Source: Gemmobacter aquarius (lineage in GTDB: Bacteria; Pseudomonadota; Alphaproteobacteria; Rhodobacterales; Rhodobacteraceae). Taken from it: a stretch of DNA of 64,000 bases. Under the pieces are notes generated by a model, which saw nothing but the letters and a program-made list of their open reading frames with translations, was not told the DNA's origin and did no database searches. Each line of letters starts with the position of its first letter. The stretch's first letter is position 1. Shown piece by piece: positions 1 to 64,000 of this stretch. The translations under genes and the position numbers were made by a program. The stretch spans positions 566,001-630,000 of the forward strand of contig NZ_CP028918.1 in the NCBI RefSeq assembly GCF_003060865.1, written 5' to 3'.

Positions 1-258
1 CATGTGGGGATGCGGACCGTAAGAGCCTTCGCTGGCGATGGCGACAGGCAGGCCGGTCGCTTCGGCGGCGGCGCGGGCCTTGGCTCGGGCGGCGTCGAGC
101 ATCGTGCCCGTGCGTGCCACTTCGCTGGAGAATGTGCCGAAGCGGTCGGTGTCGATATCGGCACGGGTCAGGGCGATGCCAAGCGCCGCAAGCGGTAGCG
201 CGACTGCCGTCTCTTTGCCGTGCATCGTTCCCAGCGCCACGCGACGCGGCAGTGCCAT
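1..258 (-). CDS. DUF6671 family protein (3' part cut by window edge)
   Basis: The first 86 codons of a minus-strand gene that runs off the left edge. The start codon lies two bases after the stop of the SbtA-like gene, so the pair is almost certainly co-transcribed. The N-terminus carries a GTMHGKE motif, then a DTDRFGTF stretch, and later an ASEGSYGPHPHM stretch. I recognise these as hallmarks of the DUF6671 family, whose function is unknown. No signal peptide or membrane segment is visible in the part present. Pairing with a bicarbonate-type transporter could mean a role in its control, but that is inference only. Confidence 0.7.
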   Translation of the reverse strand, partial: MALPRRVALGTMHGKETAVALPLAALGIALTRADIDTDRFGTFSSEVARTGTMLDAARAKARAAAEATGLPVAIASEGSYGPHPHM

Positions 259-260
259 CG

Positions 261-1235
261 TCACAGCCCGTGCCAAAAGGCGGTCATCTGCCAGACCAGC
301 GGAACGCCCGCCAGCAGCATGAAGGGAAAGGTGATCCCCAGCGAGGCCGTCAGATAGACCGACGGGTTGGCATCGGGAAAGGTCGCCCGCACGGCGGCCG
401 GTGCGTCGATATAGCTGGCCGAGGCCGCGACGGTACCAAGCACGAAGGCCGAGCCCATCGGCAATCCCGCCAAGGTGGCCAGACCACTGACGACGAAGCC
501 GTTCGCCATGGGCATCGCAAGGCCAAAGGCCAGCATCCGCCCGCCGACCCGCGCGAAATCCTTGAGCTGCCGCGCGGCGGTCATGCCCATTTCGAGCAGG
601 AACAGCACGAGGACACCGCGGAAGAGATCGACGAAGAACGGCTCAACCTTGGCGAAATTAGCCTCGCCCGATGCCGCCCCGATCACCAGACCGCCGCCCA
701 GCAACAGAAGGCCGCGGCCCCGCAGCGTCTCCATCAGGATCGAAGACAGGGCCACGCCTTGCGCCCCCTGCGCCCGTGACAGGGCAATCCGCCCGTAGAA
801 CAACGCGACGAGGATGCCCAGTTCCATCAGCGCGACAAGGCCGGTTACATAACCTTCCATCGGGAAGCCCGCAGCTTCGGCATAGGCCCGCGCCACGACG
901 AAGGTGACCGAAGAGACCGAGCCGTAAAGTGCTGCCACCCCGGCGGCGTCGACGATCGACAGACCGATGATGTAGCGCGCGGCAAGAAAGGCCAGAAGCG
1001 GGATCAGCAAGACGATCGCTGCGGTCACGGTCACCGCGCCCATGACGTTGGACAGGTCCGCCGTCGCCAGTTCACGCCCGCCCTGGAGGCTGATGGAGAA
1101 CAGAAGGAAGATCGCGAAGATGCGGATTACGGGTTCGGGGATTTCCAGATCGGACCGTATCAGGGTGGCGATGATGCCGAGGATGAAAGCCAGGGTGATG
1201 GGCGATACGAGATTTTCGATCAATATGGCATCCAT
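261..1235 (-). CDS. SbtA-type sodium-dependent bicarbonate transporter family permease
   Basis: A 324-residue, very hydrophobic protein with about ten predicted membrane segments in two halves, starting MDAILIENLVSPITLAFILG. Length and the glycine/serine-rich segments around YGSVSSVTFVVARAYAEA and SASYIDAPAAVRATFPDA fit the SbtA (DUF897) family. Cyanobacterial members take up bicarbonate with sodium; in heterotrophs the substrate is not established. It is followed by a DUF6671 gene two bases downstream, not by the PII-like sbtB gene found in cyanobacteria. A LysR regulator is divergent, about 105 bp away, and is the obvious candidate controller. Family assignment is good; the substrate is uncertain. 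Confidence 0.8.
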   Translation of the reverse strand: MDAILIENLVSPITLAFILGIIATLIRSDLEIPEPVIRIFAIFLLFSISLQGGRELATADLSNVMGAVTVTAAIVLLIPLLAFLAARYIIGLSIVDAAGVAALYGSVSSVTFVVARAYAEAAGFPMEGYVTGLVALMELGILVALFYGRIALSRAQGAQGVALSSILMETLRGRGLLLLGGGLVIGAASGEANFAKVEPFFVDLFRGVLVLFLLEMGMTAARQLKDFARVGGRMLAFGLAMPMANGFVVSGLATLAGLPMGSAFVLGTVAASASYIDAPAAVRATFPDANPSVYLTASLGITFPFMLLAGVPLVWQMTAFWHGL

Positions 1236-1340
1236 GGTACGCCGCGCTCCGCTTAGGTGTCGCGCCCTTGTGCCGAAACGGGTTTGAAAAGAGAAACGCG
1301 AAGTTTACATTTGATTTATCATTTTTTCCGATAGGTTGCC

Positions 1341-2204
1341 GTGATGCATGATGTCGATACCGCTGTTCTACGCACCTTTCTCGCGCTAGCCGAAACCGGC
1401 AGCTTCTCGCGCGCGGGGGTAATGGTGGGGCGGTCGCAATCCGCCGTGTCCGAACAGATCCGCAAACTGGAAGAGTTGTTCGGGCGCACCTTGATCGAGC
1501 GGACCACGCGCAGCGTCCGTCTGACCGCCGAGGGCGAGCATCTGATGGCCCATGCCCGCGCAATGGTGGCACAGGCCGATGCGATGCTGGCCCGTTTCCG
1601 TGCCCCCGACATCGCGGGCGAAGTTCGCTTCGGCAGCCCCGAGGATTTCGCCTCGGTCTATCTTCCGGACATTCTCGGTGTATTTGCGGCGGCCCATCCG
1701 GCAGTGGAATTGCACGTCACCTGCCAGCTGACCCTACCGCTGGTCGAGGAATTCGAGGCCGGCGAACAAGACCTGATCATCGTCAAACAAGACCCGGAAC
1801 GGCGCTATGCCGCTTCGCGCCCGTTGTGGCGCGAACGGCTTGTCTGGGTGGCGGCGACGTCGCTCGGGCAGGAGTTTTCCGGCGCGACGCGGGGGCCGTT
1901 GCCGCTGGTGCTTAGCCCTGCGCCCTGCGTCTATCGCGGCCGCGCCACGCGCACCTTGGAGGGCGCGGGCGTGACATGGAGCGGAATCTTCACCTCGCCT
2001 TCGTTTGCCGGACAGGTGGCGGCGGTGCGGGCGGGGTTGGGCTATGCCGTCATGCCCCGCGCGATGGTGCCGCCGGAACTGATCGTCCTGCGTGACTGGC
2101 CGGAACTCGCCGAGGTGGAAATCGCCCTGCTCGGGCAGGCGCGACTGTCGCCGGCAGCCTCGGCTTTGGCAGGCTTCATCGAGGAACGCGTGGCGCGACG
2201 GTAA
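1341..2204 (+). CDS. LysR family transcriptional regulator
   Basis: A 287-residue protein of normal LysR length. Residues about 8-65 form the winged helix-turn-helix, with the typical TGSFSRAG, SQSAVSEQI and LFGRTLIERTTRSVRLT elements. The rest is a periplasmic-binding-like effector domain. The frame opens with GTG immediately followed by ATG (1344), so either may be the start. It is divergent from the SbtA-like transporter gene and shares a roughly 105-bp AT-rich intergenic region with it. By the usual LysR arrangement it probably regulates that operon and itself. The effector cannot be told from sequence. Confidence 0.88.
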   Translation: MMHDVDTAVLRTFLALAETGSFSRAGVMVGRSQSAVSEQIRKLEELFGRTLIERTTRSVRLTAEGEHLMAHARAMVAQADAMLARFRAPDIAGEVRFGSPEDFASVYLPDILGVFAAAHPAVELHVTCQLTLPLVEEFEAGEQDLIIVKQDPERRYAASRPLWRERLVWVAATSLGQEFSGATRGPLPLVLSPAPCVYRGRATRTLEGAGVTWSGIFTSPSFAGQVAAVRAGLGYAVMPRAMVPPELIVLRDWPELAEVEIALLGQARLSPAASALAGFIEERVARR

Positions 2205-2370
2205 CTCGGGCGGTCCGGAATGCTTGGCTGCCGCGTTCGCCCCGAGGAATGCAAGCTATCCGCATGCGTCGGGATCGCGACAGGGTCAGGCCCCGTCCAA
2301 TGGCATCATTGCGGCCAGACAGAGCAAGAGCTTTCACCCGTACCGCGCGTGTAGCTGATCTTACCGTGAA

Positions 2371-2916
2371 TTACGCCGCGCTCTTCCATTTGAGCGGGTT
2401 GAGGTAAACGATCCGGTCACCGACACTTACCATGACTTCGCCATCCTGGACGTTGACCTGAAGTTTCATCGTACGGTTGGCCATTCCGGAAAGCGCGCCG
2501 GTGTCCTTTTCCGAGAAGCTGACCACCTCGAGGTTTCCGAAACGCGCAGCGCCGCCCTTCATCTTTTCCCACCAGATCTCGGCGGTTCTGCCGCCATAGG
2601 GATAGACGACCACCCTTTCGGCTTTGCTGCAGGACTGGCGCATCACCTTTTCGCTGGGAAGGCCGAGGGCGACCCAGACATCCAACTCGCCGCTCAGGCT
2701 TTTCTGCCAGATATCCGGTTCGTCATCCGTCGACAGGCCCTTGGTCATCTCGAGGCTTTCATGCGCGTTCAGCGCAAAGGCTATGATCCGCACCATCAAC
2801 CGCTCGTCCGTTTCGGACGGGTGTTTGGCGACGGTCAGCTTGTGGGTTTCGTAATAGTGGCGGTCCATGTCCGATACGGACAGCTCGACCTTATAGATGG
2901 TTGCATTCTGCGCCAT
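2371..2916 (-). CDS. yaeQ: YaeQ family protein
   Basis: Starting at MAQNATIYK gives 181 residues, the same length as E. coli YaeQ as I recall it. Shared blocks are ATIYK near the start, TVAKHPSETDERLMVRI, DDEPDIW, WVALGLPSE, AEIWWEK and the MKLQVNVQDGEVMVS segment near the C-terminus. The family has a PD-(D/E)XK nuclease-like fold, but its role is unsettled. In-frame ATG codons upstream (2922 and 2937) would add two or seven residues; I prefer 2916 because of the family length. It stands alone between the LysR gene and a convergent-side monooxygenase with no clear operon partner. Confidence 0.85.
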   Translation of the reverse strand: MAQNATIYKVELSVSDMDRHYYETHKLTVAKHPSETDERLMVRIIAFALNAHESLEMTKGLSTDDEPDIWQKSLSGELDVWVALGLPSEKVMRQSCSKAERVVVYPYGGRTAEIWWEKMKGGAARFGNLEVVSFSEKDTGALSGMANRTMKLQVNVQDGEVMVSVGDRIVYLNPLKWKSAA

Positions 2917-3009
2917 GTTCATCCCCGAAACCCGCAAGGCCCGGTGCTTATCCGGTCTTGCGGCATCTGGAAAGCACGAAGCCCTGCCGGGGGCGCAACG
3001 GCATCGGTC

Positions 3010-4038
3010 TTATGAGGCCCTGAAGGCCGGTGCAACCTCGTGTCCCAGCAACTCGATCGACCGTTGCATGGCACCCGTTTCCAGCATGGCCGAGCTCATC
3101 TGGAAGGTCAGGCGTGCGATGCCGCCGAGGGATTCGTTGGCGGCGCGTATCTTGTCGCGGACCGTTTGCGGGCTGCCGATCAGGAAGGCGCCGTGCGGGC
3201 CAGTCATCGCGTCGAACTGGGCGCGGGTCGCAGGGGGCCAGCCGCGTTCGCGGCCGATTTCGGTGAACATATGCGCCCAGCCGGGGAAGAAGGCGTCACG
3301 CGCCGCCGCGTCCGTGTCGGCGACGAAGCCCATCGCATGGATGCCGACCCGCAGGCTTTCGGGGGCATGACCTGCCGCGCGTCCGGCTTCGCGATAAAGC
3401 TCGACCAGCGGGCGGAAGCGGTCGAAACTGCCGCCGATGATGGCGACCATCAGCGGCAAGCCCAAGGTGCCGGCGCGCACGAAGCTTTGCGGGGTGCCGC
3501 CCACGCCAAGCCAGACGGGCAGCCGCGCCTGATGCGGGCGCGGGTAGACGCCTTGGCCCGTCAGCGCGGGGCGGAATCGTCCCTGCCATGTAATGTCGGT
3601 GCTGTCGCGCAGCTGCAAAAGCAGGTCCAGCTTTTCGGCAAAGAGCGCGTCGTAATCCTCAAATGCGAAGCCGAACAGGGGATAGGCCTCGCCGAAAGAG
3701 CCGCGACCGACGACGATTTCGGCACGCCCCTTCGAGATCAGGTCGATGGTGGCGAATTCCTGAAAGGTCCGCACGGGGTCGGCCGCACTCAGCACCGTCA
3801 CGGCACTGGCAAGCCGGATCGTCTTGGTTCGCGCCGCTGCCGCGGCAAGCAAGACGGTGGGGGCGGAATCGAGAAACTCCTTGCGGTGATGCTCGCCGAT
3901 CCCGAAAACGTCGAGACCCACGCGATCCGCCGTTTCTACCTCGTCCAGCAAGGCCGCGATGCGGTCAGCCGGAGCGACGACTTCCCCCGTCGCGGGGTTG
4001 GGTATGGTTGCTGCAAAGCTGTCGACGCCGATTTCCAT
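3010..4038 (-). CDS. LLM-class flavin-dependent oxidoreductase
   Basis: A 342-residue bacterial luciferase-like (LLM) TIM-barrel protein. Typical motifs are GLDVFGIGEHHRKEF near residue 45, IDLISKGRAEIVVGRGSF near 105 and PVWLGVGGTPQSF near 180. Such enzymes use reduced FMN (or F420 in some lineages) to oxidise small organic substrates; the substrate here is unknown. The start is supported by an AAGGA about six bases before the ATG. The next upstream gene on the same strand is an F420-reductase-like NAD(P)-binding protein about 110 bp away, so the two may form a redox pair supplying and using reduced flavin or deazaflavin, which is inference. Confidence 0.88.
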   Translation of the reverse strand: MEIGVDSFAATIPNPATGEVVAPADRIAALLDEVETADRVGLDVFGIGEHHRKEFLDSAPTVLLAAAAARTKTIRLASAVTVLSAADPVRTFQEFATIDLISKGRAEIVVGRGSFGEAYPLFGFAFEDYDALFAEKLDLLLQLRDSTDITWQGRFRPALTGQGVYPRPHQARLPVWLGVGGTPQSFVRAGTLGLPLMVAIIGGSFDRFRPLVELYREAGRAAGHAPESLRVGIHAMGFVADTDAAARDAFFPGWAHMFTEIGRERGWPPATRAQFDAMTGPHGAFLIGSPQTVRDKIRAANESLGGIARLTFQMSSAMLETGAMQRSIELLGHEVAPAFRAS

Positions 4039-4145
4039 AGGTTATCCTTGCACTGTCTACTTGCCTCGGGCCATTGGGCATCGAAGCTGTCGTTTCGCAA
4101 AAGCGAGCCACCGCATCATGGCGATGGCTCGCAGGTCTACCTGTA

Positions 4146-4790
4146 TCAGACCTTGACGAAAGCCCCGGCCGCAAGCGGGCCGAAGGGCAGTTCGGCAAGC
4201 GGGGCGCCCACATCCAGCGGGCCGAGGTCGACGGCAAAGAAGCCCATCTTCCCGAGCAATCCGCCGACCTGCGCCTTGGCATCGGCATCGTTGCCCGAAT
4301 AAAACAACACGCGCTGCCCGCCGCCCGTTTCCGGTTCGACCAAGGCGCTTGTGTCGAGGTGGTTGAACGCCTTTACCACGCGAGCACCGGGCAGCAGGTC
4401 GACGATCACCTCGCTCGAATGGCTGCGGCCATGGGCAACGGGCTTGATGCCATAGGCTGCCAGCGGGTTGTTCGGGTCCGACCGCTCCGGCGAATCCGGC
4501 GCAAGGAAGGCGACGGGGTTCGTCGCGTCGATCACGATCCGCCCCTGCCAAGCGGGCAGGGTTTTCAAGACCGCCTCGGCATCCGACCAGCGCAGACCAA
4601 GTACCACGATATCCGCGCTGGCCACTTGGGCCAGCGTGCCCGCCGTCAGGGTCGGCCCGACCTCGGCGACGAGTCCGGCAAGCGAGTCCGGCCCCCTGCT
4701 GTTCGCGATGGTGGCCGCGATTCCCGCCTTGGCAAAGGCCCGTGCGACGTTGCTGCCAAGTGCGCCTGCACCGATGATTCCGATTTTCAT
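4146..4790 (-). CDS. NADPH-dependent F420 reductase-like NAD(P)-binding protein
   Basis: A 214-residue protein beginning MKIGIIGAGALGSNVARAF, a classic Rossmann glycine motif. It continues with TIANSRGPDSL, VLGLRWSDAEAVL, VIDATNPV and VVKAFNHL, the pattern of the F420-reductase-like oxidoreductase family that in many bacteria works with NADP rather than F420. The start at 4790 follows a GGAGAG box; the frame is open further upstream, but that part does not resemble protein. A broken Rrf2-type regulator lies directly upstream on the same strand, so normal regulation of this gene may be lost. Confidence 0.82.
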   Translation of the reverse strand: MKIGIIGAGALGSNVARAFAKAGIAATIANSRGPDSLAGLVAEVGPTLTAGTLAQVASADIVVLGLRWSDAEAVLKTLPAWQGRIVIDATNPVAFLAPDSPERSDPNNPLAAYGIKPVAHGRSHSSEVIVDLLPGARVVKAFNHLDTSALVEPETGGGQRVLFYSGNDADAKAQVGGLLGKMGFFAVDLGPLDVGAPLAELPFGPLAAGAFVKV

Positions 4791-4918
4791 GTTACTCTCC
4801 GTGTTGCAAAGCAGGGCGATCTTGGCCGTTCCGACAGCGCCCTGATTGCTGCCGTTCCGGATTAAGTATATGTGTACAAGGCACACTTACATTTATGAGC
4901 GAAAGATAACCGGCGTTG

Positions 4919-5032
4919 TCATGTGTCGACGCTCGGGTTCACCGACGCGGCAGTATTTTCCGGCCTGACGTCGATGACGCCCAGCGCGGTCAGGATATGC
5001 GAGGCGATGATGAAGCGGGTGCAGATGGGCAT
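4919..5032 (-). pseudogene. truncated Rrf2 family regulator (N-terminal fragment)
   Basis: Only 37 codons remain, reading MPICTRFIIASHILTALGV, then AASVNPS and a stop. The start and the AASVN(T)NP-like segment match the first winged-helix region of Rrf2 regulators, which are normally about 135-150 residues. Roughly a dozen residues between the two blocks also look shortened. The recognition helix and all of the effector part are missing, so this cannot be a working regulator. Confidence 0.6.
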
Positions 5033-5444
5033 GGCGTTAATCCGTTTATGTGTCAGCATCACTATGACATATATTTGGTACCGTCAACACCATTCGACGA
5101 GAATTTTCAAAAATCTGAAAATTGTCCGGTCAAGCCGCTTCGCGGGGTCGACACTTGCCGATCACTCTCCCCGACGACCATCTTCGAGATGCGTCGACTG
5201 CCAGTTTGCCTGTTTACAGAAGTTCGAGCAGCGACTTGGAGTAATGCTACACCTTGTTATCCCGACCGAAGAGCCGACATTCTTGCCGGAGCGCGTTCAG
5301 GCAGTGAGGATCGCTGATCATGAAGCGATTGAAGTCGCCGGCGTCGATGTTGTGCTTGGCGAGCATCTCGAAGAACCTTCGTCGCCAAGGCTGTCATGAC
5401 CCTTGCGGACCGAGTCACGGGCGCCGTGGGTTCAAGCCCATAGG
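5033..5444. other. gene-free decayed stretch
   Basis: No convincing gene. On the minus strand about 5242-5369 there is an open stretch ending in a stop that could be the tail of some lost protein (FFEMLAKHNIDAGDFNRF), but I cannot assign it. The stretch lies between a broken regulator and an IS66 fragment and looks like degraded sequence. Confidence 0.5.
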
Positions 5445-5710
5445 CAAGGGATGGGCTTTGTCGCCAGCATGATCCTCACCCGGTTCGACCGGAAAATCAC
5501 GAGCAGGCCCGAAGTGCCATGGCCAGTTCTGCAACCCGGGCTGTTGGTGTGGCACCATCCAGCCTGTGCCGCCACAAACTCCACAATTCCCACGGCCTCC
5601 AAACTGCGCTCCCGATGCATTCCAAACGACACCTCCCGTGAAAATCTCCACATGAGGGCGCATCGCAGCTTACGGATCCATCGGGAAGGTGGTGTCAGAA
5701 CAGGGCTTAC
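5445..5710 (-). mobile_element. IS66-family right-end remnant
   Basis: The sequence matches, with many substitutions and an internal deletion, the right part of the intact IS66 elements at 31537 and 48018: the region around the tnpA/tnpB junction and the element terminus. The terminus reads CAGGGCTTAC where the intact copies have CAGCGCTTAC. No reading frame survives. It is an older, independent IS66 insertion, not a copy of the two recent ones. Confidence 0.75.
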
Positions 5711-5826
5711 CAAGGCGTGATCCTGCTATCCATGCACAGTTTGTGCTGCAGACGCTGAATGCACGCCGAAGCTAAGGTTGAAAACAGGCCGTAGTGGCCA
5801 TCATTCCATCACACAGCCGGTTTGGG

Positions 5827-6252
5827 TCACGGTTGGTAGAACACTTCGACCCTGTAGCTGCCTTCCCGCACCAAAGTATCGCCGATAACAACAGGCGCAC
5901 CGGAACCGCCCGGCTTGGGCAGCAGGCGATCTACGGGAACGCCAAGCTTAACAAGCTGTCCCACCACTGAATTCGTACGCAGAGCGTCGATGTTCTTCGT
6001 TTCGGCCTCGTCTGAAAATCCGGCGATCACGAATTTTTTGTCCGGATGCGACATCGCCTGCTTCGCGATGGCTTCGACCACAGGTTCGCTGGCCTGAAGC
6101 ACCGCCGAGTTCTTTTCGAAGAAAATCATATACCGATCAGGTGCCTGATCAGTCGGAGACTGCGCCGCACAAGCAGACAGGACCAACGCTACGGCGATCA
6201 ACGCGCGTGGACGCGAACTCAGGAATTTTCGCAAGGCATCGGAAAAAAACAT
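5827..6252 (-). CDS. OmpA-like lipoprotein
   Basis: A 141-residue protein with an N-terminal signal ending in LVLSAC, a good lipobox (L-S-A-C at about residues 25-28). The rest has an OmpA-C-like layout: YMIFFEKNSAVL, then a helix PVVEAIAKQA, then FVIAGFSDEAE and LRTNSVVGQLVKLGVPVDRLL. Such domains bind peptidoglycan from the outer membrane side; here the consensus is weak, so peptidoglycan binding is inferred. It is the last of three minus-strand genes for exported proteins; its start is two bases from the stop of the gene before it. Confidence 0.72.
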   Translation of the reverse strand: MFFSDALRKFLSSRPRALIAVALVLSACAAQSPTDQAPDRYMIFFEKNSAVLQASEPVVEAIAKQAMSHPDKKFVIAGFSDEAETKNIDALRTNSVVGQLVKLGVPVDRLLPKPGGSGAPVVIGDTLVREGSYRVEVFYQP

Positions 6253-6253
6253 G

Positions 6254-6871
6254 TTAGTCCCTCAACACGATGCAGCCACGTGCTTCGATTGCTGCAAGCA
6301 CGGCTTGCGGTGCATTCGTGGACACCATCACGCTGCAGGATGGCGACTTGCTAGACAGGGTGGTTTCCGGCTTTGCCGGCTTTGCAGGCTTGGCATCGGC
6401 AACCTCGATATCCGGAAGGCCTGCACGCTCGAGCGGACCTTTCAGAAAGGGGTCGTCCCGCATGGTTTCGATCGATACGCGCAGGAGCAGTTTCGCTTCT
6501 TCCGGCGGCATGTGCTGCGAGGCGCCGATCAGGGTCTGGACCCAGTTGCGCCGCTGGCAGCTTTCGTCGATTTCGGAGCGACCCGCACCAACTGCGATAC
6601 CGGCCATCGAAGTTGAAGCCCCGTAGGACGCGCCTGTGCACGGACCACCGGCAAACGAAGGCATGCCAGGCGGTGGTGGACGCTGCTCGCCTCCGGAAAA
6701 GTCGAATATGTTGCCGCCTGAAATTGACTGCGCACCAGCATCGGACTGAGACGGCGTACTGATCACCGCGGAATTCGTGGTTGACTGGGTTTGGGTCGGG
6801 AATTCTTGTGCAACACCAATACCCTGACTGGCTATCGTCACAAAAAGAGCCGTGGCGACGAGATATTTCAT
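6254..6871 (-). CDS. exported protein of unknown function
   Basis: A 205-residue protein with a signal peptide (MKYLVATALFVTIASQGIGVAQ), then a low-complexity Ser/Thr/Gln/Pro stretch to about residue 75. A short cysteine-containing middle domain follows (one C near GGPCTGAS, another near DESCQRRN), with a C-terminal part holding two more cysteines (SPSCSVMV and ARGCIVLRD). The four cysteines could form two disulfides in the periplasm. I do not recognise a family. It sits between a 308-residue exported protein and an OmpA-like lipoprotein, so a shared envelope role is likely. Confidence 0.65.
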   Translation of the reverse strand: MKYLVATALFVTIASQGIGVAQEFPTQTQSTTNSAVISTPSQSDAGAQSISGGNIFDFSGGEQRPPPPGMPSFAGGPCTGASYGASTSMAGIAVGAGRSEIDESCQRRNWVQTLIGASQHMPPEEAKLLLRVSIETMRDDPFLKGPLERAGLPDIEVADAKPAKPAKPETTLSSKSPSCSVMVSTNAPQAVLAAIEARGCIVLRD

Positions 6872-6922
6872 TGTTCTTCTCCAACTTAACCCAACCCCGG
6901 TTGGGGATGGGCGATTTTTTGA

Positions 6923-6954
6923 CGCCTTGCACCACGGTCAAGTGGTGCAAGGCG
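6923..6954 (-). other. strong 13-bp hairpin between two operon genes
   Basis: CGCCTTGCACCAC and GTGGTGCAAGGCG pair perfectly around a six-base loop. It lies in the roughly 100-bp gap between the stop of the 6972-7898 gene and the start of the 6254-6871 gene. There is no U-tract after it on the minus strand, so it may act less as a terminator than as a 3' stabiliser that lets the first gene be expressed more than the next two. Confidence 0.6.
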
Positions 6955-6971
6955 GGACAAGTTTTGATCGA

Positions 6972-7898
6972 TTACTCGGGGGTACCCGGCATGAAGAACG
7001 AGATCTTGCGATCCACACCGCCGCCAGCGATTGCCGTACGGTCTGCCGTCTGGAACATGCTCATCCCGTTACCTTCCAGATCGCCGGTAAGCACGAGATC
7101 GGTGTCGCCCACGTCACGCGAGAAAAGGAAATCGGCGCCATTTTTATTCGCCGAAGCCCGAACGGTTTGATTGACCGTCACGTTGTCAATCCGCAGATCG
7201 GTTCCGGTGATGCCGCTGATTTCACCGTCATAGGACACGCGCGAAATCAAGCCATCCGAATCCATCTGACCGGCAATGTGTGCCGTGGTTTCAGACGTTG
7301 CACCCACGATCGGGACCACGGTCGGCTCGTTGTAGTCCGAGTAGCCGAGTTCGTTGAGGCTAAGGCTGGTTTTGTTCGAAGACGAGGCGTCGATGTAACC
7401 GAGCGTTTCGCCAAGACCGCGCGCACTTGCGTTGCCTTTGGTTGTCATGTCGGCGGTCACCGATCCTGTGCTGACGTAATCCAGCTCCGGGGTCAGAGCG
7501 TAGCTCACAGTCAATGCGCCGCCAAGAAGATCGCCTGCATCGACAGTGGTAAGATCCAGATTGCCAGCGCCATTGATCAGCTGTCCGGCTGCGGGAGTTC
7601 CCATCATAAAGTCGTTATCGCCACCGGAAGAAACAGTAACGGTGCCCTGTGCCTGGTTGTCCGACGACCTGCCCTGGTTCCAGTAATGCGCATACCAGCC
7701 ACGTGCCGCATCTGGCGTAGCGCTGGTGACGAGTGCAAGCGTAGCGTTGTCGGACCAGCCAACGGTGCCAACCGAAGAATTCACTTCGAGGCTACCGGCC
7801 AGTTGGGACGGCAGCGTTTGTGCCATTGCCTGGCCTGCAGCAAAAACCATCAAGAACGAAGCTGTCGTTGCAGCACCGAGTTTCATGTTAAGAATCAT
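6972..7898 (-). CDS. exported beta-rich protein of unknown function
   Basis: A 308-residue protein whose signal peptide ends at AGQAMAQ. The mature part is rich in Gly, Ser, Thr, Asp and Asn with alternating hydrophobic residues, suggesting a beta-sandwich or beta-helix surface protein. It has no cysteine in the mature part and ends SFFMPGTPE. I do not recognise a family. The start at 7898 is chosen because a GGAGG lies five bases before it; an upstream ATG at 7910 overlaps that ribosome site. It heads an operon with another exported protein and a lipoprotein, and a promoter-like TTGACA element precedes it. Confidence 0.7.
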   Translation of the reverse strand: MILNMKLGAATTASFLMVFAAGQAMAQTLPSQLAGSLEVNSSVGTVGWSDNATLALVTSATPDAARGWYAHYWNQGRSSDNQAQGTVTVSSGGDNDFMMGTPAAGQLINGAGNLDLTTVDAGDLLGGALTVSYALTPELDYVSTGSVTADMTTKGNASARGLGETLGYIDASSSNKTSLSLNELGYSDYNEPTVVPIVGATSETTAHIAGQMDSDGLISRVSYDGEISGITGTDLRIDNVTVNQTVRASANKNGADFLFSRDVGDTDLVLTGDLEGNGMSMFQTADRTAIAGGGVDRKISFFMPGTPE

Positions 7899-7926
7899 CA
7901 TTACCTCCATTATACGGTATCGTTTT

Positions 7927-7955
7927 TTTTATTTTAAGTTCCTATGAAATGTCAA
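7927..7955 (-). promoter_or_regulatory. candidate sigma70 promoter of the exported-protein operon
   Basis: On the minus strand a perfect TTGACA (7950-7955) is followed after 17 bases by ATAAAA (7927-7932), about 30 bases before the start at 7898. A perfect TATAAT also occurs closer in, but it abuts the ribosome site and would leave almost no leader. Confidence 0.4.
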
Positions 7956-8033
7956 ACGTATCTCTAGCTTTGTTTTATATGATAATTATTGGCTTAATTG
8001 GCATTAGATAGTATTGGGCATCCTTAGTTAGCA

Positions 8034-8520
8034 TTATTGGTTCTTTCGCGCCACATCCGCATTCAGATAGCAGCGGTTTGGCGCGGATTCGGCGGTCCGT
8101 AGCACGGCGATAATGCACACAAGCCAAGCCCAGAGGTGAGCAAGGATTCGGCTGCAGGCGTTCAGGATGGCAAAGACCGCGTCGCCGATGGCGCCTTTCA
8201 TGGGGCATCGGGACAGGCGGTGATCGGTTATCATCGCGCCGATTTCGGCCTCGATTGCGCTTCGTCTGCGAAGGTCGATGATCGCTTTGACGGACACCCG
8301 GAAATCCCCCGGCACCGGAGCGATGCCCTGCTTCATGGGCCATGCCCTGATGGAGAACCGCTCGGGCCGGATCGTGCAGGGCGACCACACGCAGGCCGAA
8401 CGATGACAGCCAACACCCTATCCGCGCCAAAGTCCGCGAAACCAAACCAAGCCGGCGGCGCCAAAGGAACACCGTTCCGCGCCGCCGACTTGTTCAGTAG
8501 CCTGCAAAAGCCAATAAAGG
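8034..8520 (-). pseudogene. IS5-family transposase remnant
   Basis: On the minus strand the text IIDLRRRSAIEAEIG, DHRLSRCPMKGAIGDAVFAIL and ILAHLWAWL corresponds to the C-terminal end of IS5-type DDE transposases, including the glutamate helix (the E in IEAEIG). The upstream part is broken by shifts and there is no intact terminus. It is a dead fragment lying between the exported-protein operon and the ion channel gene. Confidence 0.6.
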
Positions 8521-8534
8521 CTGGCCGACGATTG

Positions 8535-9572
8535 TTATCGCGCGAGAACGATCAGTGCCACAGCGGCGGTAAACAGGAGAACCTGACCGACAAGAAGCTT
8601 ACGATCCATCACACGTGCCGCTGCAACAGCAAGATCGCCACTAAGCTCGGTGCGCGATGTCCAGATTGCTCGAAGCAGCGTCAGCACGATCATGGCATAT
8701 GCCACTGCGTATATCTTGTCGATCAGCACCAGATACCCGACCTCGGGCAGTCCGTCCGAATACGACTGCTGCAAGAATACAGCTGTCAGCAAACCAGTCG
8801 CTGGCAGAGCGGTCCGGACTTCTACGAGCTTGGGATCGAGCACAAGCACCATCCATGATGCCATCAAGAGGATGACCAAAGGCAACATGAGCTTCCAGAT
8901 AAAGAAGTTCACCGGCCGTGCAATTTCCAGATCGAAGCGCAGGGTGGAATACACGGATGCACTGCCAGCTTTCTCGGCGCCGAAGAAGCTACCATAGTCG
9001 TGCTGCAGCTGATGTGACGACCAGTTGCTGATCTGCCAGCCAGGAATTGCCAGCATGTGACCGTATCCGCTGCCTTCTGTGTCCATGACATACACAAGCT
9101 GGTCTGCGCCATGGGTGCTGTCTTCGAGATAGACAGACAATTTCTGGCGGTCCAACGGGTAATCAGCGAGGACGAAGGGCTGCATGAACCGCCCTTCGAC
9201 CTTGAGCAGCTTGTATTGATGGCCGTCCGGAAGCAGCATTGGCTCTTCGTTCAGCGGGGTGACTATCGCGCCCCATTCCTCGACGAGGTTGGTGATTTCC
9301 ATGGTCGCAGTGGGATCAATGTCGCCCTTCCATTTGAACCACAGATAGGCGTCCAGATAGTAGGTCGAGCTGGCTACTTCCAGCTGGTACACAGTGTTCA
9401 CATACATGCCCACGTTCACGACCTCGGCTGTCGCAGCGGGCGTTTCGAGTACAGAAATCGTACCGGATGCTTCAGCTTGTGCATTGGCCGAAACCGTCGT
9501 GCTCGCCAAACTTGTTGCGATCGTTCCAAGACAAAGAGCTAGCAAGGATAGTAGTCGCCATAGGGTCGTCAT
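8535..9572 (-). CDS. pentameric ligand-gated ion channel homologue (GLIC/ELIC-like)
   Basis: A 345-residue protein with a cleavable signal peptide (about residues 1-31) and an extracellular beta-sandwich to about residue 215. The signature YPLDRQKLSVYLED stands where Cys-loop receptors have the FPFDxQ loop, and the mature protein has no cysteine, as in bacterial members. Four membrane helices follow: M1 from FFIWKLMLPLVILL, M2 from ALPATGLLTAVFL, M3 from YLVLIDKIYAVAYAMIVLTLL and M4 at the C-terminus. Bacterial members form inner-membrane cation or anion channels gated by protons or small amines. The ligand cannot be read from sequence. A ribosome site AAGGA lies eight bases before the ATG. 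It is transcribed away from an XRE-type gene located upstream. Confidence 0.85.
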   Translation of the reverse strand: MTTLWRLLSLLALCLGTIATSLASTTVSANAQAEASGTISVLETPAATAEVVNVGMYVNTVYQLEVASSTYYLDAYLWFKWKGDIDPTATMEITNLVEEWGAIVTPLNEEPMLLPDGHQYKLLKVEGRFMQPFVLADYPLDRQKLSVYLEDSTHGADQLVYVMDTEGSGYGHMLAIPGWQISNWSSHQLQHDYGSFFGAEKAGSASVYSTLRFDLEIARPVNFFIWKLMLPLVILLMASWMVLVLDPKLVEVRTALPATGLLTAVFLQQSYSDGLPEVGYLVLIDKIYAVAYAMIVLTLLRAIWTSRTELSGDLAVAAARVMDRKLLVGQVLLFTAAVALIVLAR

Positions 9573-9973
9573 CGGGTTGTTCCTTTTATTCTCTTTTCAT
9601 GCAAATTCACCCGGTTGGCTGGCCTTGGACAAACGTCGATACGTTAAAGACACAAGGGCGCAAAGACCGTCCAGTCTGCAGCTTTCACAGAAAGGCAGAA
9701 GCCAACTTATTGTAATTTATTTCAAGACACGCTTTAGATGGGTCGCCCCCAGACCAAAGATAAAAGGCCGGGTCCGCACGGGCAGGCTTATCGCGTCTGC
9801 AGCCCCGTCCTTGCAGCGCGGCCAAGCGACGCCTTCTTCGCTAACTTTGAGGCAAGGAGGCCGGAAGAAGCATGCGACAGAATGTGCCATGTGGTGCTGA
9901 CATACAAAATATACATTTTGCAATGTTGAAACCAGCATCAACGAACGCTGTGGTAAAATCCCTGTTTTGCACG
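9573..9973. other. intergenic region upstream of the channel gene
   Basis: About 400 bp with no credible gene on either strand. It must hold the promoter of the channel gene. I saw no clear operator or riboswitch. Confidence 0.5.
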
Positions 9974-10624
9974 TCAGGCGATGATCTCATCATAATGTAT
10001 AACACTCAGTATGCCGGTTTCGACCATCGGGTCGCAAGCCTCGTAGGTCATGTCGACAACAATTTTGGTGCCATAGCTACGAAACACTGCAAGCCATTTG
10101 TGCCGGAAGGCTGTGTCTAAATCGAGCTGTACGTGCCTGTCACTTACCGCCGAAATCAACGCAACTTCGCCACGTCGCACAGATCGCACAAAAGCGTCGT
10201 CATGCATGAATTGACTTGCTTCGCCAACCAGCCGTTCCACCAGCTTCACGTCCATCAGTTTCGAGAAGTCTGGCCAAGCAGCCATCAAGCCACTCGAGGC
10301 CGTTAGCAGCTTTACGCCGTCGAGTTCGAACGATGCCCGGATCGCTCCTTGCTGTTGGATTGCCAGGTTATCCACGCGAAAACGCTCATCAGCCGTTGCT
10401 GTCATGATATCGACCAGACGCCCGACAAGACGACGATGGGGGATATCACGTCCGTTTTCCCAGTGAGAGACCGCTGATTGCGATACACCAAGAACGGCGG
10501 CCAAGCTTTCTTGCTTGACACCGTTGGCCTTACGCCAGTCGCGTACCAAAACTCCAATGTTTTGCGCTAGCAACCAAAACCCCCGCAGGGGTATATTTAT
10601 AGTTGGCTGCGCCAAGGAAGCCAT
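9974..10624 (-). CDS. XRE-type helix-turn-helix regulator with C-terminal sensor-like domain
   Basis: A 216-residue protein. Residues about 25-75 form an XRE/Cro helix-turn-helix: VLVRDWRKANGVKQESLAAVLGVSQSAVSHWENGRDIP. The following 120 residues (FELDGVKLLTASSGL, FMHDDAFVRSV and so on) look like a compact PAS-like sensor or dimerisation domain, which is inferred from pattern only. The gene lies upstream of the ion-channel gene on the same strand, and downstream of the delta-60-repeat gene, so it may regulate either. The first codon is uncertain, because the first 20 residues have no family match and a shorter start is possible. Confidence 0.75.
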   Translation of the reverse strand: MASLAQPTINIPLRGFWLLAQNIGVLVRDWRKANGVKQESLAAVLGVSQSAVSHWENGRDIPHRRLVGRLVDIMTATADERFRVDNLAIQQQGAIRASFELDGVKLLTASSGLMAAWPDFSKLMDVKLVERLVGEASQFMHDDAFVRSVRRGEVALISAVSDRHVQLDLDTAFRHKWLAVFRSYGTKIVVDMTYEACDPMVETGILSVIHYDEIIA

Positions 10625-10682
10625 TGTTCAAAAGAGCGAAAGAAAGTCTTTAGAATGGGTTGAAATCGTTTAGAAGCTTCGG

Positions 10683-10709
10683 GAAGGGCGCCTAAAAGTG
10701 GCGCCCTTC
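10683..10709 (-). terminator. hairpin terminator after the delta-60-repeat gene
   Basis: GAAGGGCGCC and GGCGCCCTTC form a perfect 10-bp stem with a 7-base loop, beginning about ten bases after the stop of the 10719-12161 gene. There is no long U-tract, so termination strength is uncertain. Confidence 0.55.
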
Positions 10710-10718
10710 GATATCAGG

Positions 10719-12161
10719 TTACTGTGCGGTCAGGCGCAGAACCGCGATGTTCTTGCTGCCATCCGTCGCCGTGGTCGTGCCCGCAACGACAATCAGCTTG
10801 TCGCCCTGAACGACCACCGCTTGCGCCATGTCGTCACCATCCCCGAGAGAGATGTTCACGATGCCGTTTTCGGTGCCGTCATCGGCGGTGCCGAACGCCT
10901 GATCTAGGTCGCCATTGGCTTCATAGCGGGCCACAGCGATATTGGTGCTGTCGCCTTCCTGATGATACCCGGCCACAACCAGCTTGCCGTCATTCTGGAT
11001 CGCCAGACCGGTCGCATAGTCGTTGCCTTCGCCAAGCGAGGTGGAAACGAAACCGTTCGGGGTGCCATCTTCAGCAACCCCGAAGCCGTCGTCCGGTGTG
11101 CCATCTGCATTCAAGCGGGCCAGCACAAAATTGCTGGAACCGTCAGCCGAAACGCTGTCACCTGCAACGACGACTTTGCCGTCAGCTTGCAGCGCGATGT
11201 CCCGAGCAACGTCATCACCTTCGCCCAGCGAAATATTCACGAAGCCCTCAGGGGTGCCATCGTCGCCCGAAGCGCCGAACGTTGGATCGGGCACACCTGC
11301 GGCATCATAGCGTGCCACGATGATGTTGCTCGATCCATCGTCGGCAACCCGATTGCCCGCAACGACGATCTTTCCATCTGCCTGCAGCACCAGCGAATTT
11401 GCTTTGTCATCGCCATTGCCGAGCGAGGTGGCAACGAAACCGTTGGGCGTTCCATCTTCGGATTGGCCGAAACCTTCGTCCACGCTGCCGTCAGCATTCA
11501 GTCGCGCTACGATAATGTTGGACGAGCCATCAGCGGCAACACTGTCACCCACCACGACGATCTTGCCATCTGCCTGCAGTGCAACATCACGGGCCACATC
11601 ATTCCCGTCGCCCAGCGAAATGTTGACGATGCCGTTTTCAGTGCCGTCGTCTGCGGTACCAAAGCCTTGGTCCAAAGTGCCGTCAGCATTCACTCGCAGG
11701 ACGACGATATTGGTCGATGCACCTTCTTCATGGTAGCCAGCAACGACAACTTTGCCGTCGGCCTGTTGGGCAACGGCGGTACCGAAGTCATTGCCTTCGC
11801 CCAGCGAAATGTTCACCACGCCGTTCGGGGTGCCATCATCTTCGCCCACTCCAAAGCCCGCATCGAACGAGCCGTCAGTGGTGTAGCGGACCAGCACGAT
11901 GTCATTGCTTTCGCCGTTGTGCCGGTTGCCGACGACAACGACATGGCCGTCAGCATCAACGGACAAGTCTTCTGCCATGTCGTCGCCATTGCCGAGCGAC
12001 GTGGACACAACGCCTGCCGGAGTGCCGTCGTCTTCGCCCGCGCCGAAGGAAGCATCCAGCATTCCCGCGCCTTCAGCAGCCCATGCGATGCCTGCCAGCA
12101 GCGCAACGGTAGAAACGGTTGCGAGGCCCAGTGCGCCCTTTGATTTTACGTTCATGTTCAT
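10719..12161 (-). CDS. exported delta-60-repeat beta-propeller-like protein
   Basis: A 480-residue protein with a signal peptide (MNMNVKSKGALGLATVSTVA). The rest is seven near-identical units of about 60 residues, each running FGxxxDDGTPNGxVxxSLGxGDDxA, then LQADGKIVVAG, then SSNIxVARLNADG. This is the delta-60 (DUF5122) repeat, predicted to fold as a beta-propeller. Acidic DDGT and GDD motifs recur and could bind calcium, which is inference. The start at 12161 is favoured by AGAGGA six bases before it. The repeats are so alike that the gene could change length by recombination. It is probably an exported surface or binding protein; its function is not known. Confidence 0.82.
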   Translation of the reverse strand: MNMNVKSKGALGLATVSTVALLAGIAWAAEGAGMLDASFGAGEDDGTPAGVVSTSLGNGDDMAEDLSVDADGHVVVVGNRHNGESNDIVLVRYTTDGSFDAGFGVGEDDGTPNGVVNISLGEGNDFGTAVAQQADGKVVVAGYHEEGASTNIVVLRVNADGTLDQGFGTADDGTENGIVNISLGDGNDVARDVALQADGKIVVVGDSVAADGSSNIIVARLNADGSVDEGFGQSEDGTPNGFVATSLGNGDDKANSLVLQADGKIVVAGNRVADDGSSNIIVARYDAAGVPDPTFGASGDDGTPEGFVNISLGEGDDVARDIALQADGKVVVAGDSVSADGSSNFVLARLNADGTPDDGFGVAEDGTPNGFVSTSLGEGNDYATGLAIQNDGKLVVAGYHQEGDSTNIAVARYEANGDLDQAFGTADDGTENGIVNISLGDGDDMAQAVVVQGDKLIVVAGTTTATDGSKNIAVLRLTAQ

Positions 12162-12556
12162 TCGAATTCCTCTTGGCGAATTTGATCGTTGACCAACAGA
12201 AACCATAGCTGCGCACCGGAACGCCTCATGGCACTCCGGTATGAAACCAGACGCTTGGCTGTTGGGATCACACCTAGGATAGCAGTGTGCGCGGGCGCGG
12301 AGCAAAAGGAGAAATATTAGCTGCCATCGACATCCATATTTCGGGAAAGATAAATTTTCTAATATTTTTCAAGTGATTGTGCGGAAGCCAGAGAGAGTTT
12401 TCTTTGCTTTGATATTTGGCCCCGGATAGACCGAGGTAGGTTCTGCTCGACCTGTGACGTTGCCCCCGACTTTTATCCAGCATGAGCGAGACTCCGGGTT
12501 TTGATGATCCGACCCCCGACTTTGGGCCGCCCGAAGGCAGAGTTTTCCGGCTTCGC

Positions 12557-13398
12557 TCAGGGTGACGGGCTGGTGACGCCCCCTGATTTCGTCAGCATGA
12601 TCGGGACCTTGTTGCCGATCGCGCCGTGTGGCCGTTCCTCGTTGTAGTATCTGCGCCAAGCCTCCAACTTTTCGGCAGCGTCCGCAAGGGTGAGGAACCA
12701 ATGCTGGTTCAGACATTCCGCCCGGAAGCGTCCATTAAAGGCTTCGATGAAGGCATTGTCCGTCGGCTTGCCGGGCCGGGAGAAGTCGAGGACCACCCCG
12801 CGCTGGTAAGCCCAGAGGTCCATGTCTCGCGAGACGAACTCGCTGCCTTGGTCGACGCGGATCGTCTTCGGGTAACCCGGCGTGCGGCACACCCGGTCGA
12901 GGGTCGTCACGCCATCTTCTCCGCGGTAGCTGTAGCGAACGTCCAGCACGGGGACGTGAGCCGCGAGAAGGTGTCGACCACGGTCAGAACCCGCAGCTTC
13001 TTGCCCGTCGCCAGTTGGTCGTGAACGAAGTCCATTGCCCAGACATCGTTGGGCCCGATGGCCACTGCGCGGTCATCGCGCAACTTCGCCTTCACCCGCC
13101 GCTTGGGCGTCTTGTGCCGCAGCTGCATGCCCAACTCCTTATAAATGCGATAGACTTTCTTGACGTTGATGCCCCAGCCTTCACGGTCCAGCAGAACGTG
13201 AACGCGCCGGTAACCATACCTCACGCGCGTCTCGCAGATCTCCTTGATCCGCTTGGCCACAGCAGCCTGATCGGTGCGGCGGGATTGGTAGTGGAACGTC
13301 GAACGGTCAAACCCGATGGCCCCACAAGCCTGCCGGATCGACACCGCCCAATCGCTGCACATCCCGCGAACGAGTTCGCGCATCCGACCAGGCTTCAA
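12557..13398 (-). pseudogene. IS3 transposase orfB, frameshifted (copy A)
   Basis: The integrase-core transposase is split into two frames. The first frame (from 13398) carries the HTH_21-like part and the first catalytic Asp in VWAMDFVHDQ; the second frame (12557-12949) carries the second Asp in IRVDQGSEF and the Glu in DNAFIEAFNG. The shift lies near 12950, just after TFSRLT. Exactly the same shift is present in copy B. Confidence 0.85.
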
Positions 13399-13424
13399 AG
13401 CTTTCGGCGGATCTTGCGGGCCTA

Positions 13425-13447
13425 CAAACGATCCCCCGGATCGTTTG
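13425..13447. repeat. palindrome inserted at the orfA/orfB junction (copy A)
   Basis: CAAACGATCC and GGATCGTTTG form a perfect 10-bp inverted repeat with a three-base loop. Compared with the usual orfA tail, a stretch of roughly 48 bp containing this palindrome and a TAG stop sits between the codons for EMLQ and the RRK-like segment. Confidence 0.7.
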
Positions 13448-13709
13448 CTATACGGCCCTCACCTGTAACATCTCGCGATCAAGCGTCAGGTCCGCCACGA
13501 TCTTCTTCAGCCGCGCATTCTCGTCCTCGAGTTGCTTGAGCCGCTTCATCTCGGTCGGCAGCAGACCGGCATACTTCTTCTTCCAGTTGAAGTAGGTCGC
13601 CTGGCTAATCCCCGCCTTCCGGCAGATCTCCGCAACCGGCGTCCCGTCTTCGCCCTGCTTGATGATGAACGCGCATCTCGCGCGTCCGAAAAATTACTCG
13701 CCTTCATCC
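13448..13709 (-). pseudogene. IS3 orfA, frameshifted (copy A)
   Basis: Encodes a transposase_8-type helix-turn-helix protein: after a start MKASNFSDA the frame shifts, and the proper text GEDGTPVAEICRKAGISQ, ATYFNWKKKYAGL and KRLKQLEDENARLKKIVADL follows in another frame up to a TAG at 13448-13450. The coiled-coil tail is intact after the shift. Confidence 0.75.
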
Positions 13710-13783
13710 GATTCCGCTCCTCTCCCAGCCAGGAAAGCGTAGCCGAAAACTCCAGCTTCAAACGGTCCAGTTTGCCGGGATCA

Positions 13784-14560
13784 GATCACGTCGTTCTATT
13801 ACGCGCCGCAGGGCGAGACCGCGATGAACCTCGACCTGATGTTGAAGGTCGACAAGCAGTTCCTGGACACGCCGTTTTACGGTGTTCGGCAGATGACATG
13901 GCACCTGCAGAACGAGGGCCATGCCGTGAATGAAAAGCGCATCCGGCGGCTGATGCGCCTTATGCGATTGATGCCAATCTACCAGAAACCCAATACCAGC
14001 AAGCCCGCGAAGGGACACAAGACCTACCCCTATCTTCTGGGCGGGCTGCGGATCGACAGGCCCAACCAGGTCTGGTGTGCGGACATCACCTACCTGCCGA
14101 TGCGCAAAGGCTTTCTCTATCTGGTGGCCGTCATGGACTGGTTCACCCGGAAGGTACTGGCCTGGCGCATCTCCAACACGCTGGAGGCAGAGTTCTGCCT
14201 TGAGGCTTTGAACGAGGCGATCCTCAAGTTCGGCCCGCCAGAGATCATGAACACCGACCAAGGCAGCCAGTTCACGTCCTTCGACTGGACCGACCGGCTG
14301 AAGCGGGCAAAGACGAAAATCTCCATGGACGGCAAAGCGCGATATCTGGACAACATCTTCATCGAGCGCCTTTGGCGGTCCCTGAAGTATGAATGCGTCT
14401 ATCTGCACGCCTGGGAAACCGGTTCTCAAGCCAAGGCTGGCGTGGGACGCTGGATCACCTTTTACAACCACCAGCGGCCCCATGCCGCCCATGGCGGTCA
14501 ACCGCCCGCCGTGGTCTACTTCAACGCAACCCAAACCGATCAGCAGGTCCAGGCAGTAGT
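13784..14560 (+). pseudogene. second IS3-family transposase orfB, truncated at both ends
   Basis: A plus-strand integrase-core transposase unrelated to the adjacent IS3 copy. It has WCADITYLPMRKGFLYLVAV (first Asp), IMNTDQGSQFTS (second Asp) and IFIERLWRSLKYE (Glu). The N-terminal HTH part is cut off at the end of IS3 copy A (13783) and the last few residues are replaced by the IS110 element. All three catalytic residues remain, but the protein has no proper start. Confidence 0.82.
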
Positions 14561-15590
14561 ATCCGTTGTCAGCAAGAGCTATTTGGCGTCCAGTTTCGTT
14601 TGTCGCGCAGAAGCGCGTTGGCGAGGACGATTAGCTTTCGCATGATCGCGGTGATGGCGATTTTCGCGGCCTTCCCGCTGGCAATCGGCTTCTGGTATTT
14701 TTCCCTTAGTGGTGCGTTGTAGCGCGTGGCGACAAGGGCGGGCATGTAGAGGGACCTTCGCAGACCGGCCCGCCCGCCCTGGATGTGCGCATGCCCCTTC
14801 CATTTACCTGACTGCTGGGTGATGGGCGCGAGGCCCGCCAAAGCTGCCGCCTGTCTGGCGTCCAACTGGCCGAGTTCCGGCATCTCGATCAGCATGGCAC
14901 AGGCCGCGATCTCGCCGATGCCCGGAATGCTGGTCAGGATGTCAAAACGTTGCGATAATGCTTCGTCCGCCCTGACAGCTTCGAGAATGGCAGCGTCGAT
15001 TTCGGCCAGATGCGCCTCCACCTGACGAATGCTGAGCCGGAGCTGGTGCTTGATCAACGCAAGGTTGGCGTGCCGGAGGCGCACCGTCAGGGCAATGCGA
15101 TCCTTCACCCGGCCTTGGCGGGCAACGCGTAACTCTCTCAGATCGTGCAGTATTTCGCTTTTAGGCGAAAGAGCTTGAAGATCCAGCGTCGCCCCAAGCC
15201 GCGCCAGCATTGCCGCATCGACCCAGTCCGTCTTGGCGAGGCGACCGATGGCTTCGGCAAAGCGCCGTGCCTGCCGCGGGTTCACCTTGATCATGGCAAT
15301 GTTCGCCGCTGCCAGCGTCTTTTCCAAGAGCCGATGGTAAGGGCCAGTCGGCTCAAAGACGACGCGCAACGCTTCGTCCCGGCCCAACCAGCGTAGAAGT
15401 GTGGTAAGACCGGCCTTGTTACTGCCGACCTCGAGGGTCGCCTTGTCTGGCAGACGGTGAATGACGAGAGTGTCTTTTCCGATATCGATTCCGATTGTAT
15501 CGTTCATTTGCCTTTTCATCCCCTGTGCTTCTTATGCGGGGCTTTCCCCCAAGTATCCGTTCAGGCCACATGAAAAGGCGGGGGTGATCT
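14550..15590 (-). mobile_element. IS110-family element (approximate ends)
   Basis: An intact IS110 transposase with short flanks. The low end is set where the neighbouring IS3 orfB loses its normal C-terminus and the high end just beyond the transposase leader. IS110 elements lack clear terminal repeats, so both ends are estimates to within tens of bases. Confidence 0.6.
14569..15519 (-). CDS. IS110-family transposase
   Basis: A 316-residue DEDD transposase. The N-terminal RuvC-like domain shows IGIDIGKDT (Asp), VVFEPTGPYH (Glu) and KTDWVDAAMLA (two Asp). The C-terminal transposase_20 domain shows LTSIPGIGEIAACAMLIE and ALAGLAPITQQSGKWKG with the usual serine region. An alternative start is the ATG at 15507. 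IS110 enzymes are guided by a structured non-coding (bridge) RNA in the element flanks; I could not fold one reliably here. The gene looks intact. Confidence 0.9.
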   Translation of the reverse strand: MKRQMNDTIGIDIGKDTLVIHRLPDKATLEVGSNKAGLTTLLRWLGRDEALRVVFEPTGPYHRLLEKTLAAANIAMIKVNPRQARRFAEAIGRLAKTDWVDAAMLARLGATLDLQALSPKSEILHDLRELRVARQGRVKDRIALTVRLRHANLALIKHQLRLSIRQVEAHLAEIDAAILEAVRADEALSQRFDILTSIPGIGEIAACAMLIEMPELGQLDARQAAALAGLAPITQQSGKWKGHAHIQGGRAGLRRSLYMPALVATRYNAPLREKYQKPIASGKAAKIAITAIMRKLIVLANALLRDKRNWTPNSSC

Positions 15591-16030
15591 GACTACTGCA
15601 CGGCCCAGCACGGCCCAGCTTAATTCGATCCAGCCCCCGCCGCTGCCCGGCATATATGCCGTGCCGGGCAGCAGCTCCCGTATCGCACGAAAGCCAAAGA
15701 CTCTTCTAAGAGAAGCTTAAATCACCCCGGAAACTGTCCAAGAGTTGGGGAGTAGCTCAGAGAGCCGACTTACACACACGGCGTGGCATCCGCAGAAGCC
15801 TGCGAAACCGGCCGCTTAAGCCGACGGCGCGAACGGTGGCGACGCAGATACCCGACGCTCAAGTTGGTTACCGGCGGTCGCCGGGTGACAGATAACTGCT
15901 GGCAATTGCCGATAGCGGTATAAAGTGCGCAAGAGGTAAAGAAATCGTAAACATATTCCATGTTGTACTTGAAACTCCGCGCTTGGCGAAATACCCAGCC
16001 CCAAGTCGCCCCGTAGTAGAAGGTGATCGT
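15591..16030. other. intergenic region with hairpin at 15642-15672
   Basis: No credible gene. GCTGCCCGGCA (15642-15652) and TGCCGGGCAGC (15662-15672) form a perfect 11-bp stem. It could be a terminator of lost sequence or part of an IS110 boundary. The promoter of the 16031 gene should lie in the last 100 bp. Confidence 0.5.
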
Positions 16031-17074
16031 ATGCCCAATATTCTCTTCCGATTTTATGCACCCAATAACACCGAACCAATGACGCTCCTAAACACAGTTG
16101 AGGCCGAAGTATCGTTGCCGCGTATGCTTGTAGCCGCACTCACTGTAGGACGACCTAGCTGGGCAGCATGGCTACAGCACGGCGGATATTCAACTATGGA
16201 GTGTACATGGCGAGCCGCAATGATAATGGCCAATGTTGCAGTTTCCGAGCGCGACGATGGAACACGCGCTTTCGAAGCATCTCAAGCATTCCGGCATTTG
16301 GATCCATCGGAAGAAGGAGCCGCAACATTCTTCATTGCCGGTGCAATGACGAAGATTGTTGCGGAGTTGTTTGGCGTACCTGCTCTATACCACTTGGATA
16401 CGCTGCATCATTACTCTAGCTTCATTGGCCCAACGTTGCCGCAAGTCGCTATGCTCGTCAATGCAACACGCAGACCGGACTTCATAGGCCCAAACGCTGG
16501 GATGCGCTATGGCGTGTTCGAGTCCAAAGGGCGCACTCATCATTCAAATGATCCATTGAGGGTTTCGGCGAAAGAGCAGACGGCGATGATAAATACAATT
16601 AATGGGTTAGATCCAATCTGTAGGATCGCATGTATAACAAGTTTCGGGAACAGACAGATGACTGTGGATGTTGTAGATCCAACTGATTATCACAAGGACG
16701 CATTCAGTATGAAAACTGAAAACGCTGATCTAAAAGAGCCCTTCAGGCTAACCCAGCAGTTATTCCATGAGAATGTTACGCATGAGAAAATAGTACAGCA
16801 CAGCAAATTTAAGATGGTTAAACTAGAGGCGGCAGACCTCGAATTTGGTCTCCGTCAAGATATTTACGAGACACTGGAATTCGGCTCGAACACTGATATG
16901 GAAGCACAGCTTAAGAAGCGAGGCAGAAAAGAAAGTATTGTATATCCTGACTCTCTGATTTCTCGGCTCAGCGTGGTGGAGGACGGAAAGGAAGCCGTTG
17001 CATCAGACGGGCACTTTGTCCGAGTTGGCCCGAGTTGGGAACGTTGGATGCGGTCGACGGACGCTCAATCTTGA
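16031..17074 (+). CDS. unknown protein with a possible PD-(D/E)XK-type motif
   Basis: A 347-residue protein, with an AAGGTG six bases before the ATG at 16031. I do not recognise a family. Near residues 150-170 it reads RRPDFIGP, then YGVFESKGRTHHS, which has the spacing of a PD-(D/E)XK nuclease active site (Asp, then Glu-x-Lys). This is a pattern argument only. The gene is visibly more AT-rich than its neighbours, stands alone and lies between IS110 and a small membrane protein gene, all of which suggest horizontal transfer. It could be a defence or restriction-type nuclease, but no partner methylase or sensor lies next to it. Confidence 0.55.
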   Translation: MPNILFRFYAPNNTEPMTLLNTVEAEVSLPRMLVAALTVGRPSWAAWLQHGGYSTMECTWRAAMIMANVAVSERDDGTRAFEASQAFRHLDPSEEGAATFFIAGAMTKIVAELFGVPALYHLDTLHHYSSFIGPTLPQVAMLVNATRRPDFIGPNAGMRYGVFESKGRTHHSNDPLRVSAKEQTAMINTINGLDPICRIACITSFGNRQMTVDVVDPTDYHKDAFSMKTENADLKEPFRLTQQLFHENVTHEKIVQHSKFKMVKLEAADLEFGLRQDIYETLEFGSNTDMEAQLKKRGRKESIVYPDSLISRLSVVEDGKEAVASDGHFVRVGPSWERWMRSTDAQS

Positions 17075-17393
17075 GCACTGTTTTGCTATTGCACAGGTCC
17101 GGTCGTAATTCTCATCGAACTTCTTCTCTTCTGGCCGGGATTTTCTCGTCCGTCAGGTCGATCCCAATCAGAAAGTACAGAATAGGGAACGACTTTTCAT
17201 TTTTGCCTCATGCAGCAACCGCCACGCTGCATCGCCGTCAGTCCGTTCTCCGCCCCTCTGTGATTGATCGCGGCAGCGCGACAATCCTCGCATGAATTAC
17301 CGAGAAGGCTGATCGCTCCTTTTGCTGCGGCGAGTATGAATGCCGGGTTCGGCAGCAGAATTTTGATGACCGACCGTCTGCAATGGGCCGCAG
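17075..17393. other. gene-free stretch
   Basis: About 320 bp between two facing genes. I see no gene, RNA or clear terminator. Confidence 0.45.
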
Positions 17394-17621
17394 TTAAATA
17401 ATGGGATGTCGCGCAATTTTGAAAGGGCTGTGCTGCACTAAAGCCCGTGGGAATAGGATGAGGCAGGCGGAACCAGCCGCCATCACACTAACGCTCATCG
17501 ACACGGTGATCTCAATAAATTGAGCGATGTATCGTTTATAGAATCGTACGTGCTTTGTTGCTTTGTTGAAATCACAAGTCTCGGTCTTCTCTTTACGGAC
17601 TTCTTTACTGTTTTTCATCAT
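17394..17621 (-). CDS. small single-pass membrane protein, unknown
   Basis: 75 residues: a very charged N-terminal half (KEVRKEKTETCDFNKATKHVR), then one hydrophobic helix (FIEITVSMSVSVMAAGSACLILF). The start at 17621 is favoured by a strong AAGGAGAGATA in front of it. The same frame is open upstream to 17774 and that part encodes another hydrophobic helix, so a two-helix, 126-residue version is possible. AT-rich like the 16031 gene. No family is recognised. Confidence 0.4.
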   Translation of the reverse strand: MMKNSKEVRKEKTETCDFNKATKHVRFYKRYIAQFIEITVSMSVSVMAAGSACLILFPRALVQHSPFKIARHPII

Positions 17622-18019
17622 TATCTCTCCTTTAATAGATCTTCCGAGCAAGCTCAGAAAGGTTAAAAAATTGATGCAGATGAGCAGTGTGATGACAGCA
17701 ATTGGAATCGAACCCGCAACTCCTCCGAAGATGTAAGTTATGGAAAATATATGAATGTACGTAGCGGATAGCAATATGTAGTCTGAAACCGTGTGCGCTT
17801 CCAGGAATCTGTACTACGGCGTGGCTACGGGGCGAGAGTCGGCTTTGGGCCGAAAGGAACGGCCTACTGGTCGTTGCAAGACGCACCAGAGAAGTGAATA
17901 AAAGCCAATCCGACTGTCAACGGTTCGGACCTGCTTGGTTCAATCATGCGGTTTCGAAGCTGCGAAGACGTCTCCAAACATGAGAAGGGCACCGCCGAAG
18001 CAGTGCCTTTCTGCAAAGA

Positions 18020-18784
18020 TCACTTCCACTCCAAGACTGCACACACCGGGAAATGATCGCTTTGCATGTTGTGTTGCAGACGCACCAAAGAAACGTCGAA
18101 GACGGCACTGTCGTGGAAAATGTAGTCGATGTGATATTGCCACTGGCCCGATTGGGATCGACCGACGACCGTCGGTTCACGCTCGTCGCCAAGCGCAACA
18201 TCGACAAAGCGGTGGTAGGCCGAGGCTAGACCCGAACGGCTCCAACCGTCGAAAATGTCTTGTCGCAGGGATGCGTTTTTCCTGCTGACTGTATGCGCGA
18301 CAGAGGCATTGAAGTCGCCTGCGATGATCAACGGCAAAGCCTGGCGTTGCGCTTCGGACTGGAAGTAGCGCACGATCCGGTCCGCGCAGTCGATTAAATC
18401 CATATAGAACCCATCGCCGCGCTTTCGTTCGCCATAGGCCCAGATCGAGGCGAAGTAGAAGGGCCGCGGAGCATTCACGACTGCACCAACCGCGTTCCCC
18501 ATCGGGGCTTCGGTCACGTTCGAAAACGCGTGACGAGACCCCAAAGCGATGCTTTTGGCAGGATTGGATACGGCCGGATTCGAGTAGATGTTTAAGCCGA
18601 GGTCAGGTCTTGCTTCGCATTCCTGAAGCGCGAGTGCATCGCATTCCATGGTGCGTAGAAGAAATCCGCGATCGCGCGGCGGAGCCTTGGAACGCCCCGC
18701 AGACAAGGGCGTGATCACGCCCTTGCTGTTCCATGTGCAGACCTTGATCATCGTATCGGGATTGGTCGGAATGGTGGAATTCAC
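18020..18784 (-). CDS. endonuclease/exonuclease/phosphatase (EEP) fold protein
   Basis: 254 residues from a GTG whose last bases overlap the TGA of the preceding gene (GTGA), so translation is coupled. An alternative ATG lies at 18751. The EEP motifs are present in order: VCTWNSKG (metal/Asn), ALQECEA (catalytic Glu), GDFNAS (Asp and Asn), HIDYIFH (Asp) and QSDHFPV (catalytic Asp-His). Members cut DNA, RNA or phosphoesters; the substrate here is unknown. The fact that all active-site residues are kept points to a working hydrolase. It closes a three-gene operon with a double gamma-glutamylcyclotransferase protein and an unknown protein. Confidence 0.82.
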   Translation of the reverse strand: MNSTIPTNPDTMIKVCTWNSKGVITPLSAGRSKAPPRDRGFLLRTMECDALALQECEARPDLGLNIYSNPAVSNPAKSIALGSRHAFSNVTEAPMGNAVGAVVNAPRPFYFASIWAYGERKRGDGFYMDLIDCADRIVRYFQSEAQRQALPLIIAGDFNASVAHTVSRKNASLRQDIFDGWSRSGLASAYHRFVDVALGDEREPTVVGRSQSGQWQYHIDYIFHDSAVFDVSLVRLQHNMQSDHFPVCAVLEWK

Positions 18785-20142
18785 TGCGCGTCCTCCATCG
18801 AAGTGGCGGAAGCAAGGTCCACCGCAAATTCTTCGGCCAGATCCAAGGCGGCAACCGCTTGGTCGGCAAAACTGCCTTGTCCCATGCGGATCGGGCCGGA
18901 CATGCGCGAATAGGCCGCGCGCCAACTGTCAGCCACCGGGGTTTGCGCAAAGATCGTCTGGCACAGGACGAACAGGCCCGTGAAACTGGCAGCGTGACGG
19001 GTCATCACAACTTCGTCACGGCAATTGCACAGGTCGCCGTGAAAATCTGGCGCGATGAGAAGAAGTTCTCCACCCGACCAGAACACACCAGCGCCGTAGG
19101 TCAGCGTACTGATGTGTGTAAGGGTATCAGGGCGCGTCATTGCCAACCACCGTAGGCGGCGCAACTCGGTCATTACCCAGTCATGACTTCCAAGTGTCGC
19201 CGGGGAGGATTGCTTAAAACGCGGTGCTTCCGCGCGTCCCAGTCCTTGGTGGAACCGCCAATCGCCAGACTGGATGACGGGCAGATGTTCGGTCCGTCCG
19301 GAGAAGATGTATGTCCATGCCGTGACCCGCGCACCATTCGGTCCGGCGAGGGTGATCAGACGGCGCTGGAACAGGTTCTCGTCAACGGTGCGGTGCGGCG
19401 CATACCCCTCGATCCGGTCGAGGTCTTCGATTGTCCGTCCGATATCTGCGACTGCAATGAACTCGCCTTGGATATCACCACGCGGACCGGGAACGTAGGC
19501 GGGGTACGCACCGCAGTCCACAAGCCGTCCTTTGGCAGCGGCAGGGTGGCGGACCGCATCGGCTTGCACCAGAGCGGCACGGCTTTGGCCGGATAGTAAT
19601 GTGCCATAGACGAATATTCCCGCAACCGACGAAGGCGTTAAGCCGCAGGCACCTGCTGCCTCCCACAGAGCGAGCGAAGACAGGCCGTGGTCCGACAGAC
19701 CGCTTGCAACGACATTCACGTAATCGGTGTGCGGCCCCACGTGGTCGCGTGCCCGAGTTGCCGTCACGCGGTAGCTGAAGGCCTGAACTTGGTTGCCGCC
19801 AGCGTCCTCTACGATGAGCGCGAAGGCCTCGTAATGTGCGGACAGAGCCTTTGCGCCCTCCTTGGCCGCCAACGCCGCGCGTTGCGCTTCCGTCAACTCG
19901 AAGAGCACGCCTTCGACGGCATGGCCCACCGCCGGACGGATGTCAGCAACCCCGCCCTGACGGCCCGCGGAGTGTTTGCCGAAAACAAGCCGATGGTCAT
20001 GGGCCGTCGCCCCGCCGACGGGCTCCAATGGTCCACAAGCGTGGCGGTTGTCGTCGCACCATTTTTCCCAGTCTTTGGCGTTTAGGTTCGAGCCGTATGC
20101 GAAGTAGGGCAGACTTTGAAAATAGGTCAAAACGTCACTCAT
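18781..20142 (-). CDS. tandem gamma-glutamylcyclotransferase-fold protein with unknown C-terminal domain
   Basis: 453 residues from the ATG at 20142. Two GGCT (AIG2/ChaC-like) domains lie in tandem. The first has YFAYGSN at about 14-20 and AKEG with the catalytic-type Glu near 95; the second has FVYGTLL near 178-184 and RIEGY with its Glu near 245. Both keep the YGS/T phosphate-loop-like element and the glutamate, so both may be active. The last 145 residues (from about 310) match nothing I know and include a CNCRDE pair. GGCT enzymes release 5-oxoproline from gamma-glutamyl amines or peptides. Its coding end overlaps the EEP gene by four bases. Confidence 0.8.
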   Translation of the reverse strand: MSDVLTYFQSLPYFAYGSNLNAKDWEKWCDDNRHACGPLEPVGGATAHDHRLVFGKHSAGRQGGVADIRPAVGHAVEGVLFELTEAQRAALAAKEGAKALSAHYEAFALIVEDAGGNQVQAFSYRVTATRARDHVGPHTDYVNVVASGLSDHGLSSLALWEAAGACGLTPSSVAGIFVYGTLLSGQSRAALVQADAVRHPAAAKGRLVDCGAYPAYVPGPRGDIQGEFIAVADIGRTIEDLDRIEGYAPHRTVDENLFQRRLITLAGPNGARVTAWTYIFSGRTEHLPVIQSGDWRFHQGLGRAEAPRFKQSSPATLGSHDWVMTELRRLRWLAMTRPDTLTHISTLTYGAGVFWSGGELLLIAPDFHGDLCNCRDEVVMTRHAASFTGLFVLCQTIFAQTPVADSWRAAYSRMSGPIRMGQGSFADQAVAALDLAEEFAVDLASATSMEDAQ

Positions 20143-20221
20143 CAATGTGTTTCCTGTACCTGCACATCGACCACCGATGCGCCATGAACAGGGCTTAGCG
20201 CAGATCGATTCTTACATTCTC

Positions 20222-21238
20222 TTACCAAGCTTTTGGGGCTGCACTTTTTTCCAGTAAGCCAACATGAGTGAGCGGAGTTGCGAAGCGGAGGTTGACCGCG
20301 CCAATCGTGCCCTCGACAGGGTTCGCGCCCTCCAACTGCTCTGCGGCAAGCGCTGTGATCTTGTCGCGAAAACCACTTAGATGCTTATTCAGCCTGTTCT
20401 CGTTCGAACCAAGTTGTGTCCCGACTGAATGGCCTCGTTCGACGGACATGGCTTGCCGCAAGGCGTCCTCATCATGTTCCGAAAGGCAAAGGGTCGCGGC
20501 CAAGGTGGCGTCCATGCCTTTCAAATTTGTGCCCGAGAATTTGACGGTGGGATACACAAGCCACTCGAACTGGATGACAGGTTTTATCCGCTTTACGCTT
20601 TCCTCATAAAATAGGCGTGCCAACGGCTCTGTCATCCAGATCATCGGAACCCCGCGGATCAGGACAGTCCATTTGCCCCGCGGGGTCGCTTCGGAAACAA
20701 AATCCGGATCGATCCTGCCGGCGAACGGCAGACCGAGCAGGTAGCCTGTCTGTTCGATCAAGTTCGCAGTGACGCGCTGCGTAACGGCCCGACGGCCGGC
20801 CTCCTCTCCTCGCTCCTCGGGGCGGCGAGCTAGGTCCAAGGCTTTCTCAAAGCTGCCTTTGATGTCGGCATCGCTAACAGCCGCAGGCTCAAGTAGCCGC
20901 AGTCGATGCAGGGCGGCCACACGAAGCAAATGAGGTCGCGATCCGAAAGCCGGCTGCCCGCACGGTTCATCCAGCAACGCCAGCACACGGGCGAAATCCG
21001 AACTGTCACGCGCATCCCGCATCATGACATGCGCCAATCGATAGGCGCATAGTTCGGGAAAAGGCGAGGTCAGGCGTATCGGGATCGTCGCGAGGCGATA
21101 CAGTTCCTCCAACTGTTTACGTACATGCGACCAGTCGGGCGAAAGCAGCGATTTCTCGGCAACGACCGCCTCGAGTTCCTTATACAATGTATCGATAGAG
21201 AAAGGCTCTACCATATCCGTGGCAACGAAATCGTTCAT
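20222..21238 (-). CDS. unknown protein, first gene of the GGCT/EEP operon
   Basis: 338 residues starting MNDFVATDM, with GAGA just before the ATG at 21238. Mostly helical in the first 190 residues (several Leu/Ala/Arg-rich helices such as VLALLDEPCG and LLRVAALHRLRLLE). A more mixed region follows with WTVLIRGVPMIWMTEPLARLFYEE and FEWLVYPTVKFSGTNLKG. No signal peptide or membrane helix. I do not recognise a family. It is 80 bp upstream of the double-GGCT gene on the same strand, with the IS21 element inserted some 90 bp before its start, which may have separated it from its original promoter. Confidence 0.65.
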   Translation of the reverse strand: MNDFVATDMVEPFSIDTLYKELEAVVAEKSLLSPDWSHVRKQLEELYRLATIPIRLTSPFPELCAYRLAHVMMRDARDSSDFARVLALLDEPCGQPAFGSRPHLLRVAALHRLRLLEPAAVSDADIKGSFEKALDLARRPEERGEEAGRRAVTQRVTANLIEQTGYLLGLPFAGRIDPDFVSEATPRGKWTVLIRGVPMIWMTEPLARLFYEESVKRIKPVIQFEWLVYPTVKFSGTNLKGMDATLAATLCLSEHDEDALRQAMSVERGHSVGTQLGSNENRLNKHLSGFRDKITALAAEQLEGANPVEGTIGAVNLRFATPLTHVGLLEKSAAPKAW

Positions 21239-21330
21239 TCTCGTCTTTTCACTCACACCGAACCTGAAACGCCTGCGTGGTCCAGCATCTGAGGGTATGC
21301 GGGCCAACCGTCAATTGTTTCGCACATGCT

Positions 21331-21455
21331 TGCGTGTTTCGCGTGATGGCGGGCACTGATTTCAGATGATGGCGGGCACCCGTTTCGCGCGATGACGGGC
21401 AGCTATTTCACGCGATCGCGGGCAGCGATTTCGCGTCATCGCGGGCAGGCCTGGT
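21331..21455 (+). repeat. IS21 left-end multiple terminal repeats
   Basis: Four to five imperfect direct units, spaced about 22-26 bp, each ending GCGGGCA or ACGGGCA. They are inverted relative to those at 23836-23927. Confidence 0.75.
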
Positions 21456-21502
21456 CGGCAAAGAGAGGATAGAGCTGCGCTCCTTGAAGAGAGGGGGGCA
21501 GG

Positions 21503-23041
21503 ATGCCGACGGGACGACTGAACATGCGGCGGATACGCGATGTTTTACGATTGAAGTTTGGCCAGGGCCTGAGCGAGCGGCAGGTTGCCGCCTCTCTGGG
21601 GCTGAGCAAGACAAGCGTTGGAACTTACCTGCACCGGGCGCGGCAGGCGGGTCTGACCTGGCCTTTGCCACAGGGTCTCGACGATGACGGGCTGGAGCTT
21701 TTGCTGTTTCCCGCAGCGCCAACCGTGCCCGCCCCCGAGCGGCCGTTTCCGGATTGGATCAGCATCGACCGAGAGCTGCGCCGTCCCGGGGTGACCCGGA
21801 TGCTGCTGTGGGAAGAATACCGTGCGGCCCATCCGGCAGGCTTTGGCTACACATGGTTCTGCACCCATTTCGACGCCTGGAAAGGGCGGGTTCGCCCGAC
21901 GATGCGGCAGACCCATGTTGGCGGCGAGAAGGTCTTCGTCGACTTTGCCGGCGACACGATCGACGTCATAGACCCGGCAAGCGGTGAAGTGCAGCCCATG
22001 AAGCTGTTCGTCGCCGCGATGGGCGCATCGAACTACACCTATGCCGAAGCGGTCGCCTCGGAGGGCCTTGAAGACTGGATCGGTGCCCATGTGAGGCTGT
22101 TCACCTTCTTGGGTGGCGTGCCCAAGGTGGTCGTGCCCGACAACCTGAAGTCGGCCGTGCTGAAGCCGGACCGCTACGATCCCGGACTGAACCGGACCTA
22201 TGCCGAGATGGCGGAGCATTATGGCACGGCGATCCTGCCAGCCCGGCCTCGCAAGCCCCGCGACAAGGCAAAAGTCGAGGTTGCGGTGCAGGTGGCGCAA
22301 CGCTGGATCCTGGCGCGGCTGCGCAACCGGCGCTTCTTCTCTCTGGCGGAGCTGAATGCCGCGATCCGGCAGTTGTTGGATGAGTTGAACATGCGGGTCA
22401 TGCGCGGCTACGGCGCCAGCCGGGCCGATCTCTTCGCGACGCTCGATCGGCCGCATCTCCAGCCGTTGCCGCAGGCCGCTTATACCTTCGCGCGATGGAA
22501 ACGCGCCCGAGTGGCGTTGGACTATCATGTCGAGGTGGACAGTTCCTGGTATTCCGTGCCCTTCGGCCTGATCCGGGAAGAGGTGGATGTTCGCATCAGT
22601 GGCGACATCGTGGAGATCTTCCATAAAGGTCAGAGGGTTGCCAGCCACCTCCGCTGCCCCGGACGCCGCAGCCATGTGACGCTGCCCGATCATATGCCCT
22701 CGGCCCATCGGCGGCACGCCGAATGGACCCCGGCCCGGATGCTGGCGCAGGCCGCCAAGCTGGGACCGTCGGTCACCGCCTTTTGCGAGGCGGTCATGAC
22801 CGCCAGGCCACATCCCGAGCAGGGCTTTCGAACCTGTCTCGGGGTTCTGGCCCTGGCCAAAAGCTACGACGCCACGCGCCTGGATGCCGCCTGTCGGCGC
22901 GGCCTGACCATCCAGACCCGATCTGTCGCCTCGATCAGGTCGATCCTGAAGAACGGGCTCGACCGGGCCTTCCTTGAGGACCGACCCGAAGACCGCCCCC
23001 TGCACCACGCCAATATCCGTGGGCAGGGTTATTACCACTGA
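21503..23041 (+). CDS. istA: IS21 transposase IstA
   Basis: 512 residues. An N-terminal helix-turn-helix (GLSERQVAASLGLSKTSVGTYL at about 25-46) precedes a DDE integrase core with VFVDFAGDT (first Asp), VVPDNLKSAV (second Asp) and KAKVEVAVQ (Glu). A C-terminal beta domain includes WYSVPFGL. Length is normal for the family and no lesion is seen. IstB, its ATPase helper, is broken just downstream, so this copy may not move by itself. Confidence 0.92.
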   Translation: MPTGRLNMRRIRDVLRLKFGQGLSERQVAASLGLSKTSVGTYLHRARQAGLTWPLPQGLDDDGLELLLFPAAPTVPAPERPFPDWISIDRELRRPGVTRMLLWEEYRAAHPAGFGYTWFCTHFDAWKGRVRPTMRQTHVGGEKVFVDFAGDTIDVIDPASGEVQPMKLFVAAMGASNYTYAEAVASEGLEDWIGAHVRLFTFLGGVPKVVVPDNLKSAVLKPDRYDPGLNRTYAEMAEHYGTAILPARPRKPRDKAKVEVAVQVAQRWILARLRNRRFFSLAELNAAIRQLLDELNMRVMRGYGASRADLFATLDRPHLQPLPQAAYTFARWKRARVALDYHVEVDSSWYSVPFGLIREEVDVRISGDIVEIFHKGQRVASHLRCPGRRSHVTLPDHMPSAHRRHAEWTPARMLAQAAKLGPSVTAFCEAVMTARPHPEQGFRTCLGVLALAKSYDATRLDAACRRGLTIQTRSVASIRSILKNGLDRAFLEDRPEDRPLHHANIRGQGYYH

Positions 23042-23055
23042 GAAGGAGAAGACTG

Positions 23056-23813
23056 ATGTTGACCCACCCCACTTCCGAGCGCCTCACCGCGCTCGGCCTG
23101 GCCGGAATGGCACGCGCGCTGGATGAGCAGCGCCGTGCCGGCCCCACCTATGAAGCACTCGGCTTCGAGGAGCGTCTCGGCCTTCTGGTCGATCGCGAGG
23201 CCGCCGAGCGCGACACCAAACGCCTGACCGCCCGCCTGAAGTTCGCGGCCCTCCGGCAGACCGCCAGCGTCGAGGATCTCGACCTGCGCACACCGCGTGG
23301 CCTCGACCGCGCCGTCATGGCGCATCTGATCGACGGGGGTGGACCCTTCGGCATGAGAACCTGCTGATCACCGGCCAGACCGGCCTCGGCAAAAGTTGGA
23401 TCGCCTGTGCCCTCGGTCACAAAGCCTGCCGTGACGGACGCAGCGTCGTCTACCACCGCGTCCCGCGCCTCTTCGAGGCCCTCGCCCTGGCCAGAGGAGA
23501 CGGGCGTCACGCCCGCATGCTCAAAGCCATCGCCAAACTGGACGTGCTGATCCTCGATGACTGGGGTCTGGCCATCCTCGCCCCATCGGAGCGACGCGAT
23601 CTGCTGGAAATCCTCGAAGATCGCCACGGCCGTGGTTCTACCATCGTCACGAGCCAACTCCCGGTTGAGCACTGGCATGAAGCCATTGGAGATCCCACCC
23701 TGGCTGACGCCATCCTGGACCGCCTCGTCCACAACGCTCATCGCCTTCAGCTCTCAGGCGAAAGCATGCGCCGAAAAGTCACGAAACCCCTTGACCTCGG
23801 CCATCAGGCCTGA
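23056..23813 (+). pseudogene. istB: IS21 helper ATPase IstB, frameshifted
   Basis: The first frame runs from MLTHPTSERLTALGL to [12 protein letters not shown], then shifts in the run GACGGGGGTGG near 23332-23342. The remaining text, in another frame, includes the Walker [11 protein letters not shown], the Walker [11 protein letters not shown] and [11 protein letters not shown] to the normal C-terminus. One base is missing (or two gained) in the G-run. Everything else looks intact, so the damage is recent. Confidence 0.88.
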
Positions 23814-23835
23814 CTCCATGAAGCCGTCGATCAGC

Positions 23836-23927
23836 CTGCCCGCGACCGCGAAATGGCTGCCCGCGATGCCGTGAAACAAGCGCCCGCGATCGCGCGAAAT
23901 CACTGCCCCAATCGCGCGAAATCCGCA
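23836..23927 (-). repeat. IS21 right-end multiple terminal repeats
   Basis: Three to four units of the same kind as at the left end, in opposite orientation, ending CGCGCGAAATCCGCA. Confidence 0.75.
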
Positions 23928-24008
23928 CATGCTTGATCGCCCCTAGCCTGATCCGACGGATATGAAGCCAAAGATATGCTCTCCAGACCGAGGCGCAGGC
24001 TACAAGTT

Positions 24009-24036
24009 AAAGGCCGATGCGTGAGCATCGGCCTTT
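24009..24036 (-). terminator. strong hairpin terminator
   Basis: AAAGGCCGATGC and GCATCGGCCTTT form a perfect 12-bp stem with a GTGA loop. The A and T at its edges let it work in both directions. It lies about 170 bp after the stop of the 24206-24733 gene. Confidence 0.8.
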
Positions 24037-24205
24037 ATCCGTTACCAGTTTTCGAATGCAATATGTACCGAAAGAGTACGTCGACCGATCAACCCATGTA
24101 TCCATAGCGGGGCTCCTTTGTGTTGATTGAAAACGTGGGGCTTTTGGGCCCACACCCGACCTGAGTTCGGTCCGGGTCAGGCAGAGACCGGTTTGTTCAG
24201 CCGCG

Positions 24206-24733
24206 TCAGAATGCTGCTGTCACCGGAAGGCCACATCCCCACGCGACGAGTTCGCGAGCCTTCGGGTCGTCGCAATCGAGAGCACGATGTTCTCCGAATT
24301 GGAGAATAGCGAAGAGAGCCGTCTCAAACGGAATGCGCATGCCGACGTAGACCGTCCGGGCCTTGTCATGGCCTGCCAGATCGATGATCGAACCGCTGAT
24401 TGGCTCGCAGTTCCACGCATTTGGAAGCAGTTCGTCGCTTCTCTCCGGCAAGATCCAGCCTTCCCAATACTCGACGCAATGCAGGTGCGCTGCATAGAGG
24501 GGATGGACGAAGTGCCGGTACCTTTCGAAATGCTCAGTCGTGGGCACGCTCGGTCCGGAGGCGCACCGTCCGAATGCGCTCACCGTCCGTCCGGCCCAAG
24601 TCTGACCGACCGGACCAGAAAGAAAGGCTTCGATCCGAACAAGATCTTTTTCGGAAAACTGGCCAGAACGTGCAGCTTGGGCCACAGCAGGTATGGCGCT
24701 TAGGAACAACTGCGTCTGGATTTCTGTGTACAT
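24206..24733 (-). CDS. unknown protein, last gene of a small operon
   Basis: 175 residues from ATG 24733 (AAAGGGG upstream), starting MYTEIQTQLFLSAIPAVAQAARSGQFSEKDLVRIEAF. The middle is rich in aromatic and histidine residues (HFERYRHFVHPLYAAHLHCVEYW). No membrane segment; no family recognised. The His-rich middle might bind a metal. It follows two other small genes on the same strand. Confidence 0.55.
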   Translation of the reverse strand: MYTEIQTQLFLSAIPAVAQAARSGQFSEKDLVRIEAFLSGPVGQTWAGRTVSAFGRCASGPSVPTTEHFERYRHFVHPLYAAHLHCVEYWEGWILPERSDELLPNAWNCEPISGSIIDLAGHDKARTVYVGMRIPFETALFAILQFGEHRALDCDDPKARELVAWGCGLPVTAAF

Positions 24734-24827
24734 TCTCACGCCCCTTTCTCTGTGCTGAACGGGAATTGGGATCGTCCGTCGCGGGGCGGAAGCGGTTTGT
24801 TGTGGGTGCGCCTGTGCCCGATCAAGA

Positions 24828-25142
24828 TCACGCTTCGACCTCGGCATCGCGCTGACGACGCCCATACGCCGCGACTTGTCCGTCGAGATGGGCAATCCGC
24901 AGTTTGAGATCCATCAGTTCGGTGCTCTGGACCGCAACCACTTGCTTGCACCGGTCGATTTCGGCGGAAAGTTCTGCCCTTTCATGGAGCGCCACGGCTA
25001 GTGCCTCCTTGACCCTGAACAGTTCTTGCCTGACAGCATCTTTTTCAGCGTCGGCCGTACGCATCGTCTCGAACTGAGCGCGTGCGAGGAAATCGTTCTC
25101 CACTGTGAACCCTTCGATGATTGCGTTTTCGAACGCAGTCAT
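24828..25142 (-). CDS. small coiled-coil protein, unknown
   Basis: 104 residues starting MTAFENAIIEGFTVEND. Residues about 30-90 have clear heptads with many Glu, Leu, Ala and Gln (AVRQELFRVKEALAVALHERAELSAEI), predicting one long coiled coil. No motif suggests an enzyme. It lies 25 bp after the stop of the 25167-25430 gene and about 95 bp before the start of the 24206-24733 gene, all on one strand. Confidence 0.5.
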   Translation of the reverse strand: MTAFENAIIEGFTVENDFLARAQFETMRTADAEKDAVRQELFRVKEALAVALHERAELSAEIDRCKQVVAVQSTELMDLKLRIAHLDGQVAAYGRRQRDAEVEA

Positions 25143-25166
25143 CAGATCGCCGATGCGATCCTTCTG

Positions 25167-25430
25167 TCAGGACGGCAGTCGGGCGCGGTCATCCCGGCGC
25201 TGCCGATCGACGTATTCGTCGAACAACTCATCGATGACTTTTTGCATCGACTCCGGCCGCACCGTCGGACTGATGTCGAAGATGCTTGTCAAGATGGGAA
25301 GCACATCGCTTGCCGGGATCTGCGCGACATCCGTCGGAACACGGCCGCGCTCGGCGAAGATCTTTTCCAGTGCGAAGCGCACCTGCTTCAGCGTGTAAGT
25401 CGCATTCCGTCCGCCCTTGTTCGCAGCCAT
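25167..25430 (-). CDS. small helical protein, unknown
   Basis: 87 residues, MAANKGGRNATYTLKQVRFALEKIFAERGRVPTD at the start. Helical and charged with a C-terminal basic tail (YVDRQRRDDRARLPS). The N-terminal half recalls the KfrA-type plasmid DNA-binding fold, but too weakly to claim. It is the first gene of the three-gene unit and lies divergent to the 25644-26234 gene. Confidence 0.5.
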   Translation of the reverse strand: MAANKGGRNATYTLKQVRFALEKIFAERGRVPTDVAQIPASDVLPILTSIFDISPTVRPESMQKVIDELFDEYVDRQRRDDRARLPS

Positions 25431-25643
25431 TTGTCAAACCTCCATTGTCATTCATTTGTCAAACCGCGCCCTGCATTCGGGGCCGGTAAGCGGAAGGTGG
25501 GTTTCGACGAATTTTTCTTTTGCCGGGTTTGATCCGCGAAATCCTCAAGATCAGGGCCGCACAGGGGTCGACAAAGATCACAAACCCATTTCTGCAGCAT
25601 GCCGCACGGAACCATCTTCCCCTCGAAAAGAGAGGGGCCGTCG

Positions 25644-26234
25644 ATGGAACTGCTCACACTGCAAGATCTATGTCCGCATCTGGGATTGGATGACGAGCGC
25701 ACTGCACTGAAAGTCGCGGCAGGCTTCGGCTTTGCCCCGCGCGAGCGCTTCGGGCCCAAAGATCACTACCGCTTCCTATGGGACAATCTCTTTCGCTTCG
25801 TTCACGGGATTGAGCCAACGGCGCATCGGGACATCGAAGCGGATCTGAAACGCCCTCTCCTTCATTTCGATGGCCTTGCCGCCTCCTTGAGGAAAACGAC
25901 CGAGGGCCTGCGCAAGGATGTCTCGCGCGGCAAGGTTATCCTGCCGCCTGCCATGATGCTGACCGACCGCACGCGGGCGTGGCGTCTACGGGATATCGAA
26001 TGCTGGATCCGGGGCGAGCCGCTGCCGACTTACGTTGCCTACATCAAAGGAAACATCCCTTCAGCGGCAGAACCGACAGACGTCGAGATGCATGCATCGC
26101 CCTTCGAGCTGGAACCCCCTCTGCCTAATCAGTCCGGAGGTTTCGATCCCCTCGCCGATATCCTCAACACGAACCGGGCAATCAAACTCCCCGGACTGAA
26201 CCCGAACACAGGACCCATCTTCAACATGGCCTGA
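25644..26234 (+). CDS. unknown protein, possible winged-helix N-terminus
   Basis: 196 residues from ATG 25644 (a GAGAGGGG lies upstream; an earlier ATG at 25599 is possible). The start MELLTLQDLCPHLGLDDERTALKVAAGFG could be a short helix-turn-helix. A middle block SRGKVILPPAMMLTDRTRAWRLRDIECWIRGE and a proline-rich tail follow. No family recognised. It is divergent from the small unknown operon at 24206-25430 and convergent with the lyase gene at 26303. Confidence 0.55.
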   Translation: MELLTLQDLCPHLGLDDERTALKVAAGFGFAPRERFGPKDHYRFLWDNLFRFVHGIEPTAHRDIEADLKRPLLHFDGLAASLRKTTEGLRKDVSRGKVILPPAMMLTDRTRAWRLRDIECWIRGEPLPTYVAYIKGNIPSAAEPTDVEMHASPFELEPPLPNQSGGFDPLADILNTNRAIKLPGLNPNTGPIFNMA

Positions 26235-26302
26235 ACACAAACACCCGCCGTTTTTCGGCAGCGTGATGTGACGATCCACTCTCGCGTCTCTTCGTAGCGG
26301 CC

Positions 26303-27478
26303 CTATGGCCTGAAAAAATCGTTCGCCAGATAGACAGACAGTTCGCCGCCCATGGTGCGGTTGTAGCCGGGTTTGACAGCAGCCAGCAACGCGCGCGCGT
26401 CGGACCCGTAGCCCGGGCGTTCTTTGACAAGTTCAAGCCAGACCAGATATGCGGGGTTCGACGTGAACTGCGCGATCTGTCCGTTGGCACCGGCCGGAAT
26501 CGCAACGCGTTCGGGAGACCTGATTATGGCAACCGTATTGCTGAAGATGTCGTCAAGTTTCTTGCCCTCGATGGCAATGTCGTATGGATTGTAACCCTGC
26601 CGCTGGACCATACGAGCGATCAAGGCAAGATACATCGCCGCATAATTCTGGTAGTGTGCGGACATGATGCCGCGTTTCATCTCGAGCCGCAGATTGCCGC
26701 TGGACGAAGCGTCGGACAGTGCTGAATAGATCGCGCTGACGCCGATGCGGAACAGAGCGTCATCGCTCGCGACCACACCGATAACTGCGGCGTAAAGGCC
26801 CCGACGATAAAAATGGTTGTTGCAGCAGGCTCCATCCAGTCCGCCCCGCACTGACAGGTGATGCCATGCAGATGTGACCAGCCATGCCTCGATCCGGTGT
26901 TTTTCGGCATCATGCCCCGGCACGAGTTCTCGCACGATGGAATAGGCAATCGCGGCAGCGGAAAGCGTGGCTTCGATCTCGAACCATGTCTGCTGCCCCG
27001 AGACTGCAATGTCGAACCCGGACAAGGCTGAACTTTGCGCCCACCGGTCCAGAAGGGTGATGAGGCATTCGCCGCTTCCTGTATCGACGGAAACCATTTG
27101 TGCGGCGGCAAGGCGGGCCACACGGTCCTGGAACATATGGTAGATCTCGGTGGCATCCCGCCAGCTTCGGGGGTCGGTATACAGGCCCGGTATGGCTTGG
27201 GCGCCCGTTATGATATGGAACGGCATTCCGTCGGCGCAACTCAACGGCTTTCGCATCAGGGAAATGCGGTAGTGCAAGCGGTCCGGAGCGCCGTTTCCTA
27301 ATAGGTCGGCATGTCGCGCGCGGATGTCGAACAGACCGGCATGAGAATCGTTGACGACAAAGCTGCTCAGGTCAAGTGCATCGCGCTGTTCCTCAGTCAT
27401 AGCAGTGACCGGGAGACAGAAGGGCAACGACACGACAGCCCAGAAACCCAGACAAAGCCGAAAAGCCAGCATCCTCAT
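26303..27478 (-). CDS. AlgL-like polysaccharide (alginate-type) lyase
   Basis: 391 residues with a signal peptide (MRMLAFRLCLGFWAVVSLPFCLPVTA). The fold is the all-helical PL5-type: motif CCNNHFYRRGLYAAVIGVV stands where AlgL has NNHxYW, and KRGIMSAHYQNYAAMYLALIA resembles the later catalytic helices. The Trp of NNHxYW is Arg here. AlgL in the periplasm degrades stray alginate during export. The start at 27478 overlaps the stop of the Alg44-like gene by ATGA. It is the last gene of the operon. The substrate is probably a uronic-acid polymer; sure of fold, less of substrate. Confidence 0.75.
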   Translation of the reverse strand: MRMLAFRLCLGFWAVVSLPFCLPVTAMTEEQRDALDLSSFVVNDSHAGLFDIRARHADLLGNGAPDRLHYRISLMRKPLSCADGMPFHIITGAQAIPGLYTDPRSWRDATEIYHMFQDRVARLAAAQMVSVDTGSGECLITLLDRWAQSSALSGFDIAVSGQQTWFEIEATLSAAAIAYSIVRELVPGHDAEKHRIEAWLVTSAWHHLSVRGGLDGACCNNHFYRRGLYAAVIGVVASDDALFRIGVSAIYSALSDASSSGNLRLEMKRGIMSAHYQNYAAMYLALIARMVQRQGYNPYDIAIEGKKLDDIFSNTVAIIRSPERVAIPAGANGQIAQFTSNPAYLVWLELVKERPGYGSDARALLAAVKPGYNRTMGGELSVYLANDFFRP

Positions 27479-28713
27479 CGGGCCAACACAACCCTGACAG
27501 GCCGTCCTGCGTCGACCTCGATGTTTGGGTCGTCGAGCAGCAGTTGAACGGTAACAAATCCCGCACGGGCGCGCTGTGCACCGATGCGGTCGCCATAGAC
27601 GCCGGTGCCGATGGCGGAAACCCGCGCCGTAAACTGCCGACCTTCTGCTTCCATTGTCACGCTCGCCTGCTGGTTCAGACGCACCAACGCGGCAACAGAG
27701 TCGGAGAACTGGGCTTCGACCGTAACCATGCTCGGCGCGGTGTTGACCAAGGTTGCCACCAGGTCGCCCGGTGCGACCGATGTGCCAGATGCCGCGATCC
27801 AGACAAGACGGCAACTGCAAGGTGAATGGAACGAAAGGGCCGCGCGCTGCTGAACAAACGCTTGCAGCCTCGCTTCGCCAACGTCACGTGCCAGGCTGAT
27901 TTCGCTTTTGCTCATCTCGCGGTGGTAGCCGTCGGGCAAGACGACAGAAAGAGACTCGGCGCTCTGTCCGGCAGCGCGCAAAGCAAGGACGGCAAAAAGC
28001 CGTTGGTTCGCCCCCGCGATCTGTATATCCGCGTCGAGTTGTGCCGAGCGTAGCGTGACCACACTTTCGTCGCGGGACAGTTCGGCACCTGTTTGCACGC
28101 TGCTTGAGACGGTGCCAAAAACCGGGCTTTTGATGTCAACTCGGGGAGCCGTCATCGTCGCACTTGTGCTCGTCAGGGTCGTAAATGCGGTATAGGCACG
28201 ATGTGTCGCAACCCAGGCCCCTCCCGCTAAAGCGAACAGACTAAGCACCAGGACGACCCAAGGCAGGGCCCTTGCCGTTTTTCCGGCTGGCGACCCGGTA
28301 AACGGGGTCGGCGGATCATGCTCTTCCAAAAGGTCGGCTGCGCCGGGTAGCATCCCGGTCAGCACTAAGCGCAAAAGTCGCGCAAGCGTCGCCTGCCCCT
28401 TTGGATCGATGCTCAGAATCCGGTAGCGATGCCCCGTTGCGCCGGTTGCGTCAGTTGCAACGATTTCCAGCTGCATCGGCAAGGTCAGATCGAACCCGTT
28501 CAAAGGAACCCTCATCGTCACCTCCCGGCCAGCTTCACCCGGACATTCTGGCAACGGCTCCCTTAGCGTCAGGTAACACAACGAAAGGCGTAGACCTTCG
28601 ATCCGGCTTTCCCCGCGCTCCAGTGAAAAGGGCAGCGAAACTTCGACAAAGTCCCGCGGGTCGCGGCGCGCCATCTGAAAGGCCGGTTGCTGGACTGTTA
28701 TGCCGAGACTCAA
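27475..28713 (-). CDS. Alg44-like PilZ and membrane-fusion protein
   Basis: 412 residues. The N-terminal 120 residues form a PilZ-like domain with an RRDPR stretch (RxxxR) near residue 16-20, as used to bind cyclic-di-GMP; the second PilZ motif is weak. One membrane helix follows (ALPWVVLVLSLFALAGGAWV, about 150-170), then a periplasmic HlyD-like part with IKSPVFGTVSSSVQTGAELSRDE and APGDLVATLVNTAPSMVTVEAQF. This layout is that of Alg44, the copolymerase that activates Alg8. Overlaps the Alg8-like gene (four bases, ATGA) and the lyase gene (ATGA), so all three are coupled. Confidence 0.8.
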   Translation of the reverse strand: MSLGITVQQPAFQMARRDPRDFVEVSLPFSLERGESRIEGLRLSLCYLTLREPLPECPGEAGREVTMRVPLNGFDLTLPMQLEIVATDATGATGHRYRILSIDPKGQATLARLLRLVLTGMLPGAADLLEEHDPPTPFTGSPAGKTARALPWVVLVLSLFALAGGAWVATHRAYTAFTTLTSTSATMTAPRVDIKSPVFGTVSSSVQTGAELSRDESVVTLRSAQLDADIQIAGANQRLFAVLALRAAGQSAESLSVVLPDGYHREMSKSEISLARDVGEARLQAFVQQRAALSFHSPCSCRLVWIAASGTSVAPGDLVATLVNTAPSMVTVEAQFSDSVAALVRLNQQASVTMEAEGRQFTARVSAIGTGVYGDRIGAQRARAGFVTVQLLLDDPNIEVDAGRPVRVVLAR

Positions 28714-30257
28714 AACAGGTCTCCGTGCTTCGTCAGCGTCAGTGCCGTGACGGCGATCAAAGTTACGAGCGAAAGGACATGCAACGTGCTTGCTGCGAGG
28801 CGAGCAGCACCTTGCGTGCCACGTGCGGTGATGCGCTGGCGGGTCCAGCTTTGGCTATCCAGATGGAATAGCAGATAGGTCTTGAGGACCGCGCCCCAAA
28901 GCTGTCCATACACCATCAGAAAAGGCCATGCCGGATGGAAGCGACCCCAAACCGCTCCCTGAATCAAGGATGCGACCAAGCGCGTCATCAAGACCCAGCA
29001 CACATAGCAAACCAGATAGACCGGAGAAACCAGAACCGCGATCAGCACTGCGGATGCCGGACCGAGCAAGGTCGTCCACATCGACGCCCGTTGGTCGAGC
29101 AAGGTTATCCAAAGGAACCAGCCGCAGCGCTGCGGTCCAAGGCGAAGTGCCTTGGCGTTTGCGCGCAGCATGTTACCGAACCAGCGATGCATCAGACGCG
29201 TCGAGCCGACAAGGAAACCATTGTCCGTAGGCATCCGCTCGTGCGACACCGCCATGACATCGGCGATATAAAGCATGTCGCTTCTTTGGCGGACCAAATC
29301 GAACCACATGCTTTTGTCATCTCCGCTTAGAAACGGAATCCGCCCGTAAAGCCAATGGTCCATGCTGTCTTGTTCGATCGCGGCGATGAAACTGTCTTTC
29401 AGTGTGGCTTCGGTGCGATAGATCGAAAAACGGCCTGTCAAAACCAACAACCGGCGAGACAGGGCCAATGAGGACATTGCAAGATGCCGCTGCGCAAACC
29501 GCAGCGGATACCACTGCTGCGCGGCGCCTCGGGTTTCGACAACTGCGTCGTTGTTCGTCGTAACGGCGATCAGCCTGCGGTCGTGTTGAAGAAACGGAAA
29601 GCTGCGAACAAGGGCCTCGGGTTCAAGGACGACATCGCCGTCGAGAAATATCGTCAGCGCATCCGCTGGCGGCATGTCGCGCCGGATGTGGCGAAGCGCC
29701 TGCCCCAAAGCCGGGCGCTTGCCCCCGCCGCACTGGAATTGCGCGCAGATCGTGATGGCTTGCGCACCGTCAAGTCTGGCGGCCAACTCGGCCAACACCG
29801 CGCAATCCCTGTCCGACGTGATGGCGGCGATGATGGTCGCAGGTCGTCCGATGGCCAAGAGATTCTCGATCAAGGCGCGATACACAGAACGGAAGACGGG
29901 TTCCTCGACATCATACGAGGCGACTACGGCATAGACGTGCGAAACCTGCGGCAGGTTGATGTCGTGCCGTGACCGAGCCGCGACACGTGGGAAGACCAGC
30001 TTCAGATAAATCAAAGCGCGCAGCAAATTTAGCCCCATCCAGCCGTAGCGCCACATCGCAACCGCGCCGACCGCAACGAGAAATGGCCGTGTGGACGTTT
30101 CGGGCGTCGACAGAACCAATCCCAGTGCTGCCCATAGAAACAAAGCGCAGCATAAGCTGGACCGCCACGCCAATCCAAGGATGCCGCACCTGTCGGAAGG
30201 TGCGGCAGCTTGGCCGTTAGAGGTAACGAACCTCGAGCGGTCGTTGCGCACCGACAT
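28710..30257 (-). CDS. Alg8-like GT2 polysaccharide synthase
   Basis: 515 residues. Two membrane helices lie near the N-terminus (about 30-50 and 60-88). The cytosolic GT2 domain contains HVYAVVASYDVEEPVF, FLDGDVVL (DxD-type Asp pair at 206-208) and LVLTGRFSIYRTEATLKDSFI. Four or more helices close the C-terminus. This matches Alg8, which polymerises mannuronic acid from GDP-mannuronate. BgsA, the mixed-linkage beta-glucan synthase, has a similar layout, and the lyase next door is the main reason to favour a uronic polymer. No alginate precursor genes (algD, algA) are in the window. A GAGG lies just before the ATG. Confidence 0.8.
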   Translation of the reverse strand: MSVRNDRSRFVTSNGQAAAPSDRCGILGLAWRSSLCCALFLWAALGLVLSTPETSTRPFLVAVGAVAMWRYGWMGLNLLRALIYLKLVFPRVAARSRHDINLPQVSHVYAVVASYDVEEPVFRSVYRALIENLLAIGRPATIIAAITSDRDCAVLAELAARLDGAQAITICAQFQCGGGKRPALGQALRHIRRDMPPADALTIFLDGDVVLEPEALVRSFPFLQHDRRLIAVTTNNDAVVETRGAAQQWYPLRFAQRHLAMSSLALSRRLLVLTGRFSIYRTEATLKDSFIAAIEQDSMDHWLYGRIPFLSGDDKSMWFDLVRQRSDMLYIADVMAVSHERMPTDNGFLVGSTRLMHRWFGNMLRANAKALRLGPQRCGWFLWITLLDQRASMWTTLLGPASAVLIAVLVSPVYLVCYVCWVLMTRLVASLIQGAVWGRFHPAWPFLMVYGQLWGAVLKTYLLFHLDSQSWTRQRITARGTQGAARLAASTLHVLSLVTLIAVTALTLTKHGDLF

Positions 30258-30280
30258 CTCCTCGGTTCACCCCCTTGGTG

Positions 30281-30943
30281 TCAAAACTGATAGGTCGCGC
30301 TGGCACCGACATAAGGAATGTTTTGCGTGTCATCTTCCCGATCCACCAGCACCCCGCCCCGTAGCGTCAAACCTACCTTGCCAAGGCGGAGATCGGTCGC
30401 AACCAGCCCGAGGCGAAGCTTTTCCGATCCATCCACTCCGGAGAACCCAATTTCCGGCCCGAGCACAACCGACTCGAACCTGTGTCCCACTTGCAGATTG
30501 GTCTGATATCTATCGTCGGACAGACTGAATGTTGCGTTTACGTAAAGCGGAACGGACTTGCGGGACTGAATCTGGCCCATTGCTTTTGGGCCAAAGGCGG
30601 TTTCTCCGTCCGAAGTCCTCGCTTCAACCCCGCCGAACAGTCGATATTTCCAGCCGTCACGAACAAGTTGGTAGCCAAACAAGACATCGGCCGTGGAGGT
30701 GTCGATCTCTCCGTCGGCGGTGCCACCTCGCAGGTTCAAGCGTAAAATGGGCGCATCCGACGACAGATCGGCACCAAGCGCCCTGAGGTAAGACACCCCT
30801 GCGTTTCCACGATCTTCGTTGGCGGTGCCGCTGAATGTAACCTGTTCGCGCACCGGGTCCGCCGTCGCGGACTGGGGAGCGGCCAGCGTCGCTATGGTCG
30901 CTGCAATGATAGCAGGGCCAATAGCCCGGAACGTCTTCGCCAT
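30281..30943 (-). CDS. BcsS-like outer-membrane beta-barrel protein
   Basis: 220 residues with a signal peptide ending near ATA. The mature part has alternating beta-strand pattern (ILRLNLRGGTADGEI, LFGYQLVRDGWKYRLFGGVEA, LGPEIGFSG, VGLTLRGGVLVD) and ends in ATYQF, the aromatic terminus that directs barrels to the outer membrane. Similar to the cellulose-biosynthesis BcsS family. It is the first gene of the operon, ending 24 bp before the Alg8-like gene, and could be the export pore or a surface partner for the polymer. Confidence 0.7.
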   Translation of the reverse strand: MAKTFRAIGPAIIAATIATLAAPQSATADPVREQVTFSGTANEDRGNAGVSYLRALGADLSSDAPILRLNLRGGTADGEIDTSTADVLFGYQLVRDGWKYRLFGGVEARTSDGETAFGPKAMGQIQSRKSVPLYVNATFSLSDDRYQTNLQVGHRFESVVLGPEIGFSGVDGSEKLRLGLVATDLRLGKVGLTLRGGVLVDREDDTQNIPYVGASATYQF

Positions 30944-31189
30944 TTCGTTAATCCGATCATTGATTTACAGGACCGGCGTATCAATGGAACACTGATGGTT
31001 CAAATACGCATGGGACAGGCGGCCTCCACTTTGGATACAGGCTTCTGCCCTTTAGCGAAAAAACGGAGACCGCAACCAACGCTTCTCAATGCGGCAATCC
31101 CGAGGTCATTCGGAGATTCGTGAGTTGAGGGCTGAGGACTGAGGTGATTTCGAACTTGCCCTATCTTCTTACATGCGTGGTCAAGACCG

Positions 31190-31537
31190 TTGTGCCGTCG
31201 GGTATCATTCCCGCAGAGTTCGCTGCCAACCGTGACGTATCGGGGATGTCATGATCTGCGGATTGAGATTCGACTTCGAACCGACTTCATCGTCGGCGGC
31301 TTTCGGTTTTATCTTGGAGCGGGCAGAAGGGTTTCCGATGCATACAGGGATGACCTCACCGTCTCGGCGGTGGTGCAGCAACAAAATTACCTCGCCAACA
31401 GCTTTTTCGGTGGAACGGCTGCCTTCGACGCTGCGGCCGTAAAGGCGGCGACCGACGGGACAGGTCTGCGACTTCAGGTGCCGCTCGTGTTTGCCAGTCA
31501 GCCCCAGGATACACCCGTCGGGAACAGCAGCCGCTAG
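31190..31537 (+). CDS. unknown ORF ending at an IS66 insertion
   Basis: 115 codons with no recognised family; the C-terminal half (TVSAVVQQQNYLANSFFGGTAAFDAAAVKAA) looks like protein, while the N-terminal third is doubtful and the true start may be later. Its stop codon spans the IS66 junction: before the insertion it read TAA, now it reads TAG using the first base of the element. Could be the tail of a lost gene. Confidence 0.35.
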   Translation: MCRRVSFPQSSLPTVTYRGCHDLRIEIRLRTDFIVGGFRFYLGAGRRVSDAYRDDLTVSAVVQQQNYLANSFFGGTAAFDAAAVKAATDGTGLRLQVPLVFASQPQDTPVGNSSR

Positions 31538-31552
31538 TAAGCGCTGTGCCGA

Positions 31553-33091
31553 TCACACCATGACGGCGTAATTCCATGGGAGCAGGTCGCCGATCTGGCT
31601 TTGTTTGTGGCCTTTGACGATGGCGGTAAGCGTGTTTGCGAGCCAGACGTGTGGGTCGATCGCGTTCATCTTGCAGGTTTCGATGAGCGAGGCGATGACG
31701 GCCCAGTTCTCAGCCCCGGCGTCGTGGCCAGCAAAGAGGGCGTTCTTTCGGTTCAGGGCGATGGGGCGAATGGTGCGTTCGACGGTGTTGTTGTCGATCT
31801 CGACGCGGCCATCAGTCAGGAAGCGGCCAAGGCCGTCGCGGTATTTGGCGATGTAGGCAAGTGCTTCGCCCAAGGGCGACTTTGCGGAGGCGCGGGCGCG
31901 GTGGTAGGCCAGCCAGTCGTCGAGGCGGGCGAGGATCGGGGCGGAGCGGTCCTGCCGGATGGCCAGCCGGGTCGCGGGGGCAGTGCCGCGGATCTCGGCC
32001 TCTATGGCATAAAGCTCGCGGATGAGAGCCACGCCGTCCTCGGCAATCGGCGCGGGTCCGCTGCGGGTGATCTCGATCAACTTGCGGCGTGCGTGCGCCC
32101 AGCAATATGCGAGCTGAATGCCCGGACCGATCCGGTCCGCTGCGATCAAGCGGTTGTATCCGGCATAGCCGTCGACTTGGAGAATACCCCCAAAACCCTT
32201 CAATATCCGCTCAGCATGTTGCCCGCCCCGACCTGGGGCAAAGGTGAAGACCACGCCCGGTGGTGACGTGCCGCCCCACGGCCTGTCATCGCGGGCCAAG
32301 GCCCAGAAGTATCCGGTCTTGGTCTTTCTGGCCCCCGGATCGAGAACCGGGGCGCGGGTCTCGTCCATGAAGAGCTTGGTTGACCGCTTCAGGTCCGCCA
32401 TCAGCGCGTCATGGACGGGGCGGAGTTCGAAGGCGGCGCGACCCACCCAATCGGCAAGGGTGGAGCGGTCGAGATCGACGCCTTGGCGGCTGTAGATCTG
32501 GGCCTGCCGGTAAAGCGGCAGGTGGTCGGCATACTTGCTGACCAGCACATGGGCGACCGTGGCTTCGGTCGGCATGCCGCCCGGGATCAGCCGCGCGGGG
32601 GCAGCCGCCTGAACCACGCCATCGGTGCAGGACCGGCAGGCATATTTGGGTCGGCGGGTGACGATGACACGGAACTGGGCGGGCACGATGTCGAGCCGTT
32701 CCGACACATCCTCGCCGATGCAATGCAGGCAGCCACCGCAAGCGCAGGTCAGGCTGTCCGGCTCGATGATCTCCTCGATGCGCGGCAGGTGCTTTGGCAG
32801 CAATCCACGATTGGCGGCACGCGGTTTGGCGGGGCGCTTGGCGGCCCGATCCGCGGCATCCTCTTCGGCATGGATCACGGCCATGGCCGTTTCCAGATCT
32901 TCCAGCGCCAGTTCGAACTGGTCCGGATCGCCCTTTTCCGATTTACGGCCGAAGACCGCCTGCTTGAAGGCCGCGACCAGCTTTTCTAGCCGTGCGATGC
33001 GCTCGTCCTTGCGCTTGTCACGTGCGTCCGCGGCAATCAGCATCGCCTTCAGCGCAGCAATTTCTTCAAGCAGATCAGCGGTCTCTGGCAT
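31553..33091 (-). CDS. tnpC: IS66 transposase TnpC (copy 1)
   Basis: 512 residues: N-terminal leucine-zipper helix, a zinc-finger region with CACGGCLHC and YACRSC, then the DDE domain with LFMDETRAPV, ILQVDGYAGYNR and VEIDNNTVERTIR. Intact. Confidence 0.95.
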   Translation of the reverse strand: MPETADLLEEIAALKAMLIAADARDKRKDERIARLEKLVAAFKQAVFGRKSEKGDPDQFELALEDLETAMAVIHAEEDAADRAAKRPAKPRAANRGLLPKHLPRIEEIIEPDSLTCACGGCLHCIGEDVSERLDIVPAQFRVIVTRRPKYACRSCTDGVVQAAAPARLIPGGMPTEATVAHVLVSKYADHLPLYRQAQIYSRQGVDLDRSTLADWVGRAAFELRPVHDALMADLKRSTKLFMDETRAPVLDPGARKTKTGYFWALARDDRPWGGTSPPGVVFTFAPGRGGQHAERILKGFGGILQVDGYAGYNRLIAADRIGPGIQLAYCWAHARRKLIEITRSGPAPIAEDGVALIRELYAIEAEIRGTAPATRLAIRQDRSAPILARLDDWLAYHRARASAKSPLGEALAYIAKYRDGLGRFLTDGRVEIDNNTVERTIRPIALNRKNALFAGHDAGAENWAVIASLIETCKMNAIDPHVWLANTLTAIVKGHKQSQIGDLLPWNYAVMV

Positions 33092-33170
33092 GGCTGATGT
33101 TTACCAAACCACCATGGGCTATGCCTCCGGAAAGAGCACGATGAGTCATCCTGCCGCAGGGCAGAACCGG

Positions 33171-33524
33171 TCATTCCACGGCTTTGGGAGCCTTCGCCGC
33201 GACGGCCCGAACGCGCCGCCAATCGAGCCCCGCAAACAGCGCCTCGAACTGCGCATGGTTCAGCATCATGACCCCGTCCTTAACGGCGGGCCAGGTGAAG
33301 CTGTGTTCTTCCAGCCGCTTGTAGGCCATCACCAGACCGGTGCCGTCCCAATACAAGAGCTTCAACCGGTCCGCCTTCTTCGCGCGGAACACGAAGACTG
33401 TCCCGGTGAACGGGTCCTTGCGCAGCTCATTCTTCACCATCGCGGCCAGGCTGTCGTGGCCCTTGCGGAAGTCGATGGGCTTCGTCGCCACCATGATCCG
33501 CACCCGGTTCGACGGGAAGATCAC
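33171..33524 (-). CDS. tnpB: IS66 accessory protein TnpB (copy 1)
   Basis: 117 residues with DFRKGHDSLAAMVKN, GTVFVFRAKKADRLKLLYWD and RRLEE-type ending, the usual IS66 Orf2. Its GTG start overlaps the tnpA stop (GTGA), so the two are translationally coupled. Confidence 0.95.
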   Translation of the reverse strand: MIFPSNRVRIMVATKPIDFRKGHDSLAAMVKNELRKDPFTGTVFVFRAKKADRLKLLYWDGTGLVMAYKRLEEHSFTWPAVKDGVMMLNHAQFEALFAGLDWRRVRAVAAKAPKAVE

Positions 33525-33946
33525 GGGAAAGCCCGCAATGCCATGATCAGTTCCGCGAGCCGTGCCGCAGGTGTGGCAACATCCAGCCGTATCGTCACAG
33601 GGCCGATCAACAGATCAATCGACGCAGTTGAAACAGGCGTGTCCACTGCCTGCGCCGTCGCCACCGGCGCGGCGAACTCGGCTCCCGTTACCTCTGGCAC
33701 GACCAGCTTGCCCTGCCGCGCAAGCGTCCGCCACGAAGACAGGTGGTTGGCCTTCACCCCATGCCGACCCGCCACCTCATTCACCGTGACACCAGGCACC
33801 AGCGTCTCCGCCACCATCCGGCCCTTCGCCTCGTCAGACCACCGCCGCTTGGCTGCCGGTGCTGCCAGCAGCTCCACAAAGCCGACGGCCTCCATACTGC
33901 GCTCCCGATGGACTCCCACTGACACCTCCCGTGCAAATCTCCACAC
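33521..33946 (-). CDS. tnpA: IS66 accessory protein TnpA (copy 1)
   Basis: 141 residues with a helix-turn-helix (KGRMVAETLVPGVTVNEVAGRHGVKANHLSSW). The start may be the internal ATG at 33895. Helps TnpC in transposition. Confidence 0.9.
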   Translation of the reverse strand: MWRFAREVSVGVHRERSMEAVGFVELLAAPAAKRRWSDEAKGRMVAETLVPGVTVNEVAGRHGVKANHLSSWRTLARQGKLVVPEVTGAEFAAPVATAQAVDTPVSTASIDLLIGPVTIRLDVATPAARLAELIMALRAFP

Positions 33947-34011
33947 GAGGGCGCATCGCAGCTTACGGATTCAGCAGGAAGGTGGGGTCGGCACAGCGCT
34001 TACAGCCGCTA

Positions 34012-34689
34012 AGCGGGGAACAGTGCTACTGTCACGCTTGAGACAGAGTTTGTGAAACCGCCGGAACTGAGCGCCGAGCTCCCGTGCAGGTAAGATCGGT
34101 CACAAGTCACCACCATGATAGCCGTCGCCAGCCGCTCACCTGCGCGTTCCTCGCGTCAACCGCTGCTGACAGAGTTGGGACACGTAAAGCGCACCAGATC
34201 GCGGCCCACGAAGCCTGACGAGCAAACGGGAATGCGCGCGGGGCGTATCGAGCGATGCGCGCATGATCCCAAAGAACAAAACGAAGCAACCCTCACCTCA
34301 TAAGCCAACCAGCATCAACCGGACCGAGCGCGTGGCGCGGGTTATGTCACCGAGTGAACCCCAAAATGACCTTGGAAAGCTGATCAATCATGTTGAGGCC
34401 ATTTTTGCCGACCCGAAGCAGAACTGGCACACACTGAAATTGTTCATGCCATCTTTGCCGGACTGACCAGCGAAACCAAACCCCAGTCGGGTCAAACCGC
34501 TACTACTCGACACAGCATTACAAAGCCGCAGGACGGAAAAAAAGCGAAGCTGGTTCATGGAAAGGTGGATACAATGTGCGGCGCGCGAAGTTCAGTCCCG
34601 AGATGATGTGTGTAGCGGTCCCCTTGTCGCCGACGCCATGTGTCAGGCGATGATCGGTCCATTATCCACCATCGGTGGAAGGAATTCAG
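34012..34689. other. gene-poor stretch containing a repeat
   Basis: Holds the repeat copy at 34128-34224 and no convincing gene. A short open frame at 34263-34466 has no family match. The DoxX-like gene at 34690 has its ribosome site (AAGGA) at the end of this stretch. Confidence 0.45.
34128..34224 (-). repeat. 97-bp direct repeat, copy 1
   Basis: Starts CCAGCCGCTCACCTG and ends with a 40-bp block beginning CGCACCAGATCGCGGCCC that is identical in the copy at 36063-36160. In one minus frame both copies read QASWAAIWC. Origin unknown; perhaps a remnant of a gene or IS. Confidence 0.65.
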
Positions 34690-35904
34690 ATGCCAGCCCA
34701 AGAAAAAGCTCAGTCTCGGAGCCCCTCGCCGGATGCACCCCATGTGCATCACCGGAGGTATTGGAGTTGGCCGATAAGTGGCTTTGTCGTCGGATGTGTG
34801 GCTGGACCTGCGCACGCCCACGTCAAATGGTTCGCCCCTTATATCGTCGGGGCTTCACCGCAACCCCTGTCGGCGACGCTTGGCAACCTCTGGTTCTGGA
34901 CAGCGATAGCCCTCGTGCTGATGGCCTTTGTTGCAACCCGCATCCTTGAACGCCAGAACATTGGTCAAACCATGCTTGGCGGTATGGATCGCGCCGCTGC
35001 CCCGCTCTGGGCGCGCGCCGACGACTTTATGCGAGTGGCGGTCGGCACCTTTTTCGTGGCGATCTTTGCGGTGGGCGGAGTGTATCTTACGCCCGACCTC
35101 GCCACTCCGTCGGAATGGGTGTCGTGGTTCCAACTGCTCATCGCCGCAGGACTGTTCTGGCGCAGGACCATGCCCTTATCTGCGGCGGGGATCATCATCC
35201 TGTGGGCGATTGCGCTGCGAGACTATGATCTGTTCCATCTTCTCGATTACCTCGCGCTTGGCGTCGGCGTGGCGGGTTATCTCGTCCTGGCAGCCAGCAC
35301 GCAGGACAGATGGCAAAAGCATCGCTTCGAGGTGCTGCGCTGGGGTGTTGCGATTGCCTTGATGTGGTCCAGCCTTGAGAAATTCGCCTATCCGGAATGG
35401 TTCTACCCTCTGGTTCTGGAAAAGCCGTTCCTTACGTTTGGACTGCCGCGCGACGTGTTCATCCCGATGGCGGGCGTGGCCGAGTTCACGATGGGATTTG
35501 GTCTTTTGTGGACACCACTTGTCCGCAGACTTTCGTCTGTTGCACTGCTCATAATCTTTATGACCGCCGTATGGCCCTTTGGCAGGGTCGATATGATCGG
35601 ACACGCGCTGATCATGGCCACAATCGTTCTCATCGCGCTTGACCCGGAACGGCAACTGCATGTCCTTACCGGCGTCCGTCAATCGCTGGGCGGGGTTCCC
35701 CTTGTCCTTGCAGCGGCCCTGATCGTATTTTCGACCGCCTACTGGGGCACGCACCGGATGATCTATGGCAAAGATGGAGCGCCGAATGCGGATGCCGGAA
35801 ACATGGCGACCCACGCGCCCGATCCTGAAAAGCCTCACGGTCCTGAAGCTGCCGGCGCAACACCTGATCCGGCTGGCAGGACAAAAGACGTGCCCCTGCC
35901 ATAA
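34690..35904 (+). CDS. DoxX-like multi-pass membrane protein
   Basis: 404 residues starting MPAQEKAQSRS, with an AAGGA about seven bases before the ATG. An N-terminal cytosolic segment precedes about nine to ten hydrophobic helices. The stretch ALMWSSLEKFAYPEWFYPLVLEKPF followed by MAGVAEFTMGFGLLW is typical of the DoxX/DoxD-like family (a short loop with Glu-Lys, then a glycine-rich helix). The hydrophilic C-terminal tail of about 40 residues is rich in Pro, Ala and His. DoxX-like proteins act in quinone-linked redox or membrane stress roles, not known for this one. It is flanked by a 97-bp direct repeat, and no operon partner is seen. Confidence 0.65.
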   Translation: MPAQEKAQSRSPSPDAPHVHHRRYWSWPISGFVVGCVAGPAHAHVKWFAPYIVGASPQPLSATLGNLWFWTAIALVLMAFVATRILERQNIGQTMLGGMDRAAAPLWARADDFMRVAVGTFFVAIFAVGGVYLTPDLATPSEWVSWFQLLIAAGLFWRRTMPLSAAGIIILWAIALRDYDLFHLLDYLALGVGVAGYLVLAASTQDRWQKHRFEVLRWGVAIALMWSSLEKFAYPEWFYPLVLEKPFLTFGLPRDVFIPMAGVAEFTMGFGLLWTPLVRRLSSVALLIIFMTAVWPFGRVDMIGHALIMATIVLIALDPERQLHVLTGVRQSLGGVPLVLAAALIVFSTAYWGTHRMIYGKDGAPNADAGNMATHAPDPEKPHGPEAAGATPDPAGRTKDVPLP

Positions 35905-36062
35905 TGCGGCATGGCCTACCTGATTACCGCGCAGCCAGTGGACCAATCACGGGGCTGCTATCGGTCGATCGCTTCCTACGCCCGCTAGAAGGAAATACCA
36001 TCGAAGAGAATGCTCGGCCGAACTGAGAGCGTGTCCTCTTGGCGCGTCAGGCATCCGCCTCA

Positions 36063-36160
36063 CCAGCCGCTCACCTGTGCGTTCCGCGAGCTGGCCGCTG
36101 CATGACAGCGACGAGACGCAAGAATCGCACCAGATCGCGGCCCACGAAGCCTGACGAGCA
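36063..36160 (-). repeat. 97-bp direct repeat, copy 2
   Basis: Second copy of the repeat at 34128-34224, about 80 per cent alike overall, with the last 40 bp identical. Same orientation. The two copies bracket only the DoxX-like gene. Confidence 0.65.
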
Positions 36161-36222
36161 TCCGGATAGCATGTGCTAGGTGTTCTGACAGCAAAGCGCA
36201 GCACACCCGCACATCTTGAACT

Positions 36223-36984
36223 TCAGAAGATCCCAAAGGTGGGCAGTGTCTCTACGGTGTCTTCATCGAGCAATTGACGCGCCTTCCGCAACTGCACCGT
36301 CACACGCCCGGCGGTCCAAAGCTGGCCATGAAGCGTGCGAGAACCCTTCGCGTTCAACTGATCGGCAACTTCGGCGCGTGTAAGAGCTGAATGTTCCGGA
36401 TGCGCCCGCAGGAGCTCGACGATCTCCCTCACCATGGCATCCGCCTTTGCCTTGAAAGCCGCAGCGCCTTTGGGTTGGACCGCATTGATGTCAGGGTTCC
36501 CGAAGACAGCGCCCTGATCCTTTTTGCGCTTCATGCCCGCCTTGGTGCGTCGCGAGATTTCATCCCGTTCATGTTCGGCTTTTGCAATCCGGGCAGCTTC
36601 CGTATCGGCGCGAAATTTCTCGCCTTCTTTCAGGGAGACGATGCGGTCCGAAGCCGGAAGAAGATCACGAAGTTCACTGGTCGATGCTGCATGACGGGAA
36701 AGACGCGACCAATCCCAAACCACAAGCACGGCATCGAAGTCACGGCAGGCTTGTAGAGCATTTCGAAGGCCGCGACGATCGATGATGCTTTCCGAGCCTG
36801 CGCCCGTGGCAACGTCCAGAAAAATGTCGACCAAAGGCAAGCCACTCTTCTCAGCGTAGTTGCGGATTGCTTCTGCTTGCGAGTCGAGGCTGAAACCTTG
36901 GTTGCCCTGAGCCTCAGTTGAAACACGAACGTAGCCAGCGATTGCCTTCGGGCCGGTCTTTGCGCTCGCCTTCGTTTTCGCCAT
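36223..36984 (-). CDS. serine recombinase (resolvase family)
   Basis: 253 residues from ATG 36984 (AAAGGAG eight bases upstream). The N-terminal resolvase domain has GYVRVSTEAQGNQGFSLDSQ with the catalytic Ser at about residue 22, then VVWDWSRLSRH carrying the paired arginines, and AEHERDEISRRTKAGM, the usual helix E entry. The C-terminal part (after residue 170) is a short helix-turn-helix-like recombinase domain (LTRAEVADQLNAKGSRTLHGQLWTAGRVTVQL). It is too short for a large phage integrase and more like a resolvase/invertase. No att site was located; it may belong to the mobile DNA that brought the DoxX-like gene. Confidence 0.85.
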   Translation of the reverse strand: MAKTKASAKTGPKAIAGYVRVSTEAQGNQGFSLDSQAEAIRNYAEKSGLPLVDIFLDVATGAGSESIIDRRGLRNALQACRDFDAVLVVWDWSRLSRHAASTSELRDLLPASDRIVSLKEGEKFRADTEAARIAKAEHERDEISRRTKAGMKRKKDQGAVFGNPDINAVQPKGAAAFKAKADAMVREIVELLRAHPEHSALTRAEVADQLNAKGSRTLHGQLWTAGRVTVQLRKARQLLDEDTVETLPTFGIF

Positions 36985-37739
36985 GCCTGCTGCTCCTTTC
37001 GTTGTCGTCATAATAGGGCGGACGAGAGAGGGACAAAAGGGTAGGCCAAGTCGCAATCGAGCCATAAGGCTGAGCGGTCGTGATTGATATGTGCATGAGG
37101 GCTGGTAAGGGCTGATGTGAGATGTGTGGGGGCCTATCCGATCTCCCCTTGGGTATCGCTCGTCGGGGTGACGCTATGAGACCCTATGGGATGAACGAGC
37201 CTGCACCTCGAATGGGAGTTTCGGCGGCACCAAGGCCAAGGGCCGCGAAACAGGATTTGCGCCGAAAGCCATATCCGCGCCCAGCTACATCGGAAGAATG
37301 CCTATATGCTTATCTAGCCAAATAGCTTTCTATGCACGCTCTTCCTCGTATTCAATCTGAGGGTGGACCAGACGATCAGCTACAGCCAAGCCCGTTTCAT
37401 CCGACGGACCATTGCATTATGTGCATAGCTGTCCGGTTTACAAATCCTCGTAAAATCCAGAGCAGCACGATATGGTTGTCGATAGACGTCAACCGCCTTG
37501 TTTTATTGATCTCTTCAGGTTTTCATCTCGCTCATTCCGTCAACTGGCAGACCTGTGTTTGGCGTGAGTGGAAGCCTCGGACCAACCATGGTGTCAGCTT
37601 TGTGGCCACCCCCTGTCAGCGCCTGTAACCCCATTACGGCACCTGTTTCGATGCCAGCTATGCTCTAGGCGCAGGGCATCCAAAGACCCGACAGGACTGC
37701 GCGACAAGAGTCCTGTCGGGTTAGCTGATCGATGAAACT
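36985..37739. other. long gene-free stretch
   Basis: About 750 bp without a credible gene on either strand, apart from the terminator at 37686-37721. It must hold the promoter of the recombinase. Recombination sites for the recombinase could lie here, but I saw no clear inverted repeat pair. Confidence 0.45.
37686..37721 (-). terminator. terminator after the XRE regulator
   Basis: ACCCGACAGGACT and AGTCCTGTCGGGT form a perfect 13-bp stem with a 10-base loop. It lies 18 bp after the regulator stop. Confidence 0.8.
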
Positions 37740-38162
37740 CTACTTGGCTGTCGGATCAGCTTCGGAGTCATGCAGGAAGAGCTTCAGCACCCGAGTGATC
37801 GTCCGAGCAGGTGCGGGATCGGTATTCGACGACGCCTCGCGTATCAGTTTGAGCCAGGCGCGCTCATTGTAAGTCAGCGGTTCGCCGAGCAGGTCCGTGA
37901 TCAGTTTCAGCATCTCGGCCCCGTGAGTCTGCTCGATCGCAAGCCGCATGATCACAGCCGGATCATCCTCGAGCGCCTTTGCGAACGCAGGCACCCTGTC
38001 GAGCGCCAGCTTCGCGTTGCCCGTCTTCAACATGCTGATGAAGTTTGCATTCGCAAAACCAGCCTCTCGGGCGATTTCGGCTTGGTTTTTGTGACGAAGC
38101 TGGCTGATCCGAAGATCGATATATTTGGCGAGGCGGCTGTCGGCGTAGGGTGTGGTGCTCAT
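37740..38162 (-). CDS. XRE-type helix-turn-helix regulator
   Basis: 140 residues starting MSTTPYADSRLAKYIDLRISQLRHKN, with AAGGA a few bases before ATG 38162. The helix-turn-helix is QAEIAREAGFANANFISMLKTGNAKLALDRVPAFAKAL (about residues 27-64). The C-terminal 60 residues are helical with no known domain. Resembles small regulators found next to recombinases and phage-like genes; a role in controlling the recombinase at 36223 is possible but not shown. Confidence 0.8.
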   Translation of the reverse strand: MSTTPYADSRLAKYIDLRISQLRHKNQAEIAREAGFANANFISMLKTGNAKLALDRVPAFAKALEDDPAVIMRLAIEQTHGAEMLKLITDLLGEPLTYNERAWLKLIREASSNTDPAPARTITRVLKLFLHDSEADPTAK

Positions 38163-38647
38163 GTCGTATCCTTGATGCAAGCGCACGTCGATGTGCGATG
38201 CATCAAGAATAGCGAGCGGGACGATGGGGAATTTCTGGGAAACGGGTGGCATTCCCGAACCTTATCGCAAGCGACCTTAAACGGCGGTAAGCGGACGGTC
38301 GGTGCAGTGATGTCTCCTGTTCTGGACCGCGACTGGCAATGAAGCCAAGCATTCCTCTGCTGTTCCTTTCGTTCCAACTGCATTCGCGAGACTTCGAAGC
38401 GCGTTCGCAGTTAGTTTCGTCCCGTATCTGCTGTCTCTCGTTCGGCTTAAAGAGGCAAAATCCCGCAAAGACATGGGCGATCGAAATCCGTCCGTTACTG
38501 CGCAAGGCCACCTGAACCGTTGCAGGCGTCCCATTCAAGAAAGGTGGGGTCGGCACAAACCCGGCTCAGTTCTGTTCTGAAAGCGACGCGCTTGAGCGAC
38601 CAAACGGGCCGTGCCATCCTCCAACAATGGAACGGGATATCTTGATC
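38163..38647. other. gene-free stretch before IS3 copy B
   Basis: No gene seen. The last bases before 38648, joined to 39930 onward, give the pre-insertion leader of the glycosyltransferase-sulfotransferase gene, with GGAACGGGATATCTTG ahead of ATCTATATG. Confidence 0.5.
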
Positions 38648-38721
38648 TGATCCCGGCAAACTGGACCGTTTGAAGCTGGAGTTTTCGGCTACGCTTTCCT
38701 GGCTGGGAGAGGAGCGGAATC

Positions 38722-38983
38722 GGATGAAGGCGAGTAATTTTTCGGACGCGCGAGATGCGCGTTCATCATCAAGCAGGGCGAAGACGGGACGCCGGTTGCG
38801 GAGATCTGCCGCAAGGCGGGGATCAGCCAGGCGACCTACTTCAATTGGAAGAAGAAGTATGCCGGTCTGCTGCCGACCGAGATGAAGCGGCTCAAGCAAC
38901 TCGAGGACGAGAATGCGCGGCTGAAGAAGATCGTGGCGGACCTGACGCTTGATCGCGAGATGTTACAGGTGAGGGCCGTATAG
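38722..38983 (+). pseudogene. IS3 orfA, frameshifted (copy B)
   Basis: Same as in copy A: a start MKASNFSDA, a shift within GACGCGCGAGATGCGCG, then the helix-turn-helix and coiled-coil text in another frame up to TAG. Confidence 0.75.
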
Positions 38984-39006
38984 CAAACGATCCGGGGGAT
39001 CGTTTG
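38984..39006. repeat. palindrome at the orfA/orfB junction (copy B)
   Basis: CAAACGATCC and GGATCGTTTG with a three-base loop, directly after the orfA stop; identical to the one in copy A. Confidence 0.7.
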
Positions 39007-39032
39007 TAGGCCCGCAAGATCCGCCGAAAGCT

Positions 39033-39874
39033 TTGAAGCCTGGTCGGATGCGCGAACTCGTTCGCGGGATGTGCAGCGATTGGGCGGTGTCGATCCGGCA
39101 GGCTTGTGGGGCCATCGGGTTTGACCGTTCGACGTTCCACTACCAATCCCGCCGCACCGATCAGGCTGCTGTGGCCAAGCGGATCAAGGAGATCTGCGAG
39201 ACGCGCGTGAGGTATGGTTACCGGCGCGTTCACGTTCTGCTGGACCGTGAAGGCTGGGGCATCAACGTCAAGAAAGTCTATCGCATTTATAAGGAGTTGG
39301 GCATGCAGCTGCGGCACAAGACGCCCAAGCGGCGGGTGAAGGCGAAGTTGCGCGATGACCGCGCAGTGGCCATCGGGCCCAACGATGTCTGGGCAATGGA
39401 CTTCGTTCACGACCAACTGGCGACGGGCAAGAAGCTGCGGGTTCTGACCGTGGTCGACACCTTCTCGCGGCTCACGTCCCCGTGCTGGACGTTCGCTACA
39501 GCTACCGCGGAGAAGATGTCGTGACGACCCTCGACCGGGTGTGCCGCACGCCGGGTTACCCGAAGACGATCCGCGTCGACCAAGGCAGCGAGTTCGTCTC
39601 GCGAGACATGGACCTCTGGGCTTACCAGCGCGGGGTGGTCCTCGACTTCTCCCGGCCCGGCAAGCCGACGGACAATGCCTTCATCGAAGCCTTTAATGGA
39701 CGCTTCCGGGCGGAATGTCTGAACCAGCATTGGTTCCTCACCCTTGCGGACGCTGCCGAAAAGTTGGAGGCTTGGCGCAGGTACTACAACGAGGAACGGC
39801 CACACGGCGCGATCGGCAACAAGGTCCCGATCATGCTGACGAAATCAGGGGGCGTCACCAGCCCGTCACCCTGA
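39033..39874 (+). pseudogene. IS3 transposase orfB, frameshifted (copy B)
   Basis: First frame with VWAMDFVHDQ, second frame (39482-39874) with IRVDQGSEF and DNAFIEAFNG. The shift is at the same place as in copy A, just after TFSRLT near 39475. Two substitutions separate this region from copy A. Confidence 0.85.
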
Positions 39875-39932
39875 GCGAAGCCGGAAAACTCTGCCTTCGG
39901 GCGGTCCAACGTTGGGGATCGGATCAATCTAT

Positions 39933-41660
39933 ATGCCAAAGTCAGTGTTGTTTTTCAGGGATTTCCGAGGCTTAACTGGCGGGCATCTGAAGGTCGCAGA
40001 TTACATCAAACATGTGCGCAGCAATCCGGCCTATCGGCCTATCATGTCACTTTCATCGAGATCCTTGCCCAGTGATCTTTGGGACGACTGCGAGATTGTT
40101 GGGCCCGATTTCGATCCGGAGCTCGCCGATGTGCTGTTTCTGGCGGGCCGCGATTGGGAGGCCGTGCCGAAAGATATCGAATTGCGCGTGCCCGTCATCA
40201 ACCTGATCCAGGGCCTTCGCCATGCGGATGGCGACGACGTTCGCTATAGCTTTCTCGGTCGGAGGGCGACGCGATTATGCGTGAGCACCGAGGTAGCGGA
40301 GGCGATCACATCGACCGGAAAATGCAACGGGCCTGTTCTTGTCGTTCCGGCGGCGCTGCGACCCGATGATTTCCGCCCTGACGCAAGCAGGTCGAATGAC
40401 GTGTTCATCGCGGGACTGAAGGCGCCGGAACTTGCGCTTGCGGTCATGGACGAGTTGAAGGGCAGGGGATTGAAGGTTACAGCTGAAACCGAACCAGTTC
40501 CACGTGCGGATTTTCTTGGAAAGCTTCGCGAGGCGCGCATTGCTGTAACGCTGCCCTCTGCGCGTGAGGGTTTTTTTCTTCCCGCGCTCGAAGCGATGGC
40601 GGCAGGCTGTCTGGTCGTATGCCCGGATGCCGTCGGAAACCGTGATATATGTATCGACGGCGAAACCTGTCTGATGCCCTTGGCACGGCAATCAGATCTT
40701 GTCGGGTCGGTGATGACCTTGTTGGGGGACAGGGAGGTGGCACGCAAAATAGTGGATGGCGCCAAGCGGATGGTGAGCAAGCATAAACCGGCGGCAGAAC
40801 GCAGGACGTTCATGAATGTTCTGAATGCGACGAGCCCGAGGAACATAATCCTGACCGGTCTGCCGCGGTCGGGGACCACTTTGGCTTGCAGCCTGTTGGG
40901 TCAGTTGCCCGACGTTGTGGCTCTTCACGAGCCGATGAGACCGATGATGATTTCAGGCTTGGGCGGGTCCGAATTCATCGACACCGTCGTCGAGTTTTTC
41001 GATGCCATGCGCCAGCAGATCAAAACCGAAGGTACGGCCGCCAGCAAATCGCAAGAGGGGCGCGTACCTCGAAATCCTTTGGGCGACCAAGTAATCGATG
41101 GCCAGCGCGTTAAGAACATCGATGGTAACATCATATCGGTGGAAAATGTGACCACGCCGAGGTTCGACCTTTGCATGAAGCATCCTGCGATGTTTACGGC
41201 ACGTCTGCCCGTTCTGGCAGAAGTCTTCGACTGTTACGCCATCGTGCGTAACCCGTTGAGCGTGCTTCTCTCTTGGCGTGACAGTGGCATGTCTGTCGGG
41301 GACGGCCATTCACCTGCGGCAGAGTCCCATGACCCTGAACTTGCAGCGCTATTGCGCGAATTGCCTGATGTACTGGACCGCCAGATTGCCCTGCTCGATT
41401 ATATGTTCGCAAGGTATCGCGATTTCCTGCCCGATCGCACCATCCGCTATGAGGATGTGATTTCCACAGGCGGCGCGGCGCTTTCGGCAGTCGTGCCTGC
41501 AGCGAAAAGCCTTGAAGAGGAACTGTCATCCCGCAACCGGCGCCTCGTCGTGAAAAACGCGGACACGCTGCACATCGCACGTCGATTGCTCGAGAACGCG
41601 GAGGCTTGCTGGTTTTTCTATGACCAGAGCGACGTCTTGTCGATGGTCGAGGGTGGTTGA
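39933..41660 (+). CDS. glycosyltransferase-sulfotransferase fusion protein
   Basis: 575 residues from ATG 39933. Residues about 1-290 resemble a GT4-type (GT-B fold) transferase: VFIAGLKAPELALAV, then SAREGFFLPALEAMAAGCLVVCPDAVGNRD, the nucleotide-sugar site with its Glu. Residues about 300-570 are a sulfotransferase: NIILTGLPRSGTTLACSLLG (the 5'-phosphosulfate loop), VALHEPM, and YAIVRNPLSVLLSWRDS (the 3'-phosphate motif with Arg and Ser). It may add a sugar and sulfate it, on a surface glycan. First gene of the cluster. IS3 copy B lies six bases upstream, so the leader and promoter have been replaced. Confidence 0.8.
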   Translation: MPKSVLFFRDFRGLTGGHLKVADYIKHVRSNPAYRPIMSLSSRSLPSDLWDDCEIVGPDFDPELADVLFLAGRDWEAVPKDIELRVPVINLIQGLRHADGDDVRYSFLGRRATRLCVSTEVAEAITSTGKCNGPVLVVPAALRPDDFRPDASRSNDVFIAGLKAPELALAVMDELKGRGLKVTAETEPVPRADFLGKLREARIAVTLPSAREGFFLPALEAMAAGCLVVCPDAVGNRDICIDGETCLMPLARQSDLVGSVMTLLGDREVARKIVDGAKRMVSKHKPAAERRTFMNVLNATSPRNIILTGLPRSGTTLACSLLGQLPDVVALHEPMRPMMISGLGGSEFIDTVVEFFDAMRQQIKTEGTAASKSQEGRVPRNPLGDQVIDGQRVKNIDGNIISVENVTTPRFDLCMKHPAMFTARLPVLAEVFDCYAIVRNPLSVLLSWRDSGMSVGDGHSPAAESHDPELAALLRELPDVLDRQIALLDYMFARYRDFLPDRTIRYEDVISTGGAALSAVVPAAKSLEEELSSRNRRLVVKNADTLHIARRLLENAEACWFFYDQSDVLSMVEGG

Positions 41661-41790
41661 TTTTTCCTGGCGGCTGGATTTGCGCCGGCCGGAACCCTAT
41701 GGATGACGCGCTCGTGTTTTTTTGCCTGACGAAATCCGCTGCGGCGGTAGTACCTTGACGAGAACACAAGATTAGCGGGGACGCGCTTCG

Positions 41791-42930
41791 ATGAGAAAAG
41801 ACCTGATCTTCCATATCGGCCTGCCGAAGACGGGAAGCACTGCGATACAGGCGTTTCTGGCTCGCAACATCGGTCTCTTGGGCGAACACGGCATATCTTA
41901 CCCTTTCATAACGGAAGAGATGGCAAGCTCGGGCGGAATTTCGGAGGGCAACGCCCTGCACGAATTCGTGCGGTTGGCAAAGCAAGAGGGAATTGCCACC
42001 TCATACGAGGACAGGGCACCGACGTTCTTTGCAAGGATGGTCGAAAACGCAATCGAGCAAAGCGAGCACCAGACGATCCTGATTTCGGGCGAGGAATTGT
42101 CGGCGCTGACGGTGCTGGATCATTTCCGCGAGCTGTCGAAGCATCACAGGGTGCGCATCGTCGCCTATGTCAGGGACCCTTACGACATCGTCTGTTCGAG
42201 TTGGAAGCAGCAGGTGAAGGTTTCGGGTGAGAGCCGGAGCTTTCCCGAGTTCGTGCATGACATGGGAAGATACACTGGGCGCGTGAGCATCAACCGTCTG
42301 GCTGAATTCGTACGGTCTGGCCTGGACGTCACGGCCCTGTCCTATGATTCATGCAAAAGCCGTTTGATCGAGTCGTTCCTCGGGGCTATCGGCGTCAGGG
42401 CTCCGCTCGAACGTTTGTCAGGCTTCGTCGGGCAAACGCATAATCGATCCCTGTCGTTCGAGGAGGCCTCTCTCGTCGTGATGACGTACAAGTGCGGCGA
42501 GTCGGACTGTGCGCCGCATCTGCTTGCAAGTTTCCAGAAGCGCGCGGCACCCTTCGTTGATTCTGTAATCTCGGAAATCGACGAGCAAATCCGGAGCAAA
42601 TTGCGTGACGACATCGAGACTTTGAACGCTCTGCTCGAGCCAGATCAACGGCTGAGGGTGGTGCCCCGGAAAGGCATATCCCTGTCGGATCTGGCAATTT
42701 CACACGAGAACGTGGGCTTACTGCTCAAGGTCTTGTCCGACGCAGTGGTCAAACGTCCTGCGAGCGATGATCGCCCATCGCAGGAATGGCTCGAACTGGG
42801 ACTTCCGGACGATTTCGACGCCGAGCGTTACCTGCTGCTGAATCCCGACGTAGCACGGGCCGGGCTTGGAGCGGAATACCACTATCTGAACCATGGCCGT
42901 TGGGAAAGCCGGGTATACAAGCGGGTGTGA
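41791..42930 (+). CDS. sulfotransferase-like protein
   Basis: 379 residues starting MRKDLIFHIGLPKTGSTAIQAFLA, a 5'-phosphosulfate-binding loop (GLPKTGST). VRIVAYVRDPYDIVCSSWKQQV is the 3'-phosphate motif with Arg and Ser. ILISGEELSA lies between. The last 45 residues (PDDFDAERYLLLNPDVARAGL, YHYLNHGRWE) form a small repeat known from many bacterial glycan-synthesis proteins, where it is a tail on glycosyltransferases. Together these suggest a carbohydrate sulfotransferase in the same cluster as the fusion protein upstream. Spacing is 130 bp from that gene. Confidence 0.78.
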   Translation: MRKDLIFHIGLPKTGSTAIQAFLARNIGLLGEHGISYPFITEEMASSGGISEGNALHEFVRLAKQEGIATSYEDRAPTFFARMVENAIEQSEHQTILISGEELSALTVLDHFRELSKHHRVRIVAYVRDPYDIVCSSWKQQVKVSGESRSFPEFVHDMGRYTGRVSINRLAEFVRSGLDVTALSYDSCKSRLIESFLGAIGVRAPLERLSGFVGQTHNRSLSFEEASLVVMTYKCGESDCAPHLLASFQKRAAPFVDSVISEIDEQIRSKLRDDIETLNALLEPDQRLRVVPRKGISLSDLAISHENVGLLLKVLSDAVVKRPASDDRPSQEWLELGLPDDFDAERYLLLNPDVARAGLGAEYHYLNHGRWESRVYKRV

Positions 42931-43350
42931 TGCGAGGCATTGCCGGTTGAGGGAAGTAGCAGGCGACGTCATGCAGGTTGGTGCGGTTTTCATACCGGGT
43001 GGGACGGTCTTCACGCTGCCTCGGTCGACGCGGATCGTCTTGCGATAAGCGATCATGCGGCACGGCCGACCGAAGATGCCTACGAAAACCTTGCCGCTTG
43101 AGGTGCCGTGACGGGTTCGCCCTTTGCAGGCTCCGCCGTTTTGACATCGGAACAGACCTGTTTGGGGTCAATCGGCCCGGCATGCCGGTGCGGATGAACG
43201 CAGCGGCGCCTTGTGCAAGGCGAGTGGTTTTGGCCTACATTTCCGATAAATGCGCGTTCAACAAGATTGATTTAAGTTTACTGCAGCGTGAAAATCGTGC
43301 CATTACTTGGTCATAGCGCCGTCTTGCGCGGCAATAACGGATGAGTGAAG
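42931..43350. other. intergenic stretch with an IS3 orfB fragment
   Basis: No gene. On the minus strand, about 43010-43075 matches a piece of the IS3 orfB found in copies A and B (KTIRVDRGS in place of KTIRVDQGS), without ends. It shows an older insertion at this spot. Confidence 0.55.
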
Positions 43351-43686
43351 ATGAAGAAACTGCTTTCGACTACGGCCATACTGTCCTTCTTCTCCGGGTC
43401 TATGGCTTATGCCGATCCTACTGTAATGCTGGGACTGGCGCTGAACTTCGGTGGCGGAAAGCCTGTGTCGACGGGCGTGACCATGAAGGTGTTGTCGTCT
43501 GACGAGCCCGACACATTCGTCGGAGCGGCGGGTGTTTCCTATTTCTTCGACGATGGTGGTTACTTCGGCGCGGACCTTGGCGTGGGTCGGACATTCGATA
43601 GTGCCGCTGCGACGATTTCTTATGATTTCCTGAACCAGCGTCCTCAGATATCGGCAGGTTGGGCGCGGACGCACAGCGTCTGCTGA
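43351..43686 (+). CDS. small exported protein, possible beta-barrel fragment
   Basis: 111 residues with a signal peptide (MKKLLSTTAILSFFSGSMAYA). The mature part has Gly-rich alternating strands (TVMLGLALNFGGGKPVSTG, GAAGVSYFFDDGGYFGADLGVG, ISYDFLNQRPQISAGW), like a small outer-membrane or surface beta-protein. It lacks a C-terminal aromatic and may be a shortened version of a longer barrel. It sits inside the glycan cluster. Confidence 0.55.
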   Translation: MKKLLSTTAILSFFSGSMAYADPTVMLGLALNFGGGKPVSTGVTMKVLSSDEPDTFVGAAGVSYFFDDGGYFGADLGVGRTFDSAAATISYDFLNQRPQISAGWARTHSVC

Positions 43687-43867
43687 CCTTGCTTCGCGCG
43701 TATTTGCCGGAAACGGTGGGTTCTTGGACATTTCAAAGCGCAGTATCCAAGCGCGAATGCAGCGGTCTGCACGGCAGATCGCTGCGTGACGGGATCGTAT
43801 GAACGCGTCCTGTTCCGATACCGTCGATAATGACGACCTCGCACCCATCCTCTGAGTTTTGACAAAG

Positions 43868-46294
43868 ATGCGCTTCGCGGTTGTCCTGCATCTCTATTAC
43901 GAAGACCAATGGCCGGAATTTTCGGCCGCATTGGAATCGATAAACGATACGTTCGGTCTTTTTGTCAGTTTGGGGCCGCACAGCGACTTCGAAGGCGAAA
44001 TCCGGCGCACTTTCCCGGATGCTGTTGTGTCATGCGTGCCGAATGTCGGGCGCGATGTCGCTCCGTTTCTCGCATGGCTGCCAAACCTGCAAAAGTTCGA
44101 TGCGGTCTGCAAGATACATACGAAGCGCAACGATGCAGGTCATATCGGTTGGCGGCGGTCACTGGTAAACGGCCTGCTTGGCAGCGCCGATACCGTTCGT
44201 GTTTATGTCGATGCGTTCGAGCAAGAGCCCGACTTGGTTCTTGCAGGTCCAAGTATGAACTATGTCGATGGCGACGCGCACATTTATCATTCCAGACGCG
44301 CGCTTACGTTGCAGCACGGCGAACTGCCTGCAGGCTGGGGATTTTTTGCCGGAACGATGTTCTGGTGCCGCCCATCCTTCTTTATCAGCCTGAAAGATGA
44401 TTACCCCCAAGATATCTTCGTCGCACATGGCGACTCTGAGGGTCACCCCGAACATGTCATCGAGCGCGCGTTCGGATTGATGGCACGTTGCGCCGACAAG
44501 AAGATCATGCTGGGCGGCGATCATCCGACCATCGCCCGGGCGTCGCAACTGCGCGGCAACTTGGATTGGAGCGAGCGTTACCTTGGCTTCAAGGCTGATC
44601 CCGCCGAAGAAACCTCGGTGGCCCAAGCGGAGGGAGTCGCGCCGAGCCTGGTGCAGCTTTACGAGCAGCAGTCAGGCCATCCTTCCGAGAAGTGGTCCGG
44701 TAGCCTCAAGCAATACGAAAGAATCTGCCGGGGCGTCCGCGACAGAAAAGTGAAATTGCTCGAAATCGGGGTGAGGAATGGCGGATCGCTTGAAGTGTGG
44801 TCCCGCTACTTTCCGTCAGGCCGCTTTTTCGTGGGCTGCGACATCGATCCCAAGTGCGCCGAAATCCGCTTCGACGACGACCGTATCAAAGTAGTCACCG
44901 CCGATGCTGCCGCACCGTTTGCCAAAACGCTGATCATGTCGATTTGCGGCCAGTTCGACATCATCATCGACGATGGGTCGCACCGTGCGGATGAAATCAT
45001 GCGCGCTTTCCTACAGTTCTTTCCGGCTCTGGCCGAAGGAGGCGTCTACATCGTCGACGGAGTGAATTTAGCGGAATTCTCTGCCGAAGAGGGAGGACCG
45101 ATGCAGCCGACCTCGTCTCTGGCTTTCTTTCGGACGATCGCGGACGTTTTGGCGAGAAGTACTTCGTCAGACCCGACAGATGCCGCCCATCGCCTCGCGC
45201 CCTTTGTCCGTGACCATGACCTCGAGATCGACGTCGCGTTGTTCAGGACGATCCTGTCCATCGAATTCGCGGGTTCGCTCGTCGTCTTGCGAAAAGCGGC
45301 GGCTCACGAGATCGGACCGGGAACGCGCATGCGTCGTGGATCGGCAAGCGCAGACTGGGATGCCGAAACCTTGCAATCTCTGGGGCAGGATTCGACGGCT
45401 TTCCCTTCCCCATCGCCGGCAGTGTTGCTGCCAGCGGCAATTTTTGTTTCGGCCGTCGTCTGCTTCAAGAATGGCAGCGCAAATCTGCCGGACGCCATCC
45501 TTTCGATCCAGAAACAGAGCAGGCCCGTATACGAGATCATCGTGATCGACGACGGTTCCGTCGCGCATGAAGCGGAATGGCTGCAGTATTTTGCAAAAGA
45601 TGCGGGCTTCAAGTTGCTTCGGCAGGACGCCGCAGGCAGCTCCGCGGCGCGGAATTTCGGGATCCGGGCGGCGTCCGGCACGCATGTCTGCTTCGTAGAT
45701 CAAGACGACATCTTGCTGCCCCAGCACGGAGAAGCCTTCGTGGACCATTGGCGCTCTATCAGTTCCAGACTGGACAGGCTCGGCTGGATATTCAGCGATT
45801 ACCGACTGATCGATGAAAACCAGACTGTCACTTCAAGTGCCGTTTTACCTCATTCGGCCGATCCAATACCGGCAACGCTAGATGCCATGCTGGGTCGCGA
45901 ATTGCACATGGCATCGGCGAATACGTTCATCGACCGGGCGGCTTTTCTGTCTGTCGGTGGATTCGATGAACGCCTTTGCGGGTTCGAGTTTGACGATCTT
46001 TTCCTGAGGCTGTTCATCCACGGATACGGTACCGACTTTTTCCCGCACGCTCTGGCCGATCGACGCAACCTGGGCGGGTTGGCATCCCAGGGCGCGTCAG
46101 TTTTGGACAGCACCGAAGCTTTTTTCGTCAAATGGCTCGGCCATCGTTTCGATAACCCCGAAGAACAGAAGCTGTGCCGCACGAACCTGAAGGCGCGGAT
46201 ACTGCGCAGCCTGCAAGCGCGTCTCGGGCAAGGGCTTGTCGATGACGACGAAGCGTTCTGGTCACTGTTCGAGAAATTGGAAGCAGCGAAGTGA
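43868..46294 (+). CDS. RgpF-like, methyltransferase and GT2 fusion protein
   Basis: 808 residues from ATG 43868 (a TTG three codons earlier is possible). Three parts are visible. Residues about 1-210 resemble RgpF (rhamnan synthesis F): VVLHLYYEDQWPEF, NVGRDVAPFLAWL, CKIHTKRN. Residues about 260-480 are a class I SAM methyltransferase: LLEIGVRNGGSLEVWSRYF, FFVGCDIDP, DIIIDDGSHRADEI. Residues about 530-720 are a GT2 domain: EIIVIDDGS, AGSSAARNFGI, CFVDQDDILL (the DxD-type Asp). Such multidomain enzymes build and methylate surface rhamnan-type or O-antigen chains. Its end overlaps the next gene by GTGA. Confidence 0.82.
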   Translation: MRFAVVLHLYYEDQWPEFSAALESINDTFGLFVSLGPHSDFEGEIRRTFPDAVVSCVPNVGRDVAPFLAWLPNLQKFDAVCKIHTKRNDAGHIGWRRSLVNGLLGSADTVRVYVDAFEQEPDLVLAGPSMNYVDGDAHIYHSRRALTLQHGELPAGWGFFAGTMFWCRPSFFISLKDDYPQDIFVAHGDSEGHPEHVIERAFGLMARCADKKIMLGGDHPTIARASQLRGNLDWSERYLGFKADPAEETSVAQAEGVAPSLVQLYEQQSGHPSEKWSGSLKQYERICRGVRDRKVKLLEIGVRNGGSLEVWSRYFPSGRFFVGCDIDPKCAEIRFDDDRIKVVTADAAAPFAKTLIMSICGQFDIIIDDGSHRADEIMRAFLQFFPALAEGGVYIVDGVNLAEFSAEEGGPMQPTSSLAFFRTIADVLARSTSSDPTDAAHRLAPFVRDHDLEIDVALFRTILSIEFAGSLVVLRKAAAHEIGPGTRMRRGSASADWDAETLQSLGQDSTAFPSPSPAVLLPAAIFVSAVVCFKNGSANLPDAILSIQKQSRPVYEIIVIDDGSVAHEAEWLQYFAKDAGFKLLRQDAAGSSAARNFGIRAASGTHVCFVDQDDILLPQHGEAFVDHWRSISSRLDRLGWIFSDYRLIDENQTVTSSAVLPHSADPIPATLDAMLGRELHMASANTFIDRAAFLSVGGFDERLCGFEFDDLFLRLFIHGYGTDFFPHALADRRNLGGLASQGASVLDSTEAFFVKWLGHRFDNPEEQKLCRTNLKARILRSLQARLGQGLVDDDEAFWSLFEKLEAAK

Positions 46295-47940
46295 ACTTGC
46301 GCGGTATTGCAGCTATCGATGAACCGTCTGCGCAGCCATCGGAGCACGAAGGCGATGCAGTCGCTGCGGCGTTGGCGGATGGCAAGCCTTACGTGGCCTT
46401 GGCGATTGCGGCGCGCGACCTGAAGGAGCAAGGCGAGTCCTACAAAACCCTATCAAGTGTCGCGAAAGTAGAAGCCGTGCTAGGGCACAACATCCGGGCG
46501 AAGCGGACATGGAAGCGCGCCCTGCATTTCAAGCATGACGCGCAAGCCTATGCTGGCCTCGGCTCCATTCTTGTGCTCGAAGGTGATCTGGATACTGGCG
46601 TCGCCATGCTGCAGTCTGCTCTTGCCCTGGCGCCGCAAGATGCTTCGCTGCTCTCCGCAATCGGGTTGGCCTACCTGTACCGCGACGATGCGGTCAGTGC
46701 GAGGCGCTATTCATCCCGCGCCTTGTATATCGATCCGGCAAACAACGAAGCCCTTTTGTGTAGGGCGCGGGCCGATCTCTTCCTCGGACACATCCATCTT
46801 GCGCAGGCGCAGATCGCTGCACTTTTCCGGTCGGGTTACAAGATCGACGAGGTTCGCCTCTTGCAGGTGGACCTTTTGGCCCATCTTGACGAATTCGAGT
46901 CGGCGTTGGTTTTGTCGGCAGACCTTTGCGAGCGTTACCCGGCATCGGACGAAGCGCTTTTGGCATTCCGCCGTGCGTTCCGTGCCTTTCAGCGCAGCGA
47001 AGACACAGATCGGTATCGCAGCTTTCTCGATGCGCTTTCGCATTGTTGGGACTCGTCGGCAGTACCGCTGGTCAACACATCGCCCTTGGACGACGGGCAG
47101 CGTTTGGATATCGTCATGCCGGTCCACAACGCGCCCGAGACGACCCGCAATAGCATTGAGAGCATTCTGCAGCGCTCGGGCAATCGGTTGAGCCGGTTGA
47201 TCATCGTCGACGATGGTAGCGGCGCGGAAACGCACGATATGCTTATGGAAATGGCAGTGCGAGACGGGCGTATCGAAGTGCTGCGGTGCGAGCAGCGCTC
47301 AGGATACACGAAAGCGGTGATGCAGGGGATCGCTCGCAGCACATCGGCTGCTTTCGTGGTGATCAACAGCGACACCTTGGTTACTTGGGACTGGCTCGAG
47401 TCGCTTTATTCGGCCCTGAAATCGGATCCAAAGGTTGCGATGGTCGGACCGCTTTCCAATAACGCCGCCTGGCAGAGCTACGGGCCTGTCTTTTCCGAGC
47501 ATGACGGCTTTCGCGTCACGCCCATCCCGGACCAACCCCTTCGCGAAGCCATCATCGCCGGATCGGCGGGCGGAGCACTCGTTCCCCTGCCGATGCTGCA
47601 CGGCTTCTGCATCCTGGTGGACCGCGTTGCATACGATGCCGTGGGCGGGTTCGATTCCACTACCTTTCCGGAAGGCTACGGCGAGACGCAGGACCTCTCG
47701 ATCCGCCTAGGCAGTGCCGGTCATCGCCTCTGTGCCGTCACGGAGTGCGTGGTTTTCCACGAACACGGGGCCAGCATTTCTATCCAGCGCCGCGGGACAC
47801 TTTCGCGGATCGCGCGCGAAAAGCTTTATGCGCGCTACAGCGCCCTCAATTATCTGTGCATCGAGATGATCTGCTGCGAAAATCCCCATCTCGGGGCCGT
47901 TCGGAACGCGGTTTCGGCCGAAGTTCCGTTCAAATACTGA
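46291..47940 (+). CDS. TPR-GT2 glycosyltransferase
   Basis: 549 residues from GTG 46291, overlapping the preceding stop (GTGA), so coupled. Residues about 40-250 are TPR-like helix pairs (AYAGLGSILVLEGDLDTGVAML, AIGLAYLYRDDAVSARRY). Residues about 270-500 are a GT2 domain: DIVMPVHNAPETTRNSIESIL, LIIVDDGSG, FVVINSDTLVTWDWLE (DxD-like Asp) and FPEGYGETQDLSIRLG. This resembles glycosyltransferases of O-antigen or rhamnan gene sets. It is the last intact gene of the cluster; IS66 copy 2 is inserted about 80 bp downstream. Confidence 0.82.
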   Translation: MNLRGIAAIDEPSAQPSEHEGDAVAAALADGKPYVALAIAARDLKEQGESYKTLSSVAKVEAVLGHNIRAKRTWKRALHFKHDAQAYAGLGSILVLEGDLDTGVAMLQSALALAPQDASLLSAIGLAYLYRDDAVSARRYSSRALYIDPANNEALLCRARADLFLGHIHLAQAQIAALFRSGYKIDEVRLLQVDLLAHLDEFESALVLSADLCERYPASDEALLAFRRAFRAFQRSEDTDRYRSFLDALSHCWDSSAVPLVNTSPLDDGQRLDIVMPVHNAPETTRNSIESILQRSGNRLSRLIIVDDGSGAETHDMLMEMAVRDGRIEVLRCEQRSGYTKAVMQGIARSTSAAFVVINSDTLVTWDWLESLYSALKSDPKVAMVGPLSNNAAWQSYGPVFSEHDGFRVTPIPDQPLREAIIAGSAGGALVPLPMLHGFCILVDRVAYDAVGGFDSTTFPEGYGETQDLSIRLGSAGHRLCAVTECVVFHEHGASISIQRRGTLSRIAREKLYARYSALNYLCIEMICCENPHLGAVRNAVSAEVPFKY

Positions 47941-48017
47941 ACGGGCAGAGACGGTCTTCTGAAGCATCAGTGCAGCGTCGAGCCGCCTCGATTACTACGA
48001 GGGCATGGTGGCCCACT
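47941..48017 (+). other. short spacer before IS66 copy 2
   Basis: The last bases hold the first half of a small open frame (SSRLDYYEGMVAH) that continues after the IS66 element at 50493, so the insertion split something here. Confidence 0.4.
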
Positions 48018-48033
48018 GTAAGCGCTGTGCCGA

Positions 48034-49572
48034 TCACACCATGACGGCGTAATTCCATGGGAGCAGGTCGCCGATCTGGCTTTGTTTGTGGCCTTTGACG
48101 ATGGCGGTAAGCGTGTTTGCGAGCCAGACGTGTGGGTCGATCGCGTTCATCTTGCAGGTTTCGATGAGCGAGGCGATGACGGCCCAGTTCTCAGCCCCGG
48201 CGTCGTGGCCAGCAAAGAGGGCGTTCTTTCGGTTCAGGGCGATGGGGCGAATGGTGCGTTCGACGGTGTTGTTGTCGATCTCGACGCGGCCATCAGTCAG
48301 GAAGCGGCCAAGGCCGTCGCGGTATTTGGCGATGTAGGCAAGTGCTTCGCCCAAGGGCGACTTTGCGGAGGCGCGGGCGCGGTGGTAGGCCAGCCAGTCG
48401 TCGAGGCGGGCGAGGATCGGGGCGGAGCGGTCCTGCCGGATGGCCAGCCGGGTCGCGGGGGCAGTGCCGCGGATCTCGGCCTCTATGGCATAAAGCTCGC
48501 GGATGAGAGCCACGCCGTCCTCGGCAATCGGCGCGGGTCCGCTGCGGGTGATCTCGATCAACTTGCGGCGTGCGTGCGCCCAGCAATATGCGAGCTGAAT
48601 GCCCGGACCGATCCGGTCCGCTGCGATCAAGCGGTTGTATCCGGCATAGCCGTCGACTTGGAGAATACCCCCAAAACCCTTCAATATCCGCTCAGCATGT
48701 TGCCCGCCCCGACCTGGGGCAAAGGTGAAGACCACGCCCGGTGGTGACGTGCCGCCCCACGGCCTGTCATCGCGGGCCAAGGCCCAGAAGTATCCGGTCT
48801 TGGTCTTTCTGGCCCCCGGATCGAGAACCGGGGCGCGGGTCTCGTCCATGAAGAGCTTGGTTGACCGCTTCAGGTCCGCCATCAGCGCGTCATGGACGGG
48901 GCGGAGTTCGAAGGCGGCGCGACCCACCCAATCGGCAAGGGTGGAGCGGTCGAGATCGACGCCTTGGCGGCTGTAGATCTGGGCCTGCCGGTAAAGCGGC
49001 AGGTGGTCGGCATACTTGCTGACCAGCACATGGGCGACCGTGGCTTCGGTCGGCATGCCGCCCGGGATCAGCCGCGCGGGGGCAGCCGCCTGAACCACGC
49101 CATCGGTGCAGGACCGGCAGGCATATTTGGGTCGGCGGGTGACGATGACACGGAACTGGGCGGGCACGATGTCGAGCCGTTCCGACACATCCTCGCCGAT
49201 GCAATGCAGGCAGCCACCGCAAGCGCAGGTCAGGCTGTCCGGCTCGATGATCTCCTCGATGCGCGGCAGGTGCTTTGGCAGCAATCCACGATTGGCGGCA
49301 CGCGGTTTGGCGGGGCGCTTGGCGGCCCGATCCGCGGCATCCTCTTCGGCATGGATCACGGCCATGGCCGTTTCCAGATCTTCCAGCGCCAGTTCGAACT
49401 GGTCCGGATCGCCCTTTTCCGATTTACGGCCGAAGACCGCCTGCTTGAAGGCCGCGACCAGCTTTTCTAGCCGTGCGATGCGCTCGTCCTTGCGCTTGTC
49501 ACGTGCGTCCGCGGCAATCAGCATCGCCTTCAGCGCAGCAATTTCTTCAAGCAGATCAGCGGTCTCTGGCAT
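48034..49572 (-). CDS. tnpC: IS66 transposase TnpC (copy 2)
   Basis: 512 residues, identical to the protein of copy 1 at 31553-33091, with the DDE residues intact. Confidence 0.95.
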   Translation of the reverse strand: MPETADLLEEIAALKAMLIAADARDKRKDERIARLEKLVAAFKQAVFGRKSEKGDPDQFELALEDLETAMAVIHAEEDAADRAAKRPAKPRAANRGLLPKHLPRIEEIIEPDSLTCACGGCLHCIGEDVSERLDIVPAQFRVIVTRRPKYACRSCTDGVVQAAAPARLIPGGMPTEATVAHVLVSKYADHLPLYRQAQIYSRQGVDLDRSTLADWVGRAAFELRPVHDALMADLKRSTKLFMDETRAPVLDPGARKTKTGYFWALARDDRPWGGTSPPGVVFTFAPGRGGQHAERILKGFGGILQVDGYAGYNRLIAADRIGPGIQLAYCWAHARRKLIEITRSGPAPIAEDGVALIRELYAIEAEIRGTAPATRLAIRQDRSAPILARLDDWLAYHRARASAKSPLGEALAYIAKYRDGLGRFLTDGRVEIDNNTVERTIRPIALNRKNALFAGHDAGAENWAVIASLIETCKMNAIDPHVWLANTLTAIVKGHKQSQIGDLLPWNYAVMV

Positions 49573-49651
49573 GGCTGATGTTTACCAAACCACCATGGGC
49601 TATGCCTCCGGAAAGAGCACGATGAGTCATCCTGCCGCAGGGCAGAACCGG

Positions 49652-50005
49652 TCATTCCACGGCTTTGGGAGCCTTCGCCGCGACGGCCCGAACGCGCCGC
49701 CAATCGAGCCCCGCAAACAGCGCCTCGAACTGCGCATGGTTCAGCATCATGACCCCGTCCTTAACGGCGGGCCAGGTGAAGCTGTGTTCTTCCAGCCGCT
49801 TGTAGGCCATCACCAGACCGGTGCCGTCCCAATACAAGAGCTTCAACCGGTCCGCCTTCTTCGCGCGGAACACGAAGACTGTCCCGGTGAACGGGTCCTT
49901 GCGCAGCTCATTCTTCACCATCGCGGCCAGGCTGTCGTGGCCCTTGCGGAAGTCGATGGGCTTCGTCGCCACCATGATCCGCACCCGGTTCGACGGGAAG
50001 ATCAC
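49652..50005 (-). CDS. tnpB: IS66 accessory protein TnpB (copy 2)
   Basis: 117 residues, identical to copy 1; GTGA overlap with tnpA. Confidence 0.95.
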   Translation of the reverse strand: MIFPSNRVRIMVATKPIDFRKGHDSLAAMVKNELRKDPFTGTVFVFRAKKADRLKLLYWDGTGLVMAYKRLEEHSFTWPAVKDGVMMLNHAQFEALFAGLDWRRVRAVAAKAPKAVE

Positions 50006-50427
50006 GGGAAAGCCCGCAATGCCATGATCAGTTCCGCGAGCCGTGCCGCAGGTGTGGCAACATCCAGCCGTATCGTCACAGGGCCGATCAACAGATCAAT
50101 CGACGCAGTTGAAACAGGCGTGTCCACTGCCTGCGCCGTCGCCACCGGCGCGGCGAACTCGGCTCCCGTTACCTCTGGCACGACCAGCTTGCCCTGCCGC
50201 GCAAGCGTCCGCCACGAAGACAGGTGGTTGGCCTTCACCCCATGCCGACCCGCCACCTCATTCACCGTGACACCAGGCACCAGCGTCTCCGCCACCATCC
50301 GGCCCTTCGCCTCGTCAGACCACCGCCGCTTGGCTGCCGGTGCTGCCAGCAGCTCCACAAAGCCGACGGCCTCCATACTGCGCTCCCGATGGACTCCCAC
50401 TGACACCTCCCGTGCAAATCTCCACAC
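50002..50427 (-). CDS. tnpA: IS66 accessory protein TnpA (copy 2)
   Basis: 141 residues, identical to copy 1; helix-turn-helix protein of the element. Confidence 0.9.
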   Translation of the reverse strand: MWRFAREVSVGVHRERSMEAVGFVELLAAPAAKRRWSDEAKGRMVAETLVPGVTVNEVAGRHGVKANHLSSWRTLARQGKLVVPEVTGAEFAAPVATAQAVDTPVSTASIDLLIGPVTIRLDVATPAARLAELIMALRAFP

Positions 50428-50492
50428 GAGGGCGCATCGCAGCTTACGGATTCAGCAGGAAGGTGGGGTCGGCACAGCGCTTACGGCCCACT

Positions 50493-50615
50493 GCATGGCA
50501 CATGCTTCGTATACGCAGATATCCGTCGGCTTAAGCGCGAGTTGGCGCAGGCGTCGTAAGAGCGATGAAAATGAAGCCACGGTCGGTTCAACCGCTCATC
50601 GCGACAACTCGGTCT
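50493..50615 (+). pseudogene. fragment of a gene split by IS66 copy 2
   Basis: Removing IS66 and one target duplication joins a frame that reads SSRLDYYEGMVAHCMAHASYTQISVGLSASWRRRRKSDENE and stops near 50615. There is no start in the available upstream bases, because a stop lies just before, so this is a C-terminal remnant of a lost gene, perhaps a further member of the glycan cluster. Identity unknown. Confidence 0.4.
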
Positions 50616-50877
50616 GAAATGTTCAGAAAGCAATCGGAATGGCACGATCCGGGCGACTTTGCTTGTCGGACGAGTAGACGGTTACACGCTCGCGGCGCTG
50701 CATAGCAGACAAGACCCTCAGCGACAATGGGCGGGCTTTGAGTTCGGTCACCGCGCCAAGCGAGGAGCCATCATATAGCTCAGCGCTATCGCCCTTTGCC
50801 GCCGCAACGACGAAGGGCAGCTATGGGCCGGTTGCGTTTTGATCACCCCGATCACCGAAGTGATGGTCATGATCGAA
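50616..50877. other. gene-free stretch
   Basis: No gene or clear signal seen. Confidence 0.45.
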
Positions 50878-51663
50878 TTATGTCGGATGCTCTGCTGATA
50901 CATAGATGCGCTGGTGAATAAGGGTCGCCCACTTTTCGGTCTGCATGAAGGGAATATCCCCAGCATCCCGGCCGGACCCGATGATCGCGAGGTCGCAGGC
51001 CGAGCTCATACCGGTTGCATCAACAAGGTGCCATGCGCCGTCCAGCCAGACCTCTGCAACGGCATGGAAATCCGGTGGGTCAACATTGGCGCTATATCCG
51101 GTGGCATATCTGGCGGGGATATTTCCCGCGCGCGCAAGGCCACAGACAAGATGTGCATAGTCCCGACAAACCCCTTCACGCGTGATGAACGTATCAAATG
51201 CCGTTGTATTGGCACATGAACTGCCGGGGACATAGACGAGCGAGGCCGCCGTCCAGTCGAGGATCGCCGCGATCTTCTCGCCGCCGTCTAGATGCCCGAA
51301 CCGCTCGTCGGCAAACGTTTGGAGCAGATCGGAAGGGCATAGGCGGGATGGCCTGAGATACGTTAAAACTTCGCCCGACAGCGCATATAGGGGCGTTGCC
51401 GCAAGGCTAGGCAAGGCAACATTGGATTTTCTTACATCGACTTGGGCGCGATAGCGCAGGTTCAGCTGGCCGCCCTCTGAATGCACCCAGACCCGTTGAC
51501 CGACATTGCCCTCGCCGTCGATCCAGCGCAGGGTTGCATTCTCGATTTCCAGCACACTCGAGAGCACGGTCTGCCCCTCCGTCTGCGCTACCGTGATTGC
51601 CAACAGCGCTGGATCGCCGCCCTCAAGCGCGTAGTTCATGTCGACATCGATAGCCAATTTCAT
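50878..51663 (-). CDS. transglutaminase-like protein
   Basis: 261 residues starting MKLAIDVDMNYALEGGDPALLAI. The first 120 residues form a beta-rich N-terminal domain of the transglutaminase/Bact_transglu_N type. The core has the triad: Cys in REGVCRDYAHL, His in PPDFHAVAEVWL and Asp in WHLVDATG. Bacterial members are cytosolic or periplasmic cysteine proteases or crosslinkers; there is no signal peptide, so a cytosolic role is likely. A longer frame opens at 51720 but the extra 19 residues look non-conserved. It is divergent from the large helicase gene. Confidence 0.85.
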   Translation of the reverse strand: MKLAIDVDMNYALEGGDPALLAITVAQTEGQTVLSSVLEIENATLRWIDGEGNVGQRVWVHSEGGQLNLRYRAQVDVRKSNVALPSLAATPLYALSGEVLTYLRPSRLCPSDLLQTFADERFGHLDGGEKIAAILDWTAASLVYVPGSSCANTTAFDTFITREGVCRDYAHLVCGLARAGNIPARYATGYSANVDPPDFHAVAEVWLDGAWHLVDATGMSSACDLAIIGSGRDAGDIPFMQTEKWATLIHQRIYVSAEHPT

Positions 51664-52011
51664 AAGCTGCTTGCCTGCTGAAGCCTTTGGTGCGTGCCTA
51701 TCATGTCGGGCGGTCGGCACATCTGTTCAAATGGTGATCGGCTCGGAGCCTTGAAAAGTAATAGCAGAGGTGATCATCGGCTGGCTGCTTAGACGAAGCC
51801 TCACCACAGCGTGAACAGACGTGGGATCACCGCCAGGGGCCGACTTCGAGCGATAGAGTGACGGAGGGACACAGTGGGCGCGTTTGTTTGATGCTGCTTG
51901 GGACTGGATCCGCAATGGGTCCATCTGAGCCTCGGGCTTTCCTAATCAGTTGCTGCACCTTCAGCTCTGTCTTAACACTTGCACACCCTATAGATTTTCC
52001 AGCTGGAATTT

Positions 52012-55000
52012 ATGCCTTTTCTTGAATTTTTGCGCCCAAGGCCCGCCGACAAGCTGCCTCTGCTAGAGCGGTGTTTGTCGGTCGATCTGGAAGTCGATCC
52101 CAAGAAGGCAGCGATCTTCGACCTCGCCGCCGTGCGCTTTGGTTCCGGTCCTGCTGTGGCGGCGAGAGGACGGTTGCAAAAGTCACTGGATGATCTTGAA
52201 GCAGCCCTTAAGGCGACAAGTCACATTATCGGTCACAACATCCTGCGTCATGACATCGAGCATCTTCTGGCCGCGCGTCCGAGGCTTCGCGACAAGATGA
52301 GCGCGCCGATCGATACGCTTTGGCTGAACCCGCCGGCCTTTCCGCGCAACCCTTACCATCACTTGGTGAAGCATCACCACGACGGGCGCTTGCAGGCGGG
52401 GCATGTGAACGATCCTGAGCTAGATGCCCGGCTGGTGTTTCAGGTTCTGGAAAACCAGATCGAAGCCTTGAGAAACCAAGCGCCCGAGATGCTTCTGGCG
52501 TGGCATTTTCTTGTGACGCGATCGGATCGGTCGGACGGGTTCGACGCTGTTTTTCAGCATGTCCGCAACGCGAACGCACCCGACCGAGGGACGGCACTCG
52601 CCGCGATCCGCAAAATCTTGGTCGGCCAGGCGTGTGGTGCGCAAGTCGACCCCGCTCTGGATGCCCTGAAAGACGCGCAGATGGCTTGGCCGATGGCCTA
52701 TGCGCTAGCGTGGATATCGGTGTCCGGAGGCGAGTCCGTCATGCCGCCTTGGGTCCGGTTTTCGTTTCCGCGGGCCGCGTTGATCGTTCGTCAACTGCGC
52801 GACACCAACTGTGGCAAGCCGACTTGCTCCTGGTGCGCAACGATGAACGATCCGAAGGGCGCGCTGGCGAAATGGTTCGGGTTTCCGGCTTTCCGTCCTG
52901 AGCCTACCGATGCTGACGGACGACCGTTGCAGGAGGTCATCGTCGAGAGAAGCATGGCCCATGACCATGTCCTCGGCATCCTGCCCACCGGCACCGGCAA
53001 GTCGGTCTGTTATCAAGTCCCGGCCCTCAGCCTCTATGACAAAACAGGCGCATTGACCGTCGTGATCTCGCCTCTCGTGGCATTGATGGCCGACCAAGTG
53101 CAGGGGATGGAACGCGCTGGTATTTCGTCAGCTGTAACGATCAACGGTATGCTGTCGATGCCAGAGCGGCAGGAAGCGCTGGATCGCGTCAGGCTGGGTC
53201 AGGCTGCTATCCTGCTGATTTCGCCAGAACAACTTCGGTCGGTCTCGGTGCGTTCGGTCCTGAATCAACGCGAGGTCGGAATTTGGGTGTTGGACGAGGC
53301 GCATTGCGTCTCGAAATGGGGGCACGATTTCCGGCCTGACTATCGCTACATCGGGCGTTTCATCCGAGAATTCTCGGGTGATGCACCGCCAGCCCCGATC
53401 CTCTGCCTGACGGCTACGGCCAAGCCCGAGGTCGTGCGCGATATCACCGACCATTTCCGCGAGCGGCTTGGAATCGAGCTTGGACTGTTCGACGGGGGGG
53501 CGACACGGACGAACCTGTCCTTTTCGGTGCTGCCGACGGGGAAGGAGAGCAAGCTTGGCGATATCCTGACGGCCATACAGGATCATCTTCCCGAGGGGCG
53601 TTCTGGCGCGGTTGTCTATTGCGCGACCCGCCCTGAGACCGAGCGCGTGGCAGAATTTCTTAAGGCACAGGGTCTGGCCGCTGCCCATTTTCACGCGCGG
53701 TTGACGGCCGATGACAAACGGTCCGTGCAGGAAGCCTTTCGTGTGGGTGACCTGCGGGTGATCGCGGCGACGAATGCCTTCGGCATGGGGATCGACAAGC
53801 CCGACATCCGGCTTGTTGTTCATGCCGACATCCCCGGCTCACTCGAGAACTATCTTCAGGAGGCAGGTCGCGCCGGACGTGACCGACAGCCTGCCACGTG
53901 CGTGCTGTTGTATCATACCGACGATGTTGAACGGCAATTCACCCTGGCCGCACGTTCGCGTCTGGAAAGGCACGAGATCGGCGCCATCCTCAAGGCTCTG
54001 CGTCGGATCGACGAGCAGGGACGGAACGGCGGCAAGGTTGTGGCGACCACCGGAGAAATCGTGCGCGAGGAGAAGGATCGCGACTTTATCCGCGACAGCG
54101 CGACCGACGACACGCGGGTCAAAACGGCCGTTTCGTGGCTGGAGGAGGCAACCCTTGTCTCACGTGAAGAGAACCGTGTGCAGGTGTTCCCTTCATCGCT
54201 CATGGTGCGCACGTTGGCCGAAGCGGCAGAGCGGCTCGGAAAAGCGCAGATCACAGAAACACGGCGCAAGCAGCTTTTGGATATCGTCCGCCACCTGATG
54301 AACACGCCCGCCGATCAGGGTATTTCAACCGATGAGTTGACCGGCATCGCGGGCCTTACACATCGCGGACTCGCCAAGGCCATGGCTGACCTTGAGACGC
54401 TCAGTCTGGCGAAGAACGACATCGCGATTACGGTTCAAGTCCACGTCGGGATAGAGAACGCCTCGCGCCAGCGGCTTGCGGCAGCACGGGCGCTGGAAGG
54501 CGCGCTGATCGGCACGATGCGGGAAATGGCACCTGATGCTGATGCGGGTGGGGGGTGCCTCTTGGACCTCACGGTTGCCAGCCAGAAGATGCGCGAGATC
54601 GGGAATTCCGGTGCAGGCCCTCATATCCTTGAACGCCTGTTGCGCAGTATCGAGCGGGACGGGCGCGACGAAGATGGCGGGCAGGGCAATATCAGGCTGA
54701 GAAAGCTGTCGTCCAAGACGCTCGAACTTACGCTTCAGCGGTCATGGCGGGTGGTGGACCAGACGGCTTCCCTGCGCTGGACCGCAGCCGAACGGTTGCT
54801 GGAATTCATGATCGCCAAGGTGCCCAGCGGGACCAGGGGCAAGGATATTCAGGTCGAAATGACGCTCGGTGACCTTTTGGCCCAGCTGAACGGTGATGCT
54901 GTCATAAGGGCATCGGGCATAAAGGACATGACCAAGCTGATGGAACGTGCGCTGCTTTGGCTGCACGAACAGCAGGTGCTGACGCTGGGCAAGGGACTGA

Positions 55001-57147
55001 CGGTCTTTCGCTCGGCCATGACGATCCATCTGAACCCAGAGCGGACGCCATTTGCGGCCAAGGACTTCCTGCCCCTGCAAGAGCATTACCGCGAGCAGAC
55101 CGTGCAGACCCATGTCATGGCTGCCTATGCCGAAAAGGGGCTGGAACGGATCGACGAGGCGCAGCGGCTGTCAGAAGATTACTTCACCATGGATCAAGAG
55201 CGCTTCCTGCGCCGCTGGATGCCCGGGCAGGGTATTGAGATTCGCCGCCAAACCACCGGACGCGCGTGGAAGCAGATCGTCGAAGACCTCGGCAATCCGA
55301 CTCAGCAAGAGATCGTGGCCGATGATCGCGAGGAGACCAACGTCCTCGTGCTGGCCGGTCCCGGATCAGGCAAGACACGGGTGCTCGTTCACCGCATGGC
55401 CTATCTTCTGCGCGTCCGGCGCGAAGACCCCAAGGGCATACTCGTCCTGACCTACAACCGCCATGCCGCGGCCGAGATCAAGGCTCGCCTTCGCGGACTT
55501 GTGGGAGAGGATGCCGCTTGGGTCACTGTCTCGACTTGCCACGCGCTTGCCATGCGGCTGGTAGGTGCGAGCTTTGTTGGTGGAGCGACCGAGACTCGCG
55601 ATTTCGACGCCATCCTGCAGGACGCCGTGCGCCTGCTCACGGGCGAAGGATTAAGCCGCGCCGAGGCCGAGGCGCAGCGCGAGGCGTTGATCCAAGGATA
55701 CCGCTGGATTCTTGTCGATGAGTATCAGGACATCGGACCCGACGAATATGCGCTGATTGCTGCCGTTGCGGGGCGCTCGCTGGAAGACCCCGATCAGCGC
55801 CTCAGCCTCTTTGCCGTGGGGGATGACGACCAGAACATCTACGCCTTCAGCGGGGCGTCGATTTCGTTCATCCGCCAGTTTGAACAGGATTGCCGAGCCA
55901 AGCCGAAGTTCCTGACCGAGAATTACCGATCGACCCGCTACATCATCGACGCTGCAAACCAGGTCATCGAACCTGCCCAAGGGCGCATGAAAGCGGGCCA
56001 CCCGATCACGGTAGACAAGGTTCGCACCCTCCATCCCGGCGGCGGCGTCATGGCGACCTACGACCCCGTCAGCCGTGGCCGCGTGCAATTCCTCGACGTT
56101 GTCGGCGACGACGTCGTTCAAGGCGTTGCTGCGGTGGATGAACTGGTCCGGCTTTCCCGTCTCGACCCGGATTTCTCGTGGTCGCGCACGGCGATCATCT
56201 CTCGCGACTGGAAGCGACTGGCGCCCGTGCGGGCCTATGCCGAGAAGCTGGGTCTGCCTGTCGAGATGGCAAATGAAAAGCTGCCGAGCATATGGCGCAT
56301 GCGCGAGATGCAAAGGTTGGTTGCTGGCCTGCGGGAGCGGCCAGCGGCAATGCTGACGATCCAAAACATCCTTGATGTCCTCAACCGGCAACGCCCGACA
56401 CGCTGGGTCGAGTTGATTGCCGAGGGTGTCGCGGATCTCGCCCGCGAACTCGGCACCAAGGCGATCCCTGTTCCAGATGCCGTGGAGTGGCTTGCCGAAT
56501 GGGCACAAGATGTCAGGGGATCTCAGCGTGGGCTTCTGCTTTTGACCGCGCATCGGTCCAAGGGGCTGGAGTTCGATCATGTTGTAATCCTGAACGGCGG
56601 CTGGCAGGCGCTTTCGCAAGGTGAAGACGGCGAAGCTCCACGGCGCCTGTTTTACGTCGCCATGACTCGGGCGCGGCGAAGCCTTTCCGTCGTGACGAGC
56701 GGGGCACATGCCTTCGTCCGCGCCGACAGTGAAAGCGAGCTGTTGCGCAAGGTCGAGGCCCCGCGACCCGTCGACCTGCCCGAACCTGACCAATATCAAT
56801 TGCCAGACATGAGCGCGGTCGATCTTTCCTATGCCGGTCGTCTTGCCGAGACGAGCCAGACGCTTGCCGCCGTTGCTGCTGCCGAGGTCGATGACCCCGT
56901 GACGCTGGACCTACACGAGGGAAAATGGATGATCATTGACACCCGAGGACGAGTGCTCGGGCGTATGGCGGGGAACTGGAATCCGCCCGAAGGGACGCAC
57001 CTTGTTGCAGGCAAAGTCGGGGCCATTGTCCGCTGGCGCAAAACCGACAACGAGGAGGCTTTCCAAGTCTACATAAAGCGTGGGGAGTGGGAGACGGTTC
57101 TTCCGGAGCTGGTGTTTCGAAAGGACCCTCGCGCCTTCAAAAGGTGA
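52012..57147 (+). CDS. exonuclease-RecQ-UvrD triple helicase fusion
   Basis: 1711 residues in three parts. About 1-150: a DnaQ-type (DEDD) exonuclease, with LSVDLEVDP (exo I), GHNILRHD (exo II) and NDPELDARL (exo III). About 300-660: RecQ helicase, with GTGKS at 327-331 (Walker A), DEAH at 428-431 and NAFGMGIDKPDIR plus QEAGRAGRDRQ. About 1090-1600: UvrD/Rep helicase, with GPGSGKT at 1116-1122, DEYQD at 1236-1240, GDDDQNIYAFSGAS, ENYRST, TAHRSKGLEFD and MTRAR near 1551. All motifs look intact, so it may combine two motors of different directions with a nuclease for DNA repair or phage defence. It stands alone, without a neighbouring partner. Confidence 0.92.
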   Translation: MPFLEFLRPRPADKLPLLERCLSVDLEVDPKKAAIFDLAAVRFGSGPAVAARGRLQKSLDDLEAALKATSHIIGHNILRHDIEHLLAARPRLRDKMSAPIDTLWLNPPAFPRNPYHHLVKHHHDGRLQAGHVNDPELDARLVFQVLENQIEALRNQAPEMLLAWHFLVTRSDRSDGFDAVFQHVRNANAPDRGTALAAIRKILVGQACGAQVDPALDALKDAQMAWPMAYALAWISVSGGESVMPPWVRFSFPRAALIVRQLRDTNCGKPTCSWCATMNDPKGALAKWFGFPAFRPEPTDADGRPLQEVIVERSMAHDHVLGILPTGTGKSVCYQVPALSLYDKTGALTVVISPLVALMADQVQGMERAGISSAVTINGMLSMPERQEALDRVRLGQAAILLISPEQLRSVSVRSVLNQREVGIWVLDEAHCVSKWGHDFRPDYRYIGRFIREFSGDAPPAPILCLTATAKPEVVRDITDHFRERLGIELGLFDGGATRTNLSFSVLPTGKESKLGDILTAIQDHLPEGRSGAVVYCATRPETERVAEFLKAQGLAAAHFHARLTADDKRSVQEAFRVGDLRVIAATNAFGMGIDKPDIRLVVHADIPGSLENYLQEAGRAGRDRQPATCVLLYHTDDVERQFTLAARSRLERHEIGAILKALRRIDEQGRNGGKVVATTGEIVREEKDRDFIRDSATDDTRVKTAVSWLEEATLVSREENRVQVFPSSLMVRTLAEAAERLGKAQITETRRKQLLDIVRHLMNTPADQGISTDELTGIAGLTHRGLAKAMADLETLSLAKNDIAITVQVHVGIENASRQRLAAARALEGALIGTMREMAPDADAGGGCLLDLTVASQKMREIGNSGAGPHILERLLRSIERDGRDEDGGQGNIRLRKLSSKTLELTLQRSWRVVDQTASLRWTAAERLLEFMIAKVPSGTRGKDIQVEMTLGDLLAQLNGDAVIRASGIKDMTKLMERALLWLHEQQVLTLGKGLTVFRSAMTIHLNPERTPFAAKDFLPLQEHYREQTVQTHVMAAYAEKGLERIDEAQRLSEDYFTMDQERFLRRWMPGQGIEIRRQTTGRAWKQIVEDLGNPTQQEIVADDREETNVLVLAGPGSGKTRVLVHRMAYLLRVRREDPKGILVLTYNRHAAAEIKARLRGLVGEDAAWVTVSTCHALAMRLVGASFVGGATETRDFDAILQDAVRLLTGEGLSRAEAEAQREALIQGYRWILVDEYQDIGPDEYALIAAVAGRSLEDPDQRLSLFAVGDDDQNIYAFSGASISFIRQFEQDCRAKPKFLTENYRSTRYIIDAANQVIEPAQGRMKAGHPITVDKVRTLHPGGGVMATYDPVSRGRVQFLDVVGDDVVQGVAAVDELVRLSRLDPDFSWSRTAIISRDWKRLAPVRAYAEKLGLPVEMANEKLPSIWRMREMQRLVAGLRERPAAMLTIQNILDVLNRQRPTRWVELIAEGVADLARELGTKAIPVPDAVEWLAEWAQDVRGSQRGLLLLTAHRSKGLEFDHVVILNGGWQALSQGEDGEAPRRLFYVAMTRARRSLSVVTSGAHAFVRADSESELLRKVEAPRPVDLPEPDQYQLPDMSAVDLSYAGRLAETSQTLAAVAAAEVDDPVTLDLHEGKWMIIDTRGRVLGRMAGNWNPPEGTHLVAGKVGAIVRWRKTDNEEAFQVYIKRGEWETVLPELVFRKDPRAFKR

Positions 57148-57241
57148 AGGCATTTGGGACTGGTTCGTGACACGGGCGCATTGGTGATCTTTAGCCACCC
57201 GCAACTGCGATGGCCCAGCTTTCGCAACGCGCCCAAGTGGT

Positions 57242-57964
57242 TCACCTCACGTCGCGGCCTTGATTGAGGATGATGACATTGCCGCTGCAGATATCCCCTG
57301 CGGGCGATATCAGGAACCCGACCCAAGCCGCGATTTCCGACGGTTGCATCGCGTGGCCATGCGGCATGGCGGCGATGGCGCGGGCCAGCACATCCTCCGT
57401 CAGCACCTTGAACAGGGGCGTCTCGGTCATGGCGGGGGCTACCGAGTTCACCGCGATCTTGTCCCGCGCATAGCGGCGCGCCAGATCCTTGGTTAGCGTG
57501 TCCAGCGCTGCCTTCGAGGCGCGGTAGTGCGGCGGGTCGAAGACGTCGAAGTTATAGGCCCCGTTCGAGCTGATATTGACGATCTTGCGCACGCCGGGTC
57601 GGCCCGCCATCAGCGGAATCGCCGCCTGACAGCAATGGAAGGCACCGGAGAAATTGAGCGCCATTTGCCCGTCAAGTTCGACTGCCGGGATGTTCGGGAA
57701 ATCGGACATAAAGCAGGTGCCAGCGTTGTTGACCAAGGCATCGACTCCGCCCTGATCCGAACCTATCTGCGCAAAAGCATCGGCAATCGCCCCGGCGTCG
57801 GTCAAGTCAACCACTATGCCCGTGAAGAGGTCCGCCGACATGCTGGCCAGACCCGTCGCGTCGATGTCCAGCCCCACCACATGCAGCCCGTCCGACAGGA
57901 GTTTCGCGCTGATCGCCCGCCCAAGGCCACCCGCCGCCCCTGTCACGACCGCAATTCTCGACAT
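57242..57964 (-). CDS. SDR-family NAD(P)-dependent oxidoreductase
   Basis: 240 residues. Cofactor site VVTGAAGGLGRAIS at residues 7-20; ALVNNAGT near 80; catalytic Ser in NISSNGAY near 133 and YRASKAAL (Tyr and Lys) near 148. Length normal for a classical short-chain dehydrogenase. The substrate is unknown, since SDR sequences do not reveal it. It is convergent with the helicase gene, about 95 bp away. Confidence 0.9.
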   Translation of the reverse strand: MSRIAVVTGAAGGLGRAISAKLLSDGLHVVGLDIDATGLASMSADLFTGIVVDLTDAGAIADAFAQIGSDQGGVDALVNNAGTCFMSDFPNIPAVELDGQMALNFSGAFHCCQAAIPLMAGRPGVRKIVNISSNGAYNFDVFDPPHYRASKAALDTLTKDLARRYARDKIAVNSVAPAMTETPLFKVLTEDVLARAIAAMPHGHAMQPSEIAAWVGFLISPAGDICSGNVIILNQGRDVR

Positions 57965-58316
57965 GTCTCACCCCAACTTCCATATCCGCTTGGCTTCAAG
58001 CAATATCACAACAACCGCGCCGATCCTGCAATTGCGCCGCGGCGATGGTCAGCTCATGCAGCCATTATTTGACAGTCCCAAAGCGACAGTCGTGCCAGTC
58101 ATCTTTCTCGAAGGAGCCCCTCGTCTCGGGGTGGGCGACCACTTTCCGCATGCTGCCATGTCTCGGTAGGGAGATAGAGGAGAAGGTCATCCTGCCAAGC
58201 GGCGGACACAACACCTTCAATCGATTAAGAAGGAAGCTCCATGGCGGGCGGACCGAGCGCCACCGCGGCACGCCAGACCGGAACGATTGCAGTGCTGTTG
58301 GATGCATCATGCCACC
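57965..58316. other. gene-free stretch
   Basis: About 350 bp between two minus-strand genes with no credible gene. The SDR promoter should lie here. Confidence 0.5.
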
Positions 58317-58574
58317 TCATGCAGCACGCAGTGCGGCTTCAAAGAAGCCGGACTGATAAAGTTCGAGCTCGGTAACAAAGCCCGCCTGCATAGTGGCTTC
58401 ATAGGCTTCGATCTCTGCAACCTTCCACCGGGCCGCGTTGCCGCCGGGATGATAGGGCTTCGGAAAAGCGCCTTTCCGGCACCACCACCAGATCGTGTCG
58501 ACCGATACGCTGAAGCGTGCGGCGACCTGTTCGACGGGAATGTAGAAGGACTCGGGAGGGAGCGGTTTGTTCAT
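58317..58574 (-). CDS. AlpA-like helix-turn-helix regulator
   Basis: 85 residues. It matches the AlpA/MerR-like excisionase pattern: YIPVEQVAARFSVSVDTIWWWCRKGAFPKPYHPGGNAARWKVAEIEAYE, with the FPKP and W elements typical of phage AlpA regulators. Such genes usually sit next to integrases and control excision; no integrase is seen nearby. It lies 330 bp from tRNA-Phe, a common integration site, so it may be the last trace of an island or prophage. Confidence 0.8.
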   Translation of the reverse strand: MNKPLPPESFYIPVEQVAARFSVSVDTIWWWCRKGAFPKPYHPGGNAARWKVAEIEAYEATMQAGFVTELELYQSGFFEAALRAA

Positions 58575-58900
58575 GACACATCCATTGCAGGGGTAAGTTC
58601 GGAGAGGTGTCAGGCTAAGCCCGACTCCGATTCTTTAGCGGCGAGGCCCTTGCGTTGCGTCGGAATCTGATCGCCAAAATAAGCGCCCACTTAACAAAGC
58701 GCCGACCGTTGTATTTTTGCAACTTTCATCTCGTCATACGGACCACGGCACAAAACGTCTGTTAGGCCCTGAGGTCATACCGATTCAGGGCTTCATGACC
58801 GGACGATGCGTTTTGTAACCCAGATGTAACCCAGCCCGCGAACAGCCTCGGATGCGAAGACATGCGCTTATTATTTAATGAGCGATTTCAGGGTGTTAAG
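58575..58900. other. gene-free stretch between the AlpA-like gene and tRNA-Phe
   Basis: About 325 bp, no gene. It contains the repeated GTAACCCAG at about 58816 and 58827. An attachment-site duplicate of the tRNA 3' end was looked for here and not found. Confidence 0.45.
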
Positions 58901-58976
58901 TGGTGCCCAGAGCCGGAATCGAACCAGCGACACGCGGATTTTCAATCCGCTGCTCTACCAACTGAGCTATCTGGGC
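58901..58976 (-). tRNA. tRNA-Phe (GAA)
   Basis: 76 nt with CCA encoded. The acceptor stem GCCCAGA pairs with TCTGGGC, with discriminator A. The D arm region reads TAGCTCAGTTGGTAGAGC; the anticodon loop TTGAAAA in a GCGGA/TCCGC stem gives GAA, and the T arm contains GGTTCGATTCC. All stems pair. Confidence 0.97.
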
Positions 58977-58979
58977 ACC

Positions 58980-59284
58980 GTGTCGAAGCCTGCGCTTCGG
59001 ATTGAGGCGTGATACGTCAGGGTCGGGGGGCTGTCCAGAGGGTTTGAGGAAAAATATGCGGTGGAGCGGGTGATTTGGGTGAGGTGGGTCAAGGACCGGT
59101 CGGGCGGGGTTGCCCTGCATAGGGATTGCGGGGGTGTGTGGTTTTGGCCGACCGGAGCGGGGCATATCGGTGGGCGATCGGGGGCGGAAACCGGGGTCTG
59201 GGTGGCGCGGTGCGTTCCGGGGGCGGGGGGCTGCCCTTCTGCCCGAATTAAGCGGGCCGGGACTGGCGCGCAGGGCCTGATGCC
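58980..59284. other. gene-free G-rich stretch
   Basis: About 300 bp between tRNA-Phe and yacG; plus-strand G-rich, no gene seen. It may hold a tRNA promoter at the tRNA side. Confidence 0.5.
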
Positions 59285-59470
59285 TCAGTTCGGACGGATC
59301 GGCGGGGCGTCTTCGTGGCCGTCGGACAGGGTCTCGTCGGCCTCTTCGTCGGTCACCGGTATCGCGTAGCTGCCTGTCAACCAGCGGCCGAGGTCGACAT
59401 CGGCGCAGCGGCGGGAGCAGAACGGCTTGTATTTCGGGTCGGTATCCTTGTGGCAGATCGGGCAGGTCAC
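59285..59470 (-). CDS. yacG: DNA gyrase inhibitor YacG
   Basis: 61 residues from a GTG that overlaps the RNase E/G stop (GTGA). The zinc-binding motif is CPICHK and then FCSRRCADVDLGRWL, giving four Cys (C-x2-C and C-x3-C), as in YacG, which binds GyrB and lowers gyrase activity. The acidic C-terminal tail is typical. This is the last gene of the run before tRNA-Phe. Confidence 0.92.
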   Translation of the reverse strand: MTCPICHKDTDPKYKPFCSRRCADVDLGRWLTGSYAIPVTDEEADETLSDGHEDAPPIRPN

Positions 59471-60501
59471 GGCAGAACAGCCTCCAACGGCAGACGGTCG
59501 CGTTTTCGGGTCATCTCGTATAGGCCGAGTGCGGTCCAGCCCGCGAGGTTCGTCTCGGCGGCTTCGTGCTTGAAAGCGGCGCGGATCACCTGATCGAGGA
59601 TGGCGCGGTCTTTCTTGGGCAAGGGCGCGAAATCGACGACCACCTGACCGCCAAGCCCGCGCAGGCGCAACTGGCGGGGCAGGTCGCGGGCGGCGGCGAT
59701 GTTCACCTTGAGGCTCGCGGCAGGGCTGGTGTCGGGGCCGGTGTTGATGTCGACCGCGACAAGCGCGCGGGTGGGTTCGATCATCATATGGCCGCCCCCT
59801 GTCAGCGCGACGCGAGGGTCGCGCAGCGCGTCGAGCATCTCGGCGACACCTGCATCGGCGAAACCGCCTTCGACCACCTCGTCGGGGGCGGGATCGGCCC
59901 AATCGCGCCATGCGGTTTCGTGGGCGCCGGGTCCATCGACCAGCAGTTCGGGGCTGCCATCGGTATCGGCCAGCACCGCAAGGGCGAGGCTTTTGACGGC
60001 TAGGATGTCGTCGGCGATTTCATCCGCTTCGGCATCGGCACAGGCCGAGCGCAGGATCAGGCCCATGTCTTCGGGCGCGCCCGCCATGGCTTCGGTCGCT
60101 AGGGCAGTGAGGGTTTCGCGCAACTCCTCGTCGCGGATGCGGCGCGAGACGTTGAGGCCGGGGGCCGCGGGGGTGATGATCGCGTAGCGCGATTTGAACA
60201 GCAGTCGGACGGTGACGGGCACGGCCTTGCCCGGTTCGGTAGGGCCGGTCACCTGCACAAGAAGGCGCTGGCCGGGGCTGATGCCCGAAATCTGGCGCAA
60301 AAAGCCCGAGCCGCCGGGCAGTTTGACGAAAATGCCACCTTGGCCTTTTACAGGACGGTCGGCAACTGCGCGAAAGATCGCGCCGGGCAGGACGACGTCG
60401 CCTTCGGGGTCGATCAGCAGGTCTTCGAGCTGGCCGTCGACCACGAGGGCGGCGGCAGGGCGTCCGGCGATTTCGTCGATCAGGACAACGCGGCCCTTCA
60501 T
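59467..60501 (-). CDS. rng: ribonuclease E/G family protein (short form)
   Basis: 344 residues from the ATG at 60501, which overlaps the maf stop (ATGA). Residues about 35-100 are an S1-like domain. The catalytic core has LVAVDINTG (first Mg-binding Asp) and [12 protein letters not shown] (second Asp), as in RNase E/G. It lacks the long C-terminal scaffold of RNase E and the zinc-link CPxC motif. Probably an RNA endonuclease for 5S/16S rRNA or mRNA. The family is certain; whether it forms the usual tetramer without the zinc link is not. Confidence 0.85.
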
Positions 60502-61072
60502 GGCAATCTCCATACAGGGTAGCCTGCGGCTTGCAGCAGGGCGGCGGTTTCGGAAAGCGGCAGGCCGACGATGCCGGTGAAGCTGCCGGAAATCCACGGG
60601 ATGAAGGCACCGGCGGCGCCCTGTATCGCATAAGCTCCGGCCTTGCCCTGCCATTCGCCACCCGCGAGATAGGTGTTCAGTTCGGCGTCGGACAGGCGTT
60701 TCATCTTGACCGCGCTGACCGAAGACCGCGCCCAGAGCCTGTCGCCGCGGCGCACGGCGACGGCGGTGATCACCTGATGTCTGCGGCCGCCAAGGGCGGT
60801 AAGGAATTCGGCCGCCTCGCCCGCGTCGCGCGGCTTGCCAAGGATGCGGCGACCCAAGGCCACGGTGGTATCGGCGGTCAGCACCACGTCATCCGGACCC
60901 GCCGGAACGGCAAGCGCTTTTTCGCGGGCGAGCCGTTCGCAATAGGGGCGCGGCAGTTCGGCCTTGTGCGGGTCTTCGTCGATGTCGGGGGAAGGATGGC
61001 ATCGGGCACCAGCCCCAGTTGCGCCAGCAAATCCTTGCGGCGCGGGCTGGCAGAGCCGAGGATCAGCTTCAC
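60498..61072 (-). pseudogene. maf: Maf-like nucleotide pyrophosphatase, frameshifted
   Basis: The gene starts at GTG 61072 ([20 protein letters not shown]), overlapping the infA stop. It continues to DAILPP, where the frame breaks within a G-run at 60986-60991 (C-run on the coding strand): five bases where six would keep the frame. The rest, with [15 protein letters not shown] and [27 protein letters not shown], is in another frame and runs to the normal end. Apart from one missing base it is intact, so this is either a very recent mutation, a phase-variable site or an assembly error. Maf cleaves non-canonical nucleotides. Confidence 0.85.
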
Positions 61073-61287
61073 TTGAAACGGTAGTTGATGCGGCCCTTGG
61101 ACAGGTCGTAGGGGGTCATTTCCACCTGAACCTTGTCACCTGCAAGCACGCGGATGCGGTTCTTGCGCATCTTGCCCGCCATCACCGCGATCAGTTCATG
61201 GCCGTTGTCCAGCTCGACCCTGAATGTCGCGTTCGGCAGGAGTTCCTTTACGACGCCCGGGAATTCGAGGATGTCTTCCTTAGCCAT
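61069..61287 (-). CDS. infA: translation initiation factor IF-1
   Basis: 72 residues, [33 protein letters not shown] at the start and [25 protein letters not shown] and INYRF later: a full-length IF-1 OB fold. Essential for translation initiation. Overlaps maf by four bases. Confidence 0.98.
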
Positions 61288-61476
61288 GGTCTCTCCAAAT
61301 AGGGTTCCGGCCCACGGGCAGCACCCGCAAGCTTCGGGGCGTGGTAATGCGCCGGATGGGGGGGATTTTCAAGGGGGAAAATACGCGCCCCTGTCAAAGG
61401 CCGGGGGGGTTCACACCCCCGGACCCCCCGTGGAGTATTTGGGCAAAGGTGAAAGGGAAAGGCAGTCAAGGACGCG

Positions 61477-62082
61477 TCAAAGTGCCCGCATCCAGAATTG
61501 CAGCGGTTTTGTCGTCTCGTGATCCTCGCCCACGTCTTTCCACGCAAATTCGGCCAGCACACCGGGCAGGGGTTCGTAGCCGCGCCCGGCCCAGAAGGCA
61601 TCATTGGTGCGGGCGCTTGGGGGTTTGAGCGGGTGGTCGTCGGGACGCTTGACCGAGCAGAAGGCGACATGGCTGCGACCGAGGGCGCGGGCGTGATCCT
61701 CGCGCAGGTCGAAGAAGCGGTGGCCGAGACCCTTGCCGCGATATTCGGGCAAAAGCACCGATTCCGCGCCGTAGAGGATGCTTTCCAGCGGGATGCCCCG
61801 CGCGGCGAGGGGGGCGGCGAATTCGGCGGCGTGGTCTTCCATCGGGGTCGAGGTCGAGGCGCCCACCAGCACCTCGCCGAAGAAGGCCCCGACGAGCAAA
61901 GCCTTGGGGCTGTCGCGATAGGTCGCCAGATACTCGCGCTCATAGGCCAGCGAGCCGTCGTAAAGGTAGGGCCAGTCGCGGAACACCGCGATCCTTAGCC
62001 GCGCCACATCGTCGAGGGCGGCTTCCAGTTCGGCCCCCGACAGGGCGCGGACGGTGATGCCTTCGGGCAGCGGGCGCGTCAT
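61477..62082 (-). CDS. GNAT family N-acetyltransferase
   Basis: 201 residues. The acetyl-CoA pyrophosphate motif is YRGKGLGHRFFD, preceded by VLLPE; VLVGASTS lies before. Length normal for GNAT. The substrate is unknown. The ATG overlaps the stop of the NTF2-like gene (ATGA), and infA begins about 190 bp downstream. Confidence 0.85.
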   Translation of the reverse strand: MTRPLPEGITVRALSGAELEAALDDVARLRIAVFRDWPYLYDGSLAYEREYLATYRDSPKALLVGAFFGEVLVGASTSTPMEDHAAEFAAPLAARGIPLESILYGAESVLLPEYRGKGLGHRFFDLREDHARALGRSHVAFCSVKRPDDHPLKPPSARTNDAFWAGRGYEPLPGVLAEFAWKDVGEDHETTKPLQFWMRAL

Positions 62083-62489
62083 GCCGAAACCTGCCGGGTC
62101 CAGTCGTTCAGATTGTAGAAGGTGGTGATGCGGACGATCTTGCCGCCCCTGATCTCAAAGAACCCTCCGGCGGGCAGCACGTAGCGCTGCCCCTTGGCCT
62201 CGGGCAATCCCGGATCGGTCTTGAGATATTCGCCATGCACCACGAATTCCGCCGCCCCGCGCGACCCATCCATGTTGGCGAGGATCACCAAATCTTTCAA
62301 CTCCTCGCGGTAGCTCACTCCCATATGCCCGCAGAACTCGGCGAATTTCGCACGGCCATGGCGGATTCCGCCCTCGTTCACGCGATGTTCGACATCTTCG
62401 GACACGCATTGCAGCATTCCGTCAACGTCACTCGCGTTGAAGGCAGCGTAGTAGCGGGATAGCAGACCAACGGTCTTGTCAAAGCTCAT
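62079..62489 (-). CDS. NTF2/SnoaL-like protein
   Basis: 136 residues: LLSRYYAAFNASDVDGMLQCVSEDVEHRVNEGG and VVHGEYLKTDPGLPEAKGQRYVLPAGGFFEIRGGKI. This is a typical cone-shaped NTF2 fold, as in ketosteroid isomerase-like proteins. Coupled to both neighbours (ATGA with the GNAT gene and overlap with the phosphatase gene). The function is likely a small-molecule enzyme or binding protein. Confidence 0.82.
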   Translation of the reverse strand: MSFDKTVGLLSRYYAAFNASDVDGMLQCVSEDVEHRVNEGGIRHGRAKFAEFCGHMGVSYREELKDLVILANMDGSRGAAEFVVHGEYLKTDPGLPEAKGQRYVLPAGGFFEIRGGKIVRITTFYNLNDWTRQVSA

Positions 62490-62959
62490 GGCTTGTCTCC
62501 TTCCGGCTCGGTGGGCGGTCCGAAGCGTTGCAACATGCGGTCCCGTATTTGGTCACGCGCCTGACGATAGGCCGACAGCTTGGCCTCGCGCCCCTCGCCC
62601 AATCCCGTCGGGTCGAGGATCGGCCAATATTCCACCTCCAGATGGTAGAACCGCGTCAACTCCAGCGCCATGCGCTGGCTTGCGGGCGACAGCGCGACGA
62701 TCAGGTCGAATTGCGACAGGTCGTCCCCCCATTCCTTCATTTCCTCGAAACTGCGGGACCGGTGGCGCGACAGTTCGATCCCCAGTTCCTGACAGACGGC
62801 GATGGAAAAGCCGTCCACCTCCATGTCGTTCTTGACGCCCGCCGACTGGACGTAGGCGCGCTGGCCGTACAATCGCTTCATCAGCCCCTCGGCCATGGGC
62901 GAGCGGACCGCGTTATGATCGCAACAAAACAGCACCGACGTGGGAAATCGCGTTGCCAC
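62486..62959 (-). CDS. low-molecular-weight phosphatase family protein (arsC-like)
   Basis: 157 residues from a GTG at 62959. The P-loop is CDHNAVRSPMAEG (Cys-x5-Arg-Ser) at about residue 13, and YWPILDPTGLGEG holds the acid Asp. This is the LMW-PTP/arsenate reductase fold. In Rhodobacteraceae it normally follows UPF0262, as it does here. Its substrate is unknown; the gene is in a conserved housekeeping operon. Confidence 0.82.
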   Translation of the reverse strand: MATRFPTSVLFCCDHNAVRSPMAEGLMKRLYGQRAYVQSAGVKNDMEVDGFSIAVCQELGIELSRHRSRSFEEMKEWGDDLSQFDLIVALSPASQRMALELTRFYHLEVEYWPILDPTGLGEGREAKLSAYRQARDQIRDRMLQRFGPPTEPEGDKP

Positions 62960-62964
62960 CCGGT

Positions 62965-63444
62965 TCAGCCCCAATGCAGGACGCAGATCAGGGTGAACAG
63001 GCGGCGGGCGGTGTCGATGTCGACCTCGGCCTTGCCGGTCAGCCGTTCCTGCAACACGCGCGCGCCTTCGTTGTGGATGCCGCGCCGCGCCATGTCGATG
63101 GCTTCGATCTGGCTGGGGGGCAGGCGTTTGACGGCTTCGAAATAGCTTTCGCAAATCTGGAAATAGTCTTTCACCACCTGCCGGAAGGGGCCGAGCGACA
63201 GGTGGAATTCGCCCACCTTGACCGTGTCTTCGGTGGCGATGTCAAAGACAAGCCGCCCCTCGCGGATGGCCAGCGACAGGCGGTAGGGGCCAAGAGGGGT
63301 GACGCGCCCGTCACGGACAGGCAGGGCGAAGGAGTTTTCTTCCAAGAGGTCGAACACGGCCACGCGCCGTTCCTGCTCGATTTCCGGCGTGGGGCGGGCG
63401 AGGCCCTTTTCGTCGATCTCGATATGGCAGATGCGGTTGGTCAT
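62965..63444 (-). CDS. UPF0262 family protein
   Basis: 159 residues starting [37 protein letters not shown]. It is the Rhodobacteraceae UPF0262 protein of this chromosomal block, whose function is unknown. The ATG at 63444 overlaps the stop of the DUF4357 gene upstream (ATGA). The next gene starts six bases before its stop region. Confidence 0.9.
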
Positions 63445-64000
63445 GGAGCCATCCGGTTCAGTTCGGCTTCTTCCCAGTCTTTGAACTGCATACCGGTGTT
63501 CGACGTTACCCATTCAGTACGTCCATTAGCTGGTCGTCCCAGAACCACGGCAGCAGCGGCTGACGGGGAGTTGAACGCGTAATCAACAGCCAGAACAGCA
63601 TGTGCGGCATCTGTCTCTTGCGCGAGTCCCCCTTCAAAAAGCTTGGCCTGCAATTCTCTGTAACCAAAGCTGTGTTCACCCTTGCCGATCCATCGACGGA
63701 TGATCGAACCCGCGAGAACGATAAACTCGTCGTTGGCAAGTCTGGCTTTGGCATCGACTCCGAAATTCGGGTTTTGAATTCGGAACAATACTTCGTCGGC
63801 GGTAGCGGAAGCGGGCTGGCTTGGATTCACAAGGTTCGAGATGCGCGCGCGGTTTCTGAACAGTTCAATTCCGAGAGTGGGCAGAACCATCAGAAGCGTG
63901 TCCAGAAACTCTTCCATGTTTGCTCGCGCCGCCTCGCTGAGGCTGGGTCGTGGCGGATTATTGCCGTTTTCTAGCGGGCAATACGCCGCGATGCGCGCAA
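63441..64000 (-). CDS. DUF4357-containing protein, likely GIY-YIG type (5' end outside window)
   Basis: The frame is open to the right edge. The C-terminal part is a DUF4357 domain: [55 protein letters not shown] and DWEEAEL. Upstream, [24 protein letters not shown] and SLSEAARAN resemble the linker of GIY-YIG/DUF4357 proteins. The GIY-YIG nuclease part, if present, lies beyond the window. Stop overlaps the UPF0262 start by ATGA. Confidence 0.72.

Follow-up and report, generated by a model that had tools for sequence, protein, structure and literature searches.

A widespread family of bacterial proteins, filed mostly as RecQ, is a three-enzyme chain in which an exonuclease-like domain, a RecQ helicase and a UvrD helicase follow one another, with a conserved departure in the exonuclease active site. 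The member described here, from Gemmobacter aquarius, is 1711 amino acids long and is encoded on the forward strand at 52012..57147 of the window, i.e., the whole 64,000-nucleotide stretch that was analyzed. From its context, we infer an accessory helicase-nuclease, spread by horizontal transfer, that is directed against foreign DNA (phage or plasmid) and mostly works by itself, a reading to which we give roughly even odds (about 0.5). Should the family restrict foreign DNA, a single gene would do what the multi-subunit helicase-nucleases do, and it would put to the test whether DEDD catalysis is possible with neither His nor Tyr. Even without such a role, many RecQ annotations in alphaproteobacteria, cyanobacteria and Bacteroidales do not denote RecQ orthologues.

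Architecture of the triple-fusion protein

The chain starts with a DnaQ/DinG-like exonuclease domain (residues ~18–156, 52063..52479), which is connected through a helical linker (residues ~157–290, 52480..52881) to a RecQ SF2 helicase core (residues ~291–640, 52882..53931). A middle region of mixed α/β character without a Pfam match (residues ~641–1085, 53932..55266) leads to the UvrD SF1A helicase (residues ~1086–1565, 55267..56706) and a C-terminal stretch (residues ~1566–1711, 56707..57144) that, according to the secondary structure of the model, ends in a small β-rich domain. All of these features lie on the forward strand. The first-pass annotation had proposed one chain with two types of motor and an exonuclease-like domain, and this is real: the 1711-residue frame is intact and both helicase cores are complete. 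Full-length relatives, low dN/dS and confident models rule out a product of chance or a frame artefact. Compared with three relatives, dN/dS (NG86) was 0.04–0.18 in each of six stretches of the gene, although these values are rough, with dS often above 1; every domain of the fusion is under strong purifying selection. The genome contains a further RecQ-like frame and further UvrD-like frames elsewhere, and the triple fusion is therefore an extra protein.

The assignment of the two motors to the RecQ (SF2) and UvrD (SF1) helicases, also made at first pass, is borne out by Pfam and TIGR scores and by fold matches. The RecQ-type core has a DEAH motif, scores 297.1 bits against TIGR00614 (cut-off 219.8) and matches RecQ and BLM in fold, and the PADLOC model for PsyrT matches residues 305–666. 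The protein thereby resembles bacterial RecQ and RqlH/PsyrT, but it falls far below the cut-off of the housekeeping RecQ equivalog (TIGR01389, 345.2 of 640.2 bits), and a Pfam sequence scan of the whole protein at E ≤ 0.1 detected neither a RecQ Zn-binding (RecQ_Zn) nor an HRDC domain. In the UvrD part, PF00580 scores 143 bits (cut-off 23) and PF13361 (UvrD_C) 51.5 bits (cut-off 25.6), and Foldseek aligned it with 2is1 at E 1.6e-27. This motor shares the fold of UvrD, PcrA and Rep and is not an equivalog of any of the three (PcrA, 161.9 of 911.2 bits; UvrD, 147.5 of 1144.45; Rep, 114.9 of 951.45). In their known families, RecQ and UvrD motors both run 3′–5′. The DpdF equivalog of the Dpd system (NF041063) reached 206.9 of 550 bits. 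Among the 25 PADLOC families listed out of 84, the models of the known systems DpdF, PsyrT and GajB match the helicase cores only, and these systems were set aside as identities for the protein.

The N-terminal domain carries the motifs D25-x-E27, H75-N76-x4-D81 and N133-x-P135-x2-D138, in which D25, E27, D81 and D138 correspond to the four acidic metal ligands of the DEDDh type. Their conservation was followed in an alignment of 85 rows, made up of the window protein, 68 database proteins and 16 loci, with relatives from three phyla. D25 and E27 are present in 81 rows (the other four being gapped), D81 in all 85 and D138 in 84, and 80 rows have all four acids together. DEDDh enzymes have a catalytic His five residues ahead of the final Asp. 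Here, N133 takes its place; this residue is Asn in 85/85 rows and was Asn in 33/33 of an earlier, partly different set. The initial description of the exonuclease motifs as intact holds for the acids but not for the His. With Asn in place of the catalytic residue, nuclease activity of the domain cannot be assumed, and the putative exonuclease would be a variant of its class. A literature search for DEDD enzymes with Asn for His found no paper combining these features.

The domain is not easily recognized. Pfam did not identify residues ~18–156, and a PDB search with the window domain alone gave a single spurious match (E 0.38). A profile built from 24 members placed DinG first in the PDB (8zef, E 2.6e-5), with a match over profile positions 53–191 that leaves the D25/E27 motif outside; four proteins named exodeoxyribonuclease III came next (E 0.0022–0.013). 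In the DinG alignment, with the register read by eye, N133 lies opposite the His of HRADEDA, which the DinG chain keeps. The model has an order of strands and helices compatible with a DnaQ fold, although residues 121–131, just before N133, have a pLDDT below 50 and the fold searches barely covered residues 1–274. No exonuclease appeared among the fold-search matches listed, but the RecQ core fills that list, which is therefore uninformative on the N-terminal domain. When the profile was run locally against 8573 frames of the collected loci, there was no frame from outside the family at E ≤ 10 among the weakest 45 hits listed, the weakest match being a family member at 2.8e-18, and the ordinary 3′–5′ exonucleases annotated in loci L036 and L037 were missed. 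An hhalign comparison with those two exonucleases was not significant (E 0.25), though it placed N133 opposite their His. By these local results, the domain is not readily detected as an exonuclease; on the sequence comparisons as a whole, a DinG-like identity is well supported, not proven.

The linker contains four cysteines, C208, C267, C272 and C275 (C-x58-C-x4-C-x2-C), between the exonuclease-like domain and RecQ. The quartet is complete in 45/85 rows, the 40 rows without it being the 40 that came from the search with a Nostoc query, and might form a putative Zn or Fe-S site.

Spread, patchiness and genomic location

Among the best 120 of 5129 matches to the window protein, relatives are mostly ~1700 residues long and 66–88% identical, and those with names are mostly from Rhodobacterales. 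Full-length relatives also occur in Nostoc and other cyanobacteria, in Bacteroidales, on an Aliarcobacter plasmid and in Thiothrix and Allochromatium, so that the range takes in Alpha- and Gammaproteobacteria, Cyanobacteria, Bacteroidales and the Aliarcobacter plasmid. They are named “RecQ family ATP-dependent DNA helicase”, “ATP-dependent DNA helicase RecQ” or plain helicase. A scan of genome contigs kept 80 loci out of at least 501 relatives. A fusion unique to one genome is ruled out by these relatives in several phyla; what had been called an unusual machine does combine two motors and an exonuclease-like domain in one chain, but it belongs to a widespread family rather than being a one-off. 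In Bacteroidales, relatives from Parabacteroides, Barnesiella, Coprobacter, Xylanibacter and Bacteroides are very abundant and 83–88% identical to the B. finegoldii query, which could reflect recent spread or a conserved, even housekeeping, role. Two loci, L048 and L064, come from records titled Exiguobacterium profundum and Phycisphaeraceae, yet their genes are Rhodobacterales-like (N-termini 75% and 61% identical); these are probably mislabelled or contaminated assemblies.

Within this range, the gene is patchily distributed. At E ≤ 1e-200, it was found in 28/198 genomes of the family, and it was present in 9/289 genomes of the class, the source genome being included in both counts; G104, the only further genome of the genus searched, lacks it. 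In a tree of 70 rows, Hyphomicrobiales appear in three places and Sphingomonadales in two, and six changes of order are needed against a minimum of three for four orders, with seven of the labels set by hand. Plasmids carry the gene as well: in 16 of 38 matching plasmid records, a single place accounts for 80% or more of the query. Of the 74 genome loci that could be judged (6 more could not), 66 have a single frame of at least 1600 residues and 8 are broken, possibly through errors in draft sequencing.

In the window, the gene lies near a break in synteny. A tRNA-Phe(gaa) gene is found at 58901..58976 on the reverse strand and is adjoined by a gene for an 85-residue protein with a Pfam HTH_17 domain (58317..58574, reverse strand), presumably AlpA/excisionase-like. 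Two related genomes, G104 and G135, are syntenic with the window from about position 63.4 kb to the tRNA, and the synteny breaks at its 3′ end (window 58898–59045), with the helicase on the non-syntenic side. Samples to the left of the helicase (1–6000 and 34000–51800) gave only short, scattered matches in G104 and G135, with 40 candidates scored per genome, and the copy in G135, an 87% identical protein, is on a different contig. The tRNA-Phe and HTH_17 genes (window 58317–58976) form the border of an extensive strain-variable region that continues to the left and includes the helicase. The HTH_17 gene supports a mobile region and is separate from the helicase system. No attachment-site copy of the tRNA end was found in the source genome with up to two mismatches. 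An apparent integrase remnant beside the tRNA-Phe gene of G104 (L126:6994–7632), so read by eye, had no Pfam match and was discarded. Integration at tRNA genes is also unsupported as a rule for the family, with a tRNA in 9/50 loci against 1/20 control stretches, a raw comparison of 10 tRNAs in 0.99 Mb of loci with 1 in 0.22 Mb of controls.

IS66 genes lie near the helicase gene. Three frames of equal length, 512 residues, are found at window 21503–23041, 31553–33091 and 48034–49572; the third is an IS66 transposase by Pfam, and from the frame pattern the first two look like further copies. Between 28710 and 47940, inside the variable region, there are glycosyltransferase and sulfotransferase genes in a cluster resembling those for surface polysaccharides.

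The gene does not appear to be a phage gene as such, as in none of 23 matching phage records did a single place span 80% of the query. At least one locus does lie on a viral contig (L123, IMG/VR), in which some 7 kb separate the helicase from upstream genes for the small and large terminase subunits (L123:439–2956); two ParB/methyltransferase-like genes lie in the interval.

Neighboring genes

The nearest window neighbors scanned are a transglutaminase and IS66 upstream and an SDR enzyme downstream. Recurrent neighbors were surveyed in 92 loci (80 genome, 11 plasmid and 1 viral) as families present anywhere in the fetched flanks of at least three loci. One representative of each was scanned; the ABC, LysR and aldehyde dehydrogenase families were named by eye and HsdR from the annotation of L037. 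The largest cluster consists of ABC transporter ATPases (11 loci), and DUF3489 (8 loci), LysR-like (7), aldehyde-dehydrogenase-like (6) and unnamed 156-residue (6) proteins also recur. Defense-type families include a DUF3427/PLD helicase assigned by PADLOC to type IV restriction (6 loci), a DUF4011-helicase-Vsr/PDC-S37 protein (4), HsdM (4) and HsdR (3), accompanied by WYL regulators (6), HNH_2 proteins (6), an RNase_H_2-AAA helicase (3) and tyrosine integrases (two families, in 6 and 5 loci). The PLD-DEAD-DUF3427 helicase, scanned in L050, lies near the gene in L050, L057, L069, L078, L092 and L097, in at least two places of the tree.

A same-strand gene within 120 bp was found upstream in 9/81 loci and downstream in 5/77; the triple-fusion gene is usually alone, with no close partner. 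The first-pass remark that no neighbor explains the protein stands for the window, but a few relatives have an HNH_2 gene (5 loci) or a DUF4011-helicase-Vsr gene (3 loci) directly upstream. The HNH_2 gene lies 14–16 bp away on the same strand in L072, L076, L088, L095 and L102, which make up five of the 12 rows in their clade; in L100, from a different part of the tree, it is 23 bp downstream on the opposite strand. The proteins of these six loci have 290–360 residues and carry the HNH_2 domain at the C-terminus, behind an unnamed N-terminal domain that is conserved; we take them to resemble, and possibly to be, modification-dependent endonucleases. The DUF4011-Vsr gene, also on the same strand, is separated from the helicase gene by −4 bp in L063, 120 bp in L068 and 119 bp in L071, the overlap in L063 depending on the start codon chosen. 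In L063 (2121–15538) and L071 (2020–15540), an RNase_T-containing protein (scanned in L071 only), a 1963-residue DUF4011-helicase-Vsr protein (scanned in L063 only) and the exonuclease-RecQ-UvrD gene are encoded on one strand; the last of these is broken in L071.

At E ≤ 1e-20, 69 PADLOC families had matches among the 123 near neighbors taken from 32 loci, against 35 for 123 control proteins drawn from 20 stretches in four genomes; the comparison counts families rather than genes, the first 25 were listed for each set and both numbers are inflated by enzymes that match many models. The enrichment of defense families is modest.

Possible functions and relation to known systems

A role in genome conflict is suggested by the patchiness, the location on plasmids and in a variable region, the movement between orders and the recurrent restriction-type neighbors. 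The adjoining HNH_2 and DUF4011-Vsr genes, the terminase genes of L123, the additional RecQ- and UvrD-like frames of the source genome and the likeness of the UvrD part to GajB of Gabija also speak for it. A machine for DNA processing or defense, as first proposed, is still the best reading. On foreign DNA that is entering the cell or being replicated, the protein would bind at a 3′ single-stranded end, a gap or a fork, upon which the RecQ (SF2) and UvrD (SF1A) motors would pull and unwind the duplex while the N-terminal DEDD-N domain might trim or clamp the 3′ end so exposed. Where an HNH_2 or DUF4011-Vsr gene lies alongside, as in some lineages, its product may be the endonuclease that makes the initial cut. 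The direction and coupling of the motors, the nuclease activity and the defense role are all predicted. More tentatively, the family might be a pan-bacterial single-gene immune machine, combining SF2 and SF1 motors with a new type of DEDD exonuclease, in which Asn replaces the general-base His, and recruiting the predicted HNH_2 or DUF4011-Vsr endonuclease for that cut in some lineages. Several observations speak against defense: the exonuclease-like domain lacks the usual His, most loci have no close partner, and the HNH_2 gene is beside the helicase in just 5/12 rows of its clade. The enrichment of defense families is modest, ABC transporter ATPases form the largest recurrent neighbor cluster, and the PADLOC families listed match no part of the protein but the helicase cores. 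The defense-like neighbors may merely reflect genomic islands, and abundance in Bacteroidales, with 83–88% identity between named genera, could mean a housekeeping role there.

A rival reading is accessory DNA repair or recombination, with the protein as a bacterial counterpart of WRN that has a UvrD motor in addition and works on stalled forks or host recombination intermediates. The known functions of RecQ, UvrD and DinG helicases are in repair, the order of exonuclease and RecQ resembles that of WRN, and both the purifying selection on all domains and the abundance in Bacteroidales favor it; yet the occurrence in 28/198 genomes of one family, the location on plasmids and in a variable region, the separate RecQ- and UvrD-like frames already present and the broken copies in 8/74 judgeable loci (draft errors permitting) make this somewhat unlikely. 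About as doubtful, and compatible with either defense or repair, is an N-terminal domain that has lost its exonuclease activity and serves just to hold 3′ DNA ends or partners, leaving a double helicase without a nuclease. The invariant Asn and the failure of Pfam to recognize the domain are in its favor, but a dead domain would be expected to lose its metal-binding acids, and these are kept almost without exception over three phyla, with a dN/dS of 0.045–0.094 for the domain. It is improbable that the protein instead helps its carriers, in the replication, recombination or transfer of plasmids and islands. Plasmids do carry it, the Aliarcobacter copy (L042) is beside ParA/ParB and replication genes, a Bacteroides copy (L040) is some 5–7 kb from plasmid partition genes and tyrosine integrases flank several loci; there is, however, no fixed partner among element genes, and the gene is carried by plasmids, by a provirus contig and by records with “chromosome” in the title (L114, L119).

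The family is apparently unstudied. By title and opening of the abstract, in a search that did not extend to subscription papers and outside preprints, no paper among those listed characterizes a homologue with this architecture, and the passages of PMC5512222 consulted deal with other proteins. DinG is the best profile match of the N-terminal domain, and B. subtilis DinG is described in the abstract of PMC12525004 as a DEDD exonuclease fused to a helicase. GajB of the Gabija system is among the profile and fold matches of the UvrD part, but the window motor, in contrast to UvrD, PcrA, Rep and GajB, is fused to exonuclease-like and RecQ domains, and no GajA OLD nuclease was found among the window neighbors scanned. 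The helicase of DinG is XPD-like, with neither RecQ nor UvrD. WRN is a eukaryotic DEDDy enzyme that has the exonuclease and RecQ in the same order but no UvrD motor, and no WRN exonuclease was among the 14 profile matches of the N-terminal domain. AddAB, AdnAB and RecBCD combine two motors with a nuclease that acts on DNA ends, and the UvrD part matches the structures of RecB, AddA and AdnB. No RecB-type nuclease domain was found in a Pfam scan of the window protein, which differs from these complexes in being a single chain in which one of the motors is an SF2 helicase of the RecQ type.
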